From the NCBI RefSeq assembly GCF_009377205.1, contig NZ_VJZE01000001.1:1-64000 (forward strand): 64,000 bases of DNA, written 5' to 3'. The notes beneath the pieces are model-generated. The model was not told the DNA's origin. It worked only from the letters and a program-made list of their open reading frames with translations, and searched no databases. The stretch is from Streptomyces phyllanthi. Its GTDB lineage: Bacteria; Actinomycetota; Actinomycetes; Streptomycetales; Streptomycetaceae. Position numbers and translations under genes: made by a program. Shown piece after piece: positions 1 through 64,000 of the stretch (positions within the stretch are counted from its first letter, which is position 1; the number at the start of each line of letters is the position of its first letter).

Positions 1-1067
1 GCCGACGGGGGGCCCGGGGACACGTTCCTGCGGACGGTGTGGTTCTCCGGCTGGAGCTTGGCGACCAGCTCTCCTCGGCTGCATACGTCGGCCTTGCCGA
101 AGATGGACTTGAGGTGATCCTGCACGGTATGCGGGGAGATCCCGAGCCTGGTCGCGATGTCCGAGGTAGAGCGGCCGGCGATCACCTCCCGGCAGACGTC
201 GCGTTCGCGGATGGTCAGCGCGTACGCCGCGAACAGCAGTCCCAGGAGTTCGGCGCCCGAGGGCTGCTTGAAGGTGACCACGGTTTCGTCGTCGTCCTCC
301 CCGGAGATCAGTCTGCTGGCCTCCATCAGGATCCAGCCGCCCGAGGCGTCGCGGACCCGCGCCCGGAACGCCCCGGAGGGGGCGGCCCGCGCACCGACCA
401 CGACCGCGCGCAGCATGACCGCGAATCGGCCGGGTGCGATCTCGTCCAGTTCGCCTCGCCAGGATTGGGCCGCTGCCGTCGCAGCCCGGGGTCTGCCGTC
501 CGGGCCGACCACGACGATCGCGGGCTCACCGGGTCCACGGCGGCCACCGGACCGTGCCGCCAGGCGGGTCGCGGTGGCCAGCGCCGGTGCCACGGCCGTG
601 ACGAACTCGACCTCGCGGTCGCTGAAGTCGCCGGACCGCACCATGCCCGCCGCACCCCAGCACGCGCCGTCGACGCGGAACACGGCACGCAGTTCATGAT
701 CGAGCCCCAGAGGTCGCCAGACCTCGTTGGCCCGGCCACTGCGGACGATGTCGCGGTGCGGAAGGTCCGACGATCTGGCCACCGGCACCGGGCGCCGGCC
801 CAGTTCGGCGAAGGTGTGCGGTTCCGTGCCGTTGTACTCGTACGTTGCCAGCAGTGGCTCGTACCGCTGCGGGATGCGGCTGGCGCCACTGGTCATCGAG
901 CTGATCACTGCGGTGTCCGGGTCCAGAGAGGCCCAGCAGGACAGTTCGGCGGATACGACCCGGCCCACCAGTTCGATCGCGGCCGTGTGCAGTTCGGTGA
1001 TCCCGAGGCCCGCTGTCGCGAGTGCGGCGATGTCACGGCGCACGCTCTGCGCCCGTCCTTCCCACAT
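1..1067 (-). CDS. LuxR-family transcriptional regulator (C-terminus beyond the left edge)
   Basis: Reading the minus strand from an ATG at 1067 (MWEGRAQSVRRDIAAL) the frame stays open to the window edge, so at least 355 residues are present and the stop is missing. The last ~65 residues are a LuxR/FixJ helix-turn-helix: RERDVCREVIAGRSTSDIA, then TRLGISPHTVQDHLKSIFGK, which is the typical recognition helix. The first ~280 residues are not a phospho-receiver; they look like a GAF/PAS-type sensor region but I recognise no specific ligand domain. It is divergent from the cupin/DUF1304 pair, with an 86-bp shared promoter region, so local control of that pair is a reasonable inference. Confidence 0.85.
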   Translation of the reverse strand, partial: MWEGRAQSVRRDIAALATAGLGITELHTAAIELVGRVVSAELSCWASLDPDTAVISSMTSGASRIPQRYEPLLATYEYNGTEPHTFAELGRRPVPVARSSDLPHRDIVRSGRANEVWRPLGLDHELRAVFRVDGACWGAAGMVRSGDFSDREVEFVTAVAPALATATRLAARSGGRRGPGEPAIVVVGPDGRPRAATAAAQSWRGELDEIAPGRFAVMLRAVVVGARAAPSGAFRARVRDASGGWILMEASRLISGEDDDETVVTFKQPSGAELLGLLFAAYALTIRERDVCREVIAGRSTSDIATRLGISPHTVQDHLKSIFGKADVCSRGELVAKLQPENHTVRRNVSPGPPS

Positions 1068-1101
1068 GTCGGAAGTATGCGCCTCGTCCTGACGGTCCGA
1101 T

Positions 1102-1119
1102 ATCCCAGATTTCCGGGAT
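1102..1119. promoter_or_regulatory. inverted repeat in the LuxR/cupin divergent promoter
   Basis: ATCCC-N8-GGGAT lies in the 86-bp gap between the two divergent starts. The arms are only 5 bp, so this is a weak operator candidate chosen mainly for its position. Confidence 0.3.
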
Positions 1120-1153
1120 GGAAAGCCCCACGCCAGGGTCCTAGCTTCGGCTC

Positions 1154-1612
1154 ATGGCACACAAGACACACCTCAGCAGCGTGGGCGAGGGCCTCGAACT
1201 GGACTCGCCGGACGCCAGGATCATCGTCAAAGTGGACGCCGAGCACACCGACGGCACCTATGAACTGTTCGAGGTCGACGCCCCCAGAGGTCCGACCGTG
1301 CCCCCGCACGGCACCCCGTGGGCCAAGACGTACTACGTGCTCCACGGCCGGATGACCGTGTTCGTGGACGGCGAGCTCCACGACCTGGGACCCGGCGCGT
1401 CGATCACCATCCCGCCGAACGCCCTGCACACCTTCACCGTCCACACCCCGTCGGTGCGGTTCCTCGCCATCAGCCTCACCGACGCGATGGGCAGGTTCTT
1501 CCGCGACATCGACCGGACGGTGCCCGCCGGCACACCGCTCGAGGAGGCGTTCCCGCTGCTCCAGGAGGTCGTCGGCCGACACGGCATCCGGCTGTCGGAA
1601 CAGCTGCCGTGA
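1154..1612 (+). CDS. cupin-domain protein
   Basis: A 152-residue protein with one cupin barrel. The first cupin motif is near residues 52-65 (HGTPWAKTYYVLHG) and the second near 80-93 (GPGASITIPPNALHTF). Only two of the usual metal ligands are obvious (about H52 and H92); the second histidine and the glutamate of motif 1 are absent, so it may bind metal weakly or serve as a small-molecule binding or isomerase fold. It is divergent from the LuxR regulator, and its stop overlaps the next gene's GTG start by 4 bp, which indicates co-translation with the DUF1304 membrane protein. The substrate is unknown. Confidence 0.8.
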   Translation: MAHKTHLSSVGEGLELDSPDARIIVKVDAEHTDGTYELFEVDAPRGPTVPPHGTPWAKTYYVLHGRMTVFVDGELHDLGPGASITIPPNALHTFTVHTPSVRFLAISLTDAMGRFFRDIDRTVPAGTPLEEAFPLLQEVVGRHGIRLSEQLP

Positions 1613-2016
1613 ACGCGGTCACGCAACTGTTCGCGGGCCTGGCCGCGGCGATCCATGTCTTGGTGTTCGTGTGGGAGACCATCGTGTTCGACCGTCCGAG
1701 CGTGCACCAGGGGATCTTCCACATCCCGAGTGAGGACGTGCCGGCAGTCAAGCTGTGGTCGTTCTGCCAGGGCTTCTACAACCTGTTCCTGGGCCTCGGC
1801 ACCGTCATCGGCCTGATCGCGTTGCACAGCGGAAACGAAACCGTCGGCCGCACTCTGGTGTTCTACACCTGCGCTTACATGGTGCTCGCGGGGGTCACGC
1901 TCGCTGTTTCGGACCGTATGGGTCTCGGCCGCGCCAAAGGCTCCGGCGTCGGCGGCACCGTGGCACAGATCTCGCCGCCGCTCATCGCGCTCGTCGCCGC
2001 AGCAGTGTCGCTGTGA
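1609..2016 (+). CDS. DUF1304-family small membrane protein
   Basis: A GTG start at 1609 overlaps the cupin stop (GTGA), giving 135 residues. Four hydrophobic segments (about residues 3-20, 48-70, 76-98, 113-134) and the WETIVFDRPSVHQGIF and FYNLFLGLGTVIGL regions match the DUF1304 family of four-helix membrane proteins of unknown function. Translational coupling suggests that it and the cupin protein are needed together, perhaps as sensor and channel or for detoxification, but no reaction can be assigned. Confidence 0.75.
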   Translation: MNAVTQLFAGLAAAIHVLVFVWETIVFDRPSVHQGIFHIPSEDVPAVKLWSFCQGFYNLFLGLGTVIGLIALHSGNETVGRTLVFYTCAYMVLAGVTLAVSDRMGLGRAKGSGVGGTVAQISPPLIALVAAAVSL

Positions 2017-2396
2017 GCGGTGCCGTCGGCGAGAGACCCGGGACCGGGAAAATCCCCGTGGCTCCACGGCCCCACCCGGCAATGCCGCCCGGACCGTGGT
2101 GGTTTGAAGAGGCGGGGAGCAGGCAGCGGATTTCCGGGACGGTCAGGACGATCGGCTCGCTGTTGCGGGCGGGGGTGCAACAGGCGCTGCATTGGCCCGG
2201 GCCGGGTGTGGCCCCCGCCTGCTCGGCCGGCTGGCCGCAAGGCGACGGCGTCCACCACGCCAGGCCCCCGGGCCGGTCTCCACCCGCAGACCGGGTGCGA
2301 TCCGGCGGGGCGTACGGCCCAGGGGTGCGAGGGGGCCGTCATACATCCACCGCCCATCTGTTCAGTCCCTGTCTCACGTCAGTCCCTGTCTCACGC
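2017..2396. other. intergenic stretch without a recognisable gene
   Basis: No reading frame here resembles a known family on either strand. The only structure I see is the 17-bp tandem duplication at its right end, next to the FAD-oxidoreductase remnant. Confidence 0.5.
2362..2395. repeat. 17-bp perfect tandem duplication
   Basis: TCAGTCCCTGTCTCACG occurs twice back to back, immediately beside the stop codon of the decayed oxidoreductase gene. It is probably a slippage or repair scar. Confidence 0.85.
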
Positions 2397-2596
2397 CTAC
2401 TTGATGAGGTCCTTGAACTTGTAGTAGGCGCCCGCGAAGGGCAGGAACCAGGGCGGGCCGAAGTGTCCCGGGATACGTCGGAAGGGCAGGTCTCGCCAGG
2501 GGTTGGCGGTTGGCGTCCCGTTCATGTACTCAGCCATCTGCTTGCCCATGTGCGTCGCCATCTGCACGCCGTGGCCGGAGTAGCCGAAAGCGCGAG
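2397..2596 (-). pseudogene. C-terminal remnant of a DAO-type FAD-dependent oxidoreductase
   Basis: The minus strand encodes about 66 residues ending in a proper stop. They include FGYSGHGVQMATHMGKQM, NPWRDLPFRRIPGHFGPPW and FLPFAGAYYKFKDLIK, which match the conserved C-terminus of D-amino-acid-oxidase/gamma-glutamylputrescine-oxidase-like flavoproteins (normally 400-470 residues). A stop codon interrupts the frame just upstream, and the next gene, the response regulator, ends at 2689. The FAD-binding N-terminus is therefore gone. This is a dead gene end, not a small protein. Confidence 0.7.
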
Positions 2597-2688
2597 GCTA
2601 AGCAGAACTACGGGCCTTTTCGAAGGGCTGTTGGTGAGTCTGACATCCTCCTGTCCGCTGTCGAGCCGGAGCGATGCGGTGGCCGCGG

Positions 2689-3369
2689 TCAGAAACTGGT
2701 CGGCTCGGCACGCACCAGGCCGGTCTGATAGGCAATGACCACAAGTTGAGCACGGTCACGGGCGCCGAGCTTGGTCAAGGCACGCTGAATGTGTGTACGC
2801 ACGGTCAGGACGCTCAGCACGAGCTTGTCGGCAATCTCGTTGTTGGAATGGCCTTGGGCGACCAGTGCGGTGACTTCACGTTCGCGCGGAGTGAGGTCGC
2901 TGAGGCGTTCAACGGGCGCGATGAGGGCTGCTGGCGAGGAGCCGGTGAGGAAGCGCTTGATCAAGGTCCGGGTGGCCCCCGGTGACAGCAGGGCCTCGCC
3001 GGCTGCGACGGTACGGATCCCTGTCAGCAGCGCTTCCGTGGTGACGTACTTGCCCAGGAAGCCACTGGCACCGACGCGCAGGGCCTGGGCGACGTATTCC
3101 TCGGTCTCGAACATGGTCAGAACGAGGACTCGAGTGGTGGCCAGATCGGGGTCGTCGCAGATTGCGGCCGTGGCTGTCAGACCGTCCGTGCCCGGCATGC
3201 GGATGTCCATGAGGACGACATCAGGGTGATGAGTGCGGGCGAGGTCAACGGCCTCTTGGCCGTCCCCGGCCTCGCCGACCACCTCCATGTCGGCGCAGGA
3301 GTCGATCAGGAGCCGGAACGTGCCTCGCAGCAGGGCTTGGTCGTCGGCGAGCAGGACACGGATGGTCAA
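2689..3369 (-). CDS. NarL/FixJ-family response regulator
   Basis: A 226-residue two-component regulator. The receiver has acidic residues D9/D10, the phospho-acceptor at about D55 in HPDVVLMDIRMPG, and the conserved lysine near 107 in ASGFLGK. A LuxR-type HTH follows at about 155-215 (LTPREREVTALVAQGHSNNE). The start is an unusual TTG at 3369, preceded by GAGG, and it overlaps the kinase stop by 4 bp (TTGA), so the pair is translationally coupled. The cognate sensor is the upstream kinase. The likely target is the MMPL exporter promoter, where a NarL-type 7-2-7 inverted repeat is present. Confidence 0.93.
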   Translation of the reverse strand: MTIRVLLADDQALLRGTFRLLIDSCADMEVVGEAGDGQEAVDLARTHHPDVVLMDIRMPGTDGLTATAAICDDPDLATTRVLVLTMFETEEYVAQALRVGASGFLGKYVTTEALLTGIRTVAAGEALLSPGATRTLIKRFLTGSSPAALIAPVERLSDLTPREREVTALVAQGHSNNEIADKLVLSVLTVRTHIQRALTKLGARDRAQLVVIAYQTGLVRAEPTSF

Positions 3370-4586
3370 GGGGTTGCCTCTTGTCGTTCGGCCAGGCTGT
3401 TCGCCTGGGTGTAGGGCTGAATCGGCAGGGCGGTGGCCACTTCGAAGCCGCCCTCGGGGCGGGGCCCGGCACGCAGGTTCCCGCCTACCGAGTTGGCGCG
3501 CTCACGCATGCCCATCAGCCCGTACCCGCCGCCGGGTACCGTCGGGGGGACAGTGGTGCCATCGTTGGTGACTGTGATGGTCAAAAAGGTGTCCGAGTAA
3601 CCGAGCCGGACACGGGCGGCGTGGTCGGACGCGTGCTTCGTGGCGTTGGTGAGAGCTTCCTGGATGATCCGATACGCCGTCAGGTCGACCCCCGGAGACA
3701 GAGGCCGGACTTCTCCCTCATTGACGACCGTGACCGCGAAGCCGGCCGACTCACACGCCGCCACCAGCTCCGGCAGGCGGCTCAGGCCGGGAGCCGGTTC
3801 AAGCGACTCGGCTTCCGAGTCCTCGGCATGACGCAGTACACCCACCGTGGCCCGCAGCTCCAGCAGAGCGGAGGATGTCGTGCCCGCCAGGTCGGCGAGG
3901 ATCTTCTGCGCTTGCTCCGGGTGGGTGCGAGCGAGGTGGGCAGCCGTGCCGGCCTGCGCGTGGGCCACCGCCATGTGGTGAGCGACCACATCGTGCAGTT
4001 CGCGGGCGATACGCATGCGCTCCTCCGCTACACGCAGCCGTGCTTCCTCTTCGCGGGTGCGCTCCGCATACGCCGCCCGTGCGTGCACGGATTGCAGATA
4101 ATCGTGTCGCATGCGCGCGCTGCCGCCACCGACCAAGGGCAGCAGCAGCCACAGCACGGGACCAACCGTCCGCAGCAGGAGCATGTCGCTGTTGGGCTTG
4201 TCCAAGATGGCGGTACTCACCACCATGGCCATGATCACCAGACCGTACCAGCGCGTGATCTTGGAATCGGTGCGGACCGCAAACCAGTACAGCGCCATCA
4301 TGAGGGGCGCAAGCAGCAGCGGAGTGGGAAGGTAGCCGAGGGCTCCGGTGGCCACAGTGCAGACAGTGGTCACTGCTACGGCGAAGCGCGGGTGACTGCG
4401 CGCCCTCAGCAGGCTGAGGCAGGAGACGGCGGCCAGGAGAGTCGCGATCCGATCGTCGCGTGGGAGATCGGCCCCGGGAAGACTGAGCGAGGTACCGAGG
4501 GCCGTGCATGCGAACAGCGCCAAAATCGCCATCGTGTCCACGGCGTGGGGATGACGCTCCGTAAAGCGCTCAATGTTGCTCGTCAT
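3366..4586 (-). CDS. two-component sensor histidine kinase (HisKA_3 type)
   Basis: A 406-residue membrane kinase. About five hydrophobic segments occupy residues 17-155. A short linker follows, then the HisKA_3 dimerisation/phospho-acceptor helix around H198 (RIARELHDVVAHHMAVAHAQ), and a HATPase domain with an N-box (EALTNATKHA) and a glycine-rich G-box (GGGYGLMGMRERANSVGG). There is no large extracellular loop, so it probably senses the membrane or a lipophilic compound. The ATG at 4586 has a GGAGAAAC ribosome-binding site. It is followed without a gap by its response regulator. A strong hairpin separates it from the MMPL gene upstream, so it is probably transcribed from its own short promoter region (4587-4649) plus read-through. 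Confidence 0.92.
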   Translation of the reverse strand: MTSNIERFTERHPHAVDTMAILALFACTALGTSLSLPGADLPRDDRIATLLAAVSCLSLLRARSHPRFAVAVTTVCTVATGALGYLPTPLLLAPLMMALYWFAVRTDSKITRWYGLVIMAMVVSTAILDKPNSDMLLLRTVGPVLWLLLPLVGGGSARMRHDYLQSVHARAAYAERTREEEARLRVAEERMRIARELHDVVAHHMAVAHAQAGTAAHLARTHPEQAQKILADLAGTTSSALLELRATVGVLRHAEDSEAESLEPAPGLSRLPELVAACESAGFAVTVVNEGEVRPLSPGVDLTAYRIIQEALTNATKHASDHAARVRLGYSDTFLTITVTNDGTTVPPTVPGGGYGLMGMRERANSVGGNLRAGPRPEGGFEVATALPIQPYTQANSLAERQEATP

Positions 4587-4649
4587 CGTGTTTCTCCGGC
4601 TGCGAGTACTTGGTCCATGGTGGCTGATGCGGCGGCGAACGGCCCGTGC

Positions 4650-4680
4650 GGGCCGCCCGAGGCGTGGCCTCGGGCGGCCC
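4650..4680. terminator. perfect 14-bp-stem hairpin between MMPL and kinase genes
   Basis: GGGCCGCCCGAGGC, a 3-nt GTG loop, and GCCTCGGGCGGCCC form a perfect stem just after the MMPL stop. There is no U-tract, as is usual in Streptomyces. The same architecture appears at 48860-48893 after the second MMPL gene. Confidence 0.8.
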
Positions 4681-4700
4681 AGGAATCGGCAAGGCCGGGG

Positions 4701-7040
4701 TCAGACACGCACCTCGACCGACTCGTCCGGGGTCGGGTCCGGGTCGAGAACCTGACTTTCGGCAGGCCGACGGCTCAAGGCCTCACCCTCCACGTCGACC
4801 CGGGGCAGGATCCGATCCAGTCCATTCGGCATCCACCAGGCCTTCTCCCCAAGCAGGGCCAGAACAGCGGGCACGATCGCCATCCGCACGACAAAGGCGT
4901 CGAAGAGCACTGCGGAGGCCAGGCCGAACCCGATCATCTTGATCATGGAGTCGTGCTCACCGATGAAGCCGGCGAAGACCGCGATCATGATCAGCGCGGC
5001 GGCCACCACAACTCGAGCACTGTGACGGAACCCGGAGACCACCGCCTGCCGGGCCGACTCCCCGTGGACGTAGGACTCCCGCATCCGGGCGACAAGGAAG
5101 ACCTCGTAGTCCATGGCAAGGCCGAAGACGATACCGACCAGGAAGATCGGCATCAGGCTCATGATCGGCCCCGTCTGCTCCACGCCGAACAGGCTCGCAC
5201 CATGGCCCTGCTGGAAGACCAGGACGACCACGCCGAGGGCTGCCAGCACCGACAACAGGAAGCCCAGTGCCGCCTTGATCGGCACCAGCACGGACCGGAA
5301 GACCACCAGCAGCAGGACGATCGCCAAACCGACCACCACGATCAGATACGGCACCAGCGCCGACTGAACCTTGGTGGCGATGTCGATGTTCAGCGCGGTC
5401 GTGCCGGTGACCTCGAAGGACGCGTCGGCCTCCGACTCGATGGCGGGGCGTTCACCACGGATGGTCTTGACGAGGGTCTTGGTCTTCTCGTCGGTGGGGC
5501 TGGTGGACGGCGTGGCCATGAACACCGCGGTGTCACCAGCCTCGTTGAAGCGCGCCTGCGAGACCGAGACGATTCCCTCGGTGTCCCCGATCTTCTCGCT
5601 GATCGTCGCCACGGCCGCCTTCGCGTCGGCGGAGCCCTGAGCGTCCACGACGATGGTCAGAGGCCCGTTGAAGCCGGGTCCGAAACCCTCGGCGAGATCG
5701 TCGTAAGCGCGGCGTTCCGTAGTGGAGGTGGGCTTGGCCTCGTCGCCGGGCATACCCAGCTGGAGGGAGGTCATCGGTATCGCAAGTGCGCCGAGACACA
5801 CGACGCCGAGGATGAGTACGGGGAGCGGGCGGCGCAGCACGAAGCGGGCCCAGCGGGTGCCCATGTTGTCCCGGTCGCGCTTCTCCGCCGAGAGGCTGTT
5901 CAGAGGCACGACCTCGCCCTCTGTGCTCTTCCGGGCCAGGGCCTTCCGCCCGGGCAGCAGCCGCCTGCCTCGCGCGGCTCGCCGGCGGACCTCGGCGGTC
6001 TCACCCTCCTTGGATTGCTTGCGGGCCCGGCGTGTCAGCACGGCGTTCGGCCAGAACCCGAGGAACGCCGGGACGACGGTCAGCGCGACCAGCACGGCGA
6101 CGACAACCGCGCCGGCGGCGGCCAGACCCATCTTGGTCAGCATCGGGATACCGACCACCGACAGGCCGACCAGCGCGATGACCACGGTGAGCCCGGCGAA
6201 GACGACCGCCGACCCGGCGGTACCGACAGCCAGCCCGGTCGCCTCCTCCGGCGTCCGGCCCTTCGCGCGTTCCTCGCGGTAGCGGGAGACGACGAAGAGG
6301 GCATAGTCGATGCCGACCGCCAGCCCCAGCATCATCGCCAGCGTGCCGGTGCTCGTGGACAGCCCGAGCGCGTCGGACAGGGCCAGGATCGAGAACAGGC
6401 TCACGCCGACGCCGAGGATCGCGGTCAGCAGCGGTAGCCCGGCGGCGGCCAGCGAGCCGAAGGTGAACAACAGCACGAGCGCCGCCACCGAGATGCCGAT
6501 GATCTCGGCGACCCCGCCCGGACCGCCACCACTGTCCATCGCCGAGCCACCGGCCTCGACGGTCAGGCCCGCCTCACGCGCCTGGTCGGCGGCCTTCTCC
6601 ACCGCCGTACGACTGGCGTCGGTGACCTGGTCGGACGCTACCTTGTACGACACCGTCGCGTACGCCGTTGAGCCGTCCTTGCTGACCGCCTGCGACTCGA
6701 ACGGGTCCGCGACGCCCGCCACCTGCGAACCATCGGCCAGCGAGTCGACCGCTTCTTCGATCGCCTGCCGGTTGTCGGTCGCGGTCACCTTCTGGCCGTC
6801 GGGGGCGACGAACACCACCCGCGCGGTGGCCCCGTCGGCCGCTGCGCCAGGGAAACGCTGTTCCAGGAGGTCGAATGCCTTCTGGGATTCGATCCCAGGC
6901 ATCGAGAATTCCTCGTCGGAGGCTGCCGGCGCCTGCAGAGCACTCAGCCCCACGGCGGCTAGGAGGGCCACCCACATGAGGGCGACATAGCCTCGCCGCC
7001 GGAAGGCCATACGGCCCAGTCGATACAGAAAAGTTGCCAC
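4701..7040 (-). CDS. MMPL-family transporter (RND superfamily), copy 1
   Basis: About 779 residues with a typical MMPL/RND layout: an N-terminal membrane helix (residues ~18-38), a first periplasmic loop, six helices, a cytosolic basic linker (TRRARKQSKEGETAEVRRR), a second N-type helix and loop, and five more helices. GIDYALFVVSRYREERAKG and GLAMDYEVFLVARMRESYVHG are the two copies of the proton-relay region. I prefer the GTG start at 7040 (VATFLYRLGRMAFRR) because GGAG lies 9 nt upstream and the paralogue aligns from the same point; a TTG at 7055 would add five residues. Its likely role is export of a lipid or antibiotic. It is strongly similar to the copy at 48913-51273. Confidence 0.93.
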   Translation of the reverse strand: MATFLYRLGRMAFRRRGYVALMWVALLAAVGLSALQAPAASDEEFSMPGIESQKAFDLLEQRFPGAAADGATARVVFVAPDGQKVTATDNRQAIEEAVDSLADGSQVAGVADPFESQAVSKDGSTAYATVSYKVASDQVTDASRTAVEKAADQAREAGLTVEAGGSAMDSGGGPGGVAEIIGISVAALVLLFTFGSLAAAGLPLLTAILGVGVSLFSILALSDALGLSTSTGTLAMMLGLAVGIDYALFVVSRYREERAKGRTPEEATGLAVGTAGSAVVFAGLTVVIALVGLSVVGIPMLTKMGLAAAGAVVVAVLVALTVVPAFLGFWPNAVLTRRARKQSKEGETAEVRRRAARGRRLLPGRKALARKSTEGEVVPLNSLSAEKRDRDNMGTRWARFVLRRPLPVLILGVVCLGALAIPMTSLQLGMPGDEAKPTSTTERRAYDDLAEGFGPGFNGPLTIVVDAQGSADAKAAVATISEKIGDTEGIVSVSQARFNEAGDTAVFMATPSTSPTDEKTKTLVKTIRGERPAIESEADASFEVTGTTALNIDIATKVQSALVPYLIVVVGLAIVLLLVVFRSVLVPIKAALGFLLSVLAALGVVVLVFQQGHGASLFGVEQTGPIMSLMPIFLVGIVFGLAMDYEVFLVARMRESYVHGESARQAVVSGFRHSARVVVAAALIMIAVFAGFIGEHDSMIKMIGFGLASAVLFDAFVVRMAIVPAVLALLGEKAWWMPNGLDRILPRVDVEGEALSRRPAESQVLDPDPTPDESVEVRV

Positions 7041-7131
7041 GTCAGCGAACTCCAAGTCCGTTCTCGATTGCCCCTCCAGCCTTGCCGGTGAGGACCTGTT
7101 CCGTCGTCATACAGCTACTGGCAATGCCGCC

Positions 7132-7168
7132 TACCGAATCCGCTGGACTGGGTACTGAATTCGCAGTA
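7132..7168. promoter_or_regulatory. two-box element upstream of MMPL copy 1 (NarL-like)
   Basis: Left box TACCGAATCCGCTGGA (7132-7147), 5-bp spacer, right box TACTGAATTCGCAGTA (7153-7168). The boxes are 21 bp apart start to start. The right box is a 7-2-7 inverted repeat (TACTGAA/TACTGCG half-sites), the geometry used by NarL-type regulators. Near-copies lie at 45708-45744 and 51361-51397. Confidence 0.65.
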
Positions 7169-7212
7169 CAGCCGGGGTCGCCCGTTGCTCTGCCGGTCCC
7201 GCGGCGCCTGCG

Positions 7213-8154
7213 TCAGCCGGTCGCGCCTACCACGCGCAGAACGGCCCTGGCCATCCCGAGCTCACCGCGTTCGTTGGGGTGCACCGGAGCCGCTGCGGAC
7301 TCCGGGATGAGCGGTTCGACCCAGCGCACGTCCTGGCCCGCACAGGCGTCACGCCCGATGGAGGACGTGTAGGTGTCGACGTACACCGCTCCGGCAACTC
7401 TTGCGCTGTTGCGCAGCATCGCGTTGAGCTGCTGTTCCTTCTCCCGAAGGAAGCTCACATCACCTGGCGCGAGCCCCATCGCGCGTTCGCACCCGCTGCT
7501 GTCGGCGGGCAGAATCGCCGGATAGCCCACCACGTACACTCGCGCCTTGGGCGCCCGGCGTTCGATGTCGTCAAGCACGCTGGACAGCCGCCCGCCTGCT
7601 GCCTCGATCTTCGCCTGGACCTCATCGGTGCCAGCGGAGACGAACTTGCGCCGGCACGGAGCGTCGTCAGTCTCCGAGTCGATCCTTGTCTCTATCTGAT
7701 AGCGGACGCCCACCTTGACGCACGTGGTGATCATCGAGCTGAATCCGATGTCATTGCCACCGATTCCCAAGGTGATCAGCCGGGTCGCGTCGGACACGGC
7801 GGACAACTGGGCCGGGTTGACTCCGTTGTCCGTGGACTGCGGAGCGAACAAGTCGTCAGTGGTGGCACCGCTGCAACTCATGTCTCGGAACTCATCTGAT
7901 TTCACGCCGAGTTCGCCTGCCACCAGCGCGGGGTAGTTCCGACTGGATCGGTCGCAACCTGCAGGCCTGCCATTCTGTGCAGGTATTTTCGGCCCGGACG
8001 TGTAAGAGTCTCCGAGGGCTACGTACGGCCCGTTCGAGGGCTTGAGGTAGGACGACGCGGACTTACCGTCGCTGTCCCTACCGATCCCGACCGCGGTGAC
8101 CAGCGCAGCGCACGAGGCGACTGCCGCAAGCCCGAGAGTAGTGCGAGTCTTCAT
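7213..8154 (-). CDS. secreted SGNH/GDSL-family esterase or lipase
   Basis: The ATG at 8154, with a GGAGG site, gives a 313-residue preprotein with a signal peptide (MKTRTTLGLAAVASCAALVT). Block I is YVALGDSYTSG (catalytic Ser), block III is GIGGNDIGF (oxyanion Asn), and block V is PVHPNERGE (catalytic His). Six cysteines in the mature part suggest three disulfides, as in Streptomyces coelicolor/rimosus secreted lipases of this family. A longer open frame upstream to 8247 lacks a signal and a ribosome-binding site. The protein acts outside the cell on acyl esters. It lies just upstream of the MMPL gene on the same strand, but the MMPL gene has its own promoter element. Confidence 0.92.
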   Translation of the reverse strand: MKTRTTLGLAAVASCAALVTAVGIGRDSDGKSASSYLKPSNGPYVALGDSYTSGPKIPAQNGRPAGCDRSSRNYPALVAGELGVKSDEFRDMSCSGATTDDLFAPQSTDNGVNPAQLSAVSDATRLITLGIGGNDIGFSSMITTCVKVGVRYQIETRIDSETDDAPCRRKFVSAGTDEVQAKIEAAGGRLSSVLDDIERRAPKARVYVVGYPAILPADSSGCERAMGLAPGDVSFLREKEQQLNAMLRNSARVAGAVYVDTYTSSIGRDACAGQDVRWVEPLIPESAAAPVHPNERGELGMARAVLRVVGATG

Positions 8155-8705
8155 CGAGGTCCTGCCTCCAGTACGCGGCCCGAGTGGGATCGTCCGGTCG
8201 AACGCGCTGGCACGTGAACAGATCTGACGGATCGTCAGGCGCCGCAAAAAAGGTGTGCGGCGGCAGCCCTCACCGCTGAAGCGGCACGGTTGCCGGTTTC
8301 CGAAGTCACCTCAGCGTCTCGGGGCGCGGCCCCTACGTCGTCGTGCCACTGCTGGCACTGTTCGTGCTGCAGACGCAGTAGGGCCGAGTGGGGCAAGTGC
8401 TTCGAATTCAGGTGGAGGCTCATCGCGGAGTACGAGTCCAAGCGGCGGTGATCCACTCGCGCCGTCGTTCCGTCGTTACATCCGGAAGCGCTCCGCTGCG
8501 GATACGCCCTCAGCGGGACGGCCTCGGCGCTGGTTTGGGCGCCACATCCTGACTACCTGCACCCTCCTATTCATAGAGACGACACAGAAGCAGGGTTCAG
8601 AATGTGGTCGATATGCGCACAGAGCGCGTACTTAACGTACGCCAGATCGCCACGGGAAACCGGCTCGAACCTACGCCATCCCCCGTGGCAGCGAACCCGG
8701 CGCCC
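8155..8705. other. 551-bp gap without a supported gene
   Basis: The short open frames on both strands match no family and lack ribosome-binding sites. The stretch must hold the esterase promoter. A weak hairpin (GCCACGGG with CCCGTGGC, long loop) near 8650-8685 may end the IclR transcript. Confidence 0.4.
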
Positions 8706-9500
8706 TCATTTCCGAGAAATGGGCTGGGCCAACCTCTCGCCGTTCTCCTTCGGCAGAGCGGCCATGATCCGCGCCGCACATGCCTGGAGCGCCTCGATCG
8801 CCCGGCTCTCGTCCGGGTTGACCCCCAGCCACACCACACTGACGCTCGCCGTAGCCCTGCCTTCCGGCCCCAGAACCGGGACCGCCACGCCACTCGCCCC
8901 CGTGAAGAGTTCGTCCCTAGTCACGGCGAAACCGACTTCGCGCGCCTTCGTGATCTCCGGTCGCTCTCCAGGACGGGGGTTGTCACCAGCCAGAATCGCC
9001 AGACCGGAAGCTGCCTGCGTGAGTGGATGGCGAAGCCCAGGGCGGTAGGCGATGTGCATCCGAGAGACGACGGGCTCCTGAACGATGGCCACCACCCCGT
9101 CCTCGCCATGACGGATCGTGAGGGCACAGGTGCAAGAGAGCTCGTTGGCCAGTTCCTGCAGCTCTTGCGCGGCGACCTCCTGGAGCCGTGAACGCACATT
9201 GGCCGCGAGGTTGAGCAGCCCCAGGCCGAGCGTGAATCGCCCGTCCGGCCGGCGCTCTACGAGGTTCGCCGCTTCCAAGGGCTTGAGGAGCCTGTAGATG
9301 CCGGCTCGGTGCGTCCCCATCTCTTCAGAGATCGCGGACACCGTCAATCCCAGTGGACGCTCACCGAGCAGCGTGAGCACGCGCAGCCCGCGCTCGAGAG
9401 TGAGAGAACCCCCGGCCGACTCACCGGCAGCACTCTTTGGTGCTGATGGCCGGGACACCGTTGCGTCTTCTCCGTCCGGACCCTGGGGCTCTTTTGTCAC
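8706..9500 (-). CDS. IclR-family transcriptional regulator
   Basis: A 264-residue protein. A ~30-residue polar N-terminal tail precedes the winged HTH (about 33-95: LTLERGLRVLTLLGERPLGL, then HRAGIYRLLKPLEAANLVER). The IclR effector-binding GAF-like domain follows (about 110-255, with MHIAYRPGLRHPLTQAASG and GVAVPVLGPEGRATASVSV). IclR proteins usually control uptake or catabolism of aromatic or organic acids next door. The neighbouring permease at 9859-11331 and the oxidative cluster beyond it are the natural targets, but I see no shared operator. An imperfect dyad (ATAGCGTCGCACTAT) sits just upstream of its start near 9515-9530 and may be its own operator. Confidence 0.9.
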   Translation of the reverse strand: MTKEPQGPDGEDATVSRPSAPKSAAGESAGGSLTLERGLRVLTLLGERPLGLTVSAISEEMGTHRAGIYRLLKPLEAANLVERRPDGRFTLGLGLLNLAANVRSRLQEVAAQELQELANELSCTCALTIRHGEDGVVAIVQEPVVSRMHIAYRPGLRHPLTQAASGLAILAGDNPRPGERPEITKAREVGFAVTRDELFTGASGVAVPVLGPEGRATASVSVVWLGVNPDESRAIEALQACAARIMAALPKENGERLAQPISRK

Positions 9501-9773
9501 AAGAGCGAGTATAGCGTCGCACTATCTGTACACCGTGAGGATGGGAGGAGGGTCCGATCTGGGCTTCGGCCCGAATTCGGCCGCCCGTCGATCCTCAAAC
9601 GCCGGAGCAGGGTCACTGCCTCGCCGAGGAGCCCCGGACAACCAGCTTCGACGTTGCCGACCCGCTCAACACCCACGGCGACGGTCCCTCCTCCTGGTCA
9701 TCTGACCGAGCGAGCGTCATCCGCAGCTGAAGATCCATGGTGCGCAGCTCGACTCAGATCAGTCGATACGTCG
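9501..9773. other. non-coding gap between IclR gene and permease terminator
   Basis: It contains the IclR promoter side with the dyad ATAGCGTCGCACTAT near 9515. No gene is recognisable. Confidence 0.4.
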
Positions 9774-9808
9774 GTGCGCCCGATGCCAACGGTTGGCATC
9801 GGGCGCAC
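9774..9808. terminator. perfect 17-bp-arm hairpin after the APC permease
   Basis: GTGCGCCCGATGCCAAC and its exact complement are separated by one base, 50 bp downstream of the permease stop. In RNA the innermost pairs would open into a small loop. It is among the strongest hairpins in the window and clearly a transcription terminator. Confidence 0.85.
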
Positions 9809-9858
9809 GGGCGGGGGCTCGTAGGACGACTAAAGCGAGTACGTAAGCCCAACTCCTA

Positions 9859-11331
9859 CTACGCCTCCTCGCGTCCGATTCGGGCATAGATCTCGGGACG
9901 GCGTCCACGCAGTGCGACGGCGAAGGCGACGCCCACGATGAAGACCGCCGAGAAGACGAGGAGCGTGCCGTTGCGGAATGCCGCTGAACCACCCATGAGA
10001 GAAGGAAGGTTGAGGAGCGCAATGGTCACGCAGAGCAGCAGGAAAGCCGTGGCAAGGGCGGCAGAGATACGGTATCGCCAGATCGCGGCAGAGCTCTGGA
10101 CGCGCGCGAAGTAGACGAGCGCGGCAAGCGAGGTGAGCGACAGGGCGAACGCGATCGGAGCTGAGGACGCACCGGCGAACCATGAGTAGACCTCCTCGCC
10201 CTTCATACCGAGAGCGGCCATGACACCGGCGCCCAGGAGCATGGCGCCGCTCGTCGTGAGCGAGGCGATGTGGGGCGAGTCGTGACGTCCGTGCACCGCC
10301 GCGAGGGGCTTGGGGAGGATGCCGTCCTTCGCGAGGTTGAACACGTACCGGCTCATCATGTTCTGCAGCCCCAGGTGGGAGGCAGCGATGCTGGTGAGCA
10401 GCAGCACGGACGTGACGTCGTTGAAGCCCGCGCTGATGTAGCGCTCGGACACGGTGAAGAAGGAACCAGCCAGGTCATCGTTGACGGCCTTGACAGCCTG
10501 GGAAGTGCCGAGCCCGGTGATGACCGCCCACGAAGTGATCGTGTAGAAGACGCCGATCAGGACCACGGAGATGATGGACGCCCGCGAGATGGTCTTCCCG
10601 GGCTGGGAGGTCTCGTCGCGGTAGATGGCGGTCGACTCGAAGCCGACGAAGAACAGGATCGCGAGCACCAGGGCGAGGCCGACCTGGCCGGAGAAGAACT
10701 CGTCCGGGGTGAAGACGGTGGCGGAGACACCTTCGGGGCCGCCCTTGGCGAAGACGACCGCATCGAAGATCAGCACGACAAGCACCTCGACGAACAGGGC
10801 GACGCCGAGCACCTTCGCCGAGATGTCAATGCGAAGGTATCCGAGGGTGCCCACGATGGCCCAGAACAACAGCGACCACACCCACCACTGCACATCCGGA
10901 CCGCCCTCCCGGACGACGAACGCTGCGGTCGCGACGCCGGCATAGCCGTAGAAGCCGAGGGACAGGACGGCGTAGGCAAGGAGGGTGAGGAACGAGGCAC
11001 CCAGGCCGATGGGCTTGCCCAGCCCCGCACAGATGTAGGCGTAGAAGGAACCGGGTCTCTCCACGTACTGCGCCATCCCGCCAAAGGCGACCGCGAAGAG
11101 GGCGAGCGCGACGGTGATCACCAGGAAAGTGGTCGGGGTGCCCAGTCCGTTGCCGTAAGCGATGTTGATGGACACGTAGCCCGTGGTGGCGCTCAAAGGT
11201 GCGGCCAGGGCTATCGCCGAGAAGATCAGGTCACGGGTTCCGAGCTTGCCACGCAGCTGCTTTCCGGTGGCACCGTCCGCCGATGAAGGCGATCCAGGGT
11301 CCACGGCAATGGGTTCACCAGTGGTAGCCAT
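9859..11331 (-). CDS. APC-superfamily amino-acid/organocation permease
   Basis: The ATG at 11331 (MATTGEPIAVDPGSPSSADG), with AAAGGAACG upstream, gives 490 residues. About 12 membrane helices start at residue ~35 (DLIFSAIALAAPLSATTGY) and include the family motif region PGSFYAYICAGLGKPIG and FVGFESTAIYRDETSQPGKT. The family carries amino acids, polyamines or related amines by proton symport. The protein is preceded by three 20-bp tandem repeats in its leader and ended by a strong terminator. It lies between the IclR gene and the reductase/dehydrogenase/P450 block, so it may import that pathway's substrate; this is inference. An in-frame extension to 11442 is open but is translated from the repeat region and unlikely to be used. 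Confidence 0.9.
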   Translation of the reverse strand: MATTGEPIAVDPGSPSSADGATGKQLRGKLGTRDLIFSAIALAAPLSATTGYVSINIAYGNGLGTPTTFLVITVALALFAVAFGGMAQYVERPGSFYAYICAGLGKPIGLGASFLTLLAYAVLSLGFYGYAGVATAAFVVREGGPDVQWWVWSLLFWAIVGTLGYLRIDISAKVLGVALFVEVLVVLIFDAVVFAKGGPEGVSATVFTPDEFFSGQVGLALVLAILFFVGFESTAIYRDETSQPGKTISRASIISVVLIGVFYTITSWAVITGLGTSQAVKAVNDDLAGSFFTVSERYISAGFNDVTSVLLLTSIAASHLGLQNMMSRYVFNLAKDGILPKPLAAVHGRHDSPHIASLTTSGAMLLGAGVMAALGMKGEEVYSWFAGASSAPIAFALSLTSLAALVYFARVQSSAAIWRYRISAALATAFLLLCVTIALLNLPSLMGGSAAFRNGTLLVFSAVFIVGVAFAVALRGRRPEIYARIGREEA

Positions 11332-11354
11332 CGACGTTCCTTTCGAGGGGGAAT

Positions 11355-11414
11355 CCTGCGGCCTCAAGGCTGTGCCTGCGGCCTGAAGGCTGTGCCTGCG
11401 GCCTGAAGGCTGTG
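11355..11414. repeat. three tandem copies of a 20-bp unit in the permease leader
   Basis: CCTGCGGCCTSAAGGCTGTG is repeated three times without gaps (11355-11374, 11375-11394, 11395-11414); the copies differ only at one C/G. It lies 24 bp upstream of the permease start, so it would be in the 5' leader RNA. Confidence 0.9.
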
Positions 11415-12173
11415 AGAGATGAGCGGAGAACTGACCAGCCATCGCCGGCGAGTGCGTCTTCGACCCAGTGCTCTGGGCGACGCGTCAGTCTTGTTCTCGT
11501 ACACTCAGGGAGTGAGCGATAAGTGTCAAGACGCGCACAGATAACGTTCGACCGATTTAACTAACCATTGCCGACCCCGAGGCCTCAGGCATCTGATCCA
11601 CTCCACGCGCACCACGCGCCGGAGACATGAGATCCCAGGAGGGGCCAGCAAGAGATGACGCCGGTCGAGGCAGGTCAGGCCCCGAGCCGACGATCAGAAA
11701 TCACACACGAACAACGGCAGGAGCGATCTACGGGCGGCAACTCATCGCACGCTCCGAGCAAATTATGCGAGCAGCAAAAATGGTGCCCTCAACAGCAATG
11801 AAGGGGCGCCGCGTTCACCAAAGGGAATACCGTTAACCGTGCGGCCAGATGAGGCATTTGGTAGCTTTGGTCAACCGATGGCGAAGGTTCTGGCCTTGAT
11901 TGACGCCCATACCACCGCCAGACAATGCGTCCGCCGGAGCACGCCCACGGCGGATCGAGCTCGCTGCGGCAGTCGAGTCCGAGCACCCAACACTGGGCGC
12001 GAAGAAATACTGCACCTGGTGTTCAAATAACGTCCGTCGGCAACCACCTTCCGCATGTCCGACAGGCCCTGCCGATTGGGCTGACCGTACGGTCGAATCC
12101 CGACCACCCCACTCCCACGACTTCACCGAGAGCGAGGCAGCCCCCTTCGGCAGGGCCACTGGGTAACCCCAGC
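11415..12173. other. 759-bp gap, permease promoter side, no supported gene
   Basis: No protein family is recognisable on either strand and no RNA gene is evident. The base composition in 11500-11800 is less G/C-rich than the neighbouring genes. The permease promoter must lie in the left part, and the end of the reductase transcript in the right part. Confidence 0.4.
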
Positions 12174-13217
12174 TCAGCTGAAGCTGATCTTGAGATGCTC
12201 GGTAACGGGCAATGACTGGCACACGAGGCGGATGCCCTCCTCGATGTCCTCGGGCTCCAGCACCTCGTTCGTGACCATCTCCACGTCACCCTCGATCACC
12301 CGGCACGCACAGGCGCTGCAGTCGCCGAGCCTGCAGGAAAAGGGGGCGGGGATGCCCTTCTCCAGCAGGAAGTCGAGCAGCAGCACCCCGGGCCGCCAGT
12401 CGTCGAACTCGAATGCGGCACCATCGATCTCACCAGAGACCCGCGTGCACCCGGCTCCCTCCGGAGCAGCCGCGCCGAGGTCGGCAGCATCGACGACCTC
12501 GGCACTGATCTCGAAGGGGTTGCCGCTCAAGGACACGAACTTCTCCTGACGGCGTCGTTCCCGCGGGAAATCCAAAGACTTCAGAACGTCCGAGACAGCC
12601 TGCATGAAGGGAGCCGGGCCGCACATCATCGCGTGGCGGTCCGTGAACTGCTCCGCGAATGCACGGATGCCTGCCGCCGTCGGAAGCCCTTGGCTGTCCT
12701 CGAACCAGTTGGTGATCGTGAGCCGGTCCGGGTACTCGGCGGCCAGTTTCGCCAGCGTCGATCCGAAGATGACGGAGTCGGCACTGCGGTTCGCGTAGAA
12801 CAGCGCCACCGAGCCGGAGCCACGCGCCAGGGTCTCCTTCGCCAGGGAGATGACCGGCGTGATGCCGCTTCCGCCGGCGAACAGCAGAAGGTCGTCGTCC
12901 ACCGATGCTGCGGTGAACACCCCGCTGGGCGGCAGTGACTTGAGGGCCTGACCGACGCGGACGTTGTCACACAGCCAGTTCGACGCGTAACCGCCGGGTG
13001 TGCGCTTGACCGTCACCGTCAGCAGACCGCCCTCGTGCGGAGCGCTCGCGAGGGAGTAGCAACGGGCGACGAAGCCCTGCTCCTCGGACGGCACGGCTAT
13101 CGTCAGGAACTGGCCGGAGCTGTAGCTCGTGGGCTCCGGCGGTTCGAGGACGAAAGACTTGGCATCGACGGTCTCCGCGACAACATCGACGACACGCAGC
13201 TCAATTGGGGAACTCAT
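12174..13217 (-). CDS. KshB-like flavin reductase with C-terminal plant-type [2Fe-2S] domain
   Basis: A 347-residue oxygenase reductase from the ATG at 13217. Domains in order: FAD-binding barrel (residues ~5-105, RCYSLASAP flavin motif), NAD-binding domain (~110-235, LLFAGGSGITPVISLAK and MMCGPAPFM), and ferredoxin domain (~255-347) with FSCRLGDCSACACRVIEG (Cys spacing C-x4-C-x2-C) and a distal LVCQS cysteine. This is the arrangement of reductases for Rieske oxygenases such as 3-ketosteroid 9-alpha-hydroxylase (KshB) or phenylacetyl-CoA epoxidase. No oxygenase subunit is in the window, so its partner is elsewhere or is the neighbouring P450/monooxygenase set. A 43-aa frame extension upstream lacks a ribosome-binding site. 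Confidence 0.9.
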   Translation of the reverse strand: MSSPIELRVVDVVAETVDAKSFVLEPPEPTSYSSGQFLTIAVPSEEQGFVARCYSLASAPHEGGLLTVTVKRTPGGYASNWLCDNVRVGQALKSLPPSGVFTAASVDDDLLLFAGGSGITPVISLAKETLARGSGSVALFYANRSADSVIFGSTLAKLAAEYPDRLTITNWFEDSQGLPTAAGIRAFAEQFTDRHAMMCGPAPFMQAVSDVLKSLDFPRERRRQEKFVSLSGNPFEISAEVVDAADLGAAAPEGAGCTRVSGEIDGAAFEFDDWRPGVLLLDFLLEKGIPAPFSCRLGDCSACACRVIEGDVEMVTNEVLEPEDIEEGIRLVCQSLPVTEHLKISFS

Positions 13218-13345
13218 CGCTCGCCTTCTTTCAACATATCGGACCTGGTGATCGACCACCTGGGGTCCGATCGATGTCGCCGTGCTCGGCGAACTCTTTC
13301 CTTGTCATGTGCGTTTGCGTGCCGCGAGATGTCGCGGCCCCCTTT

Positions 13346-14092
13346 TCACGCCACCAGTCGGTCCAGGGCGTACTTGACGTCGGCCTTCAGAAACGTCTCG
13401 ACCGGGAGACCGTCCTTGAGATTGGCGCGGTGGGCTTCCAAGGCACGCTGCGTCTCTTCGGGCGTGACCGCTGTGAGGCGGGCGTTGACGTAGCCGATCC
13501 AGCGACGCTGGTCGGGTAGCTCCGAGTCCTTGTACTCCTGGATGGGGGTGAGGATGTCCAGGCTCTGCACGGTGTTCGGCTCGACCTTGTCCGACGTGGC
13601 GTGGATCTCGATGTCTGCTTCGGGGGTCCTGCCGCTGGCGTCGTACGCGATGACGGTCCTCATACGATCCTTGACCGCGATCACCTCGGGCCAGATCAGG
13701 TCGTAGCGCTTACGCTCGCCGGCAGGAACGGCCAGTCGCGTGATCGCCCGGTCGTTGATCGCCTGCAGCACCTTCGCCGGGTTGTTCTCGACGACCGTCT
13801 CCTTGTTGTGCGGCCAGAAATCGTACATGCTGAGGTCACCGAAATCCCGGCCCACGTGAATCGCGTAGATCTCGGGATAGATGTCCTTGATTCCCGCCGC
13901 ACGGCGTGCCCGGAAGAACTCGGAAACGGCGCCCTGAATCAAGAGGCTGGCTCCGATCGCTCCCCATGCCTCGTGGATCACGATGCCGAAACGGTCATGC
14001 CGGTCCCAATCGGGGAAGATGGAGTCCATACCTCCCACCGCGCCGTCATGCCTGACCTCGAACATGTCCGGTGTGAGCTGGTTAGTGTGCAC
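13346..14092 (-). CDS. unrecognised 248-residue protein of the P450/dehydrogenase block
   Basis: I start it at the GTG at 14092 (VHTNQLTPDMFEVRHDGAVG) because GGAGGAAAG sits 7 nt upstream; the open frame continues 11 codons further without such a site. It is soluble, with no signal peptide or membrane helix, and rich in acidic and aromatic residues. Segments include FPDWDRHDRFGIVIHEAWG, YPEIYAIHVGRDFGDLSMYD and FWPHNKETVVENNPAKVLQA. I recognise no family. The histidines and acidic residues in HDRFGIVIHE, YAIHVGRDFGD and FWPHNKE could form a metal or catalytic site. It lies between the reductase and the FAD dehydrogenase on the same strand, so it is probably an enzyme or accessory protein of that pathway. 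Confidence 0.7.
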   Translation of the reverse strand: MHTNQLTPDMFEVRHDGAVGGMDSIFPDWDRHDRFGIVIHEAWGAIGASLLIQGAVSEFFRARRAAGIKDIYPEIYAIHVGRDFGDLSMYDFWPHNKETVVENNPAKVLQAINDRAITRLAVPAGERKRYDLIWPEVIAVKDRMRTVIAYDASGRTPEADIEIHATSDKVEPNTVQSLDILTPIQEYKDSELPDQRRWIGYVNARLTAVTPEETQRALEAHRANLKDGLPVETFLKADVKYALDRLVA

Positions 14093-14174
14093 GAGACTTT
14101 CCTCCGAATAGGAACGGCTCCACATGGGTGCCGGTGGTTCGATTACTTGCCCAGGCCGATTGGGTTTTCACGGC

Positions 14175-15584
14175 TCACGCCGTCGGACTCGATTCAGAAG
14201 TACTGGCGTGACAACCGCTTCGGCGTCCCAGGACGAGAGCCTTGAGGGATGAGGTGTAGTTCACGTACTCGCCGAAGTAGCCGCCGGCGACGTCTCCGGC
14301 GGCGTAGAGCCCCGGGATCGGCCTGCCGTCGAGCGAGAGCACACGACCGTGTGCGTCGACCCTCAAGCCGCCCAGGCTGAAGCAGATGCCCGCCTGGACC
14401 GGCCAGGCCTCGAAGGGCGCTTCGGTGAGCGGTACGGCACCGTCGGTCTTCGGGATGTCGAGGCTCGTGCCCGCACCACCGCCAGCGGAGTCCGCGTCGC
14501 ATGCGGCGTTGTACTCCGCGACCGTGCGAGCGAGTTCTTCGGGGGAAACGTCGATCAGTTCCGCCAGTTCCTCGATCGTGTTCGCACGGAGGGGCGCCCC
14601 TCCGCTGCTGAACCTCCGCTCGTAGAAGGGATGGCGGCTTCCCTCCGCATCGAGGAGGTAGAACGCCGTTCCGCCCGGCTGGTCCCGGACCGCCTTCTCC
14701 GCGGGCTCCCACAGCGCCTCGTCGACGAACCGCCGACCGTCCGTGTTCACCATGATCCCCAGCGGGCCTCCACCGACGACCCACCGTTCGCCCTTGGCGC
14801 GGGCGTCGATGGTCAGTCCGTGCCACTCACCCAGATCCCCGGTGGTCGCCGCGCCGAGACCGAGGGCGACGCGAAGGCCTTCGCCCTTGTTGTAGTAGGC
14901 GTACCGAGTCAGCGGTACGGCATACCGCGCGCGGGGGCCGAGGTACTGGGTCATGAGCTCGTAGTTGCCGTGGAACCCGCCCGTTGCCAGGATCACCGCC
15001 TGCGCCGAAACGCTGCGGCGTGCGCCGGCGCTTTCGAGAACGACATGGGTGACCGTGCCGTCCTCGCCAGTCCGGATGTCCACGAGTGCGGTCTCGTAGG
15101 CGAACTGCACGCCCAGCCGCTTCGCCTTGTCCTCCAGGACGTCGAGCATCACGTTGCCGCCGCCGTGAGGCATCAGACCGGGCGCGAAGCCGTCGTCGAT
15201 GATGTCGCTCTCGCTGTAGGAGAACTCGAATCCCAGCTGCCGAAGCCACTTGAGAGTCGGTGCCGCGTCCTCGATCCAGGCGGAGAGGAACTCGCGGTCG
15301 ACACCCCACCCGGCGGCGGCCGTTTCCGCCGGCGCCGTGGACGCGCGCAGGGCCGCGATCAGGTCGGGGTCGACCTCATCCACGCTCTTCATGCTCATGT
15401 AGAACAAGTTCTCGCGAGTGTTGCCACCGCGATCGACCGCGGGCGCACGGTCGCAGACAAGAACCCGAGCGCCGGATTCGGCTGCCGCGACCGCCGCCGC
15501 GGCACCCGCGGCCCCGAATCCGGCCACCACCACGAGCGGGGCCTCGTGGACGACTCCATTGACACGTTCAGTAACAGTGCTCAT
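14175..15584 (-). CDS. FAD-dependent dehydrogenase (fumarate reductase/3-ketosteroid dehydrogenase-like, FAD_binding_2)
   Basis: 469 residues. The N-terminal FAD motif is VVVAGFGAAGAAAAVAAAES (about 18-37). NTRENLFYMSM and LMPHGGGNVMLDVLE follow, and the C-terminal FAD segment is PGLYAAGDVAGGYFGEYVNYTSS. The middle capping domain carries the substrate site. The family covers fumarate reductase, tricarballylate dehydrogenase (TcuA) and 3-ketosteroid delta-1-dehydrogenase; the substrate cannot be chosen from sequence alone. With the KshB-like reductase nearby, a ring-degrading (steroid- or terpenoid-like) role is plausible. It is divergent from the TetR gene, with an operator-like palindrome at 15766-15789 in the shared region. 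Confidence 0.88.
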   Translation of the reverse strand: MSTVTERVNGVVHEAPLVVVAGFGAAGAAAAVAAAESGARVLVCDRAPAVDRGGNTRENLFYMSMKSVDEVDPDLIAALRASTAPAETAAAGWGVDREFLSAWIEDAAPTLKWLRQLGFEFSYSESDIIDDGFAPGLMPHGGGNVMLDVLEDKAKRLGVQFAYETALVDIRTGEDGTVTHVVLESAGARRSVSAQAVILATGGFHGNYELMTQYLGPRARYAVPLTRYAYYNKGEGLRVALGLGAATTGDLGEWHGLTIDARAKGERWVVGGGPLGIMVNTDGRRFVDEALWEPAEKAVRDQPGGTAFYLLDAEGSRHPFYERRFSSGGAPLRANTIEELAELIDVSPEELARTVAEYNAACDADSAGGGAGTSLDIPKTDGAVPLTEAPFEAWPVQAGICFSLGGLRVDAHGRVLSLDGRPIPGLYAAGDVAGGYFGEYVNYTSSLKALVLGRRSGCHASTSESSPTA

Positions 15585-16011
15585 CGGATCCTTCTCGACA
15601 TTGTCATGCGCTGCGCAATCGGGTTGCAGTCCGCTCTCACGCGGCTTCCGGATCGGCCACGCGGTCGCGCCTCCGGCCCCACAGGCCGGCCGTGACGCCG
15701 TGAGAACTGAGGTCGTGCGACCAGAAGCAGGAGGCGAATCGCCGTGATATAGCTATGAGCAGATGACTTAGTTGGGCGCCCGAACAAGTAATACTATCCT
15801 TGTACCGTGCCTAACGGTGCGCGTCAAGCGCTCGGGGTCGACCGCCGCACAGTCGACGCGTACGGGACGAGACGCGCGATCCGCCGTCGACCAGGAGTCG
15901 CCTCAGGTCACCCGGCCCACCCCCGACCGGCACCAACGGCCGGGGGACGACCTTTGCCGTGACCAAGTCGTGCGATAAACTCGAATTCGCAAATTTCCCC
16001 GAGGGAGAAAA
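15585..16011. other. divergent promoter region of FAD dehydrogenase and TetR genes
   Basis: 427 bp without a gene. It holds TetR site 1 and is locally less G/C-rich around 15740-15815, as expected for promoters. Confidence 0.6.
15766..15789. promoter_or_regulatory. TetR-type operator, site 1 (between FAD dehydrogenase and TetR genes)
   Basis: An imperfect 24-bp palindrome centred on GGGCGCCC with outer arms ACTT/AAGT (18 of 24 positions symmetric). It matches the site at 21393-21416 at 22 of 23 consecutive positions. It sits 182 bp upstream of the dehydrogenase start and 223 bp upstream of the TetR start. Confidence 0.7.
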
Positions 16012-16623
16012 ATGGCTCACGTTCCAGCAGACGAGCGACGTATCCAGCTCATCCAGGCCGCCTCACGCGTGATCAGTCGCCAAGGGGTCAACGGCGCCAC
16101 AACACGAGCCATCACCACCGAAGCCGGGGCTCCGCAAGCAATTCTTCACTACGCTTTCGGTAGCAAAGACGCACTTTTCGCCGAATTGCTCCGCTGGTCG
16201 ACAACCATCACTGACGAGATTTTCGACGAAGCCCGCATTCCAACCGGTTCTGGTCTGCTGGAGGCCGTCAATGAGCTCCTCGGTGGTTACCGAAACGTCG
16301 ACCGCTCGCTGACGTTCGCCCAGTTCGACATTCTCCTCTGGAGCATGCGGAACGAGGCCACGGAGAGCGAGGCCGCAGACCTCTACGAGCGCTTGCTTTC
16401 CCAAATCTCCTCGTCCCTGGAAAGGGCGGCCCGCGAGAATGAGCGTGACGCTGATTTCCGGTATCTCGCCAAGTTGATTCTGATCATTTGCGACGGAGTT
16501 CAGTTCGGCATGCTCTGCGCTGGTGACAGCTACGTCGACGCCGAGGACATCACAGGAATCGCGAAGATGATCCTGACCCTCGCCCAAACGCGCGCCCCCC
16601 TGCCCAGCGGCCATGGGGGCTGA
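16012..16623 (+). CDS. TetR-family transcriptional regulator of the P450 block
   Basis: 203 residues. The N-terminal TetR HTH is at about 10-56 (QLIQAASRVISRQGVNGATT, then FGSKDALFAELLR). The helical ligand domain fills the rest, with a cysteine-containing C-terminal helix region (LILIICDGVQFGMLCAGD). It is the only regulator inside the dehydrogenase-P450 block. Two near-identical palindromes, one in its own divergent promoter and one upstream of the ferredoxin/reductase genes, make it the natural repressor of both transcription units. The inducer is presumably a pathway substrate. An AGGGAGAAAA site precedes the ATG. Confidence 0.92.
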   Translation: MAHVPADERRIQLIQAASRVISRQGVNGATTRAITTEAGAPQAILHYAFGSKDALFAELLRWSTTITDEIFDEARIPTGSGLLEAVNELLGGYRNVDRSLTFAQFDILLWSMRNEATESEAADLYERLLSQISSSLERAARENERDADFRYLAKLILIICDGVQFGMLCAGDSYVDAEDITGIAKMILTLAQTRAPLPSGHGG

Positions 16624-16647
16624 CTGCCTGGCGTCACCCACGAGTCG

Positions 16648-16686
16648 AGGCCGGTTCACGAAGCGGTACGCGCCGTGAACCGGCCT
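16648..16686. terminator. bidirectional terminator between TetR and DUF1059 genes
   Basis: AGGCCGGTTCACG and its exact complement CGTGAACCGGCCT flank a 13-nt loop, followed by TTTGC. It lies between two convergent genes. Confidence 0.85.
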
Positions 16687-16705
16687 TTGCAATGCCGACT
16701 GCCTT

Positions 16706-16867
16706 CTAGTAGGCGAAGACGAGAATCTCGTCCCTGCCATACGTGTCGGCGAGGTCCGGATGGACCGCCCGTAGATGCTCCTGAGCCACCTCGACCAGGC
16801 CGTCTTCGCCCTCACCCGTGAGAAGCACGCCGCAGGGGCATCGCAGATTCAGAGTCGCGTCAGGCAT
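16706..16867 (-). CDS. DUF1059-like small protein
   Basis: A 53-residue protein from the ATG at 16867, with GGAGGG 5 nt upstream. The frame stays open far upstream, but that part overlaps the P450 gene and is spurious. LNLRCPCGVLLTGEGEDGLV, then AQEHLRAVHPDL, resembles DUF1059 small metal-binding proteins (CxCG near the start and a downstream histidine pair). It starts 13 bp after the P450 stop and is thus the last gene of the P450 operon. Its function is unknown; a redox or metal accessory role is a guess. Confidence 0.75.
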   Translation of the reverse strand: MPDATLNLRCPCGVLLTGEGEDGLVEVAQEHLRAVHPDLADTYGRDEILVFAY

Positions 16868-16880
16868 GGTCCCTCCGATC

Positions 16881-18116
16881 TCAACCAGCAGCCTGCTGAG
16901 GCTCGAAGACGATCGGCACGCTGGTGAAGCCGGCCGCCTGACCGCCCTCCCAGGTGACTTCCTTGCCCTCGCGCTTGTCCAGCTGGAACTCGGGGACCCG
17001 CTTGAGGAACTCCTCCACGGCGACCTTCGCCTCGACCCGGACCAGATGGGCGCCGAGGCACCGGTGGACGCCCTGTCCCAGGGACAGGTGGGGGTTCGGC
17101 GACCGGTCGGGGATGAGGTAGTCGGGGTTGGGGAAGACCTCGGGGTCCCGGTTCGCAACCCCCGAGAGGGTCATGACCGTGTCGCCCTTCTTCATCGCGA
17201 TCCCGTGGAACTCGATGTCCTCGGTGACGAGCCGGCACGGGGCGGGGCCGGTGTAGAGCCGCATGATCTCCTCGACCGCACCGGCGACGAGAGAGGGCTT
17301 GGCCAGCAGGCGCCGTCGCAGGTCGAGGTCCCAGCTCAGCCTCCAGATGGACCCCGAGATGATCCGCGAGGTGTTCTCGAGACCGCCGATGAGCAGGATC
17401 GTGAAGAAGCTGAGCAGCTCCCAGTCCGTGAGGCGCTCGCCCTCGAACTCGGTGTCGATGATCGTCGAGAACACGTCGGTTCCCCCGGGCTTCCGGCGGC
17501 GCTCGTCGATCACGTTCTGCACGTAGGCCGTCATGTCGGCCACCTTGCGCTTGGCGCCCTCGGGATCGGTGAGGTGTCCGCGCGCCATCGCCTCGACCCA
17601 GTCCCGGTACATGTCGCCGTCTTCGGCGGGCAGTCCGAGGAACGCCGCGGTGAACTGACCCGGCAGTTCGTTGGCCAGTCCCTGTGAGACGTTGACCTCG
17701 CCCTGCCCGATGAACCGGTCGATGAGACGGTTGGCGTGCTCGCGCACCTGGTCGGTGAGCGCCCGGGCCCGCATGGGGTTGAACGGCCCGGCCACCATCT
17801 GACGGTACTTGCGGTGATCGGGGTCGTCCTGCTCCGCCATCATGAGGATGGCGTCGCCGGTCTCGTACTTCGGGAAGATGTTCCCCTTGTTGGAGAACGT
17901 CTTGGTGTCCTTGAGGATGTCCTGGCATTCGGCGTAGCCGCCGGCGACCCAGAAGCCCCCGTACATCTCGCTCCGGCCGATTCGCTGACCGGCCGCGACC
18001 TGGTTGCGGATGGCCTCGATGTAGTCGCTCGGGGAGCCGTCCGGGCCGATGTGTGGGTTGTAGTGATCGAAGTCTTTGAAGATGTCGCCTGTTGCGTTCT
18101 CAGCGCCTGTCGTCAT
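16881..18116 (-). CDS. cytochrome P450 with Asn in the oxygen-activation motif
   Basis: 411 residues, class I bacterial P450. The I-helix is LLIGGLENTSRII (residues ~241-253): the acid is E247, and the usual Thr that follows it is N248. This is the same substitution as Asn242 of the cineole hydroxylase P450cin, and the GGLE/GGLD context resembles P450cam. The K-helix ExxR is EEIMR at ~282-286, and the heme ligand is C353 in LSLGQGVHRCLG (the usual first Phe is Leu). Electron donors are encoded just upstream: the putidaredoxin-like ferredoxin and its reductase. A terpenoid or other alicyclic substrate is plausible. The ATG start has a GGAACGACG leader. Confidence 0.93.
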   Translation of the reverse strand: MTTGAENATGDIFKDFDHYNPHIGPDGSPSDYIEAIRNQVAAGQRIGRSEMYGGFWVAGGYAECQDILKDTKTFSNKGNIFPKYETGDAILMMAEQDDPDHRKYRQMVAGPFNPMRARALTDQVREHANRLIDRFIGQGEVNVSQGLANELPGQFTAAFLGLPAEDGDMYRDWVEAMARGHLTDPEGAKRKVADMTAYVQNVIDERRRKPGGTDVFSTIIDTEFEGERLTDWELLSFFTILLIGGLENTSRIISGSIWRLSWDLDLRRRLLAKPSLVAGAVEEIMRLYTGPAPCRLVTEDIEFHGIAMKKGDTVMTLSGVANRDPEVFPNPDYLIPDRSPNPHLSLGQGVHRCLGAHLVRVEAKVAVEEFLKRVPEFQLDKREGKEVTWEGGQAAGFTSVPIVFEPQQAAG

Positions 18117-18168
18117 CGTCGTTCCGTTTCCGTGAGTGCGGTACGCCTGAGCTGGTTCGACCTGGCCG

Positions 18169-19557
18169 TCACGCCGTGCCGTCGAGGGGCGTCACGGAGG
18201 TGGGGTAGTGCTCCCGGTCGACCGGCGGGATCTCGTTGCCTTCGGCGATCCACTTGTCGCACAGGGCGATGAACTCCTCGGTTTCGAGGTCCTCGGGCCG
18301 CAGGTCGTACAGGGCGTCGTTGACCGTGGAGGAGACGTCCGGGCGCTGGGTGGAGAGCACCTCCATGGCGAGGCCTCGCGCCGCGTCCTGCTCGGACATC
18401 GGGGTGAAGTCGTCACTCCACTCGGCGCCCTCGAAGCACGCGTCGGTGGAGCCGGCGAGACCGAAGGCTCCGTCGAGGATCGGCGCCAGGTCGTTCTGGA
18501 TCGCTCGGGCGACGCCGTCGAGGTCGTCGGCGGCGGCCAGGTGCTCCATCACGAGGACAGCAGCGGCTGCGGACAAGCTCATGCCCTGTCCGTAGATGGG
18601 GTTCATCGACGCTGCCGAGTCACCGACGGCCAGGAACCTGTCGGGCATGTTCGGGACGAGGTTCCAGCGGCGAAGCAGGGAACCGTCGATGTGGTACGTG
18701 TTGACGTCGCTCACCGGCTCCGCCTTGCGGGCGATCTCGGCCGACAGCGGGGTCGTGCTCTCGGAGAGGAACTCGATGACGCCCTCGCGGTCACGCGGCG
18801 GGTAGTCGCGCATCATGCCCACGGCCGTGAGCGCGTGGGTGCCGTTGTCGGCGGGGAACAGCGCGATGCCCCGGTGCTCGCCCGGCCACGGCAGCGCGCC
18901 GAGTCCGATGACCCCGTGCTTCAGCGCGTCGTCGGGCAGCCGGACGAACTGTGTCGCGTATCCCGTGTAGGCGTTGACGAAGGACTCGGCCGGAGCCTCG
19001 ACCCCGTGGGCCGCCAGCCAGTCCGGGGCCTTGGTGCGCCGACCGGTGGCGTTGATGACGAGATCGGCGTCGAGGGACGAGCCGTCCCGGAGAGTGACCC
19101 CCGTGACCTTGCTGCGGTCTTCCGTCACCTCAAGACCGGCGACGGAGGCGTGCACGATCTCGACATTGGGAAGAGCCTGTACCCGCCGGCGGATGACCAG
19201 CTCAAGCAGGGGACGACGGGTGGCCACCCACTCCTGACCCGGCACCCGGAGGCGCCAGCCGGCGCCCGTCAGGGCAACCACACTGGCCGCCTCGTCGAAG
19301 GGGGCACCACCCTCCGCGAGGAGGTCCTCGCGGAGACCGGGGAGCACGGCCTGCATGCGCTTCAGCCCGGCGGGGAGAAGAGCGTGGATCTGGGCGCCCT
19401 GGGGAACGCCTTTGCGCGGTTCAGCCTTGTCCTCGAGCGTGTCCCGCTCGAGGACGGTCACCTTCTCAAAGGACTTGCTGGCTGCGCCGGCGGCGAGCAG
19501 GCCCGCGATGCTGGCCCCGATGACGACCGCGTGGTCGAACTTCGAAGACGTGGACAT
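18169..19557 (-). CDS. FAD-dependent monooxygenase/oxidoreductase (group A-like)
   Basis: 462 residues. The N-terminal dinucleotide motif is AVVIGASIAGLLAAGAASKS, followed by VTVLERD (ribose-binding acid at the end of beta-2). The C-terminal flavin motif is FLAVGDSAASMNPIYGQGMS. The region ATRRPLLELVIRRRVQALPN is typical of this hydroxylase/geranylgeranyl-reductase-like family. It lies 52 bp upstream of the P450 gene on the same strand and is likely co-transcribed with it. The reaction is probably hydroxylation or desaturation of the P450 product. TGGAGGTACCACC precedes the ATG. Confidence 0.88.
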   Translation of the reverse strand: MSTSSKFDHAVVIGASIAGLLAAGAASKSFEKVTVLERDTLEDKAEPRKGVPQGAQIHALLPAGLKRMQAVLPGLREDLLAEGGAPFDEAASVVALTGAGWRLRVPGQEWVATRRPLLELVIRRRVQALPNVEIVHASVAGLEVTEDRSKVTGVTLRDGSSLDADLVINATGRRTKAPDWLAAHGVEAPAESFVNAYTGYATQFVRLPDDALKHGVIGLGALPWPGEHRGIALFPADNGTHALTAVGMMRDYPPRDREGVIEFLSESTTPLSAEIARKAEPVSDVNTYHIDGSLLRRWNLVPNMPDRFLAVGDSAASMNPIYGQGMSLSAAAAVLVMEHLAAADDLDGVARAIQNDLAPILDGAFGLAGSTDACFEGAEWSDDFTPMSEQDAARGLAMEVLSTQRPDVSSTVNDALYDLRPEDLETEEFIALCDKWIAEGNEIPPVDREHYPTSVTPLDGTA

Positions 19558-19632
19558 GGTGGTACCTCCAGATGAAAGGGGGCCTACTGCGCCCTGGAAT
19601 CGCCCGACTGGGAATGTGGGGTCGCCCTGACT

Positions 19633-19648
19633 GCGTCAAAGCTGACGC
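19633..19648. other. short inverted repeat between ferredoxin reductase and monooxygenase genes
   Basis: GCGTCA-AAGC-TGACGC lies in the 144-bp gap. It is a possible small hairpin or operator; too short to assign a role. Confidence 0.3.
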
Positions 19649-19701
19649 TCTGTTTCTGCTGTCGATCACGCAGAGGCGCACTGCCTCCGCTCAGAGGGGT
19701 G

Positions 19702-20937
19702 TCAGACCGGCGTCAACGCCGTCGACATGTCTGTGACCCGCTCCGGATCGATCGTTCGTCCGGCGGCGAGGGCCCGACGGACAGCCATGTAGTCGCGCGG
19801 AGAGTTGACGGCGTCCACCGCGAGGAGCTGACCATCGCGGTAATAGAGCACCGAGAACTTCTCTTCTTCGGGTCGCCCACGCACGAGTGCGGTGTCGAAT
19901 CCGGAGGAAAGGCCGGCGATCTGCAGCTTGAGGGTGTCCTGGTCGGACCAGAACCAGGGAACCGAGGTGTACGGCTCGGCTCGTCCAGCGATCGTCGCGG
20001 CGGCGCACTTCGCCTGGTCGACCGCGTTCTGGACGGATTCGAGACGCACGCGCGCGCCACCGGCGAACGGATGCGACGTCGTGGTGCAGTCACCGGCCGC
20101 GACGACCGCGGGGTGACTCGTCCGCGCGTACTCGTCGACGACGATCCCGTTGTCGCATTCCAGCCCGAGCTGTTCGGCAAGCGCCAGACGTGGCACCACA
20201 CCGATGCCCACCACGACGAGGTCCGCGGGCACCGTCGTACCGTCGGCGAGCTCGACCGCCGTCACACGCCCCTCACGTCCCTCGAATCCGACCACCGAGG
20301 CACCCAGCCGAACCTTGGTTCCACGCCGCTCGTGGGCCTCCCGGTAGAACTCCGAGACGACCGGCGCGACAACGCGACCGATGAGCCGGTCCGCGGCCTC
20401 CAGCACGGTCACGTGAAGGCCTCGGGCCCGTGCCACTGCGGCAGCCTCGAGGCCGATGAACCCACCGCCGATGACGACGACGCTCTTGGCCACGGCGAGG
20501 TCCCGCTTGAGGGTCTCGGCATCGGAGAGGTCCCTGAGGTAGCTGATCCCCAGGAGGTCGGAGCCGGACAGACTCAGCCGGCGTGGGCTGGCGCCCACCG
20601 TGAGAGCGAGGTGAGCGAACTCGAACGCGCGCCCCCCGCTCGTGACCGCCACACCGGGGGCTGTTCCGTCGGCGCCCGGGGCAGTCACCTGGGTCACGCG
20701 TGCACCGCGGACGACTTCAATGCCCTCTCGGGCGAAGTAGTCGTCGGAGCGCAGCGCCAGGCTGTCGGCGTCCGCCTTGCCCGCGAGGAACGCCTTCGAC
20801 AGCGGAGGCCGCTGATACGGGAGTGCCACCTCCTCACCCACGATGGTGATCGGGGACTGCCATCCAGACTCACGCAGGGAACACGCCACCTGCACCGCGG
20901 CCTGGCCGCCTCCGACGACCAGCAGGCCCGAGCTCAC
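19702..20937 (-). CDS. ferredoxin reductase (putidaredoxin reductase-like)
   Basis: 411 residues. The FAD motif is LLVVGGGQAAVQVACSLRES, the NAD motif is VVVIGGGFIGLEAAAVARAR, and the second FAD segment is VVAAGDCTTTSHPFAGG. A C-terminal reductase dimerisation domain follows (VPWFWSDQDTLKLQIAG). It passes electrons from NAD(P)H to the ferredoxin encoded just upstream and so to the P450. The GTG start at 20937 overlaps the ferredoxin stop by 4 bp (GTGA). It is more like CamA than like the reductase at 41528-42709, which serves the second P450 set. Confidence 0.93.
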   Translation of the reverse strand: MSSGLLVVGGGQAAVQVACSLRESGWQSPITIVGEEVALPYQRPPLSKAFLAGKADADSLALRSDDYFAREGIEVVRGARVTQVTAPGADGTAPGVAVTSGGRAFEFAHLALTVGASPRRLSLSGSDLLGISYLRDLSDAETLKRDLAVAKSVVVIGGGFIGLEAAAVARARGLHVTVLEAADRLIGRVVAPVVSEFYREAHERRGTKVRLGASVVGFEGREGRVTAVELADGTTVPADLVVVGIGVVPRLALAEQLGLECDNGIVVDEYARTSHPAVVAAGDCTTTSHPFAGGARVRLESVQNAVDQAKCAAATIAGRAEPYTSVPWFWSDQDTLKLQIAGLSSGFDTALVRGRPEEEKFSVLYYRDGQLLAVDAVNSPRDYMAVRRALAAGRTIDPERVTDMSTALTPV

Positions 20938-21254
20938 TGGACCGCCGCAATCTCGATCTCCATGCCATCGAGAGCGTCACCGATCTCGATCTGACACGCG
21001 AGACGGCTCGTCGGCCGCCGCTCCGCCATCGCGTCGTCCAGCATCTCCGCCTCGATGTCGTCAGCTTCGCCGACGGCTGCGGCGAACTTCTCATCGACGT
21101 AGACGTGGCAGGTCGCGCAGGCAGCGGCACCGCCGCATTCGGCGATCAGTCCGGGGACGCCCTGCTTGACGGCCGCCTCCATGACCGACAGGCCAGCAGC
21201 TGCTTCGACGTCGCGGCGCGTGCCGTCCGGACATATGTAGTGGATGGTGGGCAT
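20934..21254 (-). CDS. [2Fe-2S] ferredoxin, putidaredoxin/adrenodoxin type
   Basis: 106 residues, the usual length. Cluster ligands are C40, C46, C49 and C87 (AECGGAAACATCH and RLACQ), nearly the exact putidaredoxin spacing. It is the first gene of the run ferredoxin-reductase-monooxygenase-P450-DUF1059 and carries electrons to the P450. The second copy of the TetR-type operator (21393-21416) is about 140 bp upstream of its start. GAGGAGACATAA precedes the ATG. Confidence 0.94.
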   Translation of the reverse strand: MPTIHYICPDGTRRDVEAAAGLSVMEAAVKQGVPGLIAECGGAAACATCHVYVDEKFAAAVGEADDIEAEMLDDAMAERRPTSRLACQIEIGDALDGMEIEIAAVQ

Positions 21255-21873
21255 TTATGTCTCCTCGAAGATCAAAGCGTGAGCATTCGCGATGGGGGGA
21301 GAGGTGGCATGGACCGCGAGGGGAGCCAGAACGCGCACGCCGAGAGCCGCATGCGCCCAACAGGAACGGCCGAAATCCGCGTTGACCGTTCGACTTAGTT
21401 GGGCGCTCGAACAACTCAACTACGGCATTAGTACCCCTACAGGTGACGAGCGTCAATACTTCAGGGAACGGTTGGGGCGCAGTTCTTCAGCGCGGGTCGT
21501 TTGACCTGGGCAAACGCATCTACCTCCTGGCGACGGGAAACGCTTGCCGCCGCGAGGGCGGGGTTCCTGAGCCGCAGCATCAGCCACGCGAAGATCCAAG
21601 CCCACAGCAGGTCGGATACCTGTTTGCCATGAACGCCTTGACGCCGGACGGCTCGCCGAGTACACCTTTCAGCTTGTCGCTCGGCACCATGGCGATCTCG
21701 GCCAGTGGCTCCGCGTCAACAACGCGATACGGGCGGTTCCCACTCTCCACGTACGGCGCCCGCTTCGGCGGGCCGGGCCCTGGCGGGCCTCGTCGGCCCT
21801 TCGAACCCAGCTGGCAAGGCGACAGGCGGCGAGTAATCTGCTGACAGGGGCACGGACCCACGACAGGACTCCC
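21255..21873. other. divergent promoter region of ferredoxin and phosphatase genes
   Basis: 619 bp without a recognisable gene. It contains TetR site 2 and, at the right end, the AGGACTCCC ribosome-binding region of the phosphatase. Confidence 0.5.
21393..21416. promoter_or_regulatory. TetR-type operator, site 2 (upstream of the ferredoxin gene)
   Basis: A near-copy of site 1 at 15766-15789, in the same orientation relative to its minus-strand gene. The shared block begins ACTTAGTTGGGCGC and ends CGAACAA. It contains the arms AGTTG/CAACT. Confidence 0.7.
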
Positions 21874-24228
21874 ATGGCGACAGCCCGTATACCGGAGGCC
21901 GACGCGCCAGGCGACCCGTTCGACGCGCGTACGGCAGCCACAGTCGTGCTCGATCGCCATGGTGCAGTTCTCGCGTGGAATGACGCCGCGCGTTCGGCGT
22001 ACGGCTTCAGTGCCGAGGAGGTCGTGGAACGGTCTGTCCAGGACATTTTGTTCGACTCCGAAAGCACGTGGCCGGGTCCGCTCATCGCCGCCGAGCCTCC
22101 AGGACCTTTGACCAAGGCGTATTCGCTGCGCCACCGCGACGGCGGGACGGTGCGTACGGCGCTGCATGCGTCCCCGTTGGAATCCCCGGATGCCGGGCTG
22201 GTCTGGCTGGTGACGCTGGTGCCAGAGGCCCGCTTGAAACACTGGGTCACCGACCAGGCCATGCTCCACGGCTTGTTCACCCAGTCCCCCATCATCCTGA
22301 CGGTGTACGGGCCCGACGGCCGTGTGAGCTGGGTGAACGCCGCGTTGGACGCACAGATGGGCACGCCGGAAGAATGGGTCGGGAAGCACGTCAGGGACAT
22401 GCTTCCCGGCGGCGAGGTGCTCTCCCCCGCCCACCCCGACTCGTTGGAGAACGTGGTCGAGCAGGTGTTGCTCACGGGAAAGCCACTCTTCGACGTCCAC
22501 TTTCGCAGTCCCTTGCGCGGCGACCCGACTCATCAACGCGTCTGGTCCTGCTCGTACTTCCGGCTCGAGGACAGCGAGGGACGCGCACTCGGTGTGTGTG
22601 AAAGCGCGTTCGACATCACCGAGCGGTACGAAACCCACCGACGGCTCGCTCTGCTCAGCCGAGCCAGCACGATCGGGCTCAGCCTGAACGTCGAACAGAC
22701 GGCAGACGACCTGGCCGCCCTGGTGGTCCCGGAGTTCTCCGACAGCGCCCGGGTCGAGGTCGCCGAATGCGTGCTGGCGGCAGACCAACCGTCGGCTGCC
22801 CTCACCGAGTTCCCCCGGGCGCTGCGCACGGTCGCCGAGCGTGCCGCCGACAGCGCCGCGGTCCTCCCCTCATACACCCCCGCAAGCACCGGAAGCTGGA
22901 TGCGTTTGACGCTTCCCTTGCGGGCGGGGGCAGCGCTGTTGGGTCAGGTGACGTTCCTGCGCTCCGCGTCCAGAGACCCGTTCGACGAAGCGGACCATGC
23001 CCTTGCCGCAGAGCTGGTGTCGCACACGGCCGTCTGCATCGACAACGCGCACCGCTACGCACGCGAGCACAAAACCGCGCTCACGCTCCAGCGCACCCTT
23101 CTTCCACCCGCGCTGCCGGCGCCTACCGGCGTAGAGGTCGCTCACCACTACGCTCCGGCGTCAGGCCCCAAGGGTGTCGGCGGCGACTGGTACGACGTGA
23201 TTCCCCTTTCGGGAGCCCGGGTGGGACTCGTGGTGGGAGACGTCGTGGGCCACGGCGTGAACGCCGCCGCCACCATGGGCCGACTGCGCACGACCGTGAG
23301 CGCTCTGGCTGCTCTCGATCTCGACCCCGGCGAGCTGTTGGCGCGGCTGGACGACCTGGTCGCTCAGGCCCGCACCGGAATTCACCCGGCCCAGCCTGCT
23401 GCCGACGAGGATCCGGCTACAGGGGCTCGATGTCTGTACGCCGTGTACGACCCGGCTTCCGGCCGGTGCTCCCTGGCGAGCGCGGGCCACCTGCCTCCGG
23501 TGGTGGCCCGGCCCGACGGAACATCCGAGCCTCTCGCTATGGCCGTAGGGCCTCCCCTGGGCCTCGGAGGGCTGCCCTTCGAGGTCACCGAGCTCGACCT
23601 GCCTGAGGGAAGCGTCCTGGCCCTGTTCACTGACGGGCTTGTTCAGCAGGGCGACGGTGACCCCATGGCCGGCGTGACGGACGTATGCCAGGTTCTACGA
23701 CAGCCGAAGCTGTCCCTGCCACGTGCCTGTGAGCAGATCGCCTCGCGCACAGCACCGACCGGTCCCGCTCGGGACGATGCGGCGTTGCTGCTGGTCCGCG
23801 TACACACACTCGCCGAGCGAGCCATGGCGAGCTGGGCTGTCCCGGCCGACCCCGCAGAGGTGGCTGGAGCGCGTGGACAGGTCTCGCGACAGCTGACGCG
23901 CTGGGGGCTCGACGACGTGGCCTTCGTCGTCGAATTGGTCGTCAGCGAGCTGGTCACCAACGCGATCCGCTACGGAGGTGCCCCCGTCCGGCTGCGCCTG
24001 CTGTGGGACCAGGGCCACACCTTGATCTGTGAGGTCTCGGACGGCGGGCACACCTCCCCGCATCTCCGGCGGGCCGGCCTCTTCGACGAGGGTGGTCGCG
24101 GGCTCTTCCTGGTAGCCCAGTTCACGGGCCGATGGGGCACTCGCTATACCGCTGACGGCAAGACCATCTGGGCCGAAGTACCGCTTGCCGCACCCGCATT
24201 TGATGTTGCCGCATCAATGTTCGAGTGA
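21874..24228 (+). CDS. PAS-GAF-SpoIIE phosphatase with C-terminal HATPase (anti-sigma kinase-like) domain
   Basis: 784 residues. Two PAS-like sensors occupy about 20-110 and 125-240, a GAF domain about 250-400, and a PP2C/SpoIIE phosphatase about 415-645. The phosphatase metal motifs are GVGGDWYDVI, VVGDVVGHGVNAAATMGRLR, LALFTDGLV and ARDDAALLLVRV. A HATPase_c domain of the SpoIIAB/RsbW type follows at about 655-775 (VVSELVTNAIRYGG, EVSDGG, GGRGLFLVAQFTGRWG). Such Streptomyces proteins act on anti-sigma-factor antagonists by dephosphorylation and, through the HATPase domain, perhaps re-phosphorylation. No antagonist or sigma gene is adjacent, so the partner is unlinked. Confidence 0.93.
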   Translation: MATARIPEADAPGDPFDARTAATVVLDRHGAVLAWNDAARSAYGFSAEEVVERSVQDILFDSESTWPGPLIAAEPPGPLTKAYSLRHRDGGTVRTALHASPLESPDAGLVWLVTLVPEARLKHWVTDQAMLHGLFTQSPIILTVYGPDGRVSWVNAALDAQMGTPEEWVGKHVRDMLPGGEVLSPAHPDSLENVVEQVLLTGKPLFDVHFRSPLRGDPTHQRVWSCSYFRLEDSEGRALGVCESAFDITERYETHRRLALLSRASTIGLSLNVEQTADDLAALVVPEFSDSARVEVAECVLAADQPSAALTEFPRALRTVAERAADSAAVLPSYTPASTGSWMRLTLPLRAGAALLGQVTFLRSASRDPFDEADHALAAELVSHTAVCIDNAHRYAREHKTALTLQRTLLPPALPAPTGVEVAHHYAPASGPKGVGGDWYDVIPLSGARVGLVVGDVVGHGVNAAATMGRLRTTVSALAALDLDPGELLARLDDLVAQARTGIHPAQPAADEDPATGARCLYAVYDPASGRCSLASAGHLPPVVARPDGTSEPLAMAVGPPLGLGGLPFEVTELDLPEGSVLALFTDGLVQQGDGDPMAGVTDVCQVLRQPKLSLPRACEQIASRTAPTGPARDDAALLLVRVHTLAERAMASWAVPADPAEVAGARGQVSRQLTRWGLDDVAFVVELVVSELVTNAIRYGGAPVRLRLLWDQGHTLICEVSDGGHTSPHLRRAGLFDEGGRGLFLVAQFTGRWGTRYTADGKTIWAEVPLAAPAFDVAASMFE

Positions 24229-24345
24229 GTTGGCCGGAGCACGGCAGGTAACCGAGCCGGCCCCTCAGGGGCCAGTGCCCCGCCCATAGAGCAATAGAGC
24301 ACGGCGGGGAAGGCGTCTGCGTGGCCCACCTCACTGGCCCTTCGC

Positions 24346-24377
24346 TTGACCTTGACATCGATGTGAATGCCTACGGT
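24346..24377 (+). promoter_or_regulatory. MerR-type promoter of the first LLM oxidoreductase
   Basis: TTGACC, a 19-nt spacer carrying the palindrome ACATCGATGT (24355-24364), then CTACGGT. The long spacer with a dyad inside it is the signature of a MerR-activated promoter. Related sites lie at 25479-25500 and 27400-27430. Confidence 0.7.
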
Positions 24378-24423
24378 GGCCATCATTCGCCCCTGAACAC
24401 GCACCACGAAGGGCATGTTCCTC

Positions 24424-25419
24424 ATGACGAAGACCCCTGACGTCAATCTGTCCGTCCTCGACGTCGCCCCCATCCGGAAGAACGGGACCGCAGCCGAGAC
24501 CCTGCGCGAGACCATAGCGCTGGGGCGCGGAACAGAGGAGATGGGATACCACCGCTATTGGATCGCCGAGCACCACAACATGCCCGCGGTCGCCTCCTCC
24601 GCCACCTCCTTGCTCATCGGCCAGGTCGCCGCCGTCACCTCCCACATCCGTGTCGGCTCGGGCGGCATCATGCTCCCCAACCACGCGCCCTACGTGGTCG
24701 CCGAGCAGTTCGGCACCCTTGAGAGCCTCCACCCGGGCCGCATCGACCTGGGCCTGGGACGTGCTCGGGGAACCGACCCGTGGACCGCACGGGCGCTGCG
24801 TCGCGGCGAGACCAGCGGCAAGGACTTCCCCGCGCAAGTCACTGAGGTGCGCCGTTACTTGGGCACAGCCACACCGACCCAGCGGGTACGGGCCATCCCC
24901 GGCGAGGGCACCCACGTCCCCCTCTACATCCTCGGCTCGTCCACCTTCGGCGCCGCGCTCGCAGCGCAGGAGGGTCTGCCGTTCGCCTTCGCCTCACACT
25001 TCGCGCCCGATCAGCCGCTGATGGCGCTCGAGGCCTACCGCGACCACTTCCGCCCCTCCGAGCAGTTGGAGAAGCCGCACGCGATCGTCGGTGTGAACGC
25101 CCTCGTCGCCGACACCGACCGGGAAGCGCGGCGTCTATTCACCACGCTGCAGCAGAAGTTCCTCACCCATGGCCGCGGCGGCGTGGAGTTCCTGCCCCCG
25201 GTGGACGACATGTCCCGGTTGTGGAACCCGCATGAGAAGGCGACTGTCAGCGCGATGCTGCGCGTGTCCGCGGTGGGTTCGCCTCATACCGTACGGACCC
25301 AGCTGAGGGACATCGTCAAGCGCACCGGCGCGGACGAGTTGATCGTCCAGACGGAGACATGGGACTTCGAGGCCCGCCTGCGCAGTTATGCACTACTCGC
25401 CGAGCTTTGGGCTGACTGA
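24424..25419 (+). CDS. LLM-class (luciferase-like) flavin-dependent oxidoreductase 1
   Basis: 331 residues from the ATG at 24424, which has GAAGGG 10 nt upstream; an ATG at 24415 is only 1 nt from that site. The bacterial-luciferase fold is supported by [39 protein letters not shown] and [40 protein letters not shown] belongs to the MsnO8/alkanal monooxygenase-like subgroup. FMN/FMNH2 use is expected. It is a paralogue of the gene at 26305-27300 and shares the MerR-type operator with it, so the two probably respond to the same inducer. Confidence 0.93.
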
Positions 25420-25478
25420 CGAGACACTCCTGCCGCGCCCAGACGCACCAGCTTCTCGGCCTGCACCATCCCGGTAAA

Positions 25479-25500
25479 CTTGCACATCGATGTCAAGGTT
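25479..25500. promoter_or_regulatory. MerR-type operator in front of the merR-like gene
   Basis: CTTGCACATCGATGTCAAG with the same ACATCGATGT core (25484-25493) as the site upstream of LLM 1, 36 bp before the regulator start. This indicates autoregulation. Confidence 0.65.
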
Positions 25501-25528
25501 GGGCTCAAGCCATACGAGGTAGGTCAAG

Positions 25529-25918
25529 GTGAGGATCGGAGAGCTGTCTCGCCGGACAGGCGTCAGCACGCGTCTGCTCCGCTACTACGAACAGCAGGGG
25601 CTGCTCCACCCCAGTCGGCTGCCCAACGGCTACCGCGACTTCCACGAGCACGCTGTGCAGCGGGTCGAGCAGGTTCGTGACCTGCTCAAGGCAGGGCTGA
25701 GCACTGAGGTCATCCGCGAGCTCCTGCCGTGCTTCACCGGCTCAGGACCGACGATGCGCCCGGTGGTCGACGACTGGGTGGCAGCCAGCCTGGCCCGGGA
25801 GCTCAGTGAGATCGAGCAGCGCATCGAGACGCTGACCCGCAACCGCGACGCCATTCGCACCTACCTGTCCCAGGCGGCCCGGAGCGAAGATCTGCAGGAG
25901 CAGGTCGTAGCCGCCTGA
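25529..25918 (+). CDS. MerR-family transcriptional regulator
   Basis: 129 residues from a GTG. The N-terminal MerR HTH is RIGELSRRTGVSTRLLRYYE, then GLLHPSRLPNGYRDF (residues 2-37). A central helix and a C-terminal coiled-coil dimerisation helix follow (LARELSEIEQRIETLTRNRD, about 88-107). There are no cysteine ligands, so a metal sensor is unlikely and an organic or electrophilic inducer is more likely. It sits between two LLM oxidoreductase genes; a common dyad in the long spacer of their promoters and in its own leader defines a three-gene regulon. Confidence 0.93.
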   Translation: MRIGELSRRTGVSTRLLRYYEQQGLLHPSRLPNGYRDFHEHAVQRVEQVRDLLKAGLSTEVIRELLPCFTGSGPTMRPVVDDWVAASLARELSEIEQRIETLTRNRDAIRTYLSQAARSEDLQEQVVAA

Positions 25919-26000
25919 GAGGGGCGAGGCTCGTAAGACACACTGCCACGCCGGCCTCGTGGCCAGGCCCGACGTGCTGGTTCCCGTCGACGCAATGGGT

Positions 26001-26023
26001 AGCTCGCCCCTACGGGGCGGGCT
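26001..26023. terminator. hairpin between convergent MerR and LLM 2 genes
   Basis: AGCTCGCCCC-TAC-GGGGCGGGCT, a 10-bp stem with one G-U pair. The rest of the 386-bp gap 25919-26304 shows no gene. Confidence 0.65.
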
Positions 26024-26304
26024 CAGAACGGCAGCGCTCCTTCTCGAATTCCCCGGAGGGGGCGCCCCGTTCCGGTCCGGTGGTCGGGTAGGCAGCCGTT
26101 GCCGTTGTGGCTCTCGTGTTCGGTCCCTTCCCCCACCACGGTTGCATTCAGCCCCAGCGGGAGACCGCCACCGTGGCGGAACCCCACGGCGATATGCATT
26201 CATCATCGTCGGCACCGTCCTTGCTGCACCTATGGGTGGCCAGTCGACCCAGATCACGCTGCAAACGCCCGGCTCCGCTGCCAAGGGACGGCAGAGGTGC
26301 GTCG

Positions 26305-27300
26305 TCAGTCGGCCCACAGGCCGGCGATCAGCTCGTACGAGCGTGCCCGCGCCCGCGGGTCGTACGGCTCGGACATGAGGATCAGCTCGCGAGCCCCGGT
26401 ACAGGCGACCAGATCCTCCAACTGCGGCCGTACGGTGTCGGGCGTACCGACGTACGACTCGGCCAGCAGTTCGCCTACCGCCGCGGCCTCCTCCGGGCTC
26501 CACAACGGATCCATGTCATCGACCGGCGGGTCGACCGGGCGCATGGGGCCTTGCACAGCATGGAGGAACCTCTGCTGGACCGAGGTGAAGAGGTGGGCGG
26601 CTTCCGCGTCTGTGTCTGCGAGGACGGCATGGGCCGAGACCATCGCGTAGGGCTCGGACAGCACCTCCGATGGCTGGAAGGTGGAGTGGTACAGGTCCAT
26701 CGCCTCCTGGAGCCGGGCCGGTGCGAAATGGCCGGCGAAGCCGAAGGGCAAGCCCAGATGGGCGGCGAGGCGAGCGCTGTAGAGGCCGGAGCCGAGGAAG
26801 TGGATCGGAACTCGGCTCCCCTCCCCCGGCACCGCGTGCACTCGAGGGTCGGTGCCGTGTAGATAGGAGAGAAGCTCGTCGAGCAGCTCCGCGAAGTCCG
26901 CGCCGTCGGTGCGACCGCGCCGGATAGCGGCTGCCGTCCACGGATCCGCGCCCGGAGCACGGCCCAGTCCGAGGGCGAAGCGACCGGGGTGCAGCGCGTC
27001 GAGGGTTCCGATCTGCTCGGCGACGACAAGCGGGGCGTAGTTGGACAGGTTGAGGCTGGCCGTGCCTATCCCTATCGTCTCGGTCGCGGCTGCGACTGCT
27101 CCGGCCAGGACGATGTTCGCGGAACTCGCCATCGTCTCGAAGTTGTGGTGCTCGGCCAGCCAGTAACGGTGGAAGCCGAGACGCTCGGCGTGAGCGGCGA
27201 GCGTGAGGGTGTCCGTCAGGGCGTCCTGCGCGGTGTACCCGCGGCGGATGGGGGCGTTGTCGAGCAGGGAAAGCACCGGAGCATCGGGCATCGGGGACAC
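26305..27300 (-). CDS. LLM-class (luciferase-like) flavin-dependent oxidoreductase 2
   Basis: 331 residues. It has the same subgroup features as LLM 1: LSLLDNAPIRRGYTAQDALT, FHRYWLAEHHNFETMASSAN, SLNLSNYAPLVVAEQIGTLD and LHPGRFALGLGRAPGADPWT. The GTG at 27300 has AGAGG 8 nt upstream; an ATG three codons in is the alternative. It converges on the MerR gene and carries a MerR-type promoter upstream (27400-27430). Its substrate is unknown. Confidence 0.92.
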   Translation of the reverse strand: MSPMPDAPVLSLLDNAPIRRGYTAQDALTDTLTLAAHAERLGFHRYWLAEHHNFETMASSANIVLAGAVAAATETIGIGTASLNLSNYAPLVVAEQIGTLDALHPGRFALGLGRAPGADPWTAAAIRRGRTDGADFAELLDELLSYLHGTDPRVHAVPGEGSRVPIHFLGSGLYSARLAAHLGLPFGFAGHFAPARLQEAMDLYHSTFQPSEVLSEPYAMVSAHAVLADTDAEAAHLFTSVQQRFLHAVQGPMRPVDPPVDDMDPLWSPEEAAAVGELLAESYVGTPDTVRPQLEDLVACTGARELILMSEPYDPRARARSYELIAGLWAD

Positions 27301-27399
27301 GGGCTGTACCTCTGGGCCGGGAGCGGTCAGGCCAGGCGGCGCGCCCCGGACGTCGTACCGGGGTCCGGGCCTGGAGGGCCGCGGAGCCGCATGATCCGA

Positions 27400-27430
27400 A
27401 CCTAGAGCTTCACATCAATGAGAAGGTCAA
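27400..27430 (-). promoter_or_regulatory. MerR-type promoter of the second LLM oxidoreductase
   Basis: On the minus strand: TTGACC, a 19-nt spacer containing TCATTGATGTGAAG, then CTAGGT. It matches the promoter of LLM 1 in boxes, spacer length and dyad position. Confidence 0.7.
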
Positions 27431-27467
27431 GCGAGGTCCGCGCGACGACGTCTCCCTGCGGTACGAC

Positions 27468-27502
27468 ACAGGCCCCGCCCGTGGCGAACGGGCGGGGCCT
27501 GT
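27468..27502. terminator. perfect 15-bp-stem terminator after the aromatic-hydroxylase remnant
   Basis: ACAGGCCCCGCCCGT, loop GGCGA, and the exact complement, 38 bp downstream of the dead gene's stop. It is an intact terminator left behind by a decayed gene and may still insulate the LLM 2 promoter. Confidence 0.8.
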
Positions 27503-27539
27503 ACGACTGTTGCTGCGGTCCAGTCGACCGAATTCCCAG

Positions 27540-27995
27540 TCAGGCAGTCATCGTCCACGCCGGCCGCCCCTCCCGGACAGCGAAGTCCGCTCGGAGCCGC
27601 CCCAGGAGCTGTTCGAGCTCGGCCGGATTGCCCGAGGTCCCGTACACAGCCTTGTCGGGACGGAGTACAGCCACTCCGGCCGGTAGCTGCTGAGCCCAGC
27701 CGCTCAGGATTCCGGTGGTGTCGACGACCGCGCGACAACCGATCCGTCGGCGTCCGCCAGCGCGGCGCGGACGTCGATCCTCTTGGGCTGACGAGCGGGT
27801 GATCGGGCACCTCCAGGTGGTCCGCCCACTCGTACGCCGTGAAGGTGACCACAGCGAACCGTCCCCCAACAGGGCGTCCATCATGAACTCTTCACCATCG
27901 GTCGCCTGGACAAGGGGCTGGGAGAACAGCTGCCCTGGCGCACCGAGAGGAAGTCCCGTCGACGAGTCCAGCGCCACCGCGCCGGCCTCGCAGCT
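27540..27995 (-). pseudogene. frameshifted C-terminal part of a flavoprotein aromatic hydroxylase
   Basis: The minus strand reads coherently only by switching frames. Frame A gives GLPLGAPGQLFSQPLVQATD and GEEFMMDALLGDG. Frame B gives RFAVVTFTAYEWADHLEVPD near 27850-27790. A third frame gives RIDVRAALADADGSVVAR near 27785-27735. Frame A then resumes with VVDTTGILSGWAQQLPAGVA, VLRPDKAVYGTSGN and a stop. The last part is the thioredoxin-like C-terminal domain of phenol hydroxylase/MhpA-type FAD monooxygenases. At least three frameshifts and loss of the FAD domains show that it is dead. Confidence 0.7.
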
Positions 27996-28136
27996 TCGGA
28001 ATTAAGTTCTGGCGAACCGTTTCGGCGGTGCGTCGAGGAACTGGAAGGCGCGCGGAAGCGGGCTCGTCAGCTAATCGACTAATCGACATCGATGGGGAAG
28101 GCCTCCTTGATGTCACCCGCCTGGAGCTCCTCGGCG

Positions 28137-28335
28137 ACTGCGCGCACCGCCAAGGACGGCACCGCCAAGATCCGCAAGGAGTGCACCCTGCCGCTCACCG
28201 GCGAGGCCTGCGTCCACCGCATCATCACCGACATAGCCGTCACCGACATCACCCCGAACGGCCTCCCTCGTCGAGACCGCCCCCGGCATCACCATCGAGG
28301 ACGTCGAGGCGCACACTGACGCGCCCTGCTCCTGA
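28137..28335 (+). pseudogene. C-terminal remnant of a 3-oxoacid CoA-transferase subunit B
   Basis: [40 protein letters not shown], then after a +1/-1 shift near 28262 [20 protein letters not shown] and a stop. This is the conserved tail of PcaJ/ScoB/AtoA-type beta subunits (normally ~210-220 residues). The catalytic glutamate region and subunit A are absent. Beta-ketoadipate-type CoA transferases accompany aromatic degradation, which fits the adjacent dead hydroxylase. Confidence 0.75.
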
Positions 28336-28588
28336 ACGGCTCGCCGGCCTCCTGCTGACCTGGTGACGGGAACGTCTGCACGAAGTGGCTCCGCGCCGGC
28401 CGGAGCGGAGTCACGGTCTGCGTCGACCGGAGTGACTCATTGGGCTGCCGACCGGCGCAGCCGGCACTTCGAGAAGAACCAGCCACCGGGTCGAGAAGCG
28501 ATAGGCACCTTCCTCTCCGATCGGCGGGCGAGCGGCGGTCGCCGACGAGCGCGCTGCGTCGTCATCCCGGGTGGGACATCCCGTCGAG

Positions 28589-28740
28589 ATGTCTACGCAG
28601 TCAGAGGACGGCCGGTCAAGACCTCGGGCTCATTCGTTGCCATTCCGCCAGCATGTTGTCGACAGGCCGAACGGCAGGTTCGTATGACGTGACGAATGTG
28701 TTCTGAACACTTGACGACTTTCGTCTGACTGCGTAGACAT
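28589..28740. repeat. 17-bp perfect inverted repeats 118 bp apart
   Basis: ATGTCTACGCAGTCAGA (28589-28605) and its exact complement TCTGACTGCGTAGACAT (28724-28740). The CGCAGTCAGA core recurs twice more at 28746-28771. Confidence 0.85.
28698..28710. promoter_or_regulatory. candidate LacI-family operator
   Basis: GTGTTC-T-GAACAC, a perfect 13-bp palindrome 106 bp upstream of the LacI gene start. No second copy is visible upstream of the transporter. Confidence 0.4.
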
Positions 28741-28745
28741 GGCAA

Positions 28746-28771
28746 CGCAGTCAGACGGCGCAGTCAGACGG
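28746..28771. repeat. two tandem 13-bp repeats upstream of the LacI gene
   Basis: CGCAGTCAGACGG occurs twice without a gap, 45 bp before the start codon. It shares its core with the 17-bp inverted repeats. Confidence 0.85.
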
Positions 28772-28815
28772 AATTCGGCTGGTGCCGCCTCGAATCACGA
28801 TCGTCGGGAGACACC

Positions 28816-29949
28816 ATGGCACGAGGGGCAGGACGGGGCGGAAGTTCCGGCGCACCGCGCAGCGTGGATGTGGCCCAGCTGGCTGGTGTTTCGCAGAAGA
28901 CGGTCTCCCGGGTCTTCAACAACGAGCCGTATGTCTCCGCCGATGTGCGCCGACGCGTTCTGGAAGCCGCCGCAGAGCTCGGCTACCGGTTGAACAACGC
29001 CGCCCGAGCACTCGCCTCCGGGCGCACTCGCCACATCGGTGTGGTGACGCTGGGAACCGCTCTGTACGGGCCCGCCTCATTGATCATGGGGGTGGAGCGC
29101 GCCGTACGGGACACCGGTTACGCCCTGCGGGTGGTCAACACCGTGGAGGGAGACCCAGCGGGAATCGGCGGGGCCGTCGACTCCCTCCTCGACCAGGGCG
29201 TGGACGGCATCGTCATCTCCGAGCCGATCGACGACGGGCAGGACGGAGTCCTCGCAGACCGTCTCGACGTACCCGTCCTCGTTCTGGGGGCGCCGCCCTT
29301 CCCCGCACCCAGGGCGCTGGCCGCCGGTGTCGGTGCCGATCTGATGGCGCAGACGGCGACCGAGCATCTGCTGGACCTGGGACATCAGACGGTCCATCAT
29401 CTCGCCGGTCCGCAACAGTGGTACTCCGCACGGGACCGTATGGAGGGCTGGCGGTCCGTGCTCATCGAAAAGAGCAGGGCGGTGCCGCCCGTGATCGAGG
29501 GCGACTGGTCGGCGGCCTCCGGTTACGCGGCGGGCCGCGAACTGGCCGCTGTCGACGACATGACCGCGGTGTTCGCCGCCAACGACGACATGGCGATCGG
29601 CCTTGTCCGGGCCCTGACGGAGGCCGGCCTACGTGTGCCGGAGGACGTCAGCGTCGTGGGCTTCGACGACATCCCCGTCGCGGCCTACGTGACTCCTCCT
29701 CTCACCACGGTGCGTCAGCCTTTCGACGTCGTGGCGCAGGAGGGCATCAAACGTCTCGTACACACCATCGAGAACCCGCAGGCGGACCCCTTGCCGGCGA
29801 GTGAACCACCGGTGGACCTCGTGGTCCGCGCCTCCACCGCTCCCCCGCCGCTCCAGACACCCCGAGGGCGCGGCCGACGTACCACCTCTCGCCCGAGCGG
29901 GGACCGGCACGGTCAGTCCCTGGACGGAGGTTCGTCCGCCCATGACTGA
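28816..29949 (+). CDS. LacI-family transcriptional regulator of the GH42/ABC sugar locus
   Basis: 377 residues. The LacI HTH with hinge helix is near residues 17-65 (SVDVAQLAGVSQKTVSRVFN, then NNAARALASGRTRHIGVVTL). A periplasmic-binding-protein-like effector domain follows (~70-345). A ~35-residue basic, proline-rich tail is longer than usual. The ATG at 28816 has GGGAGA. It is followed on the same strand by a sugar ABC transporter and a GH42 galactosidase, so it most likely represses them until a galactoside or arabino-galactan fragment binds. Confidence 0.92.
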   Translation: MARGAGRGGSSGAPRSVDVAQLAGVSQKTVSRVFNNEPYVSADVRRRVLEAAAELGYRLNNAARALASGRTRHIGVVTLGTALYGPASLIMGVERAVRDTGYALRVVNTVEGDPAGIGGAVDSLLDQGVDGIVISEPIDDGQDGVLADRLDVPVLVLGAPPFPAPRALAAGVGADLMAQTATEHLLDLGHQTVHHLAGPQQWYSARDRMEGWRSVLIEKSRAVPPVIEGDWSAASGYAAGRELAAVDDMTAVFAANDDMAIGLVRALTEAGLRVPEDVSVVGFDDIPVAAYVTPPLTTVRQPFDVVAQEGIKRLVHTIENPQADPLPASEPPVDLVVRASTAPPPLQTPRGRGRRTTSRPSGDRHGQSLDGGSSAHD

Positions 29950-30347
29950 CCAGAGCAGATCAGCCCCAGCCGGACCCTTCAGCCCCGGGCACGGGATCAC
30001 CTGGCGAGCCGCCGTACCGGTCCCTGCACCCATCGCCCCTTCCCCGACCGCGTCCGCGCAGTTCACGGAGACCCCGTTACACGGGCGACGCGTCCCCTTC
30101 TGCGGCTGCCGCTGACCAGGTTCGCCGCAACAGTTCTCCGCTCCATCCCGTGCCTTCCCCGGCCACCGGCTTCCCGCTCGACAACAGCGGAACGCCCGCG
30201 GTCGAAGGCCCCGAGGACGTAAGCCCACGCCCTGTCGACCTCAGTGTCCTGGCCGTCGCGTCCGAGCCCTCTTTCTCCCTCGTCACCCCTTGTTCCGCAC
30301 GCCTTCGCCCGGCGTGCCCTTCACTCAGTCTTCGGCGGGAGTTCACC
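29950..30347. other. transporter promoter region, no supported gene
   Basis: 398 bp between the LacI gene and the binding-protein gene. The open frame that enters the binding protein from upstream (from 30150) is not translated convincingly: the ribosome-binding site and lipoprotein signal both point to 30348. I see no clear operator copy. Confidence 0.45.
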
Positions 30348-31733
30348 ATGCGCACATCCAACTCCACACCCAGCACTTCCCAGATGAGCCGCCGGCTCTT
30401 CCTCACCGCCACGGGGGCCCTCTCACTCGGCGCCGCCCTGACCGCGTGCGGCGGCGACTCCGGCGGCTCGTCCGGCGCCGCCAAGCCGGTCGGCCAGGCC
30501 GACATCGACAAGGCGATGAAGACGCCGACCGAGCTGACCTTCTGGACCTGGGTACCCAACATCGCCAAGGAAGTCGCCCTCTTCGAGAAGAAGTACCCGG
30601 CGATCAAGGTCAAGATCGTCAACGCCGGTCAGGGCACCCCGCAGTACACCAAGCTGCGCACGGCGCTGAAGGCCGGCAGCGGCGCACCGGACATGGTGCA
30701 GATCGAGTACCAGGCCATCCCGACCTTCACCATCACCGACAGCCTGCTGGATCTACGGCCGTACGGCGCGTCCGCCCTCAAGGACCGCTTCGTGGACTGG
30801 ACTTGGGGCCAGGTCAGCGGCAGCGACGGTGAGGTCTGGGCGATCCCGCAGGACACCGGCCCGATGGGCATGCTGTACCGCAAGGACATCTTCGACAAGC
30901 ACGGCATCCAAGTGCCGGAGACCTGGGACGAGTTCGCCGAAGCGGCCCGCAAGCTCCACAAGGCCGACCCCGACGTCTACCTCACCAACCTCGCGGCCAA
31001 CCAGCCCGCAGCCTGGCACGGCCTGCTGTGGCAGGCGGGCGCGAAGCCCTATGCCACCAGCGGCAAGAGCGACATCACTATCAGCGTCGACGACGCGGCC
31101 TCCAAGAAGCTCGGCGAGTACTGGGGCGGCCTCGCCAAGGAGGGAGTCATCGGGGTCGAGCCGGACTTCACCGACTCCTGGTACGCGGCCCTCAACAAGG
31201 GCAAGTACGCCACCTGGCTCACCGCGGCCTGGGGCCCGGTCTTCCTCTCCGGCTCCGCCAAGTCCACCGCCGGCAAGTGGCGGGCGGCCCCGCTGCCGCA
31301 GTGGGACGCGGCCAAGCCCAGCTCGGGCAACTGGGGCGGCTCCACCACCGCGGTCATCCGCTCCACCAAGAACCCCATCGCGGCCGCGATGTTCGCCCAG
31401 TTCCTCAACAGCGACCCGGCCAGCGCCAAGATGTTCGCCACCGAGCAGTTCTTCTTCCCCGCCACCAAGTCCCTGCTCGCCGACGCGTCGTTCACCGGCG
31501 ACACTCCCTCCTTCTATGGCGGCCAGAAGGTCAACCAGGTCTTCGCCGACGTCGGAGACACCGTCTCGCCCTCCTTCCAGTGGCCGCCGTTCCTCGACCA
31601 GGCGGCGACCGACTGGACCGAGACGGTCGGCACATCACTGGCCGACAAGTCCGACACGGTCGCGGCGCTCGGCACCTGGCAGCAGCGGCTCACCACGTAC
31701 GCCAAGAAGCAGGGCTTCACCGTCCACTCCTGA
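30348..31733 (+). CDS. sugar ABC transporter substrate-binding lipoprotein
   Basis: 461 residues. The N-terminus MSRRLFLTATGALSLGAALT-AC combines a twin-arginine-like RR motif with a lipobox (LTAC), so it is exported and lipid-anchored on the cell surface. The body is a family 1 extracellular solute-binding protein (WTWVPNIAKEVALFEKKYPA; MGMLYRKDIFDKHGIQVPET; GGSTTAVIRSTKNPIAAAMF). It captures an oligosaccharide for the two permeases encoded downstream. GGGAG lies 8 nt upstream of the ATG. No ATPase gene is present; a shared MsiK-type ATPase encoded elsewhere is usual in Streptomyces. Confidence 0.94.
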   Translation: MRTSNSTPSTSQMSRRLFLTATGALSLGAALTACGGDSGGSSGAAKPVGQADIDKAMKTPTELTFWTWVPNIAKEVALFEKKYPAIKVKIVNAGQGTPQYTKLRTALKAGSGAPDMVQIEYQAIPTFTITDSLLDLRPYGASALKDRFVDWTWGQVSGSDGEVWAIPQDTGPMGMLYRKDIFDKHGIQVPETWDEFAEAARKLHKADPDVYLTNLAANQPAAWHGLLWQAGAKPYATSGKSDITISVDDAASKKLGEYWGGLAKEGVIGVEPDFTDSWYAALNKGKYATWLTAAWGPVFLSGSAKSTAGKWRAAPLPQWDAAKPSSGNWGGSTTAVIRSTKNPIAAAMFAQFLNSDPASAKMFATEQFFFPATKSLLADASFTGDTPSFYGGQKVNQVFADVGDTVSPSFQWPPFLDQAATDWTETVGTSLADKSDTVAALGTWQQRLTTYAKKQGFTVHS

Positions 31734-31810
31734 CGGTTCGCGGGGTCCCGCGCGGCGGCGCGGGACCCGCCCGTCTCACCTCAGCCCAACCCCTCCCCCA
31801 GAAAGGGCCG

Positions 31811-32755
31811 ATGATGACTGCCACAGCCGCGGCCTCTGCCAAGGGCCGGCGCCGAGACGGGCCGACAAGCCCCCGGCGCGGTGGCAAGAGCCGCCGCATC
31901 TCGGCAGGGCCCCTGTTCGTCGCACCGTTCATGGTGTTGTTCCTGTTGCTGTTCCTCGCACCGCTCGGCTACGCCGCCTACCTGAGCCTCTTCCAGGAGC
32001 GCCTCATCGGCGGCACGGTGTTCGTGGGACTCGACAACTACGCCCAGGCCCTCGGCGATTCGCAGTTCCTGCACGGCGTCGGACGGGTGGCGCTGTTCTT
32101 CCTGATCCAGGTGCCCGTCATGCTGCTGCTGGCGCTGCTGTTCGCGCTCGCCCTGGACAGCGGTCTGCTACGGCTCGCCCGGGTGATCCGGCTCGGCATC
32201 TTCGTGCCCTACGCCGTGCCCAGCGTGGTCGCCACCCTCATGTGGGGTTACCTCTACGGCCCGGACTTCGGCCCGTTCGCCCAGCTGAGCCGGGACCTGG
32301 ACCTGCCGGTGCCGGACTTCCTGAGCGAGGGCTGGATGCTCGGCAGCCTGGCGAACATCGTGACCTGGGAGTTCGTCGGCTACAACATGATCATCCTGTA
32401 CGCCGCCCTGCGCACCGTTCCCACCGAGCTGTACGAGGCGGCCGCAGTGGACGGAGCGGGCGCCTGGCGTATCGCGTGGTCCATCAAACTCCCGGCACTG
32501 CGCCCGGCGTTGCTGCTCACCCTGCTGTTCTCCGTGATCGGCAGCTTCCAGCTCTTCAACGAGCCCAAGCTCCTGATGAACGTCGCCCCGGACGTCATCA
32601 GCAGCTCCTACACCGCCAACCTCTACGCCTACTCCCTCTCCTTCACCGGCCAGCAGGTCAACTACGCGGCCACGGTGTCCTTCCTCCTCGGCCTCGTCAT
32701 CGTGATCGCCTCCTACGGCGTCCTGCTCACCGCCAACCGCAGGAGTACCTCGTGA
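31811..32755 (+). CDS. sugar ABC transporter permease 1 (MalF-like)
   Basis: 314 residues with a basic N-terminal tail and six membrane helices, beginning LFVAPFMVLFLLLFLAPLGY. The EAA loop is YEAAAVDGAGAWRIAWSIKL, the contact site for the ATPase. The start is ATGATG after GAAAGGG; the second ATG (31814) is equally possible. Its stop overlaps the GTG start of permease 2 (GTGA). It forms the membrane channel with permease 2. Confidence 0.93.
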   Translation: MMTATAAASAKGRRRDGPTSPRRGGKSRRISAGPLFVAPFMVLFLLLFLAPLGYAAYLSLFQERLIGGTVFVGLDNYAQALGDSQFLHGVGRVALFFLIQVPVMLLLALLFALALDSGLLRLARVIRLGIFVPYAVPSVVATLMWGYLYGPDFGPFAQLSRDLDLPVPDFLSEGWMLGSLANIVTWEFVGYNMIILYAALRTVPTELYEAAAVDGAGAWRIAWSIKLPALRPALLLTLLFSVIGSFQLFNEPKLLMNVAPDVISSSYTANLYAYSLSFTGQQVNYAATVSFLLGLVIVIASYGVLLTANRRSTS

Positions 32756-33690
32756 CGATCCTCACTCCCCCGGCCGCCGTCGAACCGACCGCTGGGCGCA
32801 CTGCCGGCAAGGACCGCACAAGGCGCCACCGGCCGTCGTCACGTCGTCGCAGCACCCCGCTGACGATCGCGATGCTCGCTGCCCTCGCCTACTTCCTCCT
32901 CCCCCTGTTCTGGCTGCTGATCGCCTCGACCAAGAGCACCCAGGACCTGTTCAACAGCTTCGGCCTGTGGTTCTCCCACGCCCCGCAGCTCCTGACGAAC
33001 GTCAAGGAGACCTTCACCCAGGACGACGGCGTCTTCCTGCGCTGGCTGCTCAACACGGTCATGTATGCCGGCGTCAGCGCGGTCGGCGCCGCCCTGCTCG
33101 CCGCGGCCGGCGGCTACGGGTTCGCCAAGTTCCGCTTCCGCGGCAACCGGGCCGCCTTCAACCTCGTCCTCGGCGCCGTCATGGTGCCGACCACGGCCCT
33201 GGCGATCCCCACGTACCTGCTCTTCGCGAAGGCGGGCCTGGTCAACACCCCGTGGGCGATCATCCTGCCGTCCCTCGTCAACCCGTTCGGCCTGTACCTG
33301 ATGCGCGTCTACGCCGAGGACGCCGTACCGGACAGCATCCTGGAGGCCGCCCGCATCGACGGCGCCCGCGAGGCCCGGATCTTCTTCCGGATCGTTCTCC
33401 GGCTGCTGGGCCCCGGCCTGGTGACCGTCCTGCTGTTCACCCTCGTAGCGACCTGGAACAACTACTTCCTGCCGCTGATCATGCTCAACGATCCGGACCT
33501 GTACCCCATCACGGTCGGTCTCTCGTCCTGGGCCGCGCAGGCCCAGAACGGCGGAGCGGGCGCCAGCAGCGACATGCTCGCGCTCGTCGTGACCGGATCC
33601 CTGATCTCGATCCTGCCCCTCGTCGTGGCCTTCCTGATGCTCCAACGCTACTGGCAGAGCGGACTGGCCTCCGGCGGCGTCAAGCAGTAG
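32752..33690 (+). CDS. sugar ABC transporter permease 2 (MalG-like)
   Basis: 312 residues from the overlapping GTG. A basic N-terminus (KDRTRRHRPSSRRRSTPLT) is followed by six helices. The EAA loop is LEAARIDGAREARIFFRIVL. It pairs with permease 1. The longer frame entering from upstream is only the antisense/shadow continuation through permease 1. Confidence 0.93.
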   Translation: MTILTPPAAVEPTAGRTAGKDRTRRHRPSSRRRSTPLTIAMLAALAYFLLPLFWLLIASTKSTQDLFNSFGLWFSHAPQLLTNVKETFTQDDGVFLRWLLNTVMYAGVSAVGAALLAAAGGYGFAKFRFRGNRAAFNLVLGAVMVPTTALAIPTYLLFAKAGLVNTPWAIILPSLVNPFGLYLMRVYAEDAVPDSILEAARIDGAREARIFFRIVLRLLGPGLVTVLLFTLVATWNNYFLPLIMLNDPDLYPITVGLSSWAAQAQNGGAGASSDMLALVVTGSLISILPLVVAFLMLQRYWQSGLASGGVKQ

Positions 33691-33736
33691 CACGCGTCCT
33701 CCTTACCTTTCCCCGTCTCCTCGGAGGTTTCTCTTC

Positions 33737-35890
33737 ATGGCGGCTCTGCCTGCCCGTGTCCTCTTCGGCGCCGCGTACTACCACGAGTACACGCCCGCCT
33801 ACGACCCCGAACTGCGCCCCGACGAGCGGCTCAAGACCGACCTCGACCTGATGGCCGAGGCGAACTTCACCGTGATCCGGGTGGGCGAGTCGGTCTGGTC
33901 GACCTGGGAGCCTTCGAGCGGCCGCTTCGACCTCGACTGGCTGCAACCCGTCCTCGACGGCGCCCACGAGCGCGGCATCTCCGTCATCCTCGGCACCCCG
34001 ACCTACGCGGTGCCGCCGTGGCTGGCCCGCCAGTACCCGGAGATCACCGGCGAGCGGCGCACCGGCGAGCGCATCGGCTGGGGCGCCCGCCAGGAGGTCG
34101 ACTTCACCCACCCCGCTTTCCGTTTCCACGCGGAACGGGTGATCCGCAAGATCGTCGCCCGGTACGCCGACCACCCGGCGGTCATCGGCTGGCAGGTCGA
34201 CAACGAACCGGGCCTGCACCTCTTCCACAACCACGGCGTCTTCCAGCGCTTCGTCGACCACCTGCGTGAGAAGTACGGCGACGTCGAGACCCTCAACCGC
34301 GAATGGGGCCTCGTCTACTGGTCGCACCGCCTGTCCACCTGGGCCGACCTGTGGACCCCGGACGGCAACGAACAGCCCCAGTACGACGTCGCCTGGCGGG
34401 AGTTCCAGGCCCGCCAGGTCACGGAGTTCATCGGCTGGCAGGCCGACATCGTCCGCGAGTACGCGCAGGACGGGCAGTTCGTCACGACGTGTATCTCCTA
34501 CACCCGCCAGGGGGTGCAGGACGACGAGATGTCCGACCGCCTCGACATCGCCTCCGGCAACCCGTACTACGACATGCAGGACGGACTGCTGCTGCCCGAC
34601 CCGACACCGGACGAGCACGAGCAGGTCTGGAAGACCACCGGCGTGTGGTCGATGTACCAGACAGCCGACTGGATGTTCTCCTCCCGGCAGCAGCCGTTCC
34701 TCGTCACCGAGACCAACGCCAACTCCATCGGCTTCGCCTGGGACAACCGTCCGGGCTACGACGGGCAATGGCGGCAGGCCGCCTGGGCGCACGTGGCGCG
34801 CGGCGCCCGGATGATCGAGTACTGGCAGTGGCAGACCCTGCGCTTCGGCGCCGAGACCTACTGGGGCGGGGTGCTGCCGCACAGCGGTCAGCCCGGCCGC
34901 ACGTACGGCGAACTGGCCCGCCTGGGCGCTGAGTTCGACAAGGCCGGCCCGCTGGTCGCCGGGCTGGACCCGGACGCCGACATCACCATGGTCTACTCGA
35001 TGCCGAGCAAATGGCTGATGCAGAAGTACCCGCCGCTGTCCAAGCCCAACGGTGAACCCGACCCGGCGGCCTACCACCGCATCTTCGACCCCTTCTACCG
35101 CGGCGCCTTCGACGCCGGCCGCCAGGTCCGCATCGTCCACGCCCGGCAGCTGCACGACCCCAGCGGGCAGCGGGAGGGGATGGCAGCCGATGAGGCCGTG
35201 CGCCGGCATCCGGTCCTCGTCGCCCCGGCCCTGTACATGGTCGACGACGCCACGCTGGACTGGCTCGCGGCCTACGCCCACGCGGGCGGCCACCTGGTCC
35301 TCGGCCCGCGCACCGCGTACGCCGACCACGAGGCCCGCGCCCGCACCGAACCGGCCCCCGGCCGTCTCACCGAGGCCGCGGGCGTCCGGTACGACGAGTT
35401 CAGCAACCTCACCCATGACGTGCCGGTCCGTGTCGAGCCTGGCGGCTCGCTCAAGGCGGCCGGGGACGCGACCGCGACGCACTGGATCGAGTGCCTCACG
35501 GCCGTTGACGCCGACGTTCTGGCCTCCTACGACCACCCGCACTTCGGACGCTGGCCGGCCGTCACCACCCGTCGGCACGGCGCCGGTCGCATCACCTGCG
35601 TGGGCACCGTGCCCGGCCGCGACCTCGCCCGGACACTCGCCGACTGGCTCACTCCGGCCACACGCAGCGGGTGGCAGGGGCTCCCCGCCTCCGTGACCGC
35701 CACGACCGGTGTCTCCCCCGACGGACGCCGCGTCCACATCGTCCACAACTGGAGCTGGGAGTCCGCACGCGCCCAGGCCCCGGTGGATCTGGCCGACGTC
35801 CTGACCGACGATGCCGTGCCCGCCGGCGCCGTCCTGGATCTGGGTCCGTGGGACGTTCGCGTACTCGTCTCCACCGACAGCACTGACTGA
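33737..35890 (+). CDS. GH42 beta-galactosidase
   Basis: 717 residues, normal family length. The TIM barrel begins FGAAYYHEYTPAYDPELRPD. The acid/base is E157 in QVDNEPG, and the nucleophile is about E325 in LVTETNANS. A central trimerisation domain and a C-terminal beta domain follow. There is no signal peptide, so it acts in the cytoplasm on short galactosides imported by the ABC transporter 47 bp upstream. GH42 enzymes often take galacto-oligosaccharides or plant arabinogalactan fragments. The ribosome-binding site is CGGAGG. Confidence 0.95.
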   Translation: MAALPARVLFGAAYYHEYTPAYDPELRPDERLKTDLDLMAEANFTVIRVGESVWSTWEPSSGRFDLDWLQPVLDGAHERGISVILGTPTYAVPPWLARQYPEITGERRTGERIGWGARQEVDFTHPAFRFHAERVIRKIVARYADHPAVIGWQVDNEPGLHLFHNHGVFQRFVDHLREKYGDVETLNREWGLVYWSHRLSTWADLWTPDGNEQPQYDVAWREFQARQVTEFIGWQADIVREYAQDGQFVTTCISYTRQGVQDDEMSDRLDIASGNPYYDMQDGLLLPDPTPDEHEQVWKTTGVWSMYQTADWMFSSRQQPFLVTETNANSIGFAWDNRPGYDGQWRQAAWAHVARGARMIEYWQWQTLRFGAETYWGGVLPHSGQPGRTYGELARLGAEFDKAGPLVAGLDPDADITMVYSMPSKWLMQKYPPLSKPNGEPDPAAYHRIFDPFYRGAFDAGRQVRIVHARQLHDPSGQREGMAADEAVRRHPVLVAPALYMVDDATLDWLAAYAHAGGHLVLGPRTAYADHEARARTEPAPGRLTEAAGVRYDEFSNLTHDVPVRVEPGGSLKAAGDATATHWIECLTAVDADVLASYDHPHFGRWPAVTTRRHGAGRITCVGTVPGRDLARTLADWLTPATRSGWQGLPASVTATTGVSPDGRRVHIVHNWSWESARAQAPVDLADVLTDDAVPAGAVLDLGPWDVRVLVSTDSTD

Positions 35891-36024
35891 CCCCTTCGTT
35901 CAGAGTCCGCCCTCTTCCCGTCCGGCCATATGAGCAGTTGCCGCGCGGACCCACAGAGCAGGTCGCCATGCCGGTGGCCGACGTACCCCAGGCATCACCA
36001 TGGTCATCCCCAGAAGGAGGAACT

Positions 36025-37830
36025 GTGCAGAGAAGACCCCTAGGGAAGGCGCTGGGCACCTTCGCCGCAGCGTCTGCCCTGCTTGCGATACCCGCGTCCG
36101 GTGCGCAGGCGTACAACCCGACGGGCGGCACCCTGTACCAGCTCGGCAGCGAGCCGTGTCTGAAGGGGCGCGGCAACTGCGCCGTCTACCCCAAGTCGGC
36201 GCAGCTGCCGAGCGGTCGTCTGGTGGCCGCGTTCGAGAAGTCCACGGTGGTGGCGGAGACAGGAAGCGCCGACAAGCAGACGCTCCCGGTCTACAAGAGC
36301 GACGACGATGGCACATCGTGGCAGCCGCTGTCCGAGGTCAAGGCGCCCGCGTACATGTCCAGTGACTCCAAGTACGCGAAGTACACGAGCAACTGGACCA
36401 ACCCTTACCTCTACACGCTTCCGCAGGACGTCGGGGACCTGAAGCAGGGCACCCTGCTCCTCGCGACCGTCGTCTCGGGGGACGACTACTACTACAAGGA
36501 ACACAAGGCAGCCGACCCGAACTGGACCCCGTCGAACGACGGAGACCGCAAGGACCTGGCGATCGCCCTGTACTCCAGCACCGACCAAGGCGCGACCTGG
36601 AAGATCCTGAACATCGTCGCCACCGGCGGCTGGCAGGGCGGCAGCGCGGGTGCCACCGGCCAGAACATCGCGAACGCCAACACGAACAAACAGGTGGATC
36701 CCCTCTGGGAGCCCTACCTCATGGTCTACAAGGGCCAGCTCGTCTGCTACTACTCCGACGAGAACGACTACACCGGCTTCAACGCGACCACCGGCGTCCC
36801 GACCCTCGACCCGGCGAACGACACCGCCACGGACTCCCTCGGCCAGATCCTCGTTCACAAGACGTGGGACGGGCGCAGCACGAACTGGAGTGCTCCCGTC
36901 GTCGACATCGCCGGCCTGACCAAGGACATGGGCGGCGGCAAGACGGAGATCGGAGACGGGCGCCCCGGCATGACGAACGTCGTCCGGACGACGGACGGCA
37001 AGTGGATGATCACCTACGAGTACTGGGGCGGCGGAGCCAACACCCGGTACAAGATCGCCGATGACCCACTGAAGTTCTACACCGGGTCAACCACGGGCAC
37101 GGGGGTCAACTCCCTTGCTGTGGACACCGGTTCACACACTCTTGCAATGAGTGGCAGCCCGGTGCTCATCAGGCTCCCCGGTGGCCGCCTGGTCTACAAC
37201 GCCGCGGGCAGCGGCAGCGTCTGGGTCAACGCGAGCGGACGCAGCGACGGGACGTGGAAGGAGTACCAGACCACCTCGCAGGCCGGTTACAGCCGTAACC
37301 TGCAGTACGTGGAGGGCACCGGCCGCATCTCCATTCTCAACAACCAGGGCACATCCACACTCAAGTTCGCCGAAGTCGACCTCGGCCACACCGCCGGCGC
37401 CTACTACCAGCTGGTGAACCGCAAAACGGACCAGGTGATCGGCACGGGAAACAAGACCAACGACGCGAACCTCGGCAACGGCGACGTGCCCGACGTCCGT
37501 CTGGAGGCCCCCGGCTCGGCGGCGAACGCGGACACCCAGTTCTGGCACCTGACGACGGAACCCAGTGGCGGTGTGACGCTGCTGAACAAGTCAGGTGGAC
37601 GTGCGGCGGCCATCTGGACGGGCAACGCGACGGCCGGTCAGAAGATCGGCCAGTGGGTGGACAACAGCAGCACGGGCAGCTGGAACCTCATCAAGACCAG
37701 CGACGGCTTCTACAAACTGCAGTCCGTCAAGAACACCAGCCTCTACCTGACCGGCGCCTCCGCCGGAGCACAGCTGACCTTGCAGACCGCGACCACGGAC
37801 GGTTCCCAGGACTGGGAGCTCGTCCAGTAG
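36025..37830 (+). CDS. secreted sialidase-like beta-propeller protein with C-terminal ricin-type domain
   Basis: 601 residues from a GTG with AGGAGG 5 nt upstream; the open frame from 35938 lacks this. The signal peptide ends in ALLAIPASGAQA. Residues ~40-450 contain BNR/Asp-box-like repeats (KSDDDGTSWQPL, SSTDQGATWKIL), indicating a sialidase or GH93 exo-arabinanase-like propeller. The last ~130 residues (YYQLVNRKTDQVIGTGNKTN ... LYLTGASAGAQLTLQTATTD ... QDWELVQ) form a ricin-type carbohydrate-binding domain. It would release sugars outside the cell for the transporter and GH42 enzyme. The exact glycosidase class is uncertain. Confidence 0.8.
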   Translation: MQRRPLGKALGTFAAASALLAIPASGAQAYNPTGGTLYQLGSEPCLKGRGNCAVYPKSAQLPSGRLVAAFEKSTVVAETGSADKQTLPVYKSDDDGTSWQPLSEVKAPAYMSSDSKYAKYTSNWTNPYLYTLPQDVGDLKQGTLLLATVVSGDDYYYKEHKAADPNWTPSNDGDRKDLAIALYSSTDQGATWKILNIVATGGWQGGSAGATGQNIANANTNKQVDPLWEPYLMVYKGQLVCYYSDENDYTGFNATTGVPTLDPANDTATDSLGQILVHKTWDGRSTNWSAPVVDIAGLTKDMGGGKTEIGDGRPGMTNVVRTTDGKWMITYEYWGGGANTRYKIADDPLKFYTGSTTGTGVNSLAVDTGSHTLAMSGSPVLIRLPGGRLVYNAAGSGSVWVNASGRSDGTWKEYQTTSQAGYSRNLQYVEGTGRISILNNQGTSTLKFAEVDLGHTAGAYYQLVNRKTDQVIGTGNKTNDANLGNGDVPDVRLEAPGSAANADTQFWHLTTEPSGGVTLLNKSGGRAAAIWTGNATAGQKIGQWVDNSSTGSWNLIKTSDGFYKLQSVKNTSLYLTGASAGAQLTLQTATTDGSQDWELVQ

Positions 37831-37866
37831 CCTCCTGCCCCGCGTCACCTTGCACATGTCGCGCAG

Positions 37867-37907
37867 GCTGACCCGCGTCTGTCCCTCCTCGGACAGCGCG
37901 GGTCAGC
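37867..37907. terminator. bidirectional terminator between the propeller and aldo/keto reductase genes
   Basis: GCTGACCCGCG-T-CTGTCC pairs with GGACAG-CGCGGGTCAGC across a short loop, a 17-bp stem with a single-base bulge between two convergent genes. Confidence 0.8.
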
Positions 37908-37943
37908 TCCGTCACACCACTCGGGCCGAGCGCCGCTCCCGTT

Positions 37944-38918
37944 TCACCTCACGCGCTCGCCGGCGACCGCCAGCCGCTCGAGTTCCTTCCCGGTCAGCTT
38001 CAACTCCATCGCGGCGGCTGCTTCTTCCGCCTGACGGGGCCGGGAGGCACCCGGAATCGCGACGACCGTGTCGCCGTAGAAGGTGATCAGCCAGTTCAAC
38101 GCGACCTGGGTCACGCTCACGTCGTAGGCGTGCGCGATCGCACGCATCTCTTCGATCAGAGGCCGGGTCCGTGCCAGGCCCTCCCCGCGCAGGTGCGGAT
38201 TGCGTCGGCGCCGGCTCCGGGACTGCGCCTGCACGTGCGCCGGGTCCTCGTGGAGCCGACCGGTGAGGACGCCGCGGCACAGCGGCGAGTAGGCGATCAG
38301 GGTGATACCGAGGTCGCGGGCGGTCTGCAGAACGCCGTTGTGCTCGATGTCGCGGTCCAGCAGGCTGATCCGGGTCTGGTTGGAGGCGAGGGTGACGCCC
38401 TCCTGGCGGAGGATCTCGGCGGCTTCGCGTAGTTGCTGCGCCGAGAAGTCGCTGACCCCGACGGCGCCGATGCGGTTCTCCCGGGCAAGCCGGGCCATCG
38501 CCCGCAGCTGCACCCGCATCGACGACAGGCTGCCGTGGGGGCCGTGGATCTGGTGGAGACCGATCGGGTACCCCTGCAGCGCCCGGAAGCGATCGGAAAT
38601 CGTTCGCTCGATGCTCGCGCTCCGTCGCAGCCAGGGAGCCCACTTCGTGGCGATCAAGACCTCGTCGGTTGTCACCCGGTTGTCCCGGAGAGCTGTCGTC
38701 AGGGCCTGTTCGGAGGCGCCGCGGCCGTACACCTCGGCGGTGTCGAACCAGTTCACCCCGCCGGCGAGCGCCGCGCCGACGATCTCACGCGTCGTGGTCG
38801 CGTCCAGCGGTGAGAAGATCCGGCCCGCCACGCCCCGGCCCTGGGCGAACTGCAGACAGCCCAGACCAATGGGGCTGATCTCGTAGTCCGTCGACCCCAG
38901 TCTGCGTCCGTCATTCAC
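37944..38918 (-). CDS. aldo/keto reductase
   Basis: 324 residues. The tetrad is visible: Asp in NWFDTAEVYGRG with its Tyr, Lys in LIATKWAPW, and His in LHQIHGPHG. The NADPH-binding C-terminal part is VVAIPGASRPRQAEEAAAAM. The GTG start overlaps the DedA stop by 4 bp, so it is translationally coupled to DedA. The physiological aldehyde or ketone is unknown. Confidence 0.92.
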   Translation of the reverse strand: MNDGRRLGSTDYEISPIGLGCLQFAQGRGVAGRIFSPLDATTTREIVGAALAGGVNWFDTAEVYGRGASEQALTTALRDNRVTTDEVLIATKWAPWLRRSASIERTISDRFRALQGYPIGLHQIHGPHGSLSSMRVQLRAMARLARENRIGAVGVSDFSAQQLREAAEILRQEGVTLASNQTRISLLDRDIEHNGVLQTARDLGITLIAYSPLCRGVLTGRLHEDPAHVQAQSRSRRRRNPHLRGEGLARTRPLIEEMRAIAHAYDVSVTQVALNWLITFYGDTVVAIPGASRPRQAEEAAAAMELKLTGKELERLAVAGERVR

Positions 38919-39859
38919 GGCTGAGTCACCTCGACGTGCTCGTTCTCGGTCACCGCAGGCTCAGCAACCTTCTTCCGACGGTTGCGACGCCGGAGGACGG
39001 ACGGGGCGGCCAAGATCCCGGCGATCTTCTGGTTCCGGCTGCTGCGGCCCGACGAGTGGGACAGCGCGGGCGGGTCGGACGGGACAGCAGTGGTCTTCCC
39101 CTGGCGACGGAGTCGGCGCTTGAGGAGAACGATCGGGACGGCCAGGACCGCAGCGACCTTCCGCTTCCGGCGGCTGCTACCGGACCGAACGGGCAAGGCG
39201 GACGGGACCGCGGCGGTCTTCCCCTGCCGACGGCGTCGGCGCTTGAGGAGAACGATCGGGACGGCCACGACCACGGCGCCGATGAGGACGTACGGGAGCA
39301 TGCCGACGACGTCGGTGATGCGGTGCCAATTTTCACCGAGCAGGTAGCCGGAGAGAAGCAAGGTGGAATTCCACATCAGACTGCCGAGTGCGCTGAACAG
39401 CAGGTACTTCGGCAACGGCATCCGCTCCACCCCGGCCGGGATTGAGATGAAGCAACGGACACCCGGTAGCATTCGGCCGAACAGCACCGCCTTCGTGCCG
39501 TGCCGGGCGAACCACGCCTCGGCGCGGTCGACGCCTTCGCCCTTGATGCCCGGGATTTTCGTCAGCATCGCCCGCGAACGGTCACGGCCGAGCCGCGCCC
39601 CGACGGTGTACAGGACGAGGAAGCCTGTGACCGATCCCGCGGTGGCGCAGGCTATGGCGGTGGCGATGAGGATGCCGCCCTGGGTGGCGGAGTACCCGAC
39701 CAGCGGTAGCAGCACGTCGACAGGCAGGACCGAGGTCATGCTGTCCAGAGCGGAGAGCACTGCGAGGCCCACTGCACCGAGTGAGTCGATCAGGTCGAGG
39801 GCCCAGCCGGCGACGCCGGTCGTCGGTTCGTTCGCGGCTTGGGCAAGCAACAACTGCAT
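38915..39859 (-). CDS. DedA-family membrane protein with a repeated basic C-terminal tail
   Basis: 314 residues. The first ~200 are a standard DedA/SNARE-associated domain (LIDSLGAVGLAVLSALDSMT; FLVLYTVGARLGRDRSR; FGRMLPGVRCFISIPAGVER; YVLIGAVVVAVPIVLLKRRR). DedA proteins are undecaprenyl-phosphate/phospholipid flippase-like. Residues ~199-314 are unusual: a unit beginning AVPIVLLKRR..RQGKT.AVPS is present twice in full and a third time in part. It is coupled to the aldo/keto reductase gene. A GAGGAGAAGC site precedes the ATG. Confidence 0.9.
   Translation of the reverse strand: MQLLLAQAANEPTTGVAGWALDLIDSLGAVGLAVLSALDSMTSVLPVDVLLPLVGYSATQGGILIATAIACATAGSVTGFLVLYTVGARLGRDRSRAMLTKIPGIKGEGVDRAEAWFARHGTKAVLFGRMLPGVRCFISIPAGVERMPLPKYLLFSALGSLMWNSTLLLSGYLLGENWHRITDVVGMLPYVLIGAVVVAVPIVLLKRRRRRQGKTAAVPSALPVRSGSSRRKRKVAAVLAVPIVLLKRRLRRQGKTTAVPSDPPALSHSSGRSSRNQKIAGILAAPSVLRRRNRRKKVAEPAVTENEHVEVTQP
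38918..39265 (-). repeat. internal tandem repeats encoding the DedA tail
   Basis: Units at about 39265-39143, 39142-39011 and a partial copy at 39010-38918. The first two are alike in DNA as well as protein (both contain the CTTGAGGAGAACGATCGGGA block on the plus strand), so duplication is recent. Confidence 0.8.
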
Positions 39860-39920
39860 GCTTCTCCTCAGGGAGGTGTTCTGTCAGGTGTGGGGGGCCG
39901 TGCGGGCTGCTTCACGGCAC

Positions 39921-41408
39921 CTAGTCGGCGTCGGCGACGGGCCTTCTGGCTGCCGTCTCCGCCGACGCGGACACTTCCTCAGGTAGGGCGGCCGGCTTCT
40001 GACGCGGGATGAAGCCCGCGACGGCGAGAGCGAGGGCGGCAGAGCCGACACCGATGGCCAGGACGGCACGCAGACCGTTCTCGGACGGCAGGACCTCATC
40101 TCCGAAGCTGACGGTCATGTGGGCGAGGATCACGCCCGCAGCAGCGCTGGAGACGGTGTTGCCGATGGAACGCATCAGAGCGTTGAGGCTGTTGCCGGCG
40201 GCGGTTTCGGACACCGGTACGGCGCCCATGATGAGTCCGGGCAGCGCGCCGAGTGCGAGGCTGACGCCCACGGCGACGATGCAGGAGGCCACGATCAGCT
40301 GCCAGATCTCGGACATCATCACCATGGCCAGCAGATATCCGGCTCCCGTGATCACGGATCCGACCATGAGGGTGACCTTCGGCCCCTTGGCCCGGGTGAG
40401 CCGGGAGGACAGCGGCGTGGTGGCCAACATGACCAGTCCCGAAGGAGCCATGACCAGGCCGACGACCACCAGGGACTGGCCCAGCCCGTAGCCGGTGGAC
40501 TCCGGTGTCTGAAGCAGCTGTGGCAGGACCAGGCTCATCACGAACAGCGAGAACCCGATCGCCAGCGCTACGAGGTTGGTGAACAGCACCTGAGGGCGGG
40601 CGGCGGTGCGCAGGTTCACCAGGGGCTGTGGGGAGCGCAGTTGGAACCAGCCCCACCAAGAAAGGACAACCGCGGCTCCTGCGAACAGGCCGAGAGTGTT
40701 GCCGCTGTCCCATCCCCAGTCCTCGCCCTTGGAGACCGCGAGCAGCAGGCAGACCAGGCCGACCGCCAGACCGAGGGCGCCGGTCAGATCGAAGCGTCCT
40801 CCCGCCCGCACCGTCGACTCGGGCACCAGCAGCACGACGAGCGCTCCGGCGACGACACCGAACGCTGCGGCGGCCCAGAACAGGACGTGCCAGTCGAAGT
40901 TGTCGACGATCAAGGCGGAAACGGGCAGGCCCACGGCGCCGCCGACTCCCAGAGAGCCGGACATGACGGACGTGGCACCAGGCACTTTCTCGGTGGGCAG
41001 CAGATCTCGCATGATGCTGATGCCGAGCGGGACTACGGGCGCCGCAAGGCCCTGCAGTGTGCGTCCCACGAGGAACGGGGCAAGGGATTCACTCAGCGCG
41101 CAGAGCACCGATCCCGCCGCCAGCACAACTATGCCGAGCAGAACCATGCGGCGCTTGCCGTACATGTCGGCGAGACGGCCCATGACCGGCGTGGCCACGG
41201 CGCCGGACAGCAGTGTGGCGGTGACGGCCCACGCCGTGTCCGCCGATCCAGCGCTCAACAGACCCGGCAGCAGAGGAACAATCGGGAAGACCATGCTCTG
41301 CGTGAACGCGACCGCGATGCCGGCGAACGTCAGAACAGCGACCAGGACGTTCAGCCTGGGTTGCGCCGCGCCCTTGGTGTCGAGGGCGGAGGGATGTGTC
41401 GGATGCAT
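39921..41408 (-). CDS. MFS exporter (DHA2-like, 14 helices)
   Basis: 495 residues from the ATG at 41408, which has AGAGG upstream; the open frame continues to a TTG at 41441. About 14 membrane helices are present, with the loop motif GRLADMYGKRRMVLLGIVV after helix 2 and the exporter-type motif region GSLGVGGAVGLPVSALI. The DHA2 family exports drugs and own metabolites. It is downstream of the twin-P450/ferredoxin/reductase genes on the same strand, but a strong hairpin lies in between. It may export what the P450s oxidise. Confidence 0.92.
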   Translation of the reverse strand: MHPTHPSALDTKGAAQPRLNVLVAVLTFAGIAVAFTQSMVFPIVPLLPGLLSAGSADTAWAVTATLLSGAVATPVMGRLADMYGKRRMVLLGIVVLAAGSVLCALSESLAPFLVGRTLQGLAAPVVPLGISIMRDLLPTEKVPGATSVMSGSLGVGGAVGLPVSALIVDNFDWHVLFWAAAAFGVVAGALVVLLVPESTVRAGGRFDLTGALGLAVGLVCLLLAVSKGEDWGWDSGNTLGLFAGAAVVLSWWGWFQLRSPQPLVNLRTAARPQVLFTNLVALAIGFSLFVMSLVLPQLLQTPESTGYGLGQSLVVVGLVMAPSGLVMLATTPLSSRLTRAKGPKVTLMVGSVITGAGYLLAMVMMSEIWQLIVASCIVAVGVSLALGALPGLIMGAVPVSETAAGNSLNALMRSIGNTVSSAAAGVILAHMTVSFGDEVLPSENGLRAVLAIGVGSAALALAVAGFIPRQKPAALPEEVSASAETAARRPVADAD

Positions 41409-41478
41409 GGACTGGCCTCTGTGAGGGGTGGCCTGTGACAACGGCCGGGGAGAAGGCCGGGGGGCCGTGTAGTGGTGG

Positions 41479-41510
41479 CGGCTGCGAGGCTCGTGGGCGC
41501 CTCGCAGCCG
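41479..41510. terminator. hairpin between ferredoxin reductase and MFS genes
   Basis: CGGCTGCGAGGC, an 8-nt loop, and the exact complement. It could end or attenuate the P450 operon before the MFS gene. Confidence 0.75.
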
Positions 41511-41527
41511 TTATTGAGCGAAGCGAC

Positions 41528-42709
41528 TCAGACAGCAGCCGCCGACCGGTCCGGTACGGCGTCACGCCAGGTGGCGCGAACGGCGATGGCCTGCCGCCAT
41601 TGCCGGATGGCCTTGGGCGGCATACCGACCGCCAGGGCGCCGACGAGCCGGTCGCCCGTGCGATAGACGGCCAGGAACCGACCATCCGTCACATCGCCCT
41701 CGACCACGGCGACTTCGTCGTGCCCCCGCAGGTAGCCGTACGCCTGGATCTTCATGTCGTACTGGTCTGACCAGAAGTACGGCACCGGCGCGAACGGCTT
41801 GCGGCTCTCCGGGTTGAGCAGGTTGCGCGCGGCGGCCATGCCCTGCTCCGCGGCGTTGGTGCGGTGCTCGATGCGCATCACGGTGTCGAAGAGCGGGTTC
41901 CACCAGCGGGCGACGTCGCCGGCCGCGTACACGTTCCGCGCGGCCTCGCAGTACTCGTCGCACATCACGCCATCGCCGGTGGACAGGCCGCTGCCTTCGA
42001 GCCACTCGGTGTTGGGCAGCGAGCCGACGGCGACCAACACCGCGTCGCCTTCGACCAGTTCCCCGTCGGCGAGCCGTACGCCGTGCTCCGCGACCTCGGT
42101 GACGCTGACTCCGCAGCGCAGGCTCACGCCGTGCTCCAGGTGGGCCCGCGTCAGCACTCGGCCGACCTCGTCGCCCACGGCATGCGCCAACGGCACCGGG
42201 GACGGTTCCAGAAGAGTCACGTCGCAGCCGCGCTGTCGGGCGACCGCGGCCACCTCGGCTCCCAGGAACCCCGCGCCGACCACCACCAGGCGTCGGCCCG
42301 GCTTCAACACGCCCCGCAGCGCGAGCGCGTCGTCCAAGGTGCGTAGGACGTGCGCCCCCTCGCCGGGCAGGCGGCGCGGTCGTACGCCGGTCGCGATGAC
42401 CAGTCCGTCGTACGGCACCGGCGTGCCGTCGCCCAGCTGCACCGTGCGGTCCGCCAGGTCGAGGCCGGTCGCGGGAACGCCCAGGAGCATGTCCAGCTCC
42501 AGGCCGGTCACGTCGGCGGGAGTGCGGAGCGCGAGCCGCTCCGCGTCCCAGTCCCCGGTCAGGAGTTGCTTCGACAGAGGCGGTCGGTCGTAGGGCAGGT
42601 ACGGTTCGTCGCCGATCAGGGTGAGGGTGCCGTCGAAGCCTTCCCGTCGGAGTGTCTCGGCTACCGCGAGTCCGGCGGCCGAGGCACCGACGATGACGAC
42701 GCGCTTCAC
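41528..42709 (-). CDS. ferredoxin reductase of the twin-P450 operon
   Basis: 393 residues. The FAD motif is VVIVGASAAGLAVAETLRRE, the NAD motif is LVVVGAGFLGAEVAAVARQR, and the second FAD segment is VYAAGDVARWWNPLF. The C-terminal domain includes APVPYFWSDQYDMKIQAYG. It moves electrons from NAD(P)H to the small ferredoxin encoded just upstream. Its start overlaps the ferredoxin stop (ATGA). It is a distant paralogue of the protein at 19702-20937. Confidence 0.93.
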   Translation of the reverse strand: MKRVVIVGASAAGLAVAETLRREGFDGTLTLIGDEPYLPYDRPPLSKQLLTGDWDAERLALRTPADVTGLELDMLLGVPATGLDLADRTVQLGDGTPVPYDGLVIATGVRPRRLPGEGAHVLRTLDDALALRGVLKPGRRLVVVGAGFLGAEVAAVARQRGCDVTLLEPSPVPLAHAVGDEVGRVLTRAHLEHGVSLRCGVSVTEVAEHGVRLADGELVEGDAVLVAVGSLPNTEWLEGSGLSTGDGVMCDEYCEAARNVYAAGDVARWWNPLFDTVMRIEHRTNAAEQGMAAARNLLNPESRKPFAPVPYFWSDQYDMKIQAYGYLRGHDEVAVVEGDVTDGRFLAVYRTGDRLVGALAVGMPPKAIRQWRQAIAVRATWRDAVPDRSAAAV

Positions 42710-42903
42710 TTCTCGGCCAGGAGGATCGCGGCGGCGGGGCAGATGGCGGCCGCCTCGCGCACCCCTGCGTGCAGTTCGTCGCCGGGGTTCTCGTTCAGCA
42801 GGATCGCGATGCCGTCTTCGTCACGCTGGTCGAAGACGTCGGGGGCGGCCATGACGCACTGCCCGGAGGCGACGCACTTGGGCTCGTCAAGTACAACATG
42901 CAT
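42706..42903 (-). CDS. small ferredoxin, 3Fe-4S type with three cysteines
   Basis: 65 residues from the ATG at 42903 (GAGGAAAA upstream); the longer open frame is not needed. Cysteines C10, C16 and C55 (KCVASGQCVMAAPDVF ... AAICPAAAILL) give the C-x5-C...CP pattern of Streptomyces 3Fe-4S ferredoxins that serve CYP105-type P450s. It sits between the P450 and reductase genes, 44 bp after the P450 stop, and is the electron carrier for one or both neighbouring P450s. Confidence 0.93.
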   Translation of the reverse strand: MHVVLDEPKCVASGQCVMAAPDVFDQRDEDGIAILLNENPGDELHAGVREAAAICPAAAILLAEK

Positions 42904-42947
42904 GGTGTTTTTCCTCAGGTCCTGGGTGTGAGTGGGGGGGTGGGGGG

Positions 42948-44162
42948 TCACCAGGTGACGGGCAGCGAGTACAGGCCGTAGACGATCATGTCGTTGCGGA
43001 AGGTCAGTTCCTCGGCCGGCACCGCCAGGCTCAGCTCCGGCAGTCGGCGCAGCAGGGTGGGCAGGGCGATCTGCAGTTCGGCGCGAGCGAGTTGCTGTCC
43101 GACGCACTGGTGGGTGCCGTAGCCGAAGGCGAGGTGGCCGCGGGTGTCCCGGTCGAGGTCGAAGGTCCCGGGGTCCGTGGTGTAGGCGGGGTCCCAGTTC
43201 CCGGCGGGCAGATTCATCGACACGGCCTCGCCGGCCTTGATCCGCGTCCCGCTGAGGGTGAGGTCCTCGGTGGCGACGCGGAAGACGTTGCTGTGCACGA
43301 TCGTCAGGTAGCGCAGCAGTTCCTCGACCGCGTTCGCGACCACCTTGGGGTCGTCGGTGTCGCGGATCCGGGCAAGGAGATCCGGGTGCTGGAGCAGGGC
43401 CAGGGTACTCAACGCGATCATGTTGGCGGTGGTCTCATGCCCCGCGACGAGGAGAGCGCTCGCGCTCACCACGGCTTCCTCGCGCCGGAGTTGCCCGGTG
43501 AGGATCTGCTCCTGCGCCAGTCGGCTCAGCAGGTCGTCGGCCGGCTCGCGCTCCTTTCGCTCGACCAGGTCGAGCAGGTACGAGAACATCGCCCTCCGCG
43601 ACCCCATCATCTCCTCCTTCGACACGCCGGAGCGCAGGACGAGCATGGTGTGGTTCTGGAAGAACTCGTGGTCGTCGTAGGGCACTCCGAGCAGGAGGGA
43701 GATCACCAGGGACGGCAGCGGCAGCGCGTACTCCTGGACCAGGTCCGCCGGGCCTTCCTTGGCGGTCATGGTGTCGAGGAGGTCGTCCGCCATCTTCTGG
43801 ATACCGGGCCGCATCGCCTCGATCCGCTTGACGGTGAAGTCCTTCGTGAACATGCGGCGGATCCGGTTGTGTTCCGGGTCGTCCATCCTCGGGAAGGACG
43901 GTGTGCCGTCGGGGCCGGTACCCGGTCCGGGCATGTTGGGGTTACGGCCGTCCGCGCTGAGCCGCTCGTCGGCGAGCGCCTCCTTGATGTCCGCGTACCG
44001 GTTCACCGCCCATACGGGGGTTCCATCGGCCAGTACGGTCCGCTCCAAGCCCTCCTGCGCGACCCATTCGCCGTACTCGGGAGCCATCTGCAGCGGGCAG
44101 CTTGCGGGACGGGGTACGGGGAAGGGGGGAAGGACGGTCTCTCCGGTGGCAGACACAGTCAT
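42948..44162 (-). CDS. cytochrome P450 (CYP105-like), second gene of the operon
   Basis: 404 residues from the ATG at 44162 (GAGGAGC). The I-helix is LLVAGHETTANMI (~237-249), the ExxR is EELLR (~280-284), and the heme ligand is C353 in LAFGYGTHQCVG. The usual ANRDP stretch is replaced by AGNWDPAYTTDPGTF, an atypical sequence with a short insertion. The ferredoxin and reductase genes follow directly. A hairpin (44245-44271) separates it from the P450 upstream, so its expression may be tuned. The substrate is unknown. Confidence 0.94.
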   Translation of the reverse strand: MTVSATGETVLPPFPVPRPASCPLQMAPEYGEWVAQEGLERTVLADGTPVWAVNRYADIKEALADERLSADGRNPNMPGPGTGPDGTPSFPRMDDPEHNRIRRMFTKDFTVKRIEAMRPGIQKMADDLLDTMTAKEGPADLVQEYALPLPSLVISLLLGVPYDDHEFFQNHTMLVLRSGVSKEEMMGSRRAMFSYLLDLVERKEREPADDLLSRLAQEQILTGQLRREEAVVSASALLVAGHETTANMIALSTLALLQHPDLLARIRDTDDPKVVANAVEELLRYLTIVHSNVFRVATEDLTLSGTRIKAGEAVSMNLPAGNWDPAYTTDPGTFDLDRDTRGHLAFGYGTHQCVGQQLARAELQIALPTLLRRLPELSLAVPAEELTFRNDMIVYGLYSLPVTW

Positions 44163-44244
44163 GCTTGCTCCTCGGGTTGTGGGGGTTCGTCCGCACGGCA
44201 TGCAACGGACCGGCCGTACAGGGACGTTGGGGTATGCCTGTGGC

Positions 44245-44271
44245 TCCGGGCGCGCGGTCATCGCGCCCGGA
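44245..44271. terminator. hairpin between the two P450 genes
   Basis: TCCGGGCGCG-CGGTCAT-CGCGCCCGGA, a perfect 10-bp stem inside the 156-bp gap. It is a likely attenuator or terminator within the operon. Confidence 0.65.
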
Positions 44272-44318
44272 CGGATCAAGGGCTCCGGTCTAGACGGAGG
44301 TCGATTCGATGGGCACGC

Positions 44319-45542
44319 TCACCAGAGGACGGGGACACTGCCTACGCCGCCGGTGACGTGCTGGTCGTAACGGAGTTCGATCTCGTCGACGTCGACGGCG
44401 AGACGCAGGTCGGGGAAGCGGCGCAGCAGGGCGGGGAAGACCATGCGGAGCTCGGTGCGGGCGAGGCTCGAGCCGATGCACACGCGTGGTCCGTAGCCGA
44501 AGGAGACGTGCTGGTTGGGGCTGCGGCTCGGGTCGAACTCGTCAGGGTTCTCGAACTTGGCAGCGTCTCGGTTGGCCACGTCGTTGCCCAGCAGTACCGC
44601 CTCGCCACGGGCGACGGTGACGCCGCCCACCTCCACGTCCTCGTCCGCGTAGCGCAACATACCGACACCGCCCGGAGCGGCGATCCGCAGGATCTCCTCG
44701 ACCGTTCCGTTCACCCGGGCATCCGGATCGGCCGCCAGCCAGTCCCGCCGACTCGTGTCGGACAGCAGCCACACCGATCCCATACCGATCCGGTCGGTGG
44801 TCGTGTCCACACCCGCGGACAGCAGGACCGCCGCGATCATCGCCACGTCCCGGTCGGTGAACGAGGGGTCTTCGGCCTGCATGGCCAGGATGTCCGAGAT
44901 GGCGTCGGTTCCCGGGTTCTCGCGCTTGAAGTCGGCCAACTGGCTCGTATAGGCCATGAACTCACCCATGGCGGCCTTACCGTCGTCGCCACCGTGGACG
45001 GCGCCGAGCCGCTGCGACCAGTCATGGAACTTGACGTGGTCCTTGACCGGTGCCCCGAGCATCGCGCAGACCACCATGGCGGGCAGGCGGCTCGCCAGAA
45101 GTTCGAACAGGTCCACGGGCTGGTCCGGCCGGGCCTGACGTGCCGCCTCCATGCCGTCCAGGCACTCCTCGATGAACGTGTGGATCTGCTCGGTGAGCCG
45201 CCGGATACGGGGAACCGAGAACGCGGGCACCAGCATCCGGCGCATCCGGTCGTGGTCCTGCTGCTCCCTGCCGTAGTTCAGCGTGGGGCCGCCCAGGAAG
45301 AAGGCCTGGGTGATGCGGGGCGCCGTCTCCGGGGCGTGGTGCGAACGCAGGAAGCGCTTGTCATCGGCGTAGATCTCGCGCACCTCGTCGTATCCGGTAA
45401 CCAGCCAGGCGGGATCGCCGGCAGGGGTCGTCACGCGGGTCACCGGGCACTTGATCTGCGGCGCTCCCTCCGCGGACTCGGGGTGGAGAACGCTGGTGCG
45501 CCGGAAGGGGAAGTCGGGAGCGTCGGGCGCCGTACTGGTCAT
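44319..45542 (-). CDS. cytochrome P450, first gene of the operon
   Basis: 407 residues. The I-helix is [13 protein letters not shown] (~240-252), the ExxR is EEILR (~282-286), and the heme ligand is C355 in [32 protein letters not shown] and [15 protein letters not shown] are typical of the CYP105/107 group and resemble the P450 at 54924-56135. The ATG start has GTGAGGAAC. The two-box regulatory element lies 166-202 bp upstream. Confidence 0.94.
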
Positions 45543-46591
45543 AAAAGTTCCTCACGGGCTGTGGGGGCCGCCGTGCTCGGCGGACGTGGGGATATCGCGA
45601 CGCGAGCCGGAGACGATTAGGGGAAGGTCGCCTCCGGTCCCGCGTGCATGCCCAGCCTTTCGCGAGAGCCCCTCCCCGGTCGTCCTGCCTGTGCTGTCAG
45701 TCGGCCCTACTGAACGTGCTGGAGCTCCTACTGAAATCGCAGTACGGCATCGCTTGTTCGCGCCTGCACAGCTACTTCGCGACCTCGTGCCGATGTGCAG
45801 GTCACGGGGCTGTCGCGCCTACAACTTGCGCCCCATATGAGCCACTTGCCTGATCACTTACCAGCCAGCAGCGCCTCACACGGAAGCCGTCTTGATTCCC
45901 ACAGCGAACAAGTCGGCAGTAGGCGCCGTCCTGAATGCCTGCACAGTCGTGTGCCGCCGACCCCTGGAGGCGACCGGCGGCACACGGCGGTTCTGCGTCA
46001 CTACCGCAGGGACTATTTGTCCCAGCCCGTTCGGGACACGGCGGCAAGATCTTTTGGTGCCTTGCTCCTGGTCTGGCAGGACGAACTTCCACCGGCCTCG
46101 ACCGCGACGTCCGGGTAGACGCAGACAAGACACGTCCGGTCCGCTGGGCCCCGCTGGACGAAGGATTCCGGCACGTCGCCTTGCTCAGCCACTCCACGGG
46201 GCGTCGAGCATCTGGTCCCGGGCCGAGAGGTCGCCGTCGAGGCCGGGCTCAGTGTGGATTACTCCGAGGAAGTCGAGGTACGTAGGAACGACCGAGTCCG
46301 CCGCACGCCGCAGGCTCGTGCATCGATTGACGCTCGGTTCCGGCACAGCCGCCTGAGGACCCAACTCCTCACCCAGCGCTATTGCTTGGACCTGGGTGCT
46401 GGTGTGCCGCCCGATCGCCAGGATCTTTTGAGGCCCCGCCCCATGATCAGCAGCTCTGCCCCTCCCTCCTGGACCCCTGTGGCTGCTCGACCAACTCCGC
46501 AGTGGCCGTCCCCAGTTCCGTCCGGCAAGGCGCGATCCACTCCACGCCGCCACCTACGGAAGACCCGTGATCAGTACGCGATGCACACCAC
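45543..46591. other. 1-kb gap upstream of the twin-P450 operon
   Basis: No intact gene. It holds the two-box element at 45708-45744. On the minus strand 46185-46553 is open and includes KILAIGRHTSTQVQAIALGE and VVPTYLDFLGVIHTEPG, which look protein-like but match nothing I recognise; they may be the remains of a lost gene. Base composition is below that of the flanking genes. Confidence 0.45.
45708..45744. promoter_or_regulatory. two-box element upstream of the twin-P450 operon (NarL-like)
   Basis: Left box TACTGAACGTGCTGGA (45708-45723), 5-bp spacer, right box TACTGAAATCGCAGTA (45729-45744). The right box is 15/16 identical to the one before MMPL copy 1, and spacing and orientation are the same. 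Confidence 0.65.
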
Positions 46592-47071
46592 TCACTGAGC
46601 CAGGCGGAAGACAACCAAGCGTGTCCTCTGGCTGGCCGCACGCAGTTCCTCCGGCGCCGGCTGGCGATCGCCAGGAAGGCCGAGCATCAGGGCCTTGGCC
46701 GCCCGCGGTCCGTTGCGGCGGGCGAACTCCGCCAGCAGTTCGGCGATCGCGATGTGCTCCTCGAACACCGTGGGAACCGCGTCGTGTTCGCGGCCGCGGA
46801 TACGGAGCCGGACGGTGGGGCCTGTGCGCAGATTCGGGATCCAGCTCAGCTGGCTGGACATGGCCAGGACCGTGCCGGGATCCCAGGCGAAGTAGGAGAT
46901 GGGGACGGTTATGTCACGCCCAGTCTTCCTGCCGGTGTAACTCAGCAGCATCACACGCCCGCTGATCAGGCGGTGCAGGCGTGATGCGAGCAGCGGGCGT
47001 ATCACCCGATTCATCAGCCGGAATACCTTGACGGGAGGAAGTTTGGGCGCGGCGTTCTCGGTCTTGCTCAC
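46592..47071 (-). CDS. deazaflavin (F420)-dependent nitroreductase-family protein
   Basis: 159 residues from the GTG at 47071, with GGAGAGG just upstream; a long open extension to 47590 overlaps the TetR gene and is spurious. VMLLSYTGRKTGRDITVPIS and WIPNLRTGPTVRLRIRGREH are the split-barrel signature of the DUF385/Ddn family, which bind F420 or lipids. It is divergent from a TetR regulator, with palindromes between. Its substrate is unknown; hydride transfer to a quinone, nitro compound or enone is the family norm. Confidence 0.88.
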   Translation of the reverse strand: MSKTENAAPKLPPVKVFRLMNRVIRPLLASRLHRLISGRVMLLSYTGRKTGRDITVPISYFAWDPGTVLAMSSQLSWIPNLRTGPTVRLRIRGREHDAVPTVFEEHIAIAELLAEFARRNGPRAAKALMLGLPGDRQPAPEELRAASQRTRLVVFRLAQ

Positions 47072-47085
47072 GGCCTCTCCAAATG

Positions 47086-47133
47086 TGAGGGTGCCCTCAG
47101 GTTGAGGAGAACCGTAACATGAGGGCATCCTCC
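47086..47133. promoter_or_regulatory. paired TetR-type operators in the Ddn/TetR divergent promoter
   Basis: TGAGGG-TG-CCCTCA (47086-47099) is a perfect dyad. A second, degenerate copy TGAGGG-CA-TCCTCC is at 47120-47133. The 80-bp gap thus controls both divergent genes. Confidence 0.65.
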
Positions 47134-47151
47134 GATTGATAGGGTCGAGGC

Positions 47152-47850
47152 ATGCCTGCCGAGATGGAGAGCGCCAGCGACACGGCGCGGCCGCCCCTGC
47201 GGCGCGACGCACAGCGCAACCGTGACGCTTTGTTGGCCGCGGCGCGGGACATCTTCTCCGCACGCGGCTTGGACGCTCCGCTTGAGCAGGTGGCACGCCG
47301 CGCCGGCATGGCCATCGGCACCCTGTACCGGCATTTCCCGACGCGGGTGGAACTGCTCCAGGCGATCTTCGTGCACAAGCTGCGTCTCTGGCACGAGGCG
47401 GCCGAGCGAGCGGCGGCGGCAGAGGACGCGTGGGAAGGCTTCCGGCTCTACCTGGAGACGACGTGTGAGCTGCTGGCCGACGACCGGGGCTTGGGCGACT
47501 TGGCGTCGGTGCGCCTGCCCGAGTCAGCAGGCCTGGATGAGGTTCAACGCCGTATCGCACAACTCGCGACCCACATCGTCGAGCGTGCACAGCGTCAGGG
47601 CACCCTACGCACCGACATCACCCCTGAAGACCTGGCGTACGTCGTCTGGTCCCATACCCGGATCGCCCACGCAACCCATGGCATCGCACCCGACAACTGG
47701 CGCCGCCACCTCTATCTGATGCTCGACGCCTTCCGCGCAGACCGCGCCCATCTCCTCCCCGAACCGCCGCTGACCGGCGACCAACTCCACCGGTCCATGC
47801 TCCGGCTCGGAGGCGCCGACATGTGTCCCGGCGAGGCGCAGGAGCAGTAG
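47152..47850 (+). CDS. TetR-family transcriptional regulator (Ddn-linked)
   Basis: 232 residues. The HTH is at about 18-62 (NRDALLAAARDIFSARGLDA, then AGMAIGTLYRHFPTRVELLQ). The ligand domain ends in a polar tail. It is divergent from the F420-family reductase, with a perfect dyad between them, so it most likely represses that gene and itself. It converges with the orphan response-regulator gene. Confidence 0.92.
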   Translation: MPAEMESASDTARPPLRRDAQRNRDALLAAARDIFSARGLDAPLEQVARRAGMAIGTLYRHFPTRVELLQAIFVHKLRLWHEAAERAAAAEDAWEGFRLYLETTCELLADDRGLGDLASVRLPESAGLDEVQRRIAQLATHIVERAQRQGTLRTDITPEDLAYVVWSHTRIAHATHGIAPDNWRRHLYLMLDAFRADRAHLLPEPPLTGDQLHRSMLRLGGADMCPGEAQEQ

Positions 47851-47940
47851 GGGTTGAGTGCTCGCGCACAGTGCGCCGAAAGGCCGAAGGTGACGGACCG
47901 GTGGCGGGACGGACGCGATCGCCTCGGACCCGAACCACCT

Positions 47941-48750
47941 TCACCGGCAGAGCTGGCGAGTGTTCCTGTGATCAACTGTCCTCACAGCGCCGGTCGGCTG
48001 TTGAGGCAGGCCGACGCGGCGTACCGCGGAGTGCGGCGGATCCGGCGCAGTGGCGACACAGGGCCGGACCAGACCCGCCTCGTAAGCGAAGACCACGGCC
48101 TGGACCCGGTCGCGGGCCCCGATCTTGGCGAGCATGTGACTCACATGGGACTTGACCGTGCTCTCAGCGACGTGCAGGCGTTCGCCGATCTCGGCATTGC
48201 TCCAGCCGGCGGCCACAGCGATGAGGATCTCGCGTTCACGGGCTGTGAGCTCCGAGAGATTCCGCTCCGGCTGCGGAACGCAGTGGGGAAGGAAACGGGC
48301 GACCGCGTCGATGAACTTGCGGGTCAGGCCGGGTGCGATGACGGCGTCTCCAGCCGCCAGCATCCGGATCGTCGCGATCAGTTCGTCCGGCGACGCATTT
48401 TTGGACAGGAATCCGCTGGTGCCGGCACGCAAGGCCTCATAGGCGTACTCGTCGACGTCCAGCGTTGTCAGGACCAGGACACTGGGCATGCGTTTCCCCG
48501 CCCCGACGGAGCCGAAGTTCTGCGGGAGTACGGCTCTCTGAGCAATGCGCCGGATGGCCTCGATGCTGTCCATGCCCGGGTCGTGGACATCCATCAGGAC
48601 GACGTCGGGGCTCAGTTCAGCGCTCTTGCGGACCGCTTCGGCGGCGTCTGCGGCCTCGCCGACGACAGTCATGTCGGGCTGAGCATCCAGCAACGCGCGG
48701 AAGCTGAGGCGAAGCAGGGTCTGGTTGTCCATGAGGAGAATGGTGATCAC
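47941..48750 (-). CDS. orphan NarL/FixJ-family response regulator next to MMPL copy 2
   Basis: 269 residues from the GTG at 48750, with GGAGAG 8 nt upstream; an open extension to 48825 lacks such a site. The receiver phospho-acceptor is about D54 (SPDVVLMDVHDPG) and the lysine is in GFLSKNASPDE. The acidic pair is D8-N9 rather than D-D. An extra loop of ~10 residues (PQNFGSVGAGKRM) precedes beta-4. The HTH is LTAREREILIAVAAGWSNAE. A ~40-residue polar tail follows. No kinase gene is adjacent, unlike the paralogous locus at 2689-7040, so it may be cross-phosphorylated or phosphorylation-independent. Confidence 0.9.
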   Translation of the reverse strand: MITILLMDNQTLLRLSFRALLDAQPDMTVVGEAADAAEAVRKSAELSPDVVLMDVHDPGMDSIEAIRRIAQRAVLPQNFGSVGAGKRMPSVLVLTTLDVDEYAYEALRAGTSGFLSKNASPDELIATIRMLAAGDAVIAPGLTRKFIDAVARFLPHCVPQPERNLSELTAREREILIAVAAGWSNAEIGERLHVAESTVKSHVSHMLAKIGARDRVQAVVFAYEAGLVRPCVATAPDPPHSAVRRVGLPQQPTGAVRTVDHRNTRQLCR

Positions 48751-48859
48751 GACGGTCGCTCTCCGGAGTTGTTCGCTGTGGCAGGGCTGGGTGAGATCGG
48801 CTGGTAGGCATCGGGCCCGGGGCAAACCGAGCTCTATGGTGGAAGGTCGCCAGCCTGCG

Positions 48860-48893
48860 AAGTCCGCCCGCGGCGTTCACCGCGGGCGGACTT
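48860..48893. terminator. perfect 14-bp-stem hairpin after MMPL copy 2
   Basis: AAGTCCGCCCGCGG, a 6-nt loop, and its exact complement, 20 bp after the MMPL stop. It is in the same place as the hairpin after MMPL copy 1, but the sequence is different. Confidence 0.8.
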
Positions 48894-48912
48894 AGGAGAG
48901 CCGGTCTCCTGA

Positions 48913-51273
48913 TCAGACGCCCGCGCGCACCGGGTCCTCCGGAGCCAGAGCCTCAACTTCGTGCTCCGCCGGACGACGATTGAGGGTCTCGCCCTCGACA
49001 TCGACGCGCGGCAGAATCCGGTCCATCCACTTGGGCAGCCACCAGGCCTTATCGCCGAGCAGGCTGAGGATCGCAGGCACGAGGGCCATGCGGACGACGA
49101 AGGCGTCGAAGAGCACAGCCGTCGCCAGACCGAAGCCGATCATCTTGATCATGGAGTCGCTCTCGCCGATGAAGCCGGCGAAGACAGCGATCATGATCAG
49201 TGCGGCGGCGACCACCACGCGGGCGCTGTGCCGGAATCCGGAGACCACAGCCTCGCGCGCCGACTCCCCATGTACGTAGGACTCCCGCATCCGGGAGACG
49301 AGGAAGACCTCGTAGTCCATCGCGAGTCCGAAGACGATGCCCACCAGGAAGATCGGCATCATGCTCATGATCGGCCCGGTCTGCTCCACCCCGAACAGGC
49401 TCGCACCATGCCCCTCCTGGAAGACCGCCACCACTGCACCGAGGGCCGCCAGGACGGAGAGGAGGAAGCCGAAGGCCGCCTTGAGCGGGACGAGCAGGGA
49501 GCGGAAGACGATCAGCAGGAGAACGACCGCCAGGCCGACGATGGTGATCAGATACGGGATCAGTGCGCCCTGCACCTTGGTCGCAATGTCGATGTTCAAG
49601 GCCGTAGTACCAGTGACCTCGAAGGTGACACCGTCCGCAGCGGCTTCGGTCGCGGAGCGTTCGGCGCGGATCGTCTTGACCAGCGTCTTGGTCTTCGCGT
49701 CCGTCGGGCTGGTGGACGGCGTCGCACTGAAGACCGCGGTGTCGCCGGCCTCGTTGAAGCGCGCCTGCGAGACCGAGACGACGCCCTTGGTGTCGGAGAC
49801 CTCCTCACTGATCGTGCTCACCGCGGCCTTCGGATCCGCGGCGCCCTTGGCGTCCACGACGATGGTCAGCGGTCCGTTGAAGCCGGGGCCGAAGCCGTCC
49901 GCGAGCGCGTCGTAGGCCCGGCGCTCGGTGGTGGCGGTTGACTTGGCCTCGTCACCGGGCATTCCCAGCTGCAGGCCCGTCGCCGGCAACGCAAGGGCGG
50001 CGAGGCCCAGAACGCCGAGGATCAGAACAGGGAGCGGGCGACGCAGCACGAAACGCGCCCAGCGGGTACCGAGGTTGTCCTTGGGTGCCTCTGCATCGGA
50101 CGAGCCCTCGCCGCCCGGCAGGCGGTGCTCGCCCAGTGCCGCCTCGCCTGACAGGACTGTGCGGCCTGATACGGCCTTCTTCCCCGCCACAGCTCTCCTG
50201 ACGAGCAGAGTCCTGGTAGGCACCCTGGCCTTCTTGGCTCGCCTGGCCCCCCTACGCGCGGTGCGAGGCAGCACGGCGTTCGGCCAGAAGCCGAGGAGAG
50301 CCGGGACGACCGTCAGGGCGATGAGCACGGCGACCACGACCGCGCCAGCGGCGGCCAGGCCCATCTTGGTCAGCATCGGAATGCCGACCACCGCGAGACC
50401 GGCCAGGGCTATGACCACGGTGAGCCCGGCGAAGACCACCGCCGACCCGGCTGTGCCGACGGCCAGCCCGGCCGCTTCCTGTGGGGAGTGGCCCTTGGCT
50501 CGCTCCTCGCGGTAGCGGGAGACGACGAACAGGGCGTAGTCGATGCCGACCGCCAGCCCCAACATCATCGCCAGGGTGCCAGTGCTCGTGGACAGCCCCA
50601 GGGCACTGCCCAGCAGGGTGATCGTGAACATGGTGATGGCGACACCGATAATGGCCGTCAGGAGGGGCAGTCCGGCGGCAGCCAGTGAACCGAAGGTGAT
50701 CAGCAGCACAACCGCGGCCATCGAGATACCGATGATCTCGGCGACTCCACCCGGCCCACCACCGCTGTCCATCGCCGAGCCGCCCGCCTCAACCGTCAGG
50801 CCGGCCTCACGCGCCTGCTCAGCAGCCTTGTCCACCGCCGTACGACTGGCGTCGGTGACCTCCTCGGACTTCACCTTGTAGGTGACCGTCGCATACGCCG
50901 TCGAGCCGTCCTTGCTCACCGCCTGCGACTCGAACGGATCCGCCACACCAGCCACCTGCGACCCGTCACCCAACGAGTCCACCGCCTCCTCGACGGCCTT
51001 GCGGTTGTCGGCCGCAGTCACCTTCTGGCCATCAGGAGCCACGAACACCACCCGAGCGGTAGCCCCGTCCGCAGCCGCCCCGGGAAAGCGCTCCTCCATG
51101 AGATCGAATGCCTTCTGGGACTCGATCCCAGGCATCGAGAACTCCTGGTCAGTGGTGCCGGGAGCTTTGAGGGCGCCCAACCCCACACAGGCCAGGACGC
51201 CGGCCCACAGAAGGGCGACGTACCAGCGTCGTCGGAAAGCCCAGCGGCCCAGTCGGAAGAGGAAGGTAGCCAC
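48913..51273 (-). CDS. MMPL-family transporter (RND superfamily), copy 2
   Basis: About 786 residues. It has the same architecture as copy 1 and near-identical long segments (EFSMPGIESQKAFDL, AGLTVEAGGSAMDSGGGPGG, STSTGTLAMMLGLAVGIDYA). The cytosolic basic linker after helix 6-7 differs and is longer (TARRGARRAKKARVPTRTLL). I prefer the GTG at 51273 (VATFLFRLGRWAFRR) because GGAG is 6 nt upstream and it aligns with copy 1; an ATG at 51285 adds four residues. The orphan response-regulator gene follows after a terminator. It is likely a lipid or antibiotic exporter. Confidence 0.93.
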   Translation of the reverse strand: MATFLFRLGRWAFRRRWYVALLWAGVLACVGLGALKAPGTTDQEFSMPGIESQKAFDLMEERFPGAAADGATARVVFVAPDGQKVTAADNRKAVEEAVDSLGDGSQVAGVADPFESQAVSKDGSTAYATVTYKVKSEEVTDASRTAVDKAAEQAREAGLTVEAGGSAMDSGGGPGGVAEIIGISMAAVVLLITFGSLAAAGLPLLTAIIGVAITMFTITLLGSALGLSTSTGTLAMMLGLAVGIDYALFVVSRYREERAKGHSPQEAAGLAVGTAGSAVVFAGLTVVIALAGLAVVGIPMLTKMGLAAAGAVVVAVLIALTVVPALLGFWPNAVLPRTARRGARRAKKARVPTRTLLVRRAVAGKKAVSGRTVLSGEAALGEHRLPGGEGSSDAEAPKDNLGTRWARFVLRRPLPVLILGVLGLAALALPATGLQLGMPGDEAKSTATTERRAYDALADGFGPGFNGPLTIVVDAKGAADPKAAVSTISEEVSDTKGVVSVSQARFNEAGDTAVFSATPSTSPTDAKTKTLVKTIRAERSATEAAADGVTFEVTGTTALNIDIATKVQGALIPYLITIVGLAVVLLLIVFRSLLVPLKAAFGFLLSVLAALGAVVAVFQEGHGASLFGVEQTGPIMSMMPIFLVGIVFGLAMDYEVFLVSRMRESYVHGESAREAVVSGFRHSARVVVAAALIMIAVFAGFIGESDSMIKMIGFGLATAVLFDAFVVRMALVPAILSLLGDKAWWLPKWMDRILPRVDVEGETLNRRPAEHEVEALAPEDPVRAGV

Positions 51274-51360
51274 GGCAGACTCCATATCGGTCTCGGGTAC
51301 CTGCTCAGGCTGCCTTTGAAGGTGCCGCCGGGTCGTCGTGCCGCTGCTGGCAGTTTCGAC

Positions 51361-51397
51361 TGCTGAAACGGCATGAGCGCCTACCGAATACGCGGTA
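51361..51397. promoter_or_regulatory. two-box element upstream of MMPL copy 2 (NarL-like)
   Basis: Left box TGCTGAAACGGCATGA (degenerate), 5-bp spacer, right box TACCGAATACGCGGTA (51382-51397), an inverted repeat TACCG-N6-CGGTA. Spacing and orientation are as in the elements at 7132 and 45708. Confidence 0.6.
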
Positions 51398-51653
51398 CTT
51401 CTCCGGGCGCCCGCCTACTACTGCGGTAGGTCGAAGCCCGGAGCGCCCTGCCCCCGCTGCTTGTCCGCCAGGCCATGCGCGAAGTTTCGACATGCGGGAC
51501 ACACGGTCAATGACCCTGCTCGTCCGCCAGGACGCTCGGGCCCGCGCGTGCGTGGCGGGTGCAGCCGCGCTGCACCCGCCACCCCGAGAGACTCGGTCAC
51601 GCCGCTGGCTCAAGGGCCTCGCTTGGGCGGTGGGACCGTCGCCTCCGAAGCGG
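51398..51653. other. gap between MMPL copy 2 promoter and the pectinesterase remnant
   Basis: No gene is visible. It contains the terminator-like hairpin at 51553-51581. Confidence 0.45.
51553..51581. terminator. perfect 13-bp-stem terminator after the pectinesterase remnant
   Basis: TGGCGGGTGCAGC-CGC-GCTGCACCCGCCA, about 70 bp past the remnant's stop codon. Confidence 0.75.
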
Positions 51654-52230
51654 TCAGCTGTGGAAGACCGGGCTCCAGCCGTCCGTGCCCGCCAGGTACT
51701 TGTCGGCGGTGTAGTCGGCAGCCTCGGAGTCCGACATCTGAGGCGCGTTCGTGCCGGTGCCCGCGCCGGCACCCGTGTTCTTGTACTCCTTGAACCGGGC
51801 CTGCGTCCACGAATAGTCGGTGGTCATGTCGGTCCAGGGGTGAGCCGCGGTGACTCCGGAGTTGATCGTGGAGTTGCGGACCACGGCCTGGGGCGAGGCG
51901 TCGACCGAGTTGTGCCAGGGGCGGCCGAGGTACATCGTGTTGGCCGGTACACCGTTGGTGTAGATCGTGCTGCTGGCGATCAGGATGCCGTACTTCTGGC
52001 TCTTGTCGGTGTTCGGCGCGAGCACCGTGCCGCCGACCCAGTTGCGCATGGCTATGTTGCACCCGTCGAAGACGGCGGTGGCGTTGCCGAAGATGAAGTC
52101 GATCGCGCCCTCGACGTAACAGCCGACGAAGTACTGCCGGTACTGCCGGTCGCGACCGGTGCCTTGCACAGGACGGTGTCCTGCCGGGCGATGATCCGGC
52201 ACTGGCTGAAGGTCTGCCGGTCGCCCGAGG
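51654..52230 (-). pseudogene. 5'-truncated, frameshifted pectinesterase
   Basis: The minus strand gives GDRQTFSQCRIIARQDTVLC in one frame near 52225-52165, then, after a frameshift near 52150, DRQYRQYFVGCYVEGAIDFI, FGNATAVFDGCNIAMRNW and TMYLGRPWHNSVDASPQAVV to a stop at 51654. These are the conserved CE8 pectin methylesterase motifs: the QDT glutamine-aspartate, the YVEGxIDFIFG aspartate and the LGRPW arginine. The N-terminal ~half (signal peptide and first beta-helix coils) is missing and the frame is broken, so it is inactive. Confidence 0.85.
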
Positions 52231-52302
52231 AAAAAAGGCACCCATCACGCGGCATGCCGTTGCAGTGTTCGCCCCTGCGGACGAAGGCCCTTGGGAGCCG
52301 CC

Positions 52303-52540
52303 ATGGGACACCCCGCCGACCAGCTCACTCGCTTCTCCGCCCTCAGAGGCCTCGGTGTGGGCACCGCCACCCTGGGTGCCGGCCCACTACTGGCCGCTTG
52401 CAGCGCCGACCTGAAGTGGTCCCGAAGCACCACCAAGATCGGCTATATCAGCCCCCGCACAGGTGCCTACAGCCTTCGCCGAGTCCGGCGCGTACATCCT
52501 GCGGCAGGCCAGGGACTTCGCCAAAGGCTGGTCAAGCTTA
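52303..52540 (+). pseudogene. N-terminal remnant of a branched-chain-type ABC substrate-binding lipoprotein
   Basis: TRFSALRGLGVGTATLGAGP-LLAACSADLKW is an export/lipobox-like start, followed by TTKIGYISPRTGAYS. After a frameshift near 52468 AFAESGAYILRQARDFAKGW continues. This is the first ~75 residues of a family 6 (Leu/Ile/Val-type) solute-binding protein that is normally ~400 residues. The rest is lost. Confidence 0.6.
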
Positions 52541-52939
52541 GACCAACGGACGCTATCCGTTCGCCGCTTGACACATATCGTCCGCTCATCGAATGTACGG
52601 GGAGCGGCAGCCCATCAGGACTTGCCACGGACGCACTCGCCGACGACGGCTGGCGGGTCTCAGGATTCCCCTTGGAAGGATCGCCCCGTTGGCTACCGCC
52701 AGTGAATCCCGCGTCGCGCCCCCAGGACTCGCCATCGTCGGCACACGGCGACACGGCGGTGGTGTTGCTGGCATGGGTCGACTTCGCGGTCGGGATGCCA
52801 CCGGCGCCGGACCGGGCCGTACCAACCCTGCTCTGGGGACCGGCGACGGCCGAGGCCGACGCGAAAGCCCAGTCGACGAGGTTTGGTTCGGTGACGCTCT
52901 CGCACCGGCTGGCCGCCGCTCGCCGCACGGTATCTGTCC
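52541..52939. other. gap between remnants and the 331-residue protein gene
   Basis: Open frames are present because of the high G+C, but none shows family similarity or a ribosome-binding site. It may contain more decayed sequence. Confidence 0.4.
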
Positions 52940-53935
52940 ATGCCCATACGGAAGTACGTCCGTCCCCGATCCGTGCAGGAACTCAGAACTGTGATCTTCA
53001 ACCGTAGAAGACCGACCCCCCATCTGGCCCCGGAACTCGACGACTCCGACCTCGGCAAGGCATGTCGTCAGTTCGATATCAGGCATAACCCGCGAGGGCG
53101 TCCCCTGACAGAGCCGATCGTGAAGCGGCTGCTCCACGACGCCGGCCGGGACTGGGACCGGCGCGCTCACCGCCTCGCAGTCCTGGGCGCCACGATCAGC
53201 GCTGGCAGCCAGTACGCCCTCATCGAGCAGTCGCCCGGCAGTCCCGACGTGCACAACCTGCTCGCATGGGGCGCCATGGTCCGCGGCGCCCATTCCGCCC
53301 TGTCCCACAGCGAGGTCACGGACGCCCTGCAAGCGTGCCACAAGGCTGCTCGCCTGGACCCCTCCGATCCCAGCCCATGGGTGGCACGCCTTGGACTGCT
53401 CAGGCAGTGGCGACACCCTCGCGAGGAGGTCTTCGCCGTATGGAAAGAGATCGCCGCACGGGATCGGTGGCATCGCGAGGCCCATCTGCAGATGTACGGC
53501 TATCTCTCCCCTGACGAGTGCGGTTCCCACGCTCAGGCTCTGGAGTTCGTCGACCGCGTGCGGACGTCGACGCCGATCACAGCGCCCATCGTGGGGTTGC
53601 CTCTGTTCTCCCTGGTCCACCGATACCTGCGGACCGTGGCCCACGGTGGCGTCAACGCCCTGATGGCCGACCATTTCTGGTCCGGGCAGGAGGCGGATAC
53701 CGTGCTGAGGAATGCTGCTGCCCAGTGGCCGCAGACGGGCCAACTGGTCCACGCGGAGGCCCTGCGTGATCTCAACCTTCTCGCCTTCTCGCTGGTCGCG
53801 GCCAGGCGGGCGCCGCTCGCCGCACCCGTCTTCCGCTCGCTGGGGGGCGTGGTCACCGAGTTCCCTTGGAATCACGCCGGTCAGGATCCTGTCACCGCCT
53901 TCGACAGTGCCCAGCGGAAAGCGGGTCCAGTATGA
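52940..53935 (+). CDS. uncharacterised alpha-helical (TPR-like) protein
   Basis: 331 residues, soluble. DWDRRAHRLAVLGATISAGS, NLLAWGAMVRGAHSALSHSE and HKAARLDPSDPSPWVARLGL resemble actinobacterial hypothetical proteins with tetratricopeptide-like helix pairs. No catalytic motif is visible. The start ATG has no convincing ribosome-binding site, so the true start could differ. It stands alone between remnants and a convergent TetR gene. Function is not assigned. Confidence 0.65.
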   Translation: MPIRKYVRPRSVQELRTVIFNRRRPTPHLAPELDDSDLGKACRQFDIRHNPRGRPLTEPIVKRLLHDAGRDWDRRAHRLAVLGATISAGSQYALIEQSPGSPDVHNLLAWGAMVRGAHSALSHSEVTDALQACHKAARLDPSDPSPWVARLGLLRQWRHPREEVFAVWKEIAARDRWHREAHLQMYGYLSPDECGSHAQALEFVDRVRTSTPITAPIVGLPLFSLVHRYLRTVAHGGVNALMADHFWSGQEADTVLRNAAAQWPQTGQLVHAEALRDLNLLAFSLVAARRAPLAAPVFRSLGGVVTEFPWNHAGQDPVTAFDSAQRKAGPV

Positions 53936-54131
53936 CGAAACCTGCCGGGCGAAGAGGCGGGCCCCCGCAGGCCCTTCTTCTGCAGCGCCGGCCTAGCCCG
54001 GCCTCCTTGCAGCGCCAACGAGTGAGGCTGCGGCGGCAAGTTCGCACGCCGGGGCTCGGCGGCTGACCCACCCTGGAATGGGCGGCTGAAACAGGGATGG
54101 AGGAAGCCCCCATGACTCAAATGACGATCGG

Positions 54132-54812
54132 TCAGCCGTCAGCCCGGGGCCGGGAGGCATCCGAGAGCCCCCGGGTGACCAGACTGAGTGCGTTCGCGAG
54201 CTGCTCGCGGTGGCGGTCCAGGACTTCCGTGCTGATGCCCGATGCGGCCGCGTCGACGGCGAGGCGATCGGTCGCCACTTTGAACACGGCGCTCACGGCG
54301 GCAGCCTGCGCGCGGAGGACGAACGCGTCGGGCTCCACGCCTGTGCGTTCGGCCAGCACCTCGGCGAACGTGTCCTCCGCGCGCTCACGAAGCATCAGGT
54401 AGGCGGCACGCAGCGCCGGTTCGTCCAGGGTCATCCGGATCACGGCGAGCACCGCCTCGGCGTCCGTGTCGGACGACCAGTCGGGGACAACCTCGTAGGC
54501 CTCGCGCAGATGCTCCGTCAACTCGGTGTCCGCCGGCCAGGTGTGCAGGGCGGCGCGGAAGGCTTCGATCGCCTTCGTGAGCAGCGGCTCCACACAGCTC
54601 TCCTTGGTGCGGAAACAGCGCCACAGCGTACGTTCCGAGACTCCCGCCGTCTGCGCGATCTGCTCTCCCGAGGTGGCCGCGACGCCCCGCTCGGCGAAAA
54701 GCCGTACGGCGTGGCGGGAGATGTCGAGGCGCTGCAGCTCACGTTGCTCGTCGCTCACCGGCGGCCGCCCCCGACGAGGCGCACGGCCGCCGCCCGATCT
54801 GAAGTCCTCCAT
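54132..54812 (-). CDS. TetR-family regulator of the adjacent P450
   Basis: 226 residues. A ~20-residue basic N-tail precedes the HTH (~25-70: RLDISRHAVRLFAERGVAAT, then AQTAGVSERTLWRCFRTKES). A C-terminal ligand domain follows. It is divergent from a cytochrome P450, and a 31-bp almost perfect palindrome lies between the two starts. It most likely represses the P450 and itself; the P450 substrate or a related compound may be the inducer. Confidence 0.93.
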   Translation of the reverse strand: MEDFRSGGGRAPRRGRPPVSDEQRELQRLDISRHAVRLFAERGVAATSGEQIAQTAGVSERTLWRCFRTKESCVEPLLTKAIEAFRAALHTWPADTELTEHLREAYEVVPDWSSDTDAEAVLAVIRMTLDEPALRAAYLMLRERAEDTFAEVLAERTGVEPDAFVLRAQAAAVSAVFKVATDRLAVDAAASGISTEVLDRHREQLANALSLVTRGLSDASRPRADG

Positions 54813-54856
54813 CGAAGGATCTTAGACACGGCCGCGGCGTGGGCCGACTGGCCGAA

Positions 54857-54887
54857 AGCTTTATTGGCAGATGCTGCCAGTAAAGCT
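54857..54887. promoter_or_regulatory. 31-bp palindromic operator between TetR and P450 genes
   Basis: AGCTTTA-T-TGGCAG-ATG-CTGCCA-G-TAAAGCT: only one arm position and the 3-bp centre break the symmetry. It sits 45 bp from the TetR start and 37 bp from the P450 start, in the position to block both promoters. Confidence 0.85.
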
Positions 54888-54923
54888 ACGGTCGAGCCAC
54901 CGGAAGATCACCGGAGGAAAGCC

Positions 54924-56135
54924 ATGAGCATCGCCGACGAACGTCTCCAACTGCCCCTCGACCGGCCGAACATCCTCGACCTGGCCCCGCTGTACGAAGT
55001 GCTGCGCCGGGAGGCACCGGTGACACCGGTCATCACACCGGCCGGGGATCCGGCCTGGCTGGTCACCCGCTTCGCGGAAGTCCGTGACCTGCTCAGCGAC
55101 CCACGCCTCGGGCGTTCCCATCCCGAGCCCGAGCGGGCCTCCCGCATCACCACAGCCGCGGTCCAGGACGGCCCTTCGGGTAACTACGCCACCGAGAAGG
55201 CCGACCACACCCGGATGCGTCGACTGCTGACCCCGGCGTTCTCGGCCAAGCGCATGCGCGCGCTCTCCGAGCATGTGCAGCACCTGGTCGACGACTGCGT
55301 CGACCAGCTCGTCACAGCGCACACCACCGCCCCGAACGGCATCGTCGACCTGCATACCGGACTGGCCTTCCCCCTGCCGGTCGCGGTCATCTGCCGGCTG
55401 CTCGGCGTGCGCGAGGACGACCACCCGTACTTCGCCTCGCTGTCGGAACGCATGGCCAACCTCACCATCGGAGAGGAAGCCCACCGGGCGCGCGCCGAGT
55501 TCAGCGACTACATGACCTCGCTCGCCGAGAGCAAACGCGCGCAGCCCGGCGAGGACGTCATCTCCGACGTCGTCCGTGCACAGGGCGCCGACCCGGACTT
55601 CGACTACGAGGAGATGGTCCGCCTCTGCGTCGGCCTGCTGTTCGCCGGGCACGAGACCACCGTCAACCGCATCGGTCTCGGCACCTTGTTCCTGCTCACC
55701 CGACCGGACAGGTGGCAGGCGCTGACCGCCGACCCCGACGGCCGGGTCGACGCCACGGTCGAGGAGATCATGCGCATGGGCGCGCCCGGCGACCTCGGTT
55801 TGCTGCGTTACGCCCATACCGACGTCGACATCGCTGGCGTCACCATCCCGTCCGGCGACGCAGTGATCCTTTCGGTCAACTCCGCCAACCGTGACCCGTC
55901 CGTCTACCCGGAGGCGGACAACTTCGACCCCGACCGCTCCGACCACACCCACCTCGGATTCGGCCACGGCGTGCACTTCTGCATCGGCGCGAGCCTGGCC
56001 CGTGTCGAGCTGCGCGTGGTCTTCGCCACCCTGGCTCGTCGTCTGCCGGGCCTCCAGCTCGCCAAGGGACTCGACGAGCTGGAGGTACGCCCCACGCTCA
56101 CGGGTGGTGTCACCGAACTTCCCGTGACCTGGTGA
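54924..56135 (+). CDS. cytochrome P450 (CYP105/107-like), TetR-controlled
   Basis: 403 residues from the ATG at 54924 with GGAGGAAAG. The I-helix is LLFAGHETTVNRI (~238-250), the ExxR is EEIMR (~280-284), and the heme ligand is C353 in LGFGHGVHFCIG. It has all standard motifs. It resembles the first P450 of the twin operon ([29 protein letters not shown]). There is no ferredoxin gene beside it, so it must borrow electron carriers. It ends 15 bp from the convergent subtilase stop. Confidence 0.95.
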   Translation: MSIADERLQLPLDRPNILDLAPLYEVLRREAPVTPVITPAGDPAWLVTRFAEVRDLLSDPRLGRSHPEPERASRITTAAVQDGPSGNYATEKADHTRMRRLLTPAFSAKRMRALSEHVQHLVDDCVDQLVTAHTTAPNGIVDLHTGLAFPLPVAVICRLLGVREDDHPYFASLSERMANLTIGEEAHRARAEFSDYMTSLAESKRAQPGEDVISDVVRAQGADPDFDYEEMVRLCVGLLFAGHETTVNRIGLGTLFLLTRPDRWQALTADPDGRVDATVEEIMRMGAPGDLGLLRYAHTDVDIAGVTIPSGDAVILSVNSANRDPSVYPEADNFDPDRSDHTHLGFGHGVHFCIGASLARVELRVVFATLARRLPGLQLAKGLDELEVRPTLTGGVTELPVTW

Positions 56136-56149
56136 GGAGAGCGATCAGG

Positions 56150-59100
56150 TCACCTGACCGTCCGGTACGCGCTGGGCAGGGTCTCGGTCACCGTGTTGCC
56201 GTCGCGGTCGACGAGCGTGGCCTTGAGGCCGACCGTGGTGGGGCGGGCGGGGCTGGTGAGGGTGAGGTGCCGCTTGCCGTCCTTGGCCGTGTGCACGGTG
56301 GTGGACTTCCAGGTGCGGCCGCCGTCGTACGACACCTTGACCACGAGGGATTTGACCGCGCCCCGCTTCGCTGCCGGGCCCTGCAGCCGGATCGGCACCG
56401 TGAGTTCGGTGCCCGCCTTCGCCGTACTGGTCAGTGACAGCTTCGGGGTGAATCGGACCACGGACAGGGGAAGGCGTTCGACCTTGTTGTCCGCCGTCGG
56501 GGACGAGGTGAAGGTCCATACCGCCGATGCCCGGCCTCCGACGGTCACCGAACCGGCCGACTGGGAGGTGCTGATGGCGAGGCGGTAGGTGGCTTTCTGC
56601 GGCAGCAGGCCCGCCAAGGGGGCCCCGCAGGGGTTCGCCGGTATGTCCGCGATGGTCCTGGAGCCTGAAGTGAGGTGGAACCGTGTCGTGCCGGCGTCGT
56701 AGTTGGCGTGGCCCGCTCCGTCGGAGAGCATCGGCACGCACACCGCGTAGGCCTCTCCCGCACGTACGGCACCGGGATCGCCGACGGTCTTGGAGTCGGT
56801 GGTGAGCGGGCCGAACACGCCGGTGTTGTACGTCTCGCGGTAGGTGCGGCCGGGCGAGTAGCGGCGGGGTGCGGTCGCCTTGAAGGTGCTGGAGATCGAG
56901 TCGCTGGTGACGCCGGGGCCGAGGTCCCAGCGCAGGCCGTCACCCGTGTACACGTGGTGCACGACGGACGCGGCGGGCACCGGGCGGAAGCTGCCCGTGC
57001 CACCGGCCGGGCCGGCGGAGAGAGCGGGCCATCCCGGTGTGCTCCAGTACGCCGTCGGGGCCGCCAGGCTTCCCTTGGCGTTGGAGCCGATCGAGGTGAC
57101 GACCTTGGCCAGACCACGAGCCGAGTAGGTGCGGGTGAGACCGGTGAAGAACGAGCCCCTGCGGGTGGTCACCAGGTCGTACACGTCACCGGTGGTGCCG
57201 CGCTGCCAGACGCCGCCGGCCTGGGCGATGAAGTCCCCGGCGGGGGCGGACGGTCCGACCTGGCCGAGGAAGTAGCGGCTGTACACGTCGTTGTCACCCA
57301 GCCCGAGCCAGTCGGCGTAGTCGTACTCCGGCTTGGCCCCGCGCGCACCGATCACGACCGCGCCGGAGGACAGACGGGCCCGGGGGTCGGGGGCGGTGAC
57401 CTTGAAGGGCTTGGCCTTGCGGGCGTCCAGGGTCACTGTCGTGGTCCTGTTCACGTTCAGGCGGGGCGCGACGAGCTGGGTCACCTCCACCGGCTCGTCC
57501 GTGTCCGGGGTCAGCTGGGCGGAGATCAGGTAGCGACCCCTGGGTACGCGGATCTTCGTCTTACTGGCGGAGGCCTGGCTGCTGCCGTCGTCGGCGAAGA
57601 ACCACTGCTTGCCGTTGTCCAGACCGATCACGTCCAGCCGGTGCGGGGCGTTGGGCTTGCCGTCACGGCCGATGCCCTTGAGCGTCAGGTCGTACGACTC
57701 CGCCTCACGGACGGCCCCGAGGGTGGTCCGGACGCTCTCGCCGTTGGCGCCCTGCGCGCTCGCCGTGATCGTGGCGCCGTAGGCGCCGTCCTCGGTACCG
57801 ACGCGGGTGTCGGCGGTGACAGCGGCGGTGGCGGTGCCCCCGGCCGGGACGGTCACGCGGCTCGGCGACACGGTGAACATGCCGGCCGGGGCGTCGCCCG
57901 CCAAGGACAGGTCCAGAGTGACCGGCTCGGTCCCGGTGTTGCGGTAGGTCAGCGTCTTGGTCACCGGTTGGTCGTCGTTGTGCGGCCACAGCTGCTGGCC
58001 GAAGGAGATCGACGGCGTGTCGGCGATCACCGTCTGACGGATGGCGCGCGCCAGGTCGACGCGGCCCGTGCCGCGCTCGTACGGGGAGTCGGAGCCGTTC
58101 ATTGCGACCGTGGAGGCCATCAGCGCGGCCTTGATGCGCTGCCCCGTCCAGTCCGGGTGCTCCTGGGCGAGGATCGCGGCGGCAGCGGAGACATGCGGAG
58201 TCGCCATCGACGTACCGCTCATGCGGACGTAACCCGGGCCGGCCGGGTCGCCCAGGGAGCCGTGCGTCGCCTTCGCGGCGATGATGTCCACGCCGGGGGC
58301 GGAGATGTCGGGCTTCAGCTCGTGGCTCGTGTCGGGGCCGCGGCTGGAGAAGTCGGCGAGCTTGTCCTGCGAGTCGACGGCGGCCACGGTGAGCGCCGCG
58401 GAGGCGGCGCCGGGCGAGTCGATGGTCCCCGGCTTGGGGCCCTCGTTGCCGGCGGCCATGACGAACAAGGCGCCGGAGGAGGCCGACAGGTCGTTCGCCG
58501 CCTGTTCCATCGGATCGACGCCGGGGGTGTCGTCGCCGCCGAGGCTCATGCTGATCACCTTGGCGCCCTGCTTCACCGCCCACTGCATGCCGGCGATGAT
58601 CCCCGACTCGCCGCCGTCGCCCTCGCCGTTCAGCACCCGTCCGACCAGCAGCTTCGCTCCGGGCGCGACGCCCTTGTACTTGCCGCCGCTGCGGGCGCCG
58701 GAGCCGACGAGGGTGGAGGCGACGTGCGTGCCGTGGCCGAGGCGGTCGTCGGTGGAGTTCTCACCCGTGAAGTCCTTCGAGCCGGCGATTGAGCCCTTCA
58801 GGTCGGGGTGGGTGGCGTCGAGTCCACTGTCCAGGACGGCGATTTTGACGCCCTTGCCGTCGTACCCGGCCTTCCAGGCGTCAGGCGCGTGAATTTGCGC
58901 CGTGCCCTGGGTGGGGTCCGGGTCTTCGTCCTGCGACGGCCGAGCCTCGACCTTTCCGTCCAGCCAGACCCGGTCGATACCCCGTTCCGTGGTGACGGCC
59001 TCCTGGGTCGGTCGGGTGAGCGCGGCCCACACCGAGACGGCGTCCGGCTTGTCGGCGGTCACGGACTCGCCGTGCAGGGAAGGCAGTTGGCGCTTCACCT

Positions 59101-59581
59101 CGACATCCGCCGACAACAACGCCCGCTTGGCGTCGTCCGCCGTACGCGCGGAGCCCCGGTAGGAGACGATCAGCGGCAGGGTACGGCGGTGGGAGTCGTC
59201 GTAGCCGTCGGCGACCAGCTGGGTCACGTCGAACAGCCGCCGGTCCAGACGTCCGCTCGCCACCAGTGGGGCCGCGTCGTCGGGGATCACATACGTGTGC
59301 CCGCCGAGGCTCTGGACCGAGTACGGCACTTTCGCCCGCCCCTTGCCCCGGTCGACGCCGATCACTCGGGAGCCGCCGGTCACGCCGACGGTGTCTCCGG
59401 TGATCAGGGTGACCTTGGTGGTCGATCCGGCCGAACTGCCCGTCGCCGCGTCGGGTGTCGCACCCGCGGACGTGGGGGCGACCAGGGCCGTGGTGGCGGC
59501 GAGTCCGGCCACGGCGAGGAGCGCGGCGGTTCCGTAGGCCAGGTGTCGGTGGCGCCCTGGCCGCCTGTGCTTGTTGCGCAA
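56150..59581 (-). CDS. large secreted S8-family (subtilisin-like) serine protease
   Basis: 1143 residues from a TTG start (MRNKHRRPGRHRHLAYGTAA) with a signal peptide ending near APTSAGA. A pro-region covers ~50-215. The catalytic domain is ~225-520, with Asp in VKIAVLDSGLDATHPDL, His in LGHGTHVASTLVGSG, oxyanion Asn in VMAAGNEGP and Ser in MSGTSMATPHVSAAAA. About 600 further residues form Ig-like/jelly-roll modules. Such long subtilases are common Streptomyces exoproteases. It is divergent from the nSTAND gene. Confidence 0.93.
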   Translation of the reverse strand: MRNKHRRPGRHRHLAYGTAALLAVAGLAATTALVAPTSAGATPDAATGSSAGSTTKVTLITGDTVGVTGGSRVIGVDRGKGRAKVPYSVQSLGGHTYVIPDDAAPLVASGRLDRRLFDVTQLVADGYDDSHRRTLPLIVSYRGSARTADDAKRALLSADVEVKRQLPSLHGESVTADKPDAVSVWAALTRPTQEAVTTERGIDRVWLDGKVEARPSQDEDPDPTQGTAQIHAPDAWKAGYDGKGVKIAVLDSGLDATHPDLKGSIAGSKDFTGENSTDDRLGHGTHVASTLVGSGARSGGKYKGVAPGAKLLVGRVLNGEGDGGESGIIAGMQWAVKQGAKVISMSLGGDDTPGVDPMEQAANDLSASSGALFVMAAGNEGPKPGTIDSPGAASAALTVAAVDSQDKLADFSSRGPDTSHELKPDISAPGVDIIAAKATHGSLGDPAGPGYVRMSGTSMATPHVSAAAAILAQEHPDWTGQRIKAALMASTVAMNGSDSPYERGTGRVDLARAIRQTVIADTPSISFGQQLWPHNDDQPVTKTLTYRNTGTEPVTLDLSLAGDAPAGMFTVSPSRVTVPAGGTATAAVTADTRVGTEDGAYGATITASAQGANGESVRTTLGAVREAESYDLTLKGIGRDGKPNAPHRLDVIGLDNGKQWFFADDGSSQASASKTKIRVPRGRYLISAQLTPDTDEPVEVTQLVAPRLNVNRTTTVTLDARKAKPFKVTAPDPRARLSSGAVVIGARGAKPEYDYADWLGLGDNDVYSRYFLGQVGPSAPAGDFIAQAGGVWQRGTTGDVYDLVTTRRGSFFTGLTRTYSARGLAKVVTSIGSNAKGSLAAPTAYWSTPGWPALSAGPAGGTGSFRPVPAASVVHHVYTGDGLRWDLGPGVTSDSISSTFKATAPRRYSPGRTYRETYNTGVFGPLTTDSKTVGDPGAVRAGEAYAVCVPMLSDGAGHANYDAGTTRFHLTSGSRTIADIPANPCGAPLAGLLPQKATYRLAISTSQSAGSVTVGGRASAVWTFTSSPTADNKVERLPLSVVRFTPKLSLTSTAKAGTELTVPIRLQGPAAKRGAVKSLVVKVSYDGGRTWKSTTVHTAKDGKRHLTLTSPARPTTVGLKATLVDRDGNTVTETLPSAYRTVR

Positions 59582-59882
59582 AGGAGTTCTCTCTTCCCCG
59601 GTTGGTGAGGCGTGTCGCGCGTCGGTGCGCGAAGCGGCCCCTGGCAGGGGGTATGCCTGGGGCCGCTCGCGGTGGGGGCGCCGGCGGCATGGGGTGCCAC
59701 CGGCTGGGAGAGAGTCTTGGCGGATACAGGATTGGTCAGTAGCCCTCTTCGGGCGTCGAACAATCCGGGTCGCACGGTCGCCCGGCCTGTTCCGTGGGCT
59801 TTCTCACCACCGGCCGGGATTGCACGGGTATCGAGCGAAAACCTAGTTTGAAGCCCTTGCGGTTGAGCTGATCGTTTGAAGG
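59582..59882. other. divergent promoter region of subtilase and nSTAND genes
   Basis: 301 bp. I see no strong inverted repeat or gene; base composition drops near 59820-59880 in front of the nSTAND start. Confidence 0.4.
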
Positions 59883-59891
59883 GTGTCCTCA

Positions 59892-62800
59892 GTGGGACGA
59901 CACGAGAAGCCGGTCGATCCCGACGCCGGTCCCGTGCAGCGGCTCGCGCATGAGCTGCGTGTCCTGCGGGAGAAGGCCGGCAAGCCGCCGTACCGGGAGA
60001 TGGCCAAGCGGGCGGGCTACTCCACGACCACGCTGTCCCAGGCCGCGGCGGGTGACCAGCTGCCGACCCTGGCGGTGGTGCGGGCCTACGCCGAGGCGCT
60101 GGAGGCCGATCCGGACGAGTGGGAACAGCGCTGGCGGGAGGCGGATGCCGAGATCCGGGTGCCCGCGCCGGACGAGAGGCCGCCGTACCGGGGACTGGCC
60201 CGTTTCGAACCTGCCGACAGTGACCTCTTCTTCGGGCGGAAGGCACTCGTCGACAACCTCCTGGAACTGGTCAGCGAGCACCGGTTCGCCGCGGTGTTCG
60301 GCGCGTCGGGCAGCGGTAAGTCGTCACTCTTGCGTGCGGGACTGATCCCGCGGCTGCGGCAGGCGGACGGGACGGAGCGGCCGGCGGTGATCCGGGTGCT
60401 CGCCCCGGGGGCGCAGCCCGCGCGGACGCACGAGAAGGCGTTCGTTCCACTGGACGGCGAATCCACGACCTGGGTGATCGTCGATCAGTTCGAGGAACTG
60501 TTCACCCTGTGCCATGACCGAGCGGAGCGCGACCGCTTTCTGGATCTGCTGCTCGCGGCGCGACGACCGGAGAGCCGACTGCGGGTGGCGGTCGCGGTCC
60601 GCGGCGACTTCTACGGCCACTGCGCCGACCACCGCGAGCTGGCCGAGGCCGTGCGCCGGGCCAGTCTGCTGGTGGGTCCGATGAACCGGGACGAGCTGCG
60701 TGAGGCCATCACCGGCCCGGCCACCGCCGCCGACCTGAACGTGGAACGCGCCCTCACCGCCCGGATCATCGAGGAGGTCGTCGACCGCCCGGGGGCGCTG
60801 CCCATGCTCTCCCACGCCCTGCTGGAGACCTGGCGCCGCCGCCACGGACGGCTTCTGACCCTGGCCGGGTACGAGGAGACGGGCGGGGTGCACGGTGCCA
60901 TCGCCGCCACAGCGGAGCAGGTGTACGGCGGGTTGTCGGCGGAGCGGAGCAGTGTTGCCCGGCGCATCCTGCTGCGGCTCATCGCCCCCGGCGACGGCAC
61001 GGCCGACACGCGCCGTCCGGCGTCACGGGCGGAACTCGGCAGCGGGGTCCGGGAAGTGCTGGAGCAGCTCGTCGCCGCCCGTCTGGTAACCCTGGACGGC
61101 GACACGGTGGAACTCGCGCACGAGGCGCTGATCACCGGCTGGCCGCGCCTGGCGGGCTGGATCGAGGAGAGCCGGGAGCGGCTGCGCGTGCAGCGCAGGC
61201 TCGGCGAGGCGGCCCACGCCTGGGAGGAACTGGACCACGACCCGGGGGCGCTGTACCGGGGTACGCGGCTGGCACGGGCACAGGACCTGTTCGCCCCGGG
61301 ACGGGACACCGACCTCACCCAGCAGTCGGACGAGGAACTCACCTCCGTGGAGCGGTCCTTCCTCACCGCTTCCCTCGCGGCCCGGGACACCGAGCGGGAG
61401 GCCGTGGCCCGCGCCGGACGGCGAACGCGTTCGCTGGTCGTCGGCCTGACCGTGTTCCTCGTGCTGGCGTTGACCGCCGGCCTGGTCGCCTGGCAGCGCA
61501 ACGAGGTGAGCCAGGAAGAAGCCTCCAAGGCCGCCGCCCGCCGCCTGGCCACCGTGGCCGACGGTCTGCGCTCCACCGACCCGCGCACTGCCGCCTTGCT
61601 GGGAGTCGCGTCCTGGAAGATCGCCCCGCTCACCGAGTCCCGCTCGGCGCTGCTGGCCGCCCTCGCGCAACCAGAACGTGACGCCTTCACCGATCCCCGG
61701 ACCGGGAAAGACGTCCGGCGTTTTCTCTCCACCGACGGCCGGACCCTGCTCAGCGTCGACGGCACCACGGTGACCGCCCGGAACGTGGCTGACCACAAGG
61801 TTGTCGCCACCTACCGCCTGCCGTCCGGCACAGAGGCGAACGGTGCCGGCCCCAATTCCCAGCTCCTCGATGTCCTCGGACCGGACGGGGGCGAGCGGCT
61901 GTGGAACCTTCCATCAGGCAGATCCGTCGCCGAGCTCGGCGACACGCCGCTGCTGGGCAGCGCTTCCGACGGAAGCGCGTATCTCACCGGGCCCGCGGAC
62001 GGCGCCGGCACGGTCCAGGTGTACCGCACGGACGACGGCAAAGCCCTCTTCAGCACCGCTGTCGCACGCTCGCTGTCCACGACGGCCGTCGGTCCGGGCG
62101 GCCGTCTGCTCGCGCTCTGCCCTTCCGAGGGGCCGCTCCAGGTGTGGAACACCGCTGACGGCGAACGGCTGCCGGGAGACTGGGAAAAGGCGGACAAGAC
62201 CGTGTGCGGCACCGGCTCGGGCGCGGACGGCGGCTCGCGCCTGCTGACGTTCAGCGGGGACGGCAACAGGCTGGCGGCTCTGTACGGGACGAGTGTTCTG
62301 GTCTGGGACGCCCGCAGTGGGCGCAGGCTCGCCGAATTCGCCGGTGACGGCGTCACCGGCTTCACGGACGCCGCCCTCTCACCCGACGGCCAGTTCCTCG
62401 CCACGGCGGACGACCAGGGACTCGCCGTGTGGCGGCTGGTTACCGGCGGCACGCAAGTCTTCCACCAGCCACTGTCCGGGGACGCGGTGTCGGGGCTGAC
62501 CTGGGACCCGGGCAGGGATCGTCTCCTGCGCTACCTCGACGGCGCCACGGTCCACACCCTCGGCCTCGCCGACCGGCTCACCCCGCAGTGGCACAGCACC
62601 CCGGTCGACGCGGGTGTGCTCAGCCCGGACGGTTCCGCCCTCGCCACGGTCACCCGGTCCGGCAACCGCTACCGCTTCGAGTTGCGCTCCACGAACACCG
62701 GCACGGTGGTCACCCGTGCACCACTCGGCCCATTGCCGAACCAGTCCGGCGACGAGACACCCCTGGTGGCTTTCAGCCCCGACGGCCGCACGGTGGCCAC

Positions 62801-63632
62801 CGCCGACACCATGTCCTCAGGCGCTTCACTGCGGCTGCGCTTCACCGAGTGGGACGTACGAACCCGCAACGTCCGTACGGTCATCGCCACCTCCGGCGCG
62901 GCCGACCGCCCGGTCACGGCCCTCTCCCTCGGACCGGACGGACACACGCTGCTCGCAGTCCGCGCCACCGCCGGCGGTGACACCACGGAGATCTGGGACA
63001 CCCGAAGCCACCGGCGGTCGCGGACGGTGCCCGGTCTGTCCGGCACCGCCCTGGCGGTGCGGCCGGACGGCGGGATACTCGTCGGATCCGACGACCAGTA
63101 CGCCGACCCGGGTACCGGAAAAGTCGGCGGGCGGGCGCTGGCCGACGGCCGCGACGTCACAGCGCTGGCGTTCAGCCCCGACGGCACCCGGCTCGCCGTC
63201 GGCGACTCCACCGGGCACGTCACCCTCTGGGACGCCGAGTTGCGGCATCGCACAGGTGCGCTGACCGGTACCTCCGACACGGACTCCCGGGGCGAGCCGG
63301 AGGCGGTGCGGGCCCTCGCTTTCTCCTCCGACAGCGACACGCTGGCCGTGGGCAGTACCAACGGGACCCTGCGGTTGTGGGACGCCGGCGGCCAGCAACT
63401 CCTCGGCTCGGACCTGCCCACGTCCGGCGACGAGATCCGTTCCCTCGCCTTCACCGAGGACGGCGGAACGGTGTACGCCAGTGGTCCCTCCGTACCGCTG
63501 CAACGTCTCGTCGTCGCCCCTGAACGCGCCGTCCGCACCATCTGCGCGCGTACCGGCGGCGGGCTGACGAAGGCGCAATGGCGGACCTACGTACCTGACT
63601 CGCCGTACGAACAGCTGTGCCAGAGCGGCTGA
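59892..63632 (+). CDS. HTH-nSTAND NTPase-WD40 repeat protein
   Basis: About 1246 residues. I choose the GTG at 59892 (GAAGGG 8 nt upstream); a GTG at 59883 is closer than usual to that site. Order: Cro/C1-like HTH (~15-75, AKRAGYSTTTLSQAAAGDQL), STAND-type NTPase with Walker A GASGSGKSSLL and Walker B WVIVDQFEELF, a helical region, and one membrane helix (LVVGLTVFLVLALTAGLVAW) near residue 520. A C-terminal WD40-like beta-propeller (~600-1240) carries repeats such as LAFSPDGTRLAVGDSTGHVT. This is a known Streptomyces signalling-type architecture; its ligand and output are unknown. Confidence 0.92.
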   Translation: MGRHEKPVDPDAGPVQRLAHELRVLREKAGKPPYREMAKRAGYSTTTLSQAAAGDQLPTLAVVRAYAEALEADPDEWEQRWREADAEIRVPAPDERPPYRGLARFEPADSDLFFGRKALVDNLLELVSEHRFAAVFGASGSGKSSLLRAGLIPRLRQADGTERPAVIRVLAPGAQPARTHEKAFVPLDGESTTWVIVDQFEELFTLCHDRAERDRFLDLLLAARRPESRLRVAVAVRGDFYGHCADHRELAEAVRRASLLVGPMNRDELREAITGPATAADLNVERALTARIIEEVVDRPGALPMLSHALLETWRRRHGRLLTLAGYEETGGVHGAIAATAEQVYGGLSAERSSVARRILLRLIAPGDGTADTRRPASRAELGSGVREVLEQLVAARLVTLDGDTVELAHEALITGWPRLAGWIEESRERLRVQRRLGEAAHAWEELDHDPGALYRGTRLARAQDLFAPGRDTDLTQQSDEELTSVERSFLTASLAARDTEREAVARAGRRTRSLVVGLTVFLVLALTAGLVAWQRNEVSQEEASKAAARRLATVADGLRSTDPRTAALLGVASWKIAPLTESRSALLAALAQPERDAFTDPRTGKDVRRFLSTDGRTLLSVDGTTVTARNVADHKVVATYRLPSGTEANGAGPNSQLLDVLGPDGGERLWNLPSGRSVAELGDTPLLGSASDGSAYLTGPADGAGTVQVYRTDDGKALFSTAVARSLSTTAVGPGGRLLALCPSEGPLQVWNTADGERLPGDWEKADKTVCGTGSGADGGSRLLTFSGDGNRLAALYGTSVLVWDARSGRRLAEFAGDGVTGFTDAALSPDGQFLATADDQGLAVWRLVTGGTQVFHQPLSGDAVSGLTWDPGRDRLLRYLDGATVHTLGLADRLTPQWHSTPVDAGVLSPDGSALATVTRSGNRYRFELRSTNTGTVVTRAPLGPLPNQSGDETPLVAFSPDGRTVATADTMSSGASLRLRFTEWDVRTRNVRTVIATSGAADRPVTALSLGPDGHTLLAVRATAGGDTTEIWDTRSHRRSRTVPGLSGTALAVRPDGGILVGSDDQYADPGTGKVGGRALADGRDVTALAFSPDGTRLAVGDSTGHVTLWDAELRHRTGALTGTSDTDSRGEPEAVRALAFSSDSDTLAVGSTNGTLRLWDAGGQQLLGSDLPTSGDEIRSLAFTEDGGTVYASGPSVPLQRLVVAPERAVRTICARTGGGLTKAQWRTYVPDSPYEQLCQSG

Positions 63633-63757
63633 GCTGATTGTTCGGGGTGGCCCCGCGGGTCGCCTAAAAACGCCTCCACACCGAAGGATCAGGGCCAGAA
63701 CGGCCGCGGCGTCCCGCCGGCGGCGTCAGCGAATCCCCTCAGTCAGGTTCTGGTCTC

Positions 63758-64000
63758 ATGCGCACTCACGTCCTCCCCTCCCTTCTGCTGCTCAGCGCCC
63801 TTTCCCTCACGGCGGCCTGTTCGTCCGGATCGGACACGGCATCGAGCAAGGCGCCTGCGGACACTCGGTCCGAGTCCAGCGCGAGTCCCTCGCCGGTCCG
63901 GAGCGTCGACCCCTCGAAGATCAAGGGCCTGGAGATCGTCAGCGACAGCAGCGAGCACAGCTCGTGCCCCTTCGCGACGAGCTACCCCGACGTGCCCGGC
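63758..64000 (+). CDS. lipoprotein, cut by the right edge
   Basis: An ATG at 63758 opens MRTHVLPSLLLLSALSLTAA followed by the lipobox Cys (LTAAC), then a Ser/Pro-rich linker and KIKGLEIVSDSSEHSSCPFA. At least 81 residues are present and the frame is open at the window end. It is a surface lipoprotein of unknown function, transcribed away from the nSTAND gene after a 125-bp gap that contains a weak hairpin. Confidence 0.75.
   Translation, partial: MRTHVLPSLLLLSALSLTAACSSGSDTASSKAPADTRSESSASPSPVRSVDPSKIKGLEIVSDSSEHSSCPFATSYPDVPG

Follow-up and report, generated by a model that had tools for sequence, protein, structure and literature searches.

Trimethylamine and trimethylamine N-oxide (TMAO) are important nitrogen and one-carbon sources. 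The TMAO demethylase Tdm is reported to be a DUF1989 domain with a three-cysteine zinc site followed by a GcvT domain that lacks key folate-binding residues (PMC12560246), and DmmD is reported to have a GcvT domain too (PMC5520151). For Gram-positive methylotrophs, a 2015 survey looked around the trimethylamine monooxygenase gene without finding one of Tdm type; it described EutQ cupins near methylated-amine genes, proposed a role for them in methylated-amine oxidation, and offered a reductase-like gene as a tentative TMAO demethylase, Tmd (PMC5023230).

Here we describe a protein family, labelled FAM, defined by the gene at 13346-14092 of a 64,000-nucleotide stretch of Streptomyces phyllanthi (the window). 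FAM has loci in common with the HODM/dimethylamine monooxygenase type (PF11927, DmmABC) in Bacillota and Micrococcaceae and with EutQ-like cupins, parallels Tdm in architecture in three genomes where a FAM domain is N-terminal to GcvT, and is predicted to fold like the PIG-L/LmbE de-N-acetylases (PF02585; LnmX, DAC, BshB, MshB). It also differs from them. The window protein has neither a DUF1989 match (Pfam) nor a GcvT domain, FAM matches none of the Pfam models for PF11927 or the DmmA-like subunit, and the EutQ-like cupin is a smaller, different protein that is often FAM's neighbour. Compared to PIG-L/LmbE proteins, FAM has no AHPDD motif, no detected sequence or profile kinship, and other gene neighbours. 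Section 3.3.1 of the 2015 survey does not mention FAM (PMC5023230), nor do the titles and abstract openings, mostly from outside subscription journals, on a Gram-positive TMAO demethylase or a link to cupins, where a nameless family is hard to find.

The gene and its neighbours in the window

The initial annotation had placed a 248-residue open reading frame at 13346-14092 without giving its strand. It is present on the minus strand, among the following features:

8706-9500, minus strand: IclR-family regulator
9859-11442, minus strand: open reading frame for an APC-type amino acid/amine permease, clustering with permeases near FAM in loci L003, L007 and L015
12174-13217, minus strand: FAD/NAD/2Fe-2S reductase, 347 aa; NCBIfam matches PaaE (179 bits) and GbcB (141 bits), both below cut-off
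13346-14092, minus strand: FAM gene, 248 aa; GTG start at 14092, TGA stop at 13346-13348
14097-14105, minus strand: GGAGGAAAG, ribosome-binding-site-like, in the 25 bases inspected 5' of the GTG start
14175-15584, minus strand: FAD_binding_2 flavoprotein, 469 aa; top NCBIfam match tricarballylate dehydrogenase TcuA, below cut-off
16012-16623, plus strand: TetR regulator, transcribed away from the flavoprotein gene
16881-18116, minus strand: P450, 424 bits to P450cin; runner-up protein 183 bits
18169-19557, minus strand: FAD-dependent monooxygenase; PDB relatives MonCI and LasC
19702-20937, minus strand: ferredoxin-reductase-type flavoprotein (Pyr_redox_2 and Reductase_C)

The open reading frame is a real protein-coding gene. 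The good ribosome-binding site and proper codon use claimed for it were both found: GGAGGAAAG lies just 5' of the GTG and is presumably the ribosome-binding site, judged by the consensus, and the GC content by codon position (0.645/0.403/0.843) is like that of the neighbours. An in-frame ATG farther 5' would give an alternative product of 259 aa. We preferred the GTG because all 58 sequences of our alignment A2 start with Met-His, the starts having been set at a Met-His-type site wherever one existed.

The likely operon order is FAD_binding_2 flavoprotein, FAM and FAD/2Fe-2S reductase, with the flavoprotein as the likely lead gene and gaps of 82 bp (flavoprotein to FAM) and 128 bp (FAM to reductase). 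The TetR gene is a candidate regulator of this operon.

Beyond it, the genes at 16881-20937 (P450cin-like, MonCI/LasC-related monooxygenase and ferredoxin-reductase-type) may together serve the catabolism of cineole or a terpenoid. Elsewhere in the window, two near-alike MmpL/RND-like transporter genes (4701-7055 and 48913-51285, read by eye from the list of open reading frames) have response-regulator-like genes near them (2689-3369 and 47941-48825, respectively), perhaps a duplicated cassette.

A sparse family and its predicted fold

At E<=10, neither Pfam nor NCBIfam gave any match to the window protein, and the best hit among PDB sequences had an E-value of only 0.72. Ten members of alignment A1 had no convincing match in these three collections either. 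The view that the protein belongs to no known family was therefore borne out, and no sequence or profile search produced a confident match to a known enzyme family.

Relatives were found in 16 plasmid records, with a top identity of 56%; 14 of the 16 are annotated as 'hypothetical protein' and two are unannotated. For genome contigs, a scan with the single protein gave 19 stretches and none was confirmed; an alignment scan then succeeded, with 94 of 125 pattern-matched stretches confirmed as FAM and the best 80 of the 94 kept as loci. Since relatives occur in these plasmid records and contig stretches, the gene is not a chance open reading frame. FAM hosts belong to Actinomycetota, Bacillota, Pseudomonadota, haloarchaea and one Chloroflexia (Chloroflexota). 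FAM was detected in one of 100 genomes related to the window genome (the window genome itself), in 3 of 299 genomes of the Bacillus methanolicus class (B. methanolicus counted), and in 10 of 395 genomes of the family of G491 (Micrococcaceae; G491 is an Arthrobacter and is counted). Thus, FAM is a widespread, sparse, undescribed family without a name.

A quick tree divided FAM into two clades and paired the window protein with its sister from a Mesorhizobium plasmid (SH-aLRT 97), with the protein of Rhodococcus opacus next (92). The window protein and the B. methanolicus relative are 30% identical. Some genomes hold several copies: Domibacillus aminovorans DSM 1314 has three FAM loci (L070, L075, L089), and so does Bacillus sp. 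OV166 (L062, L064, L076, the last yielding no FAM open reading frame). Interrupted copies lie on plasmids of Paracoccus versutus (L006:9989-10768) and Mesorhizobium sp. NZP2077 (L008:9965-10731).

Incomplete or interrupted sequences (L040, L041, L067, L083, L090-L092, and L006, L008 and L012 on plasmids) were set aside before alignment A2 was built. Of the 72 usable contig relatives, 15 were then removed because their identity exceeded 90%, so that 57 entered the alignment. Ten residues are invariant in the 58 sequences: M1, H2, D33, R34, G36, G47, Y72, N113, I117 and T118. The peptides HDRFGIVIHE, IHVGRDFGD and FWPHNKE, whose His, Asp and Glu residues had been proposed as an active site, are present in the translation. 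Within them, D33, R34 and G36 are invariant and H79, W93, P94 and E98 nearly so, whereas H40, D83, D86 and H95 vary. The window copy itself deviates at eight positions conserved in at least 88% of the 57 relatives (F60, I78, L87, T99, N104, V140, H221 and L235).

Structure prediction, which the initial annotation had recommended, indicated a PIG-L/LmbE-like fold in two models: AlphaFold gave a pLDDT of 95.0 for the window protein and 94.6 for the B. methanolicus relative, with a pTM of 0.92 for both. In VIA-align, the first 11 entries for the window model were PIG-L-type (Z 8.5-10.6; next fold 6.3), and so were the first 18 for the B. methanolicus model (Z 9.0-12.1; next fold 5.6), with most top entries assigned from their titles, and with 1uan and 5cgz taken by us to be of this type. 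The superpositions of both models had an rmsd of 2.9-4.3 over 151-171 residues. Foldseek against the PDB and viral models gave no E-value below 0.001, and a weak or absent match there is uninformative.

An AHPDD motif after the first strand binds the zinc in PIG-L proteins. It is absent in FAM, where R or D usually occupies position 40 and E-P usually comes next. Neither the window protein nor the A1 members matched PF02585. Sequence homology between FAM and PIG-L proteins found no support from hhalign, which gave a probability of 0.4% against 32 PIG-L sequences picked by the presence of AHPDD. FAM therefore likely has a PIG-L/LmbE-like alpha/beta fold, as modelled, without the PIG-L zinc motif. 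Because the invariant residues lie mostly just before strands, by predicted secondary structure, the conserved site of FAM, if there is one, may sit at the edge of the sheet opposite the PIG-L zinc site.

Gene neighbourhoods across lineages

The initial annotation had described the gene as holding a constant place, flanked by a KshB-like reductase and an FAD dehydrogenase. The window gene does lie between a reductase and an FAD flavoprotein, but the gene-neighbourhood analysis showed no conservation of this position outside the window. The flavoprotein had no homologue in the other 92 loci (phmmer E<=1e-15), and the fetched stretch of 11 of 92 FAM loci, the window counted, had a reductase that falls into one broad cluster with that of the window; it directly adjoins FAM in the window, L066, L078, L079 and L081. 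We thus rejected a conserved reductase-FAM-flavoprotein order, since the flavoprotein occurs in no other compared locus. We saw no steroid genes near the relatives in the plasmid annotations or among the neighbours selected for naming. Unannotated loci were read from greedy calls of open reading frames, in which errors are expected, and each neighbour cluster was named after one scanned representative.

In Bacillota, the neighbours of the 28 loci with a FAM open reading frame were as follows: an EutQ-like cupin (22/28), an acyl-CoA-dehydrogenase-like flavoprotein (13), FAD synthetase (10), an Hps/OMPdecase-type protein (8), HODM alpha (7), Amt, an OpuAC binding protein and the reductase of that broad cluster (6 each), FMN reductase (5), a DmmA-like protein (4), and OxFMN and DgcB-like proteins (3 each). 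Genes of N-demethylation, formaldehyde fixation or EutQ (HODM, DmmA-like, Hps-type, OxFMN, DgcB-like or EutQ cupin) were represented by one or more in the fetched stretch of 26 of the 28; 'Hps' and 'DgcB' are our readings of broader Pfam matches. The exceptions were L063 and L070, and the genome of L070 has HODM elsewhere. These loci are not 28 independent events, since some are closely related and some share a genome.

A background frequency was obtained for one neighbour kind, HODM. FAM is not its obligate partner: among 396 Actinomycetota, apparently the same draw in both searches, 5 had FAM (the window genome counted), 17 had HODM and none had both. HODM was present in 14 of 15 examined FAM genomes, eight of which had been picked for a nearby HODM; of the other seven, which were also chosen, six had it. 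We also disfavour FAM as the subunit of one oxygenase, because it adjoins oxidases of several different types.

In five Micrococcaceae genomes, one with a decayed locus, FAM lies at most one gene from a trimethylamine monooxygenase (model NF058570, cut-off 675 bits), and all five loci have a EutQ-like cupin, recognised by eye in L166. The monooxygenase adjoins FAM in L024 (749 bits) and L039 (743 bits), and the cupin stands between the two in L164 (746.5 bits) and L166 (723 bits). The decayed locus is L168, where the monooxygenase frame is short (99 bits to that of L024) and FAM is split over two frames. At L168:6172-8227, both genes look interrupted, as if lost together, whereas the HODM and reductase frames next to them persist.

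The L166 stretch is the fullest, with trimethylamine monooxygenase, cupin, FAM, HODM alpha, a reductase, an Amt-like gene, a ligase and an amidotransferase-like frame (Amt-like and amidotransferase-like genes named by eye). Its HODM alpha, of the dimethylamine monooxygenase type, scores 251 bits to that of L066. Its ligase is type III glutamine-synthetase-like, above cut-off, with 355 bits to the glutamate-methylamine ligase 9qur and 374 to 7cql. Between trimethylamine and gamma-glutamylmethylamide, L166 thus has a candidate for each step but TMAO demethylation, and the genes left without an assigned step are FAM and the EutQ-like cupin. The canonical TMAO demethylase (NF053776) had no match at E<=1e-80 in G491, G504 and G918, three of the FAM genomes searched and all with trimethylamine monooxygenase above cut-off; the search did not extend to G1140 (L166) and G1176 (L164).

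Among the ten FAM genomes of the family of G491, a list that does not include G504 (the genome of L024), the fetched stretch contained trimethylamine monooxygenase in G491, G1176, G1140 and G1119 and HODM in G491, G1140 and G1119; six of the ten had neither. Of 38 named FAM genomes, four had trimethylamine monooxygenase above cut-off (G504, G491, G918, G505) and two had canonical Tdm (G505, G503). Given these two counts, the link between FAM and trimethylamine is confined to some lineages.

In G303, G893 and G914, a FAM domain with a Met-His start is fused in frame to GcvT in stop-free proteins of 659-663 aa. In the G303 fusion, PF01571 covers residues 293-545 (E 7e-57), and phmmer detected all three; H79 and H87 are lost in these fusions. 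The fused GcvT parts scored 231-246 bits against the NCBIfam TMAO demethylase (cut-off 1100), over the C-terminal half of the model only, and 220-238 bits against plain GcvT models, and stand-alone GcvT-type proteins of five other FAM genomes scored 273-285 bits against the same Tdm model. Because ordinary GcvT proteins match Tdm equally well, the fusion points to a folate-type partner and not to special kinship with Tdm, and we withdrew the Tdm-likeness of the fused part as evidence. Directly after each fusion (L146:5803-8553, L137:7355-10056, L145:7613-10353) comes a gene whose 241-250 aa product has a similar start and is racemase-like by eye.

Other loci were more varied. L134 (G137) has FAM, three transporter-like frames (by eye), a DAO, an M24 peptidase and a Rieske oxygenase. 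The DAO, downstream of FAM, is of the N-methyl amino acid oxidase type (PRK11259, 311 bits, cut-off 257), and the Rieske oxygenase, also downstream, is closest to glycine betaine monooxygenase, below cut-off. L014, L054, L055, L058 and L067 have OxFMN and CCG/Fer4 genes, with ETF genes in some, sets that we take to resemble dimethylglycine demethylase (DgcAB) loci. L025 has a DAO+GcvT protein followed by PurU-like and FolD-like genes (by eye), L136 has GcvT and a methylenetetrahydrofolate reductase-like gene, and L004 has hydantoinase and isochorismatase genes. In L160-L163 and L165 we recognised no amine genes; a frame of 704-710 aa lies nearby and in L161 is acetate-CoA ligase. Counting Pfam matches in 114 non-Bacillota neighbours, taken from the 166 listed, gave a mixed picture (ABC 6, DAO 5, ETF 4, MFS 4, GMC 3, others fewer). 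The theme of methylated amines and one-carbon units is strong in some FAM lineages and not visible in others.

Proposed role and competing explanations

A role for FAM in the breakdown of methylated amines and one-carbon units is well supported by gene context in several lineages, and FAM probably helps to release or capture a methyl-derived one-carbon unit from amines. The initial annotation had suggested a new enzyme of a pathway. Conservation, predicted fold and context are consistent with an enzyme or enzyme partner outside known families, but many relatives stand with methylated-amine or one-carbon genes and not with KshB-type pathways.

In several lineages, FAM would take part in degrading amines that carry N-methyl or perhaps other N-alkyl groups, acting when the alkyl carbon is released as an aldehyde or transferred to folate. 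By the most likely mechanism, the adjoining oxygenase would make an amine N-oxide or carbinolamine, which would be cleaved without oxidation by FAM, either as the demethylase/lyase itself or as a partner that such an enzyme cannot do without. The formaldehyde could then be accepted by a GcvT domain, as part of the fusion protein in three genomes, be fixed by dedicated enzymes in Bacillota, or be oxidised. That FAM performs or assists such a non-oxidative release of an aldehyde or one-carbon unit is our tentative reading, which we place somewhat short of an even chance.

In some Micrococcaceae, where the FAM gene sits at the place expected for a demethylase, FAM may stand in for the missing TMAO demethylase; from gene order, and from it only, we infer a possible conversion of TMAO to dimethylamine and formaldehyde. 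FAM could even be a second, unrelated amine N-oxide demethylase, with a PIG-L fold lacking the zinc site replacing DUF1989 as the catalytic half, standing beside the EutQ cupin in Gram-positives and fused to GcvT in some Actinomycetota, as DUF1989 is in Tdm; we regard this version as unlikely. Counting against a demethylase role, canonical TMAO demethylase coexists with FAM in G505 and G503, and many FAM loci have no methylated-amine or one-carbon genes.

The demethylase may instead be the EutQ-like cupin, with FAM as an accessory only (metal delivery, allosteric or formaldehyde sensor, or assembly factor). Cupins commonly bind a metal, and this one is near FAM in most Bacillota loci and at all five trimethylamine monooxygenase loci, and occurs without FAM in the 16-kb stretch L169, where a EutQ-like ORF lies directly before trimethylamine monooxygenase (L169:6917-8969; the genome is that of L015, a Mycolicibacterium MAG whose FAM gene is outside this stretch). 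The survey's earlier proposal for EutQ cupins of Gram-positive methylotrophs agrees with this (PMC5023230). However, the Bacillota-type cupin cluster was near FAM in none of 64 non-Bacillota loci, a count that the divergent cupins of L024 and L039 escaped, so FAM also occurs without the cupin, and the GcvT fusions join FAM to GcvT with no cupin. We consider this explanation not especially likely. The same survey tentatively makes the reductase-like gene, and not FAM, the TMAO demethylase (PMC5023230).

That FAM binds or channels formaldehyde (or a one-carbon unit) to tetrahydrofolate without cutting the substrate would suit the unlike kinds of adjoining oxidases and oxygenases, several of which release formaldehyde, as well as the GcvT fusion and the folate-type genes of L025 (GcvT domain) and L136 (GcvT, methylenetetrahydrofolate reductase-like). 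FAM is too sparse for a general formaldehyde system, being present in only 3 of 299 genomes of the B. methanolicus class, and we find this reading quite unlikely. A diverged PIG-L hydrolase with an N-acyl intermediate as its substrate, as a deacylase or deformylase, appears very unlikely: the fold match (Z up to 12.1) favours it, and the same fold hosts GalB, titled a hydratase (5cgz), but the zinc motif is missing, PF02585 and hhalign found no kinship, and the conserved residues are predicted mainly before strands, at the edge opposite the zinc site.

For the window copy, the substrate may be other than a methylated amine, because P450cin-like and MonCI/LasC-type genes are near and a homologue of the latter (377 bits) immediately precedes FAM in R. 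opacus (L003), which also has the APC permease in common with the window. HODM is absent from the window genome, where neither trimethylamine monooxygenase nor Tdm reaches its cut-off. A recruitment to terpenoid (cineole-type) breakdown, with activity on methylated amines lost, would fit these genes (424 bits to P450cin; the R. opacus homologue of the monooxygenase beside the P450) and the eight deviating positions. Against it, the opposite-strand TetR gene separates the P450 from the FAM operon, and the Mesorhizobium sister (56% identity) lies amid Rieske, reductase and DAO-type genes with no annotated P450 in its 20-kb stretch. We think such a recruitment doubtful and, returning to the demethylase/lyase reading, suppose that the window copy may do a version of the FAM reaction despite its deviating positions.

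In several genomes, FAM lies at the missing-demethylase gap of Gram-positive trimethylamine breakdown, and the protein is open to direct expression and assay. With a function, this widespread family, now annotated as 'hypothetical protein', could be named, and, if the N-oxide demethylase reading is true, FAM would fill that gap.
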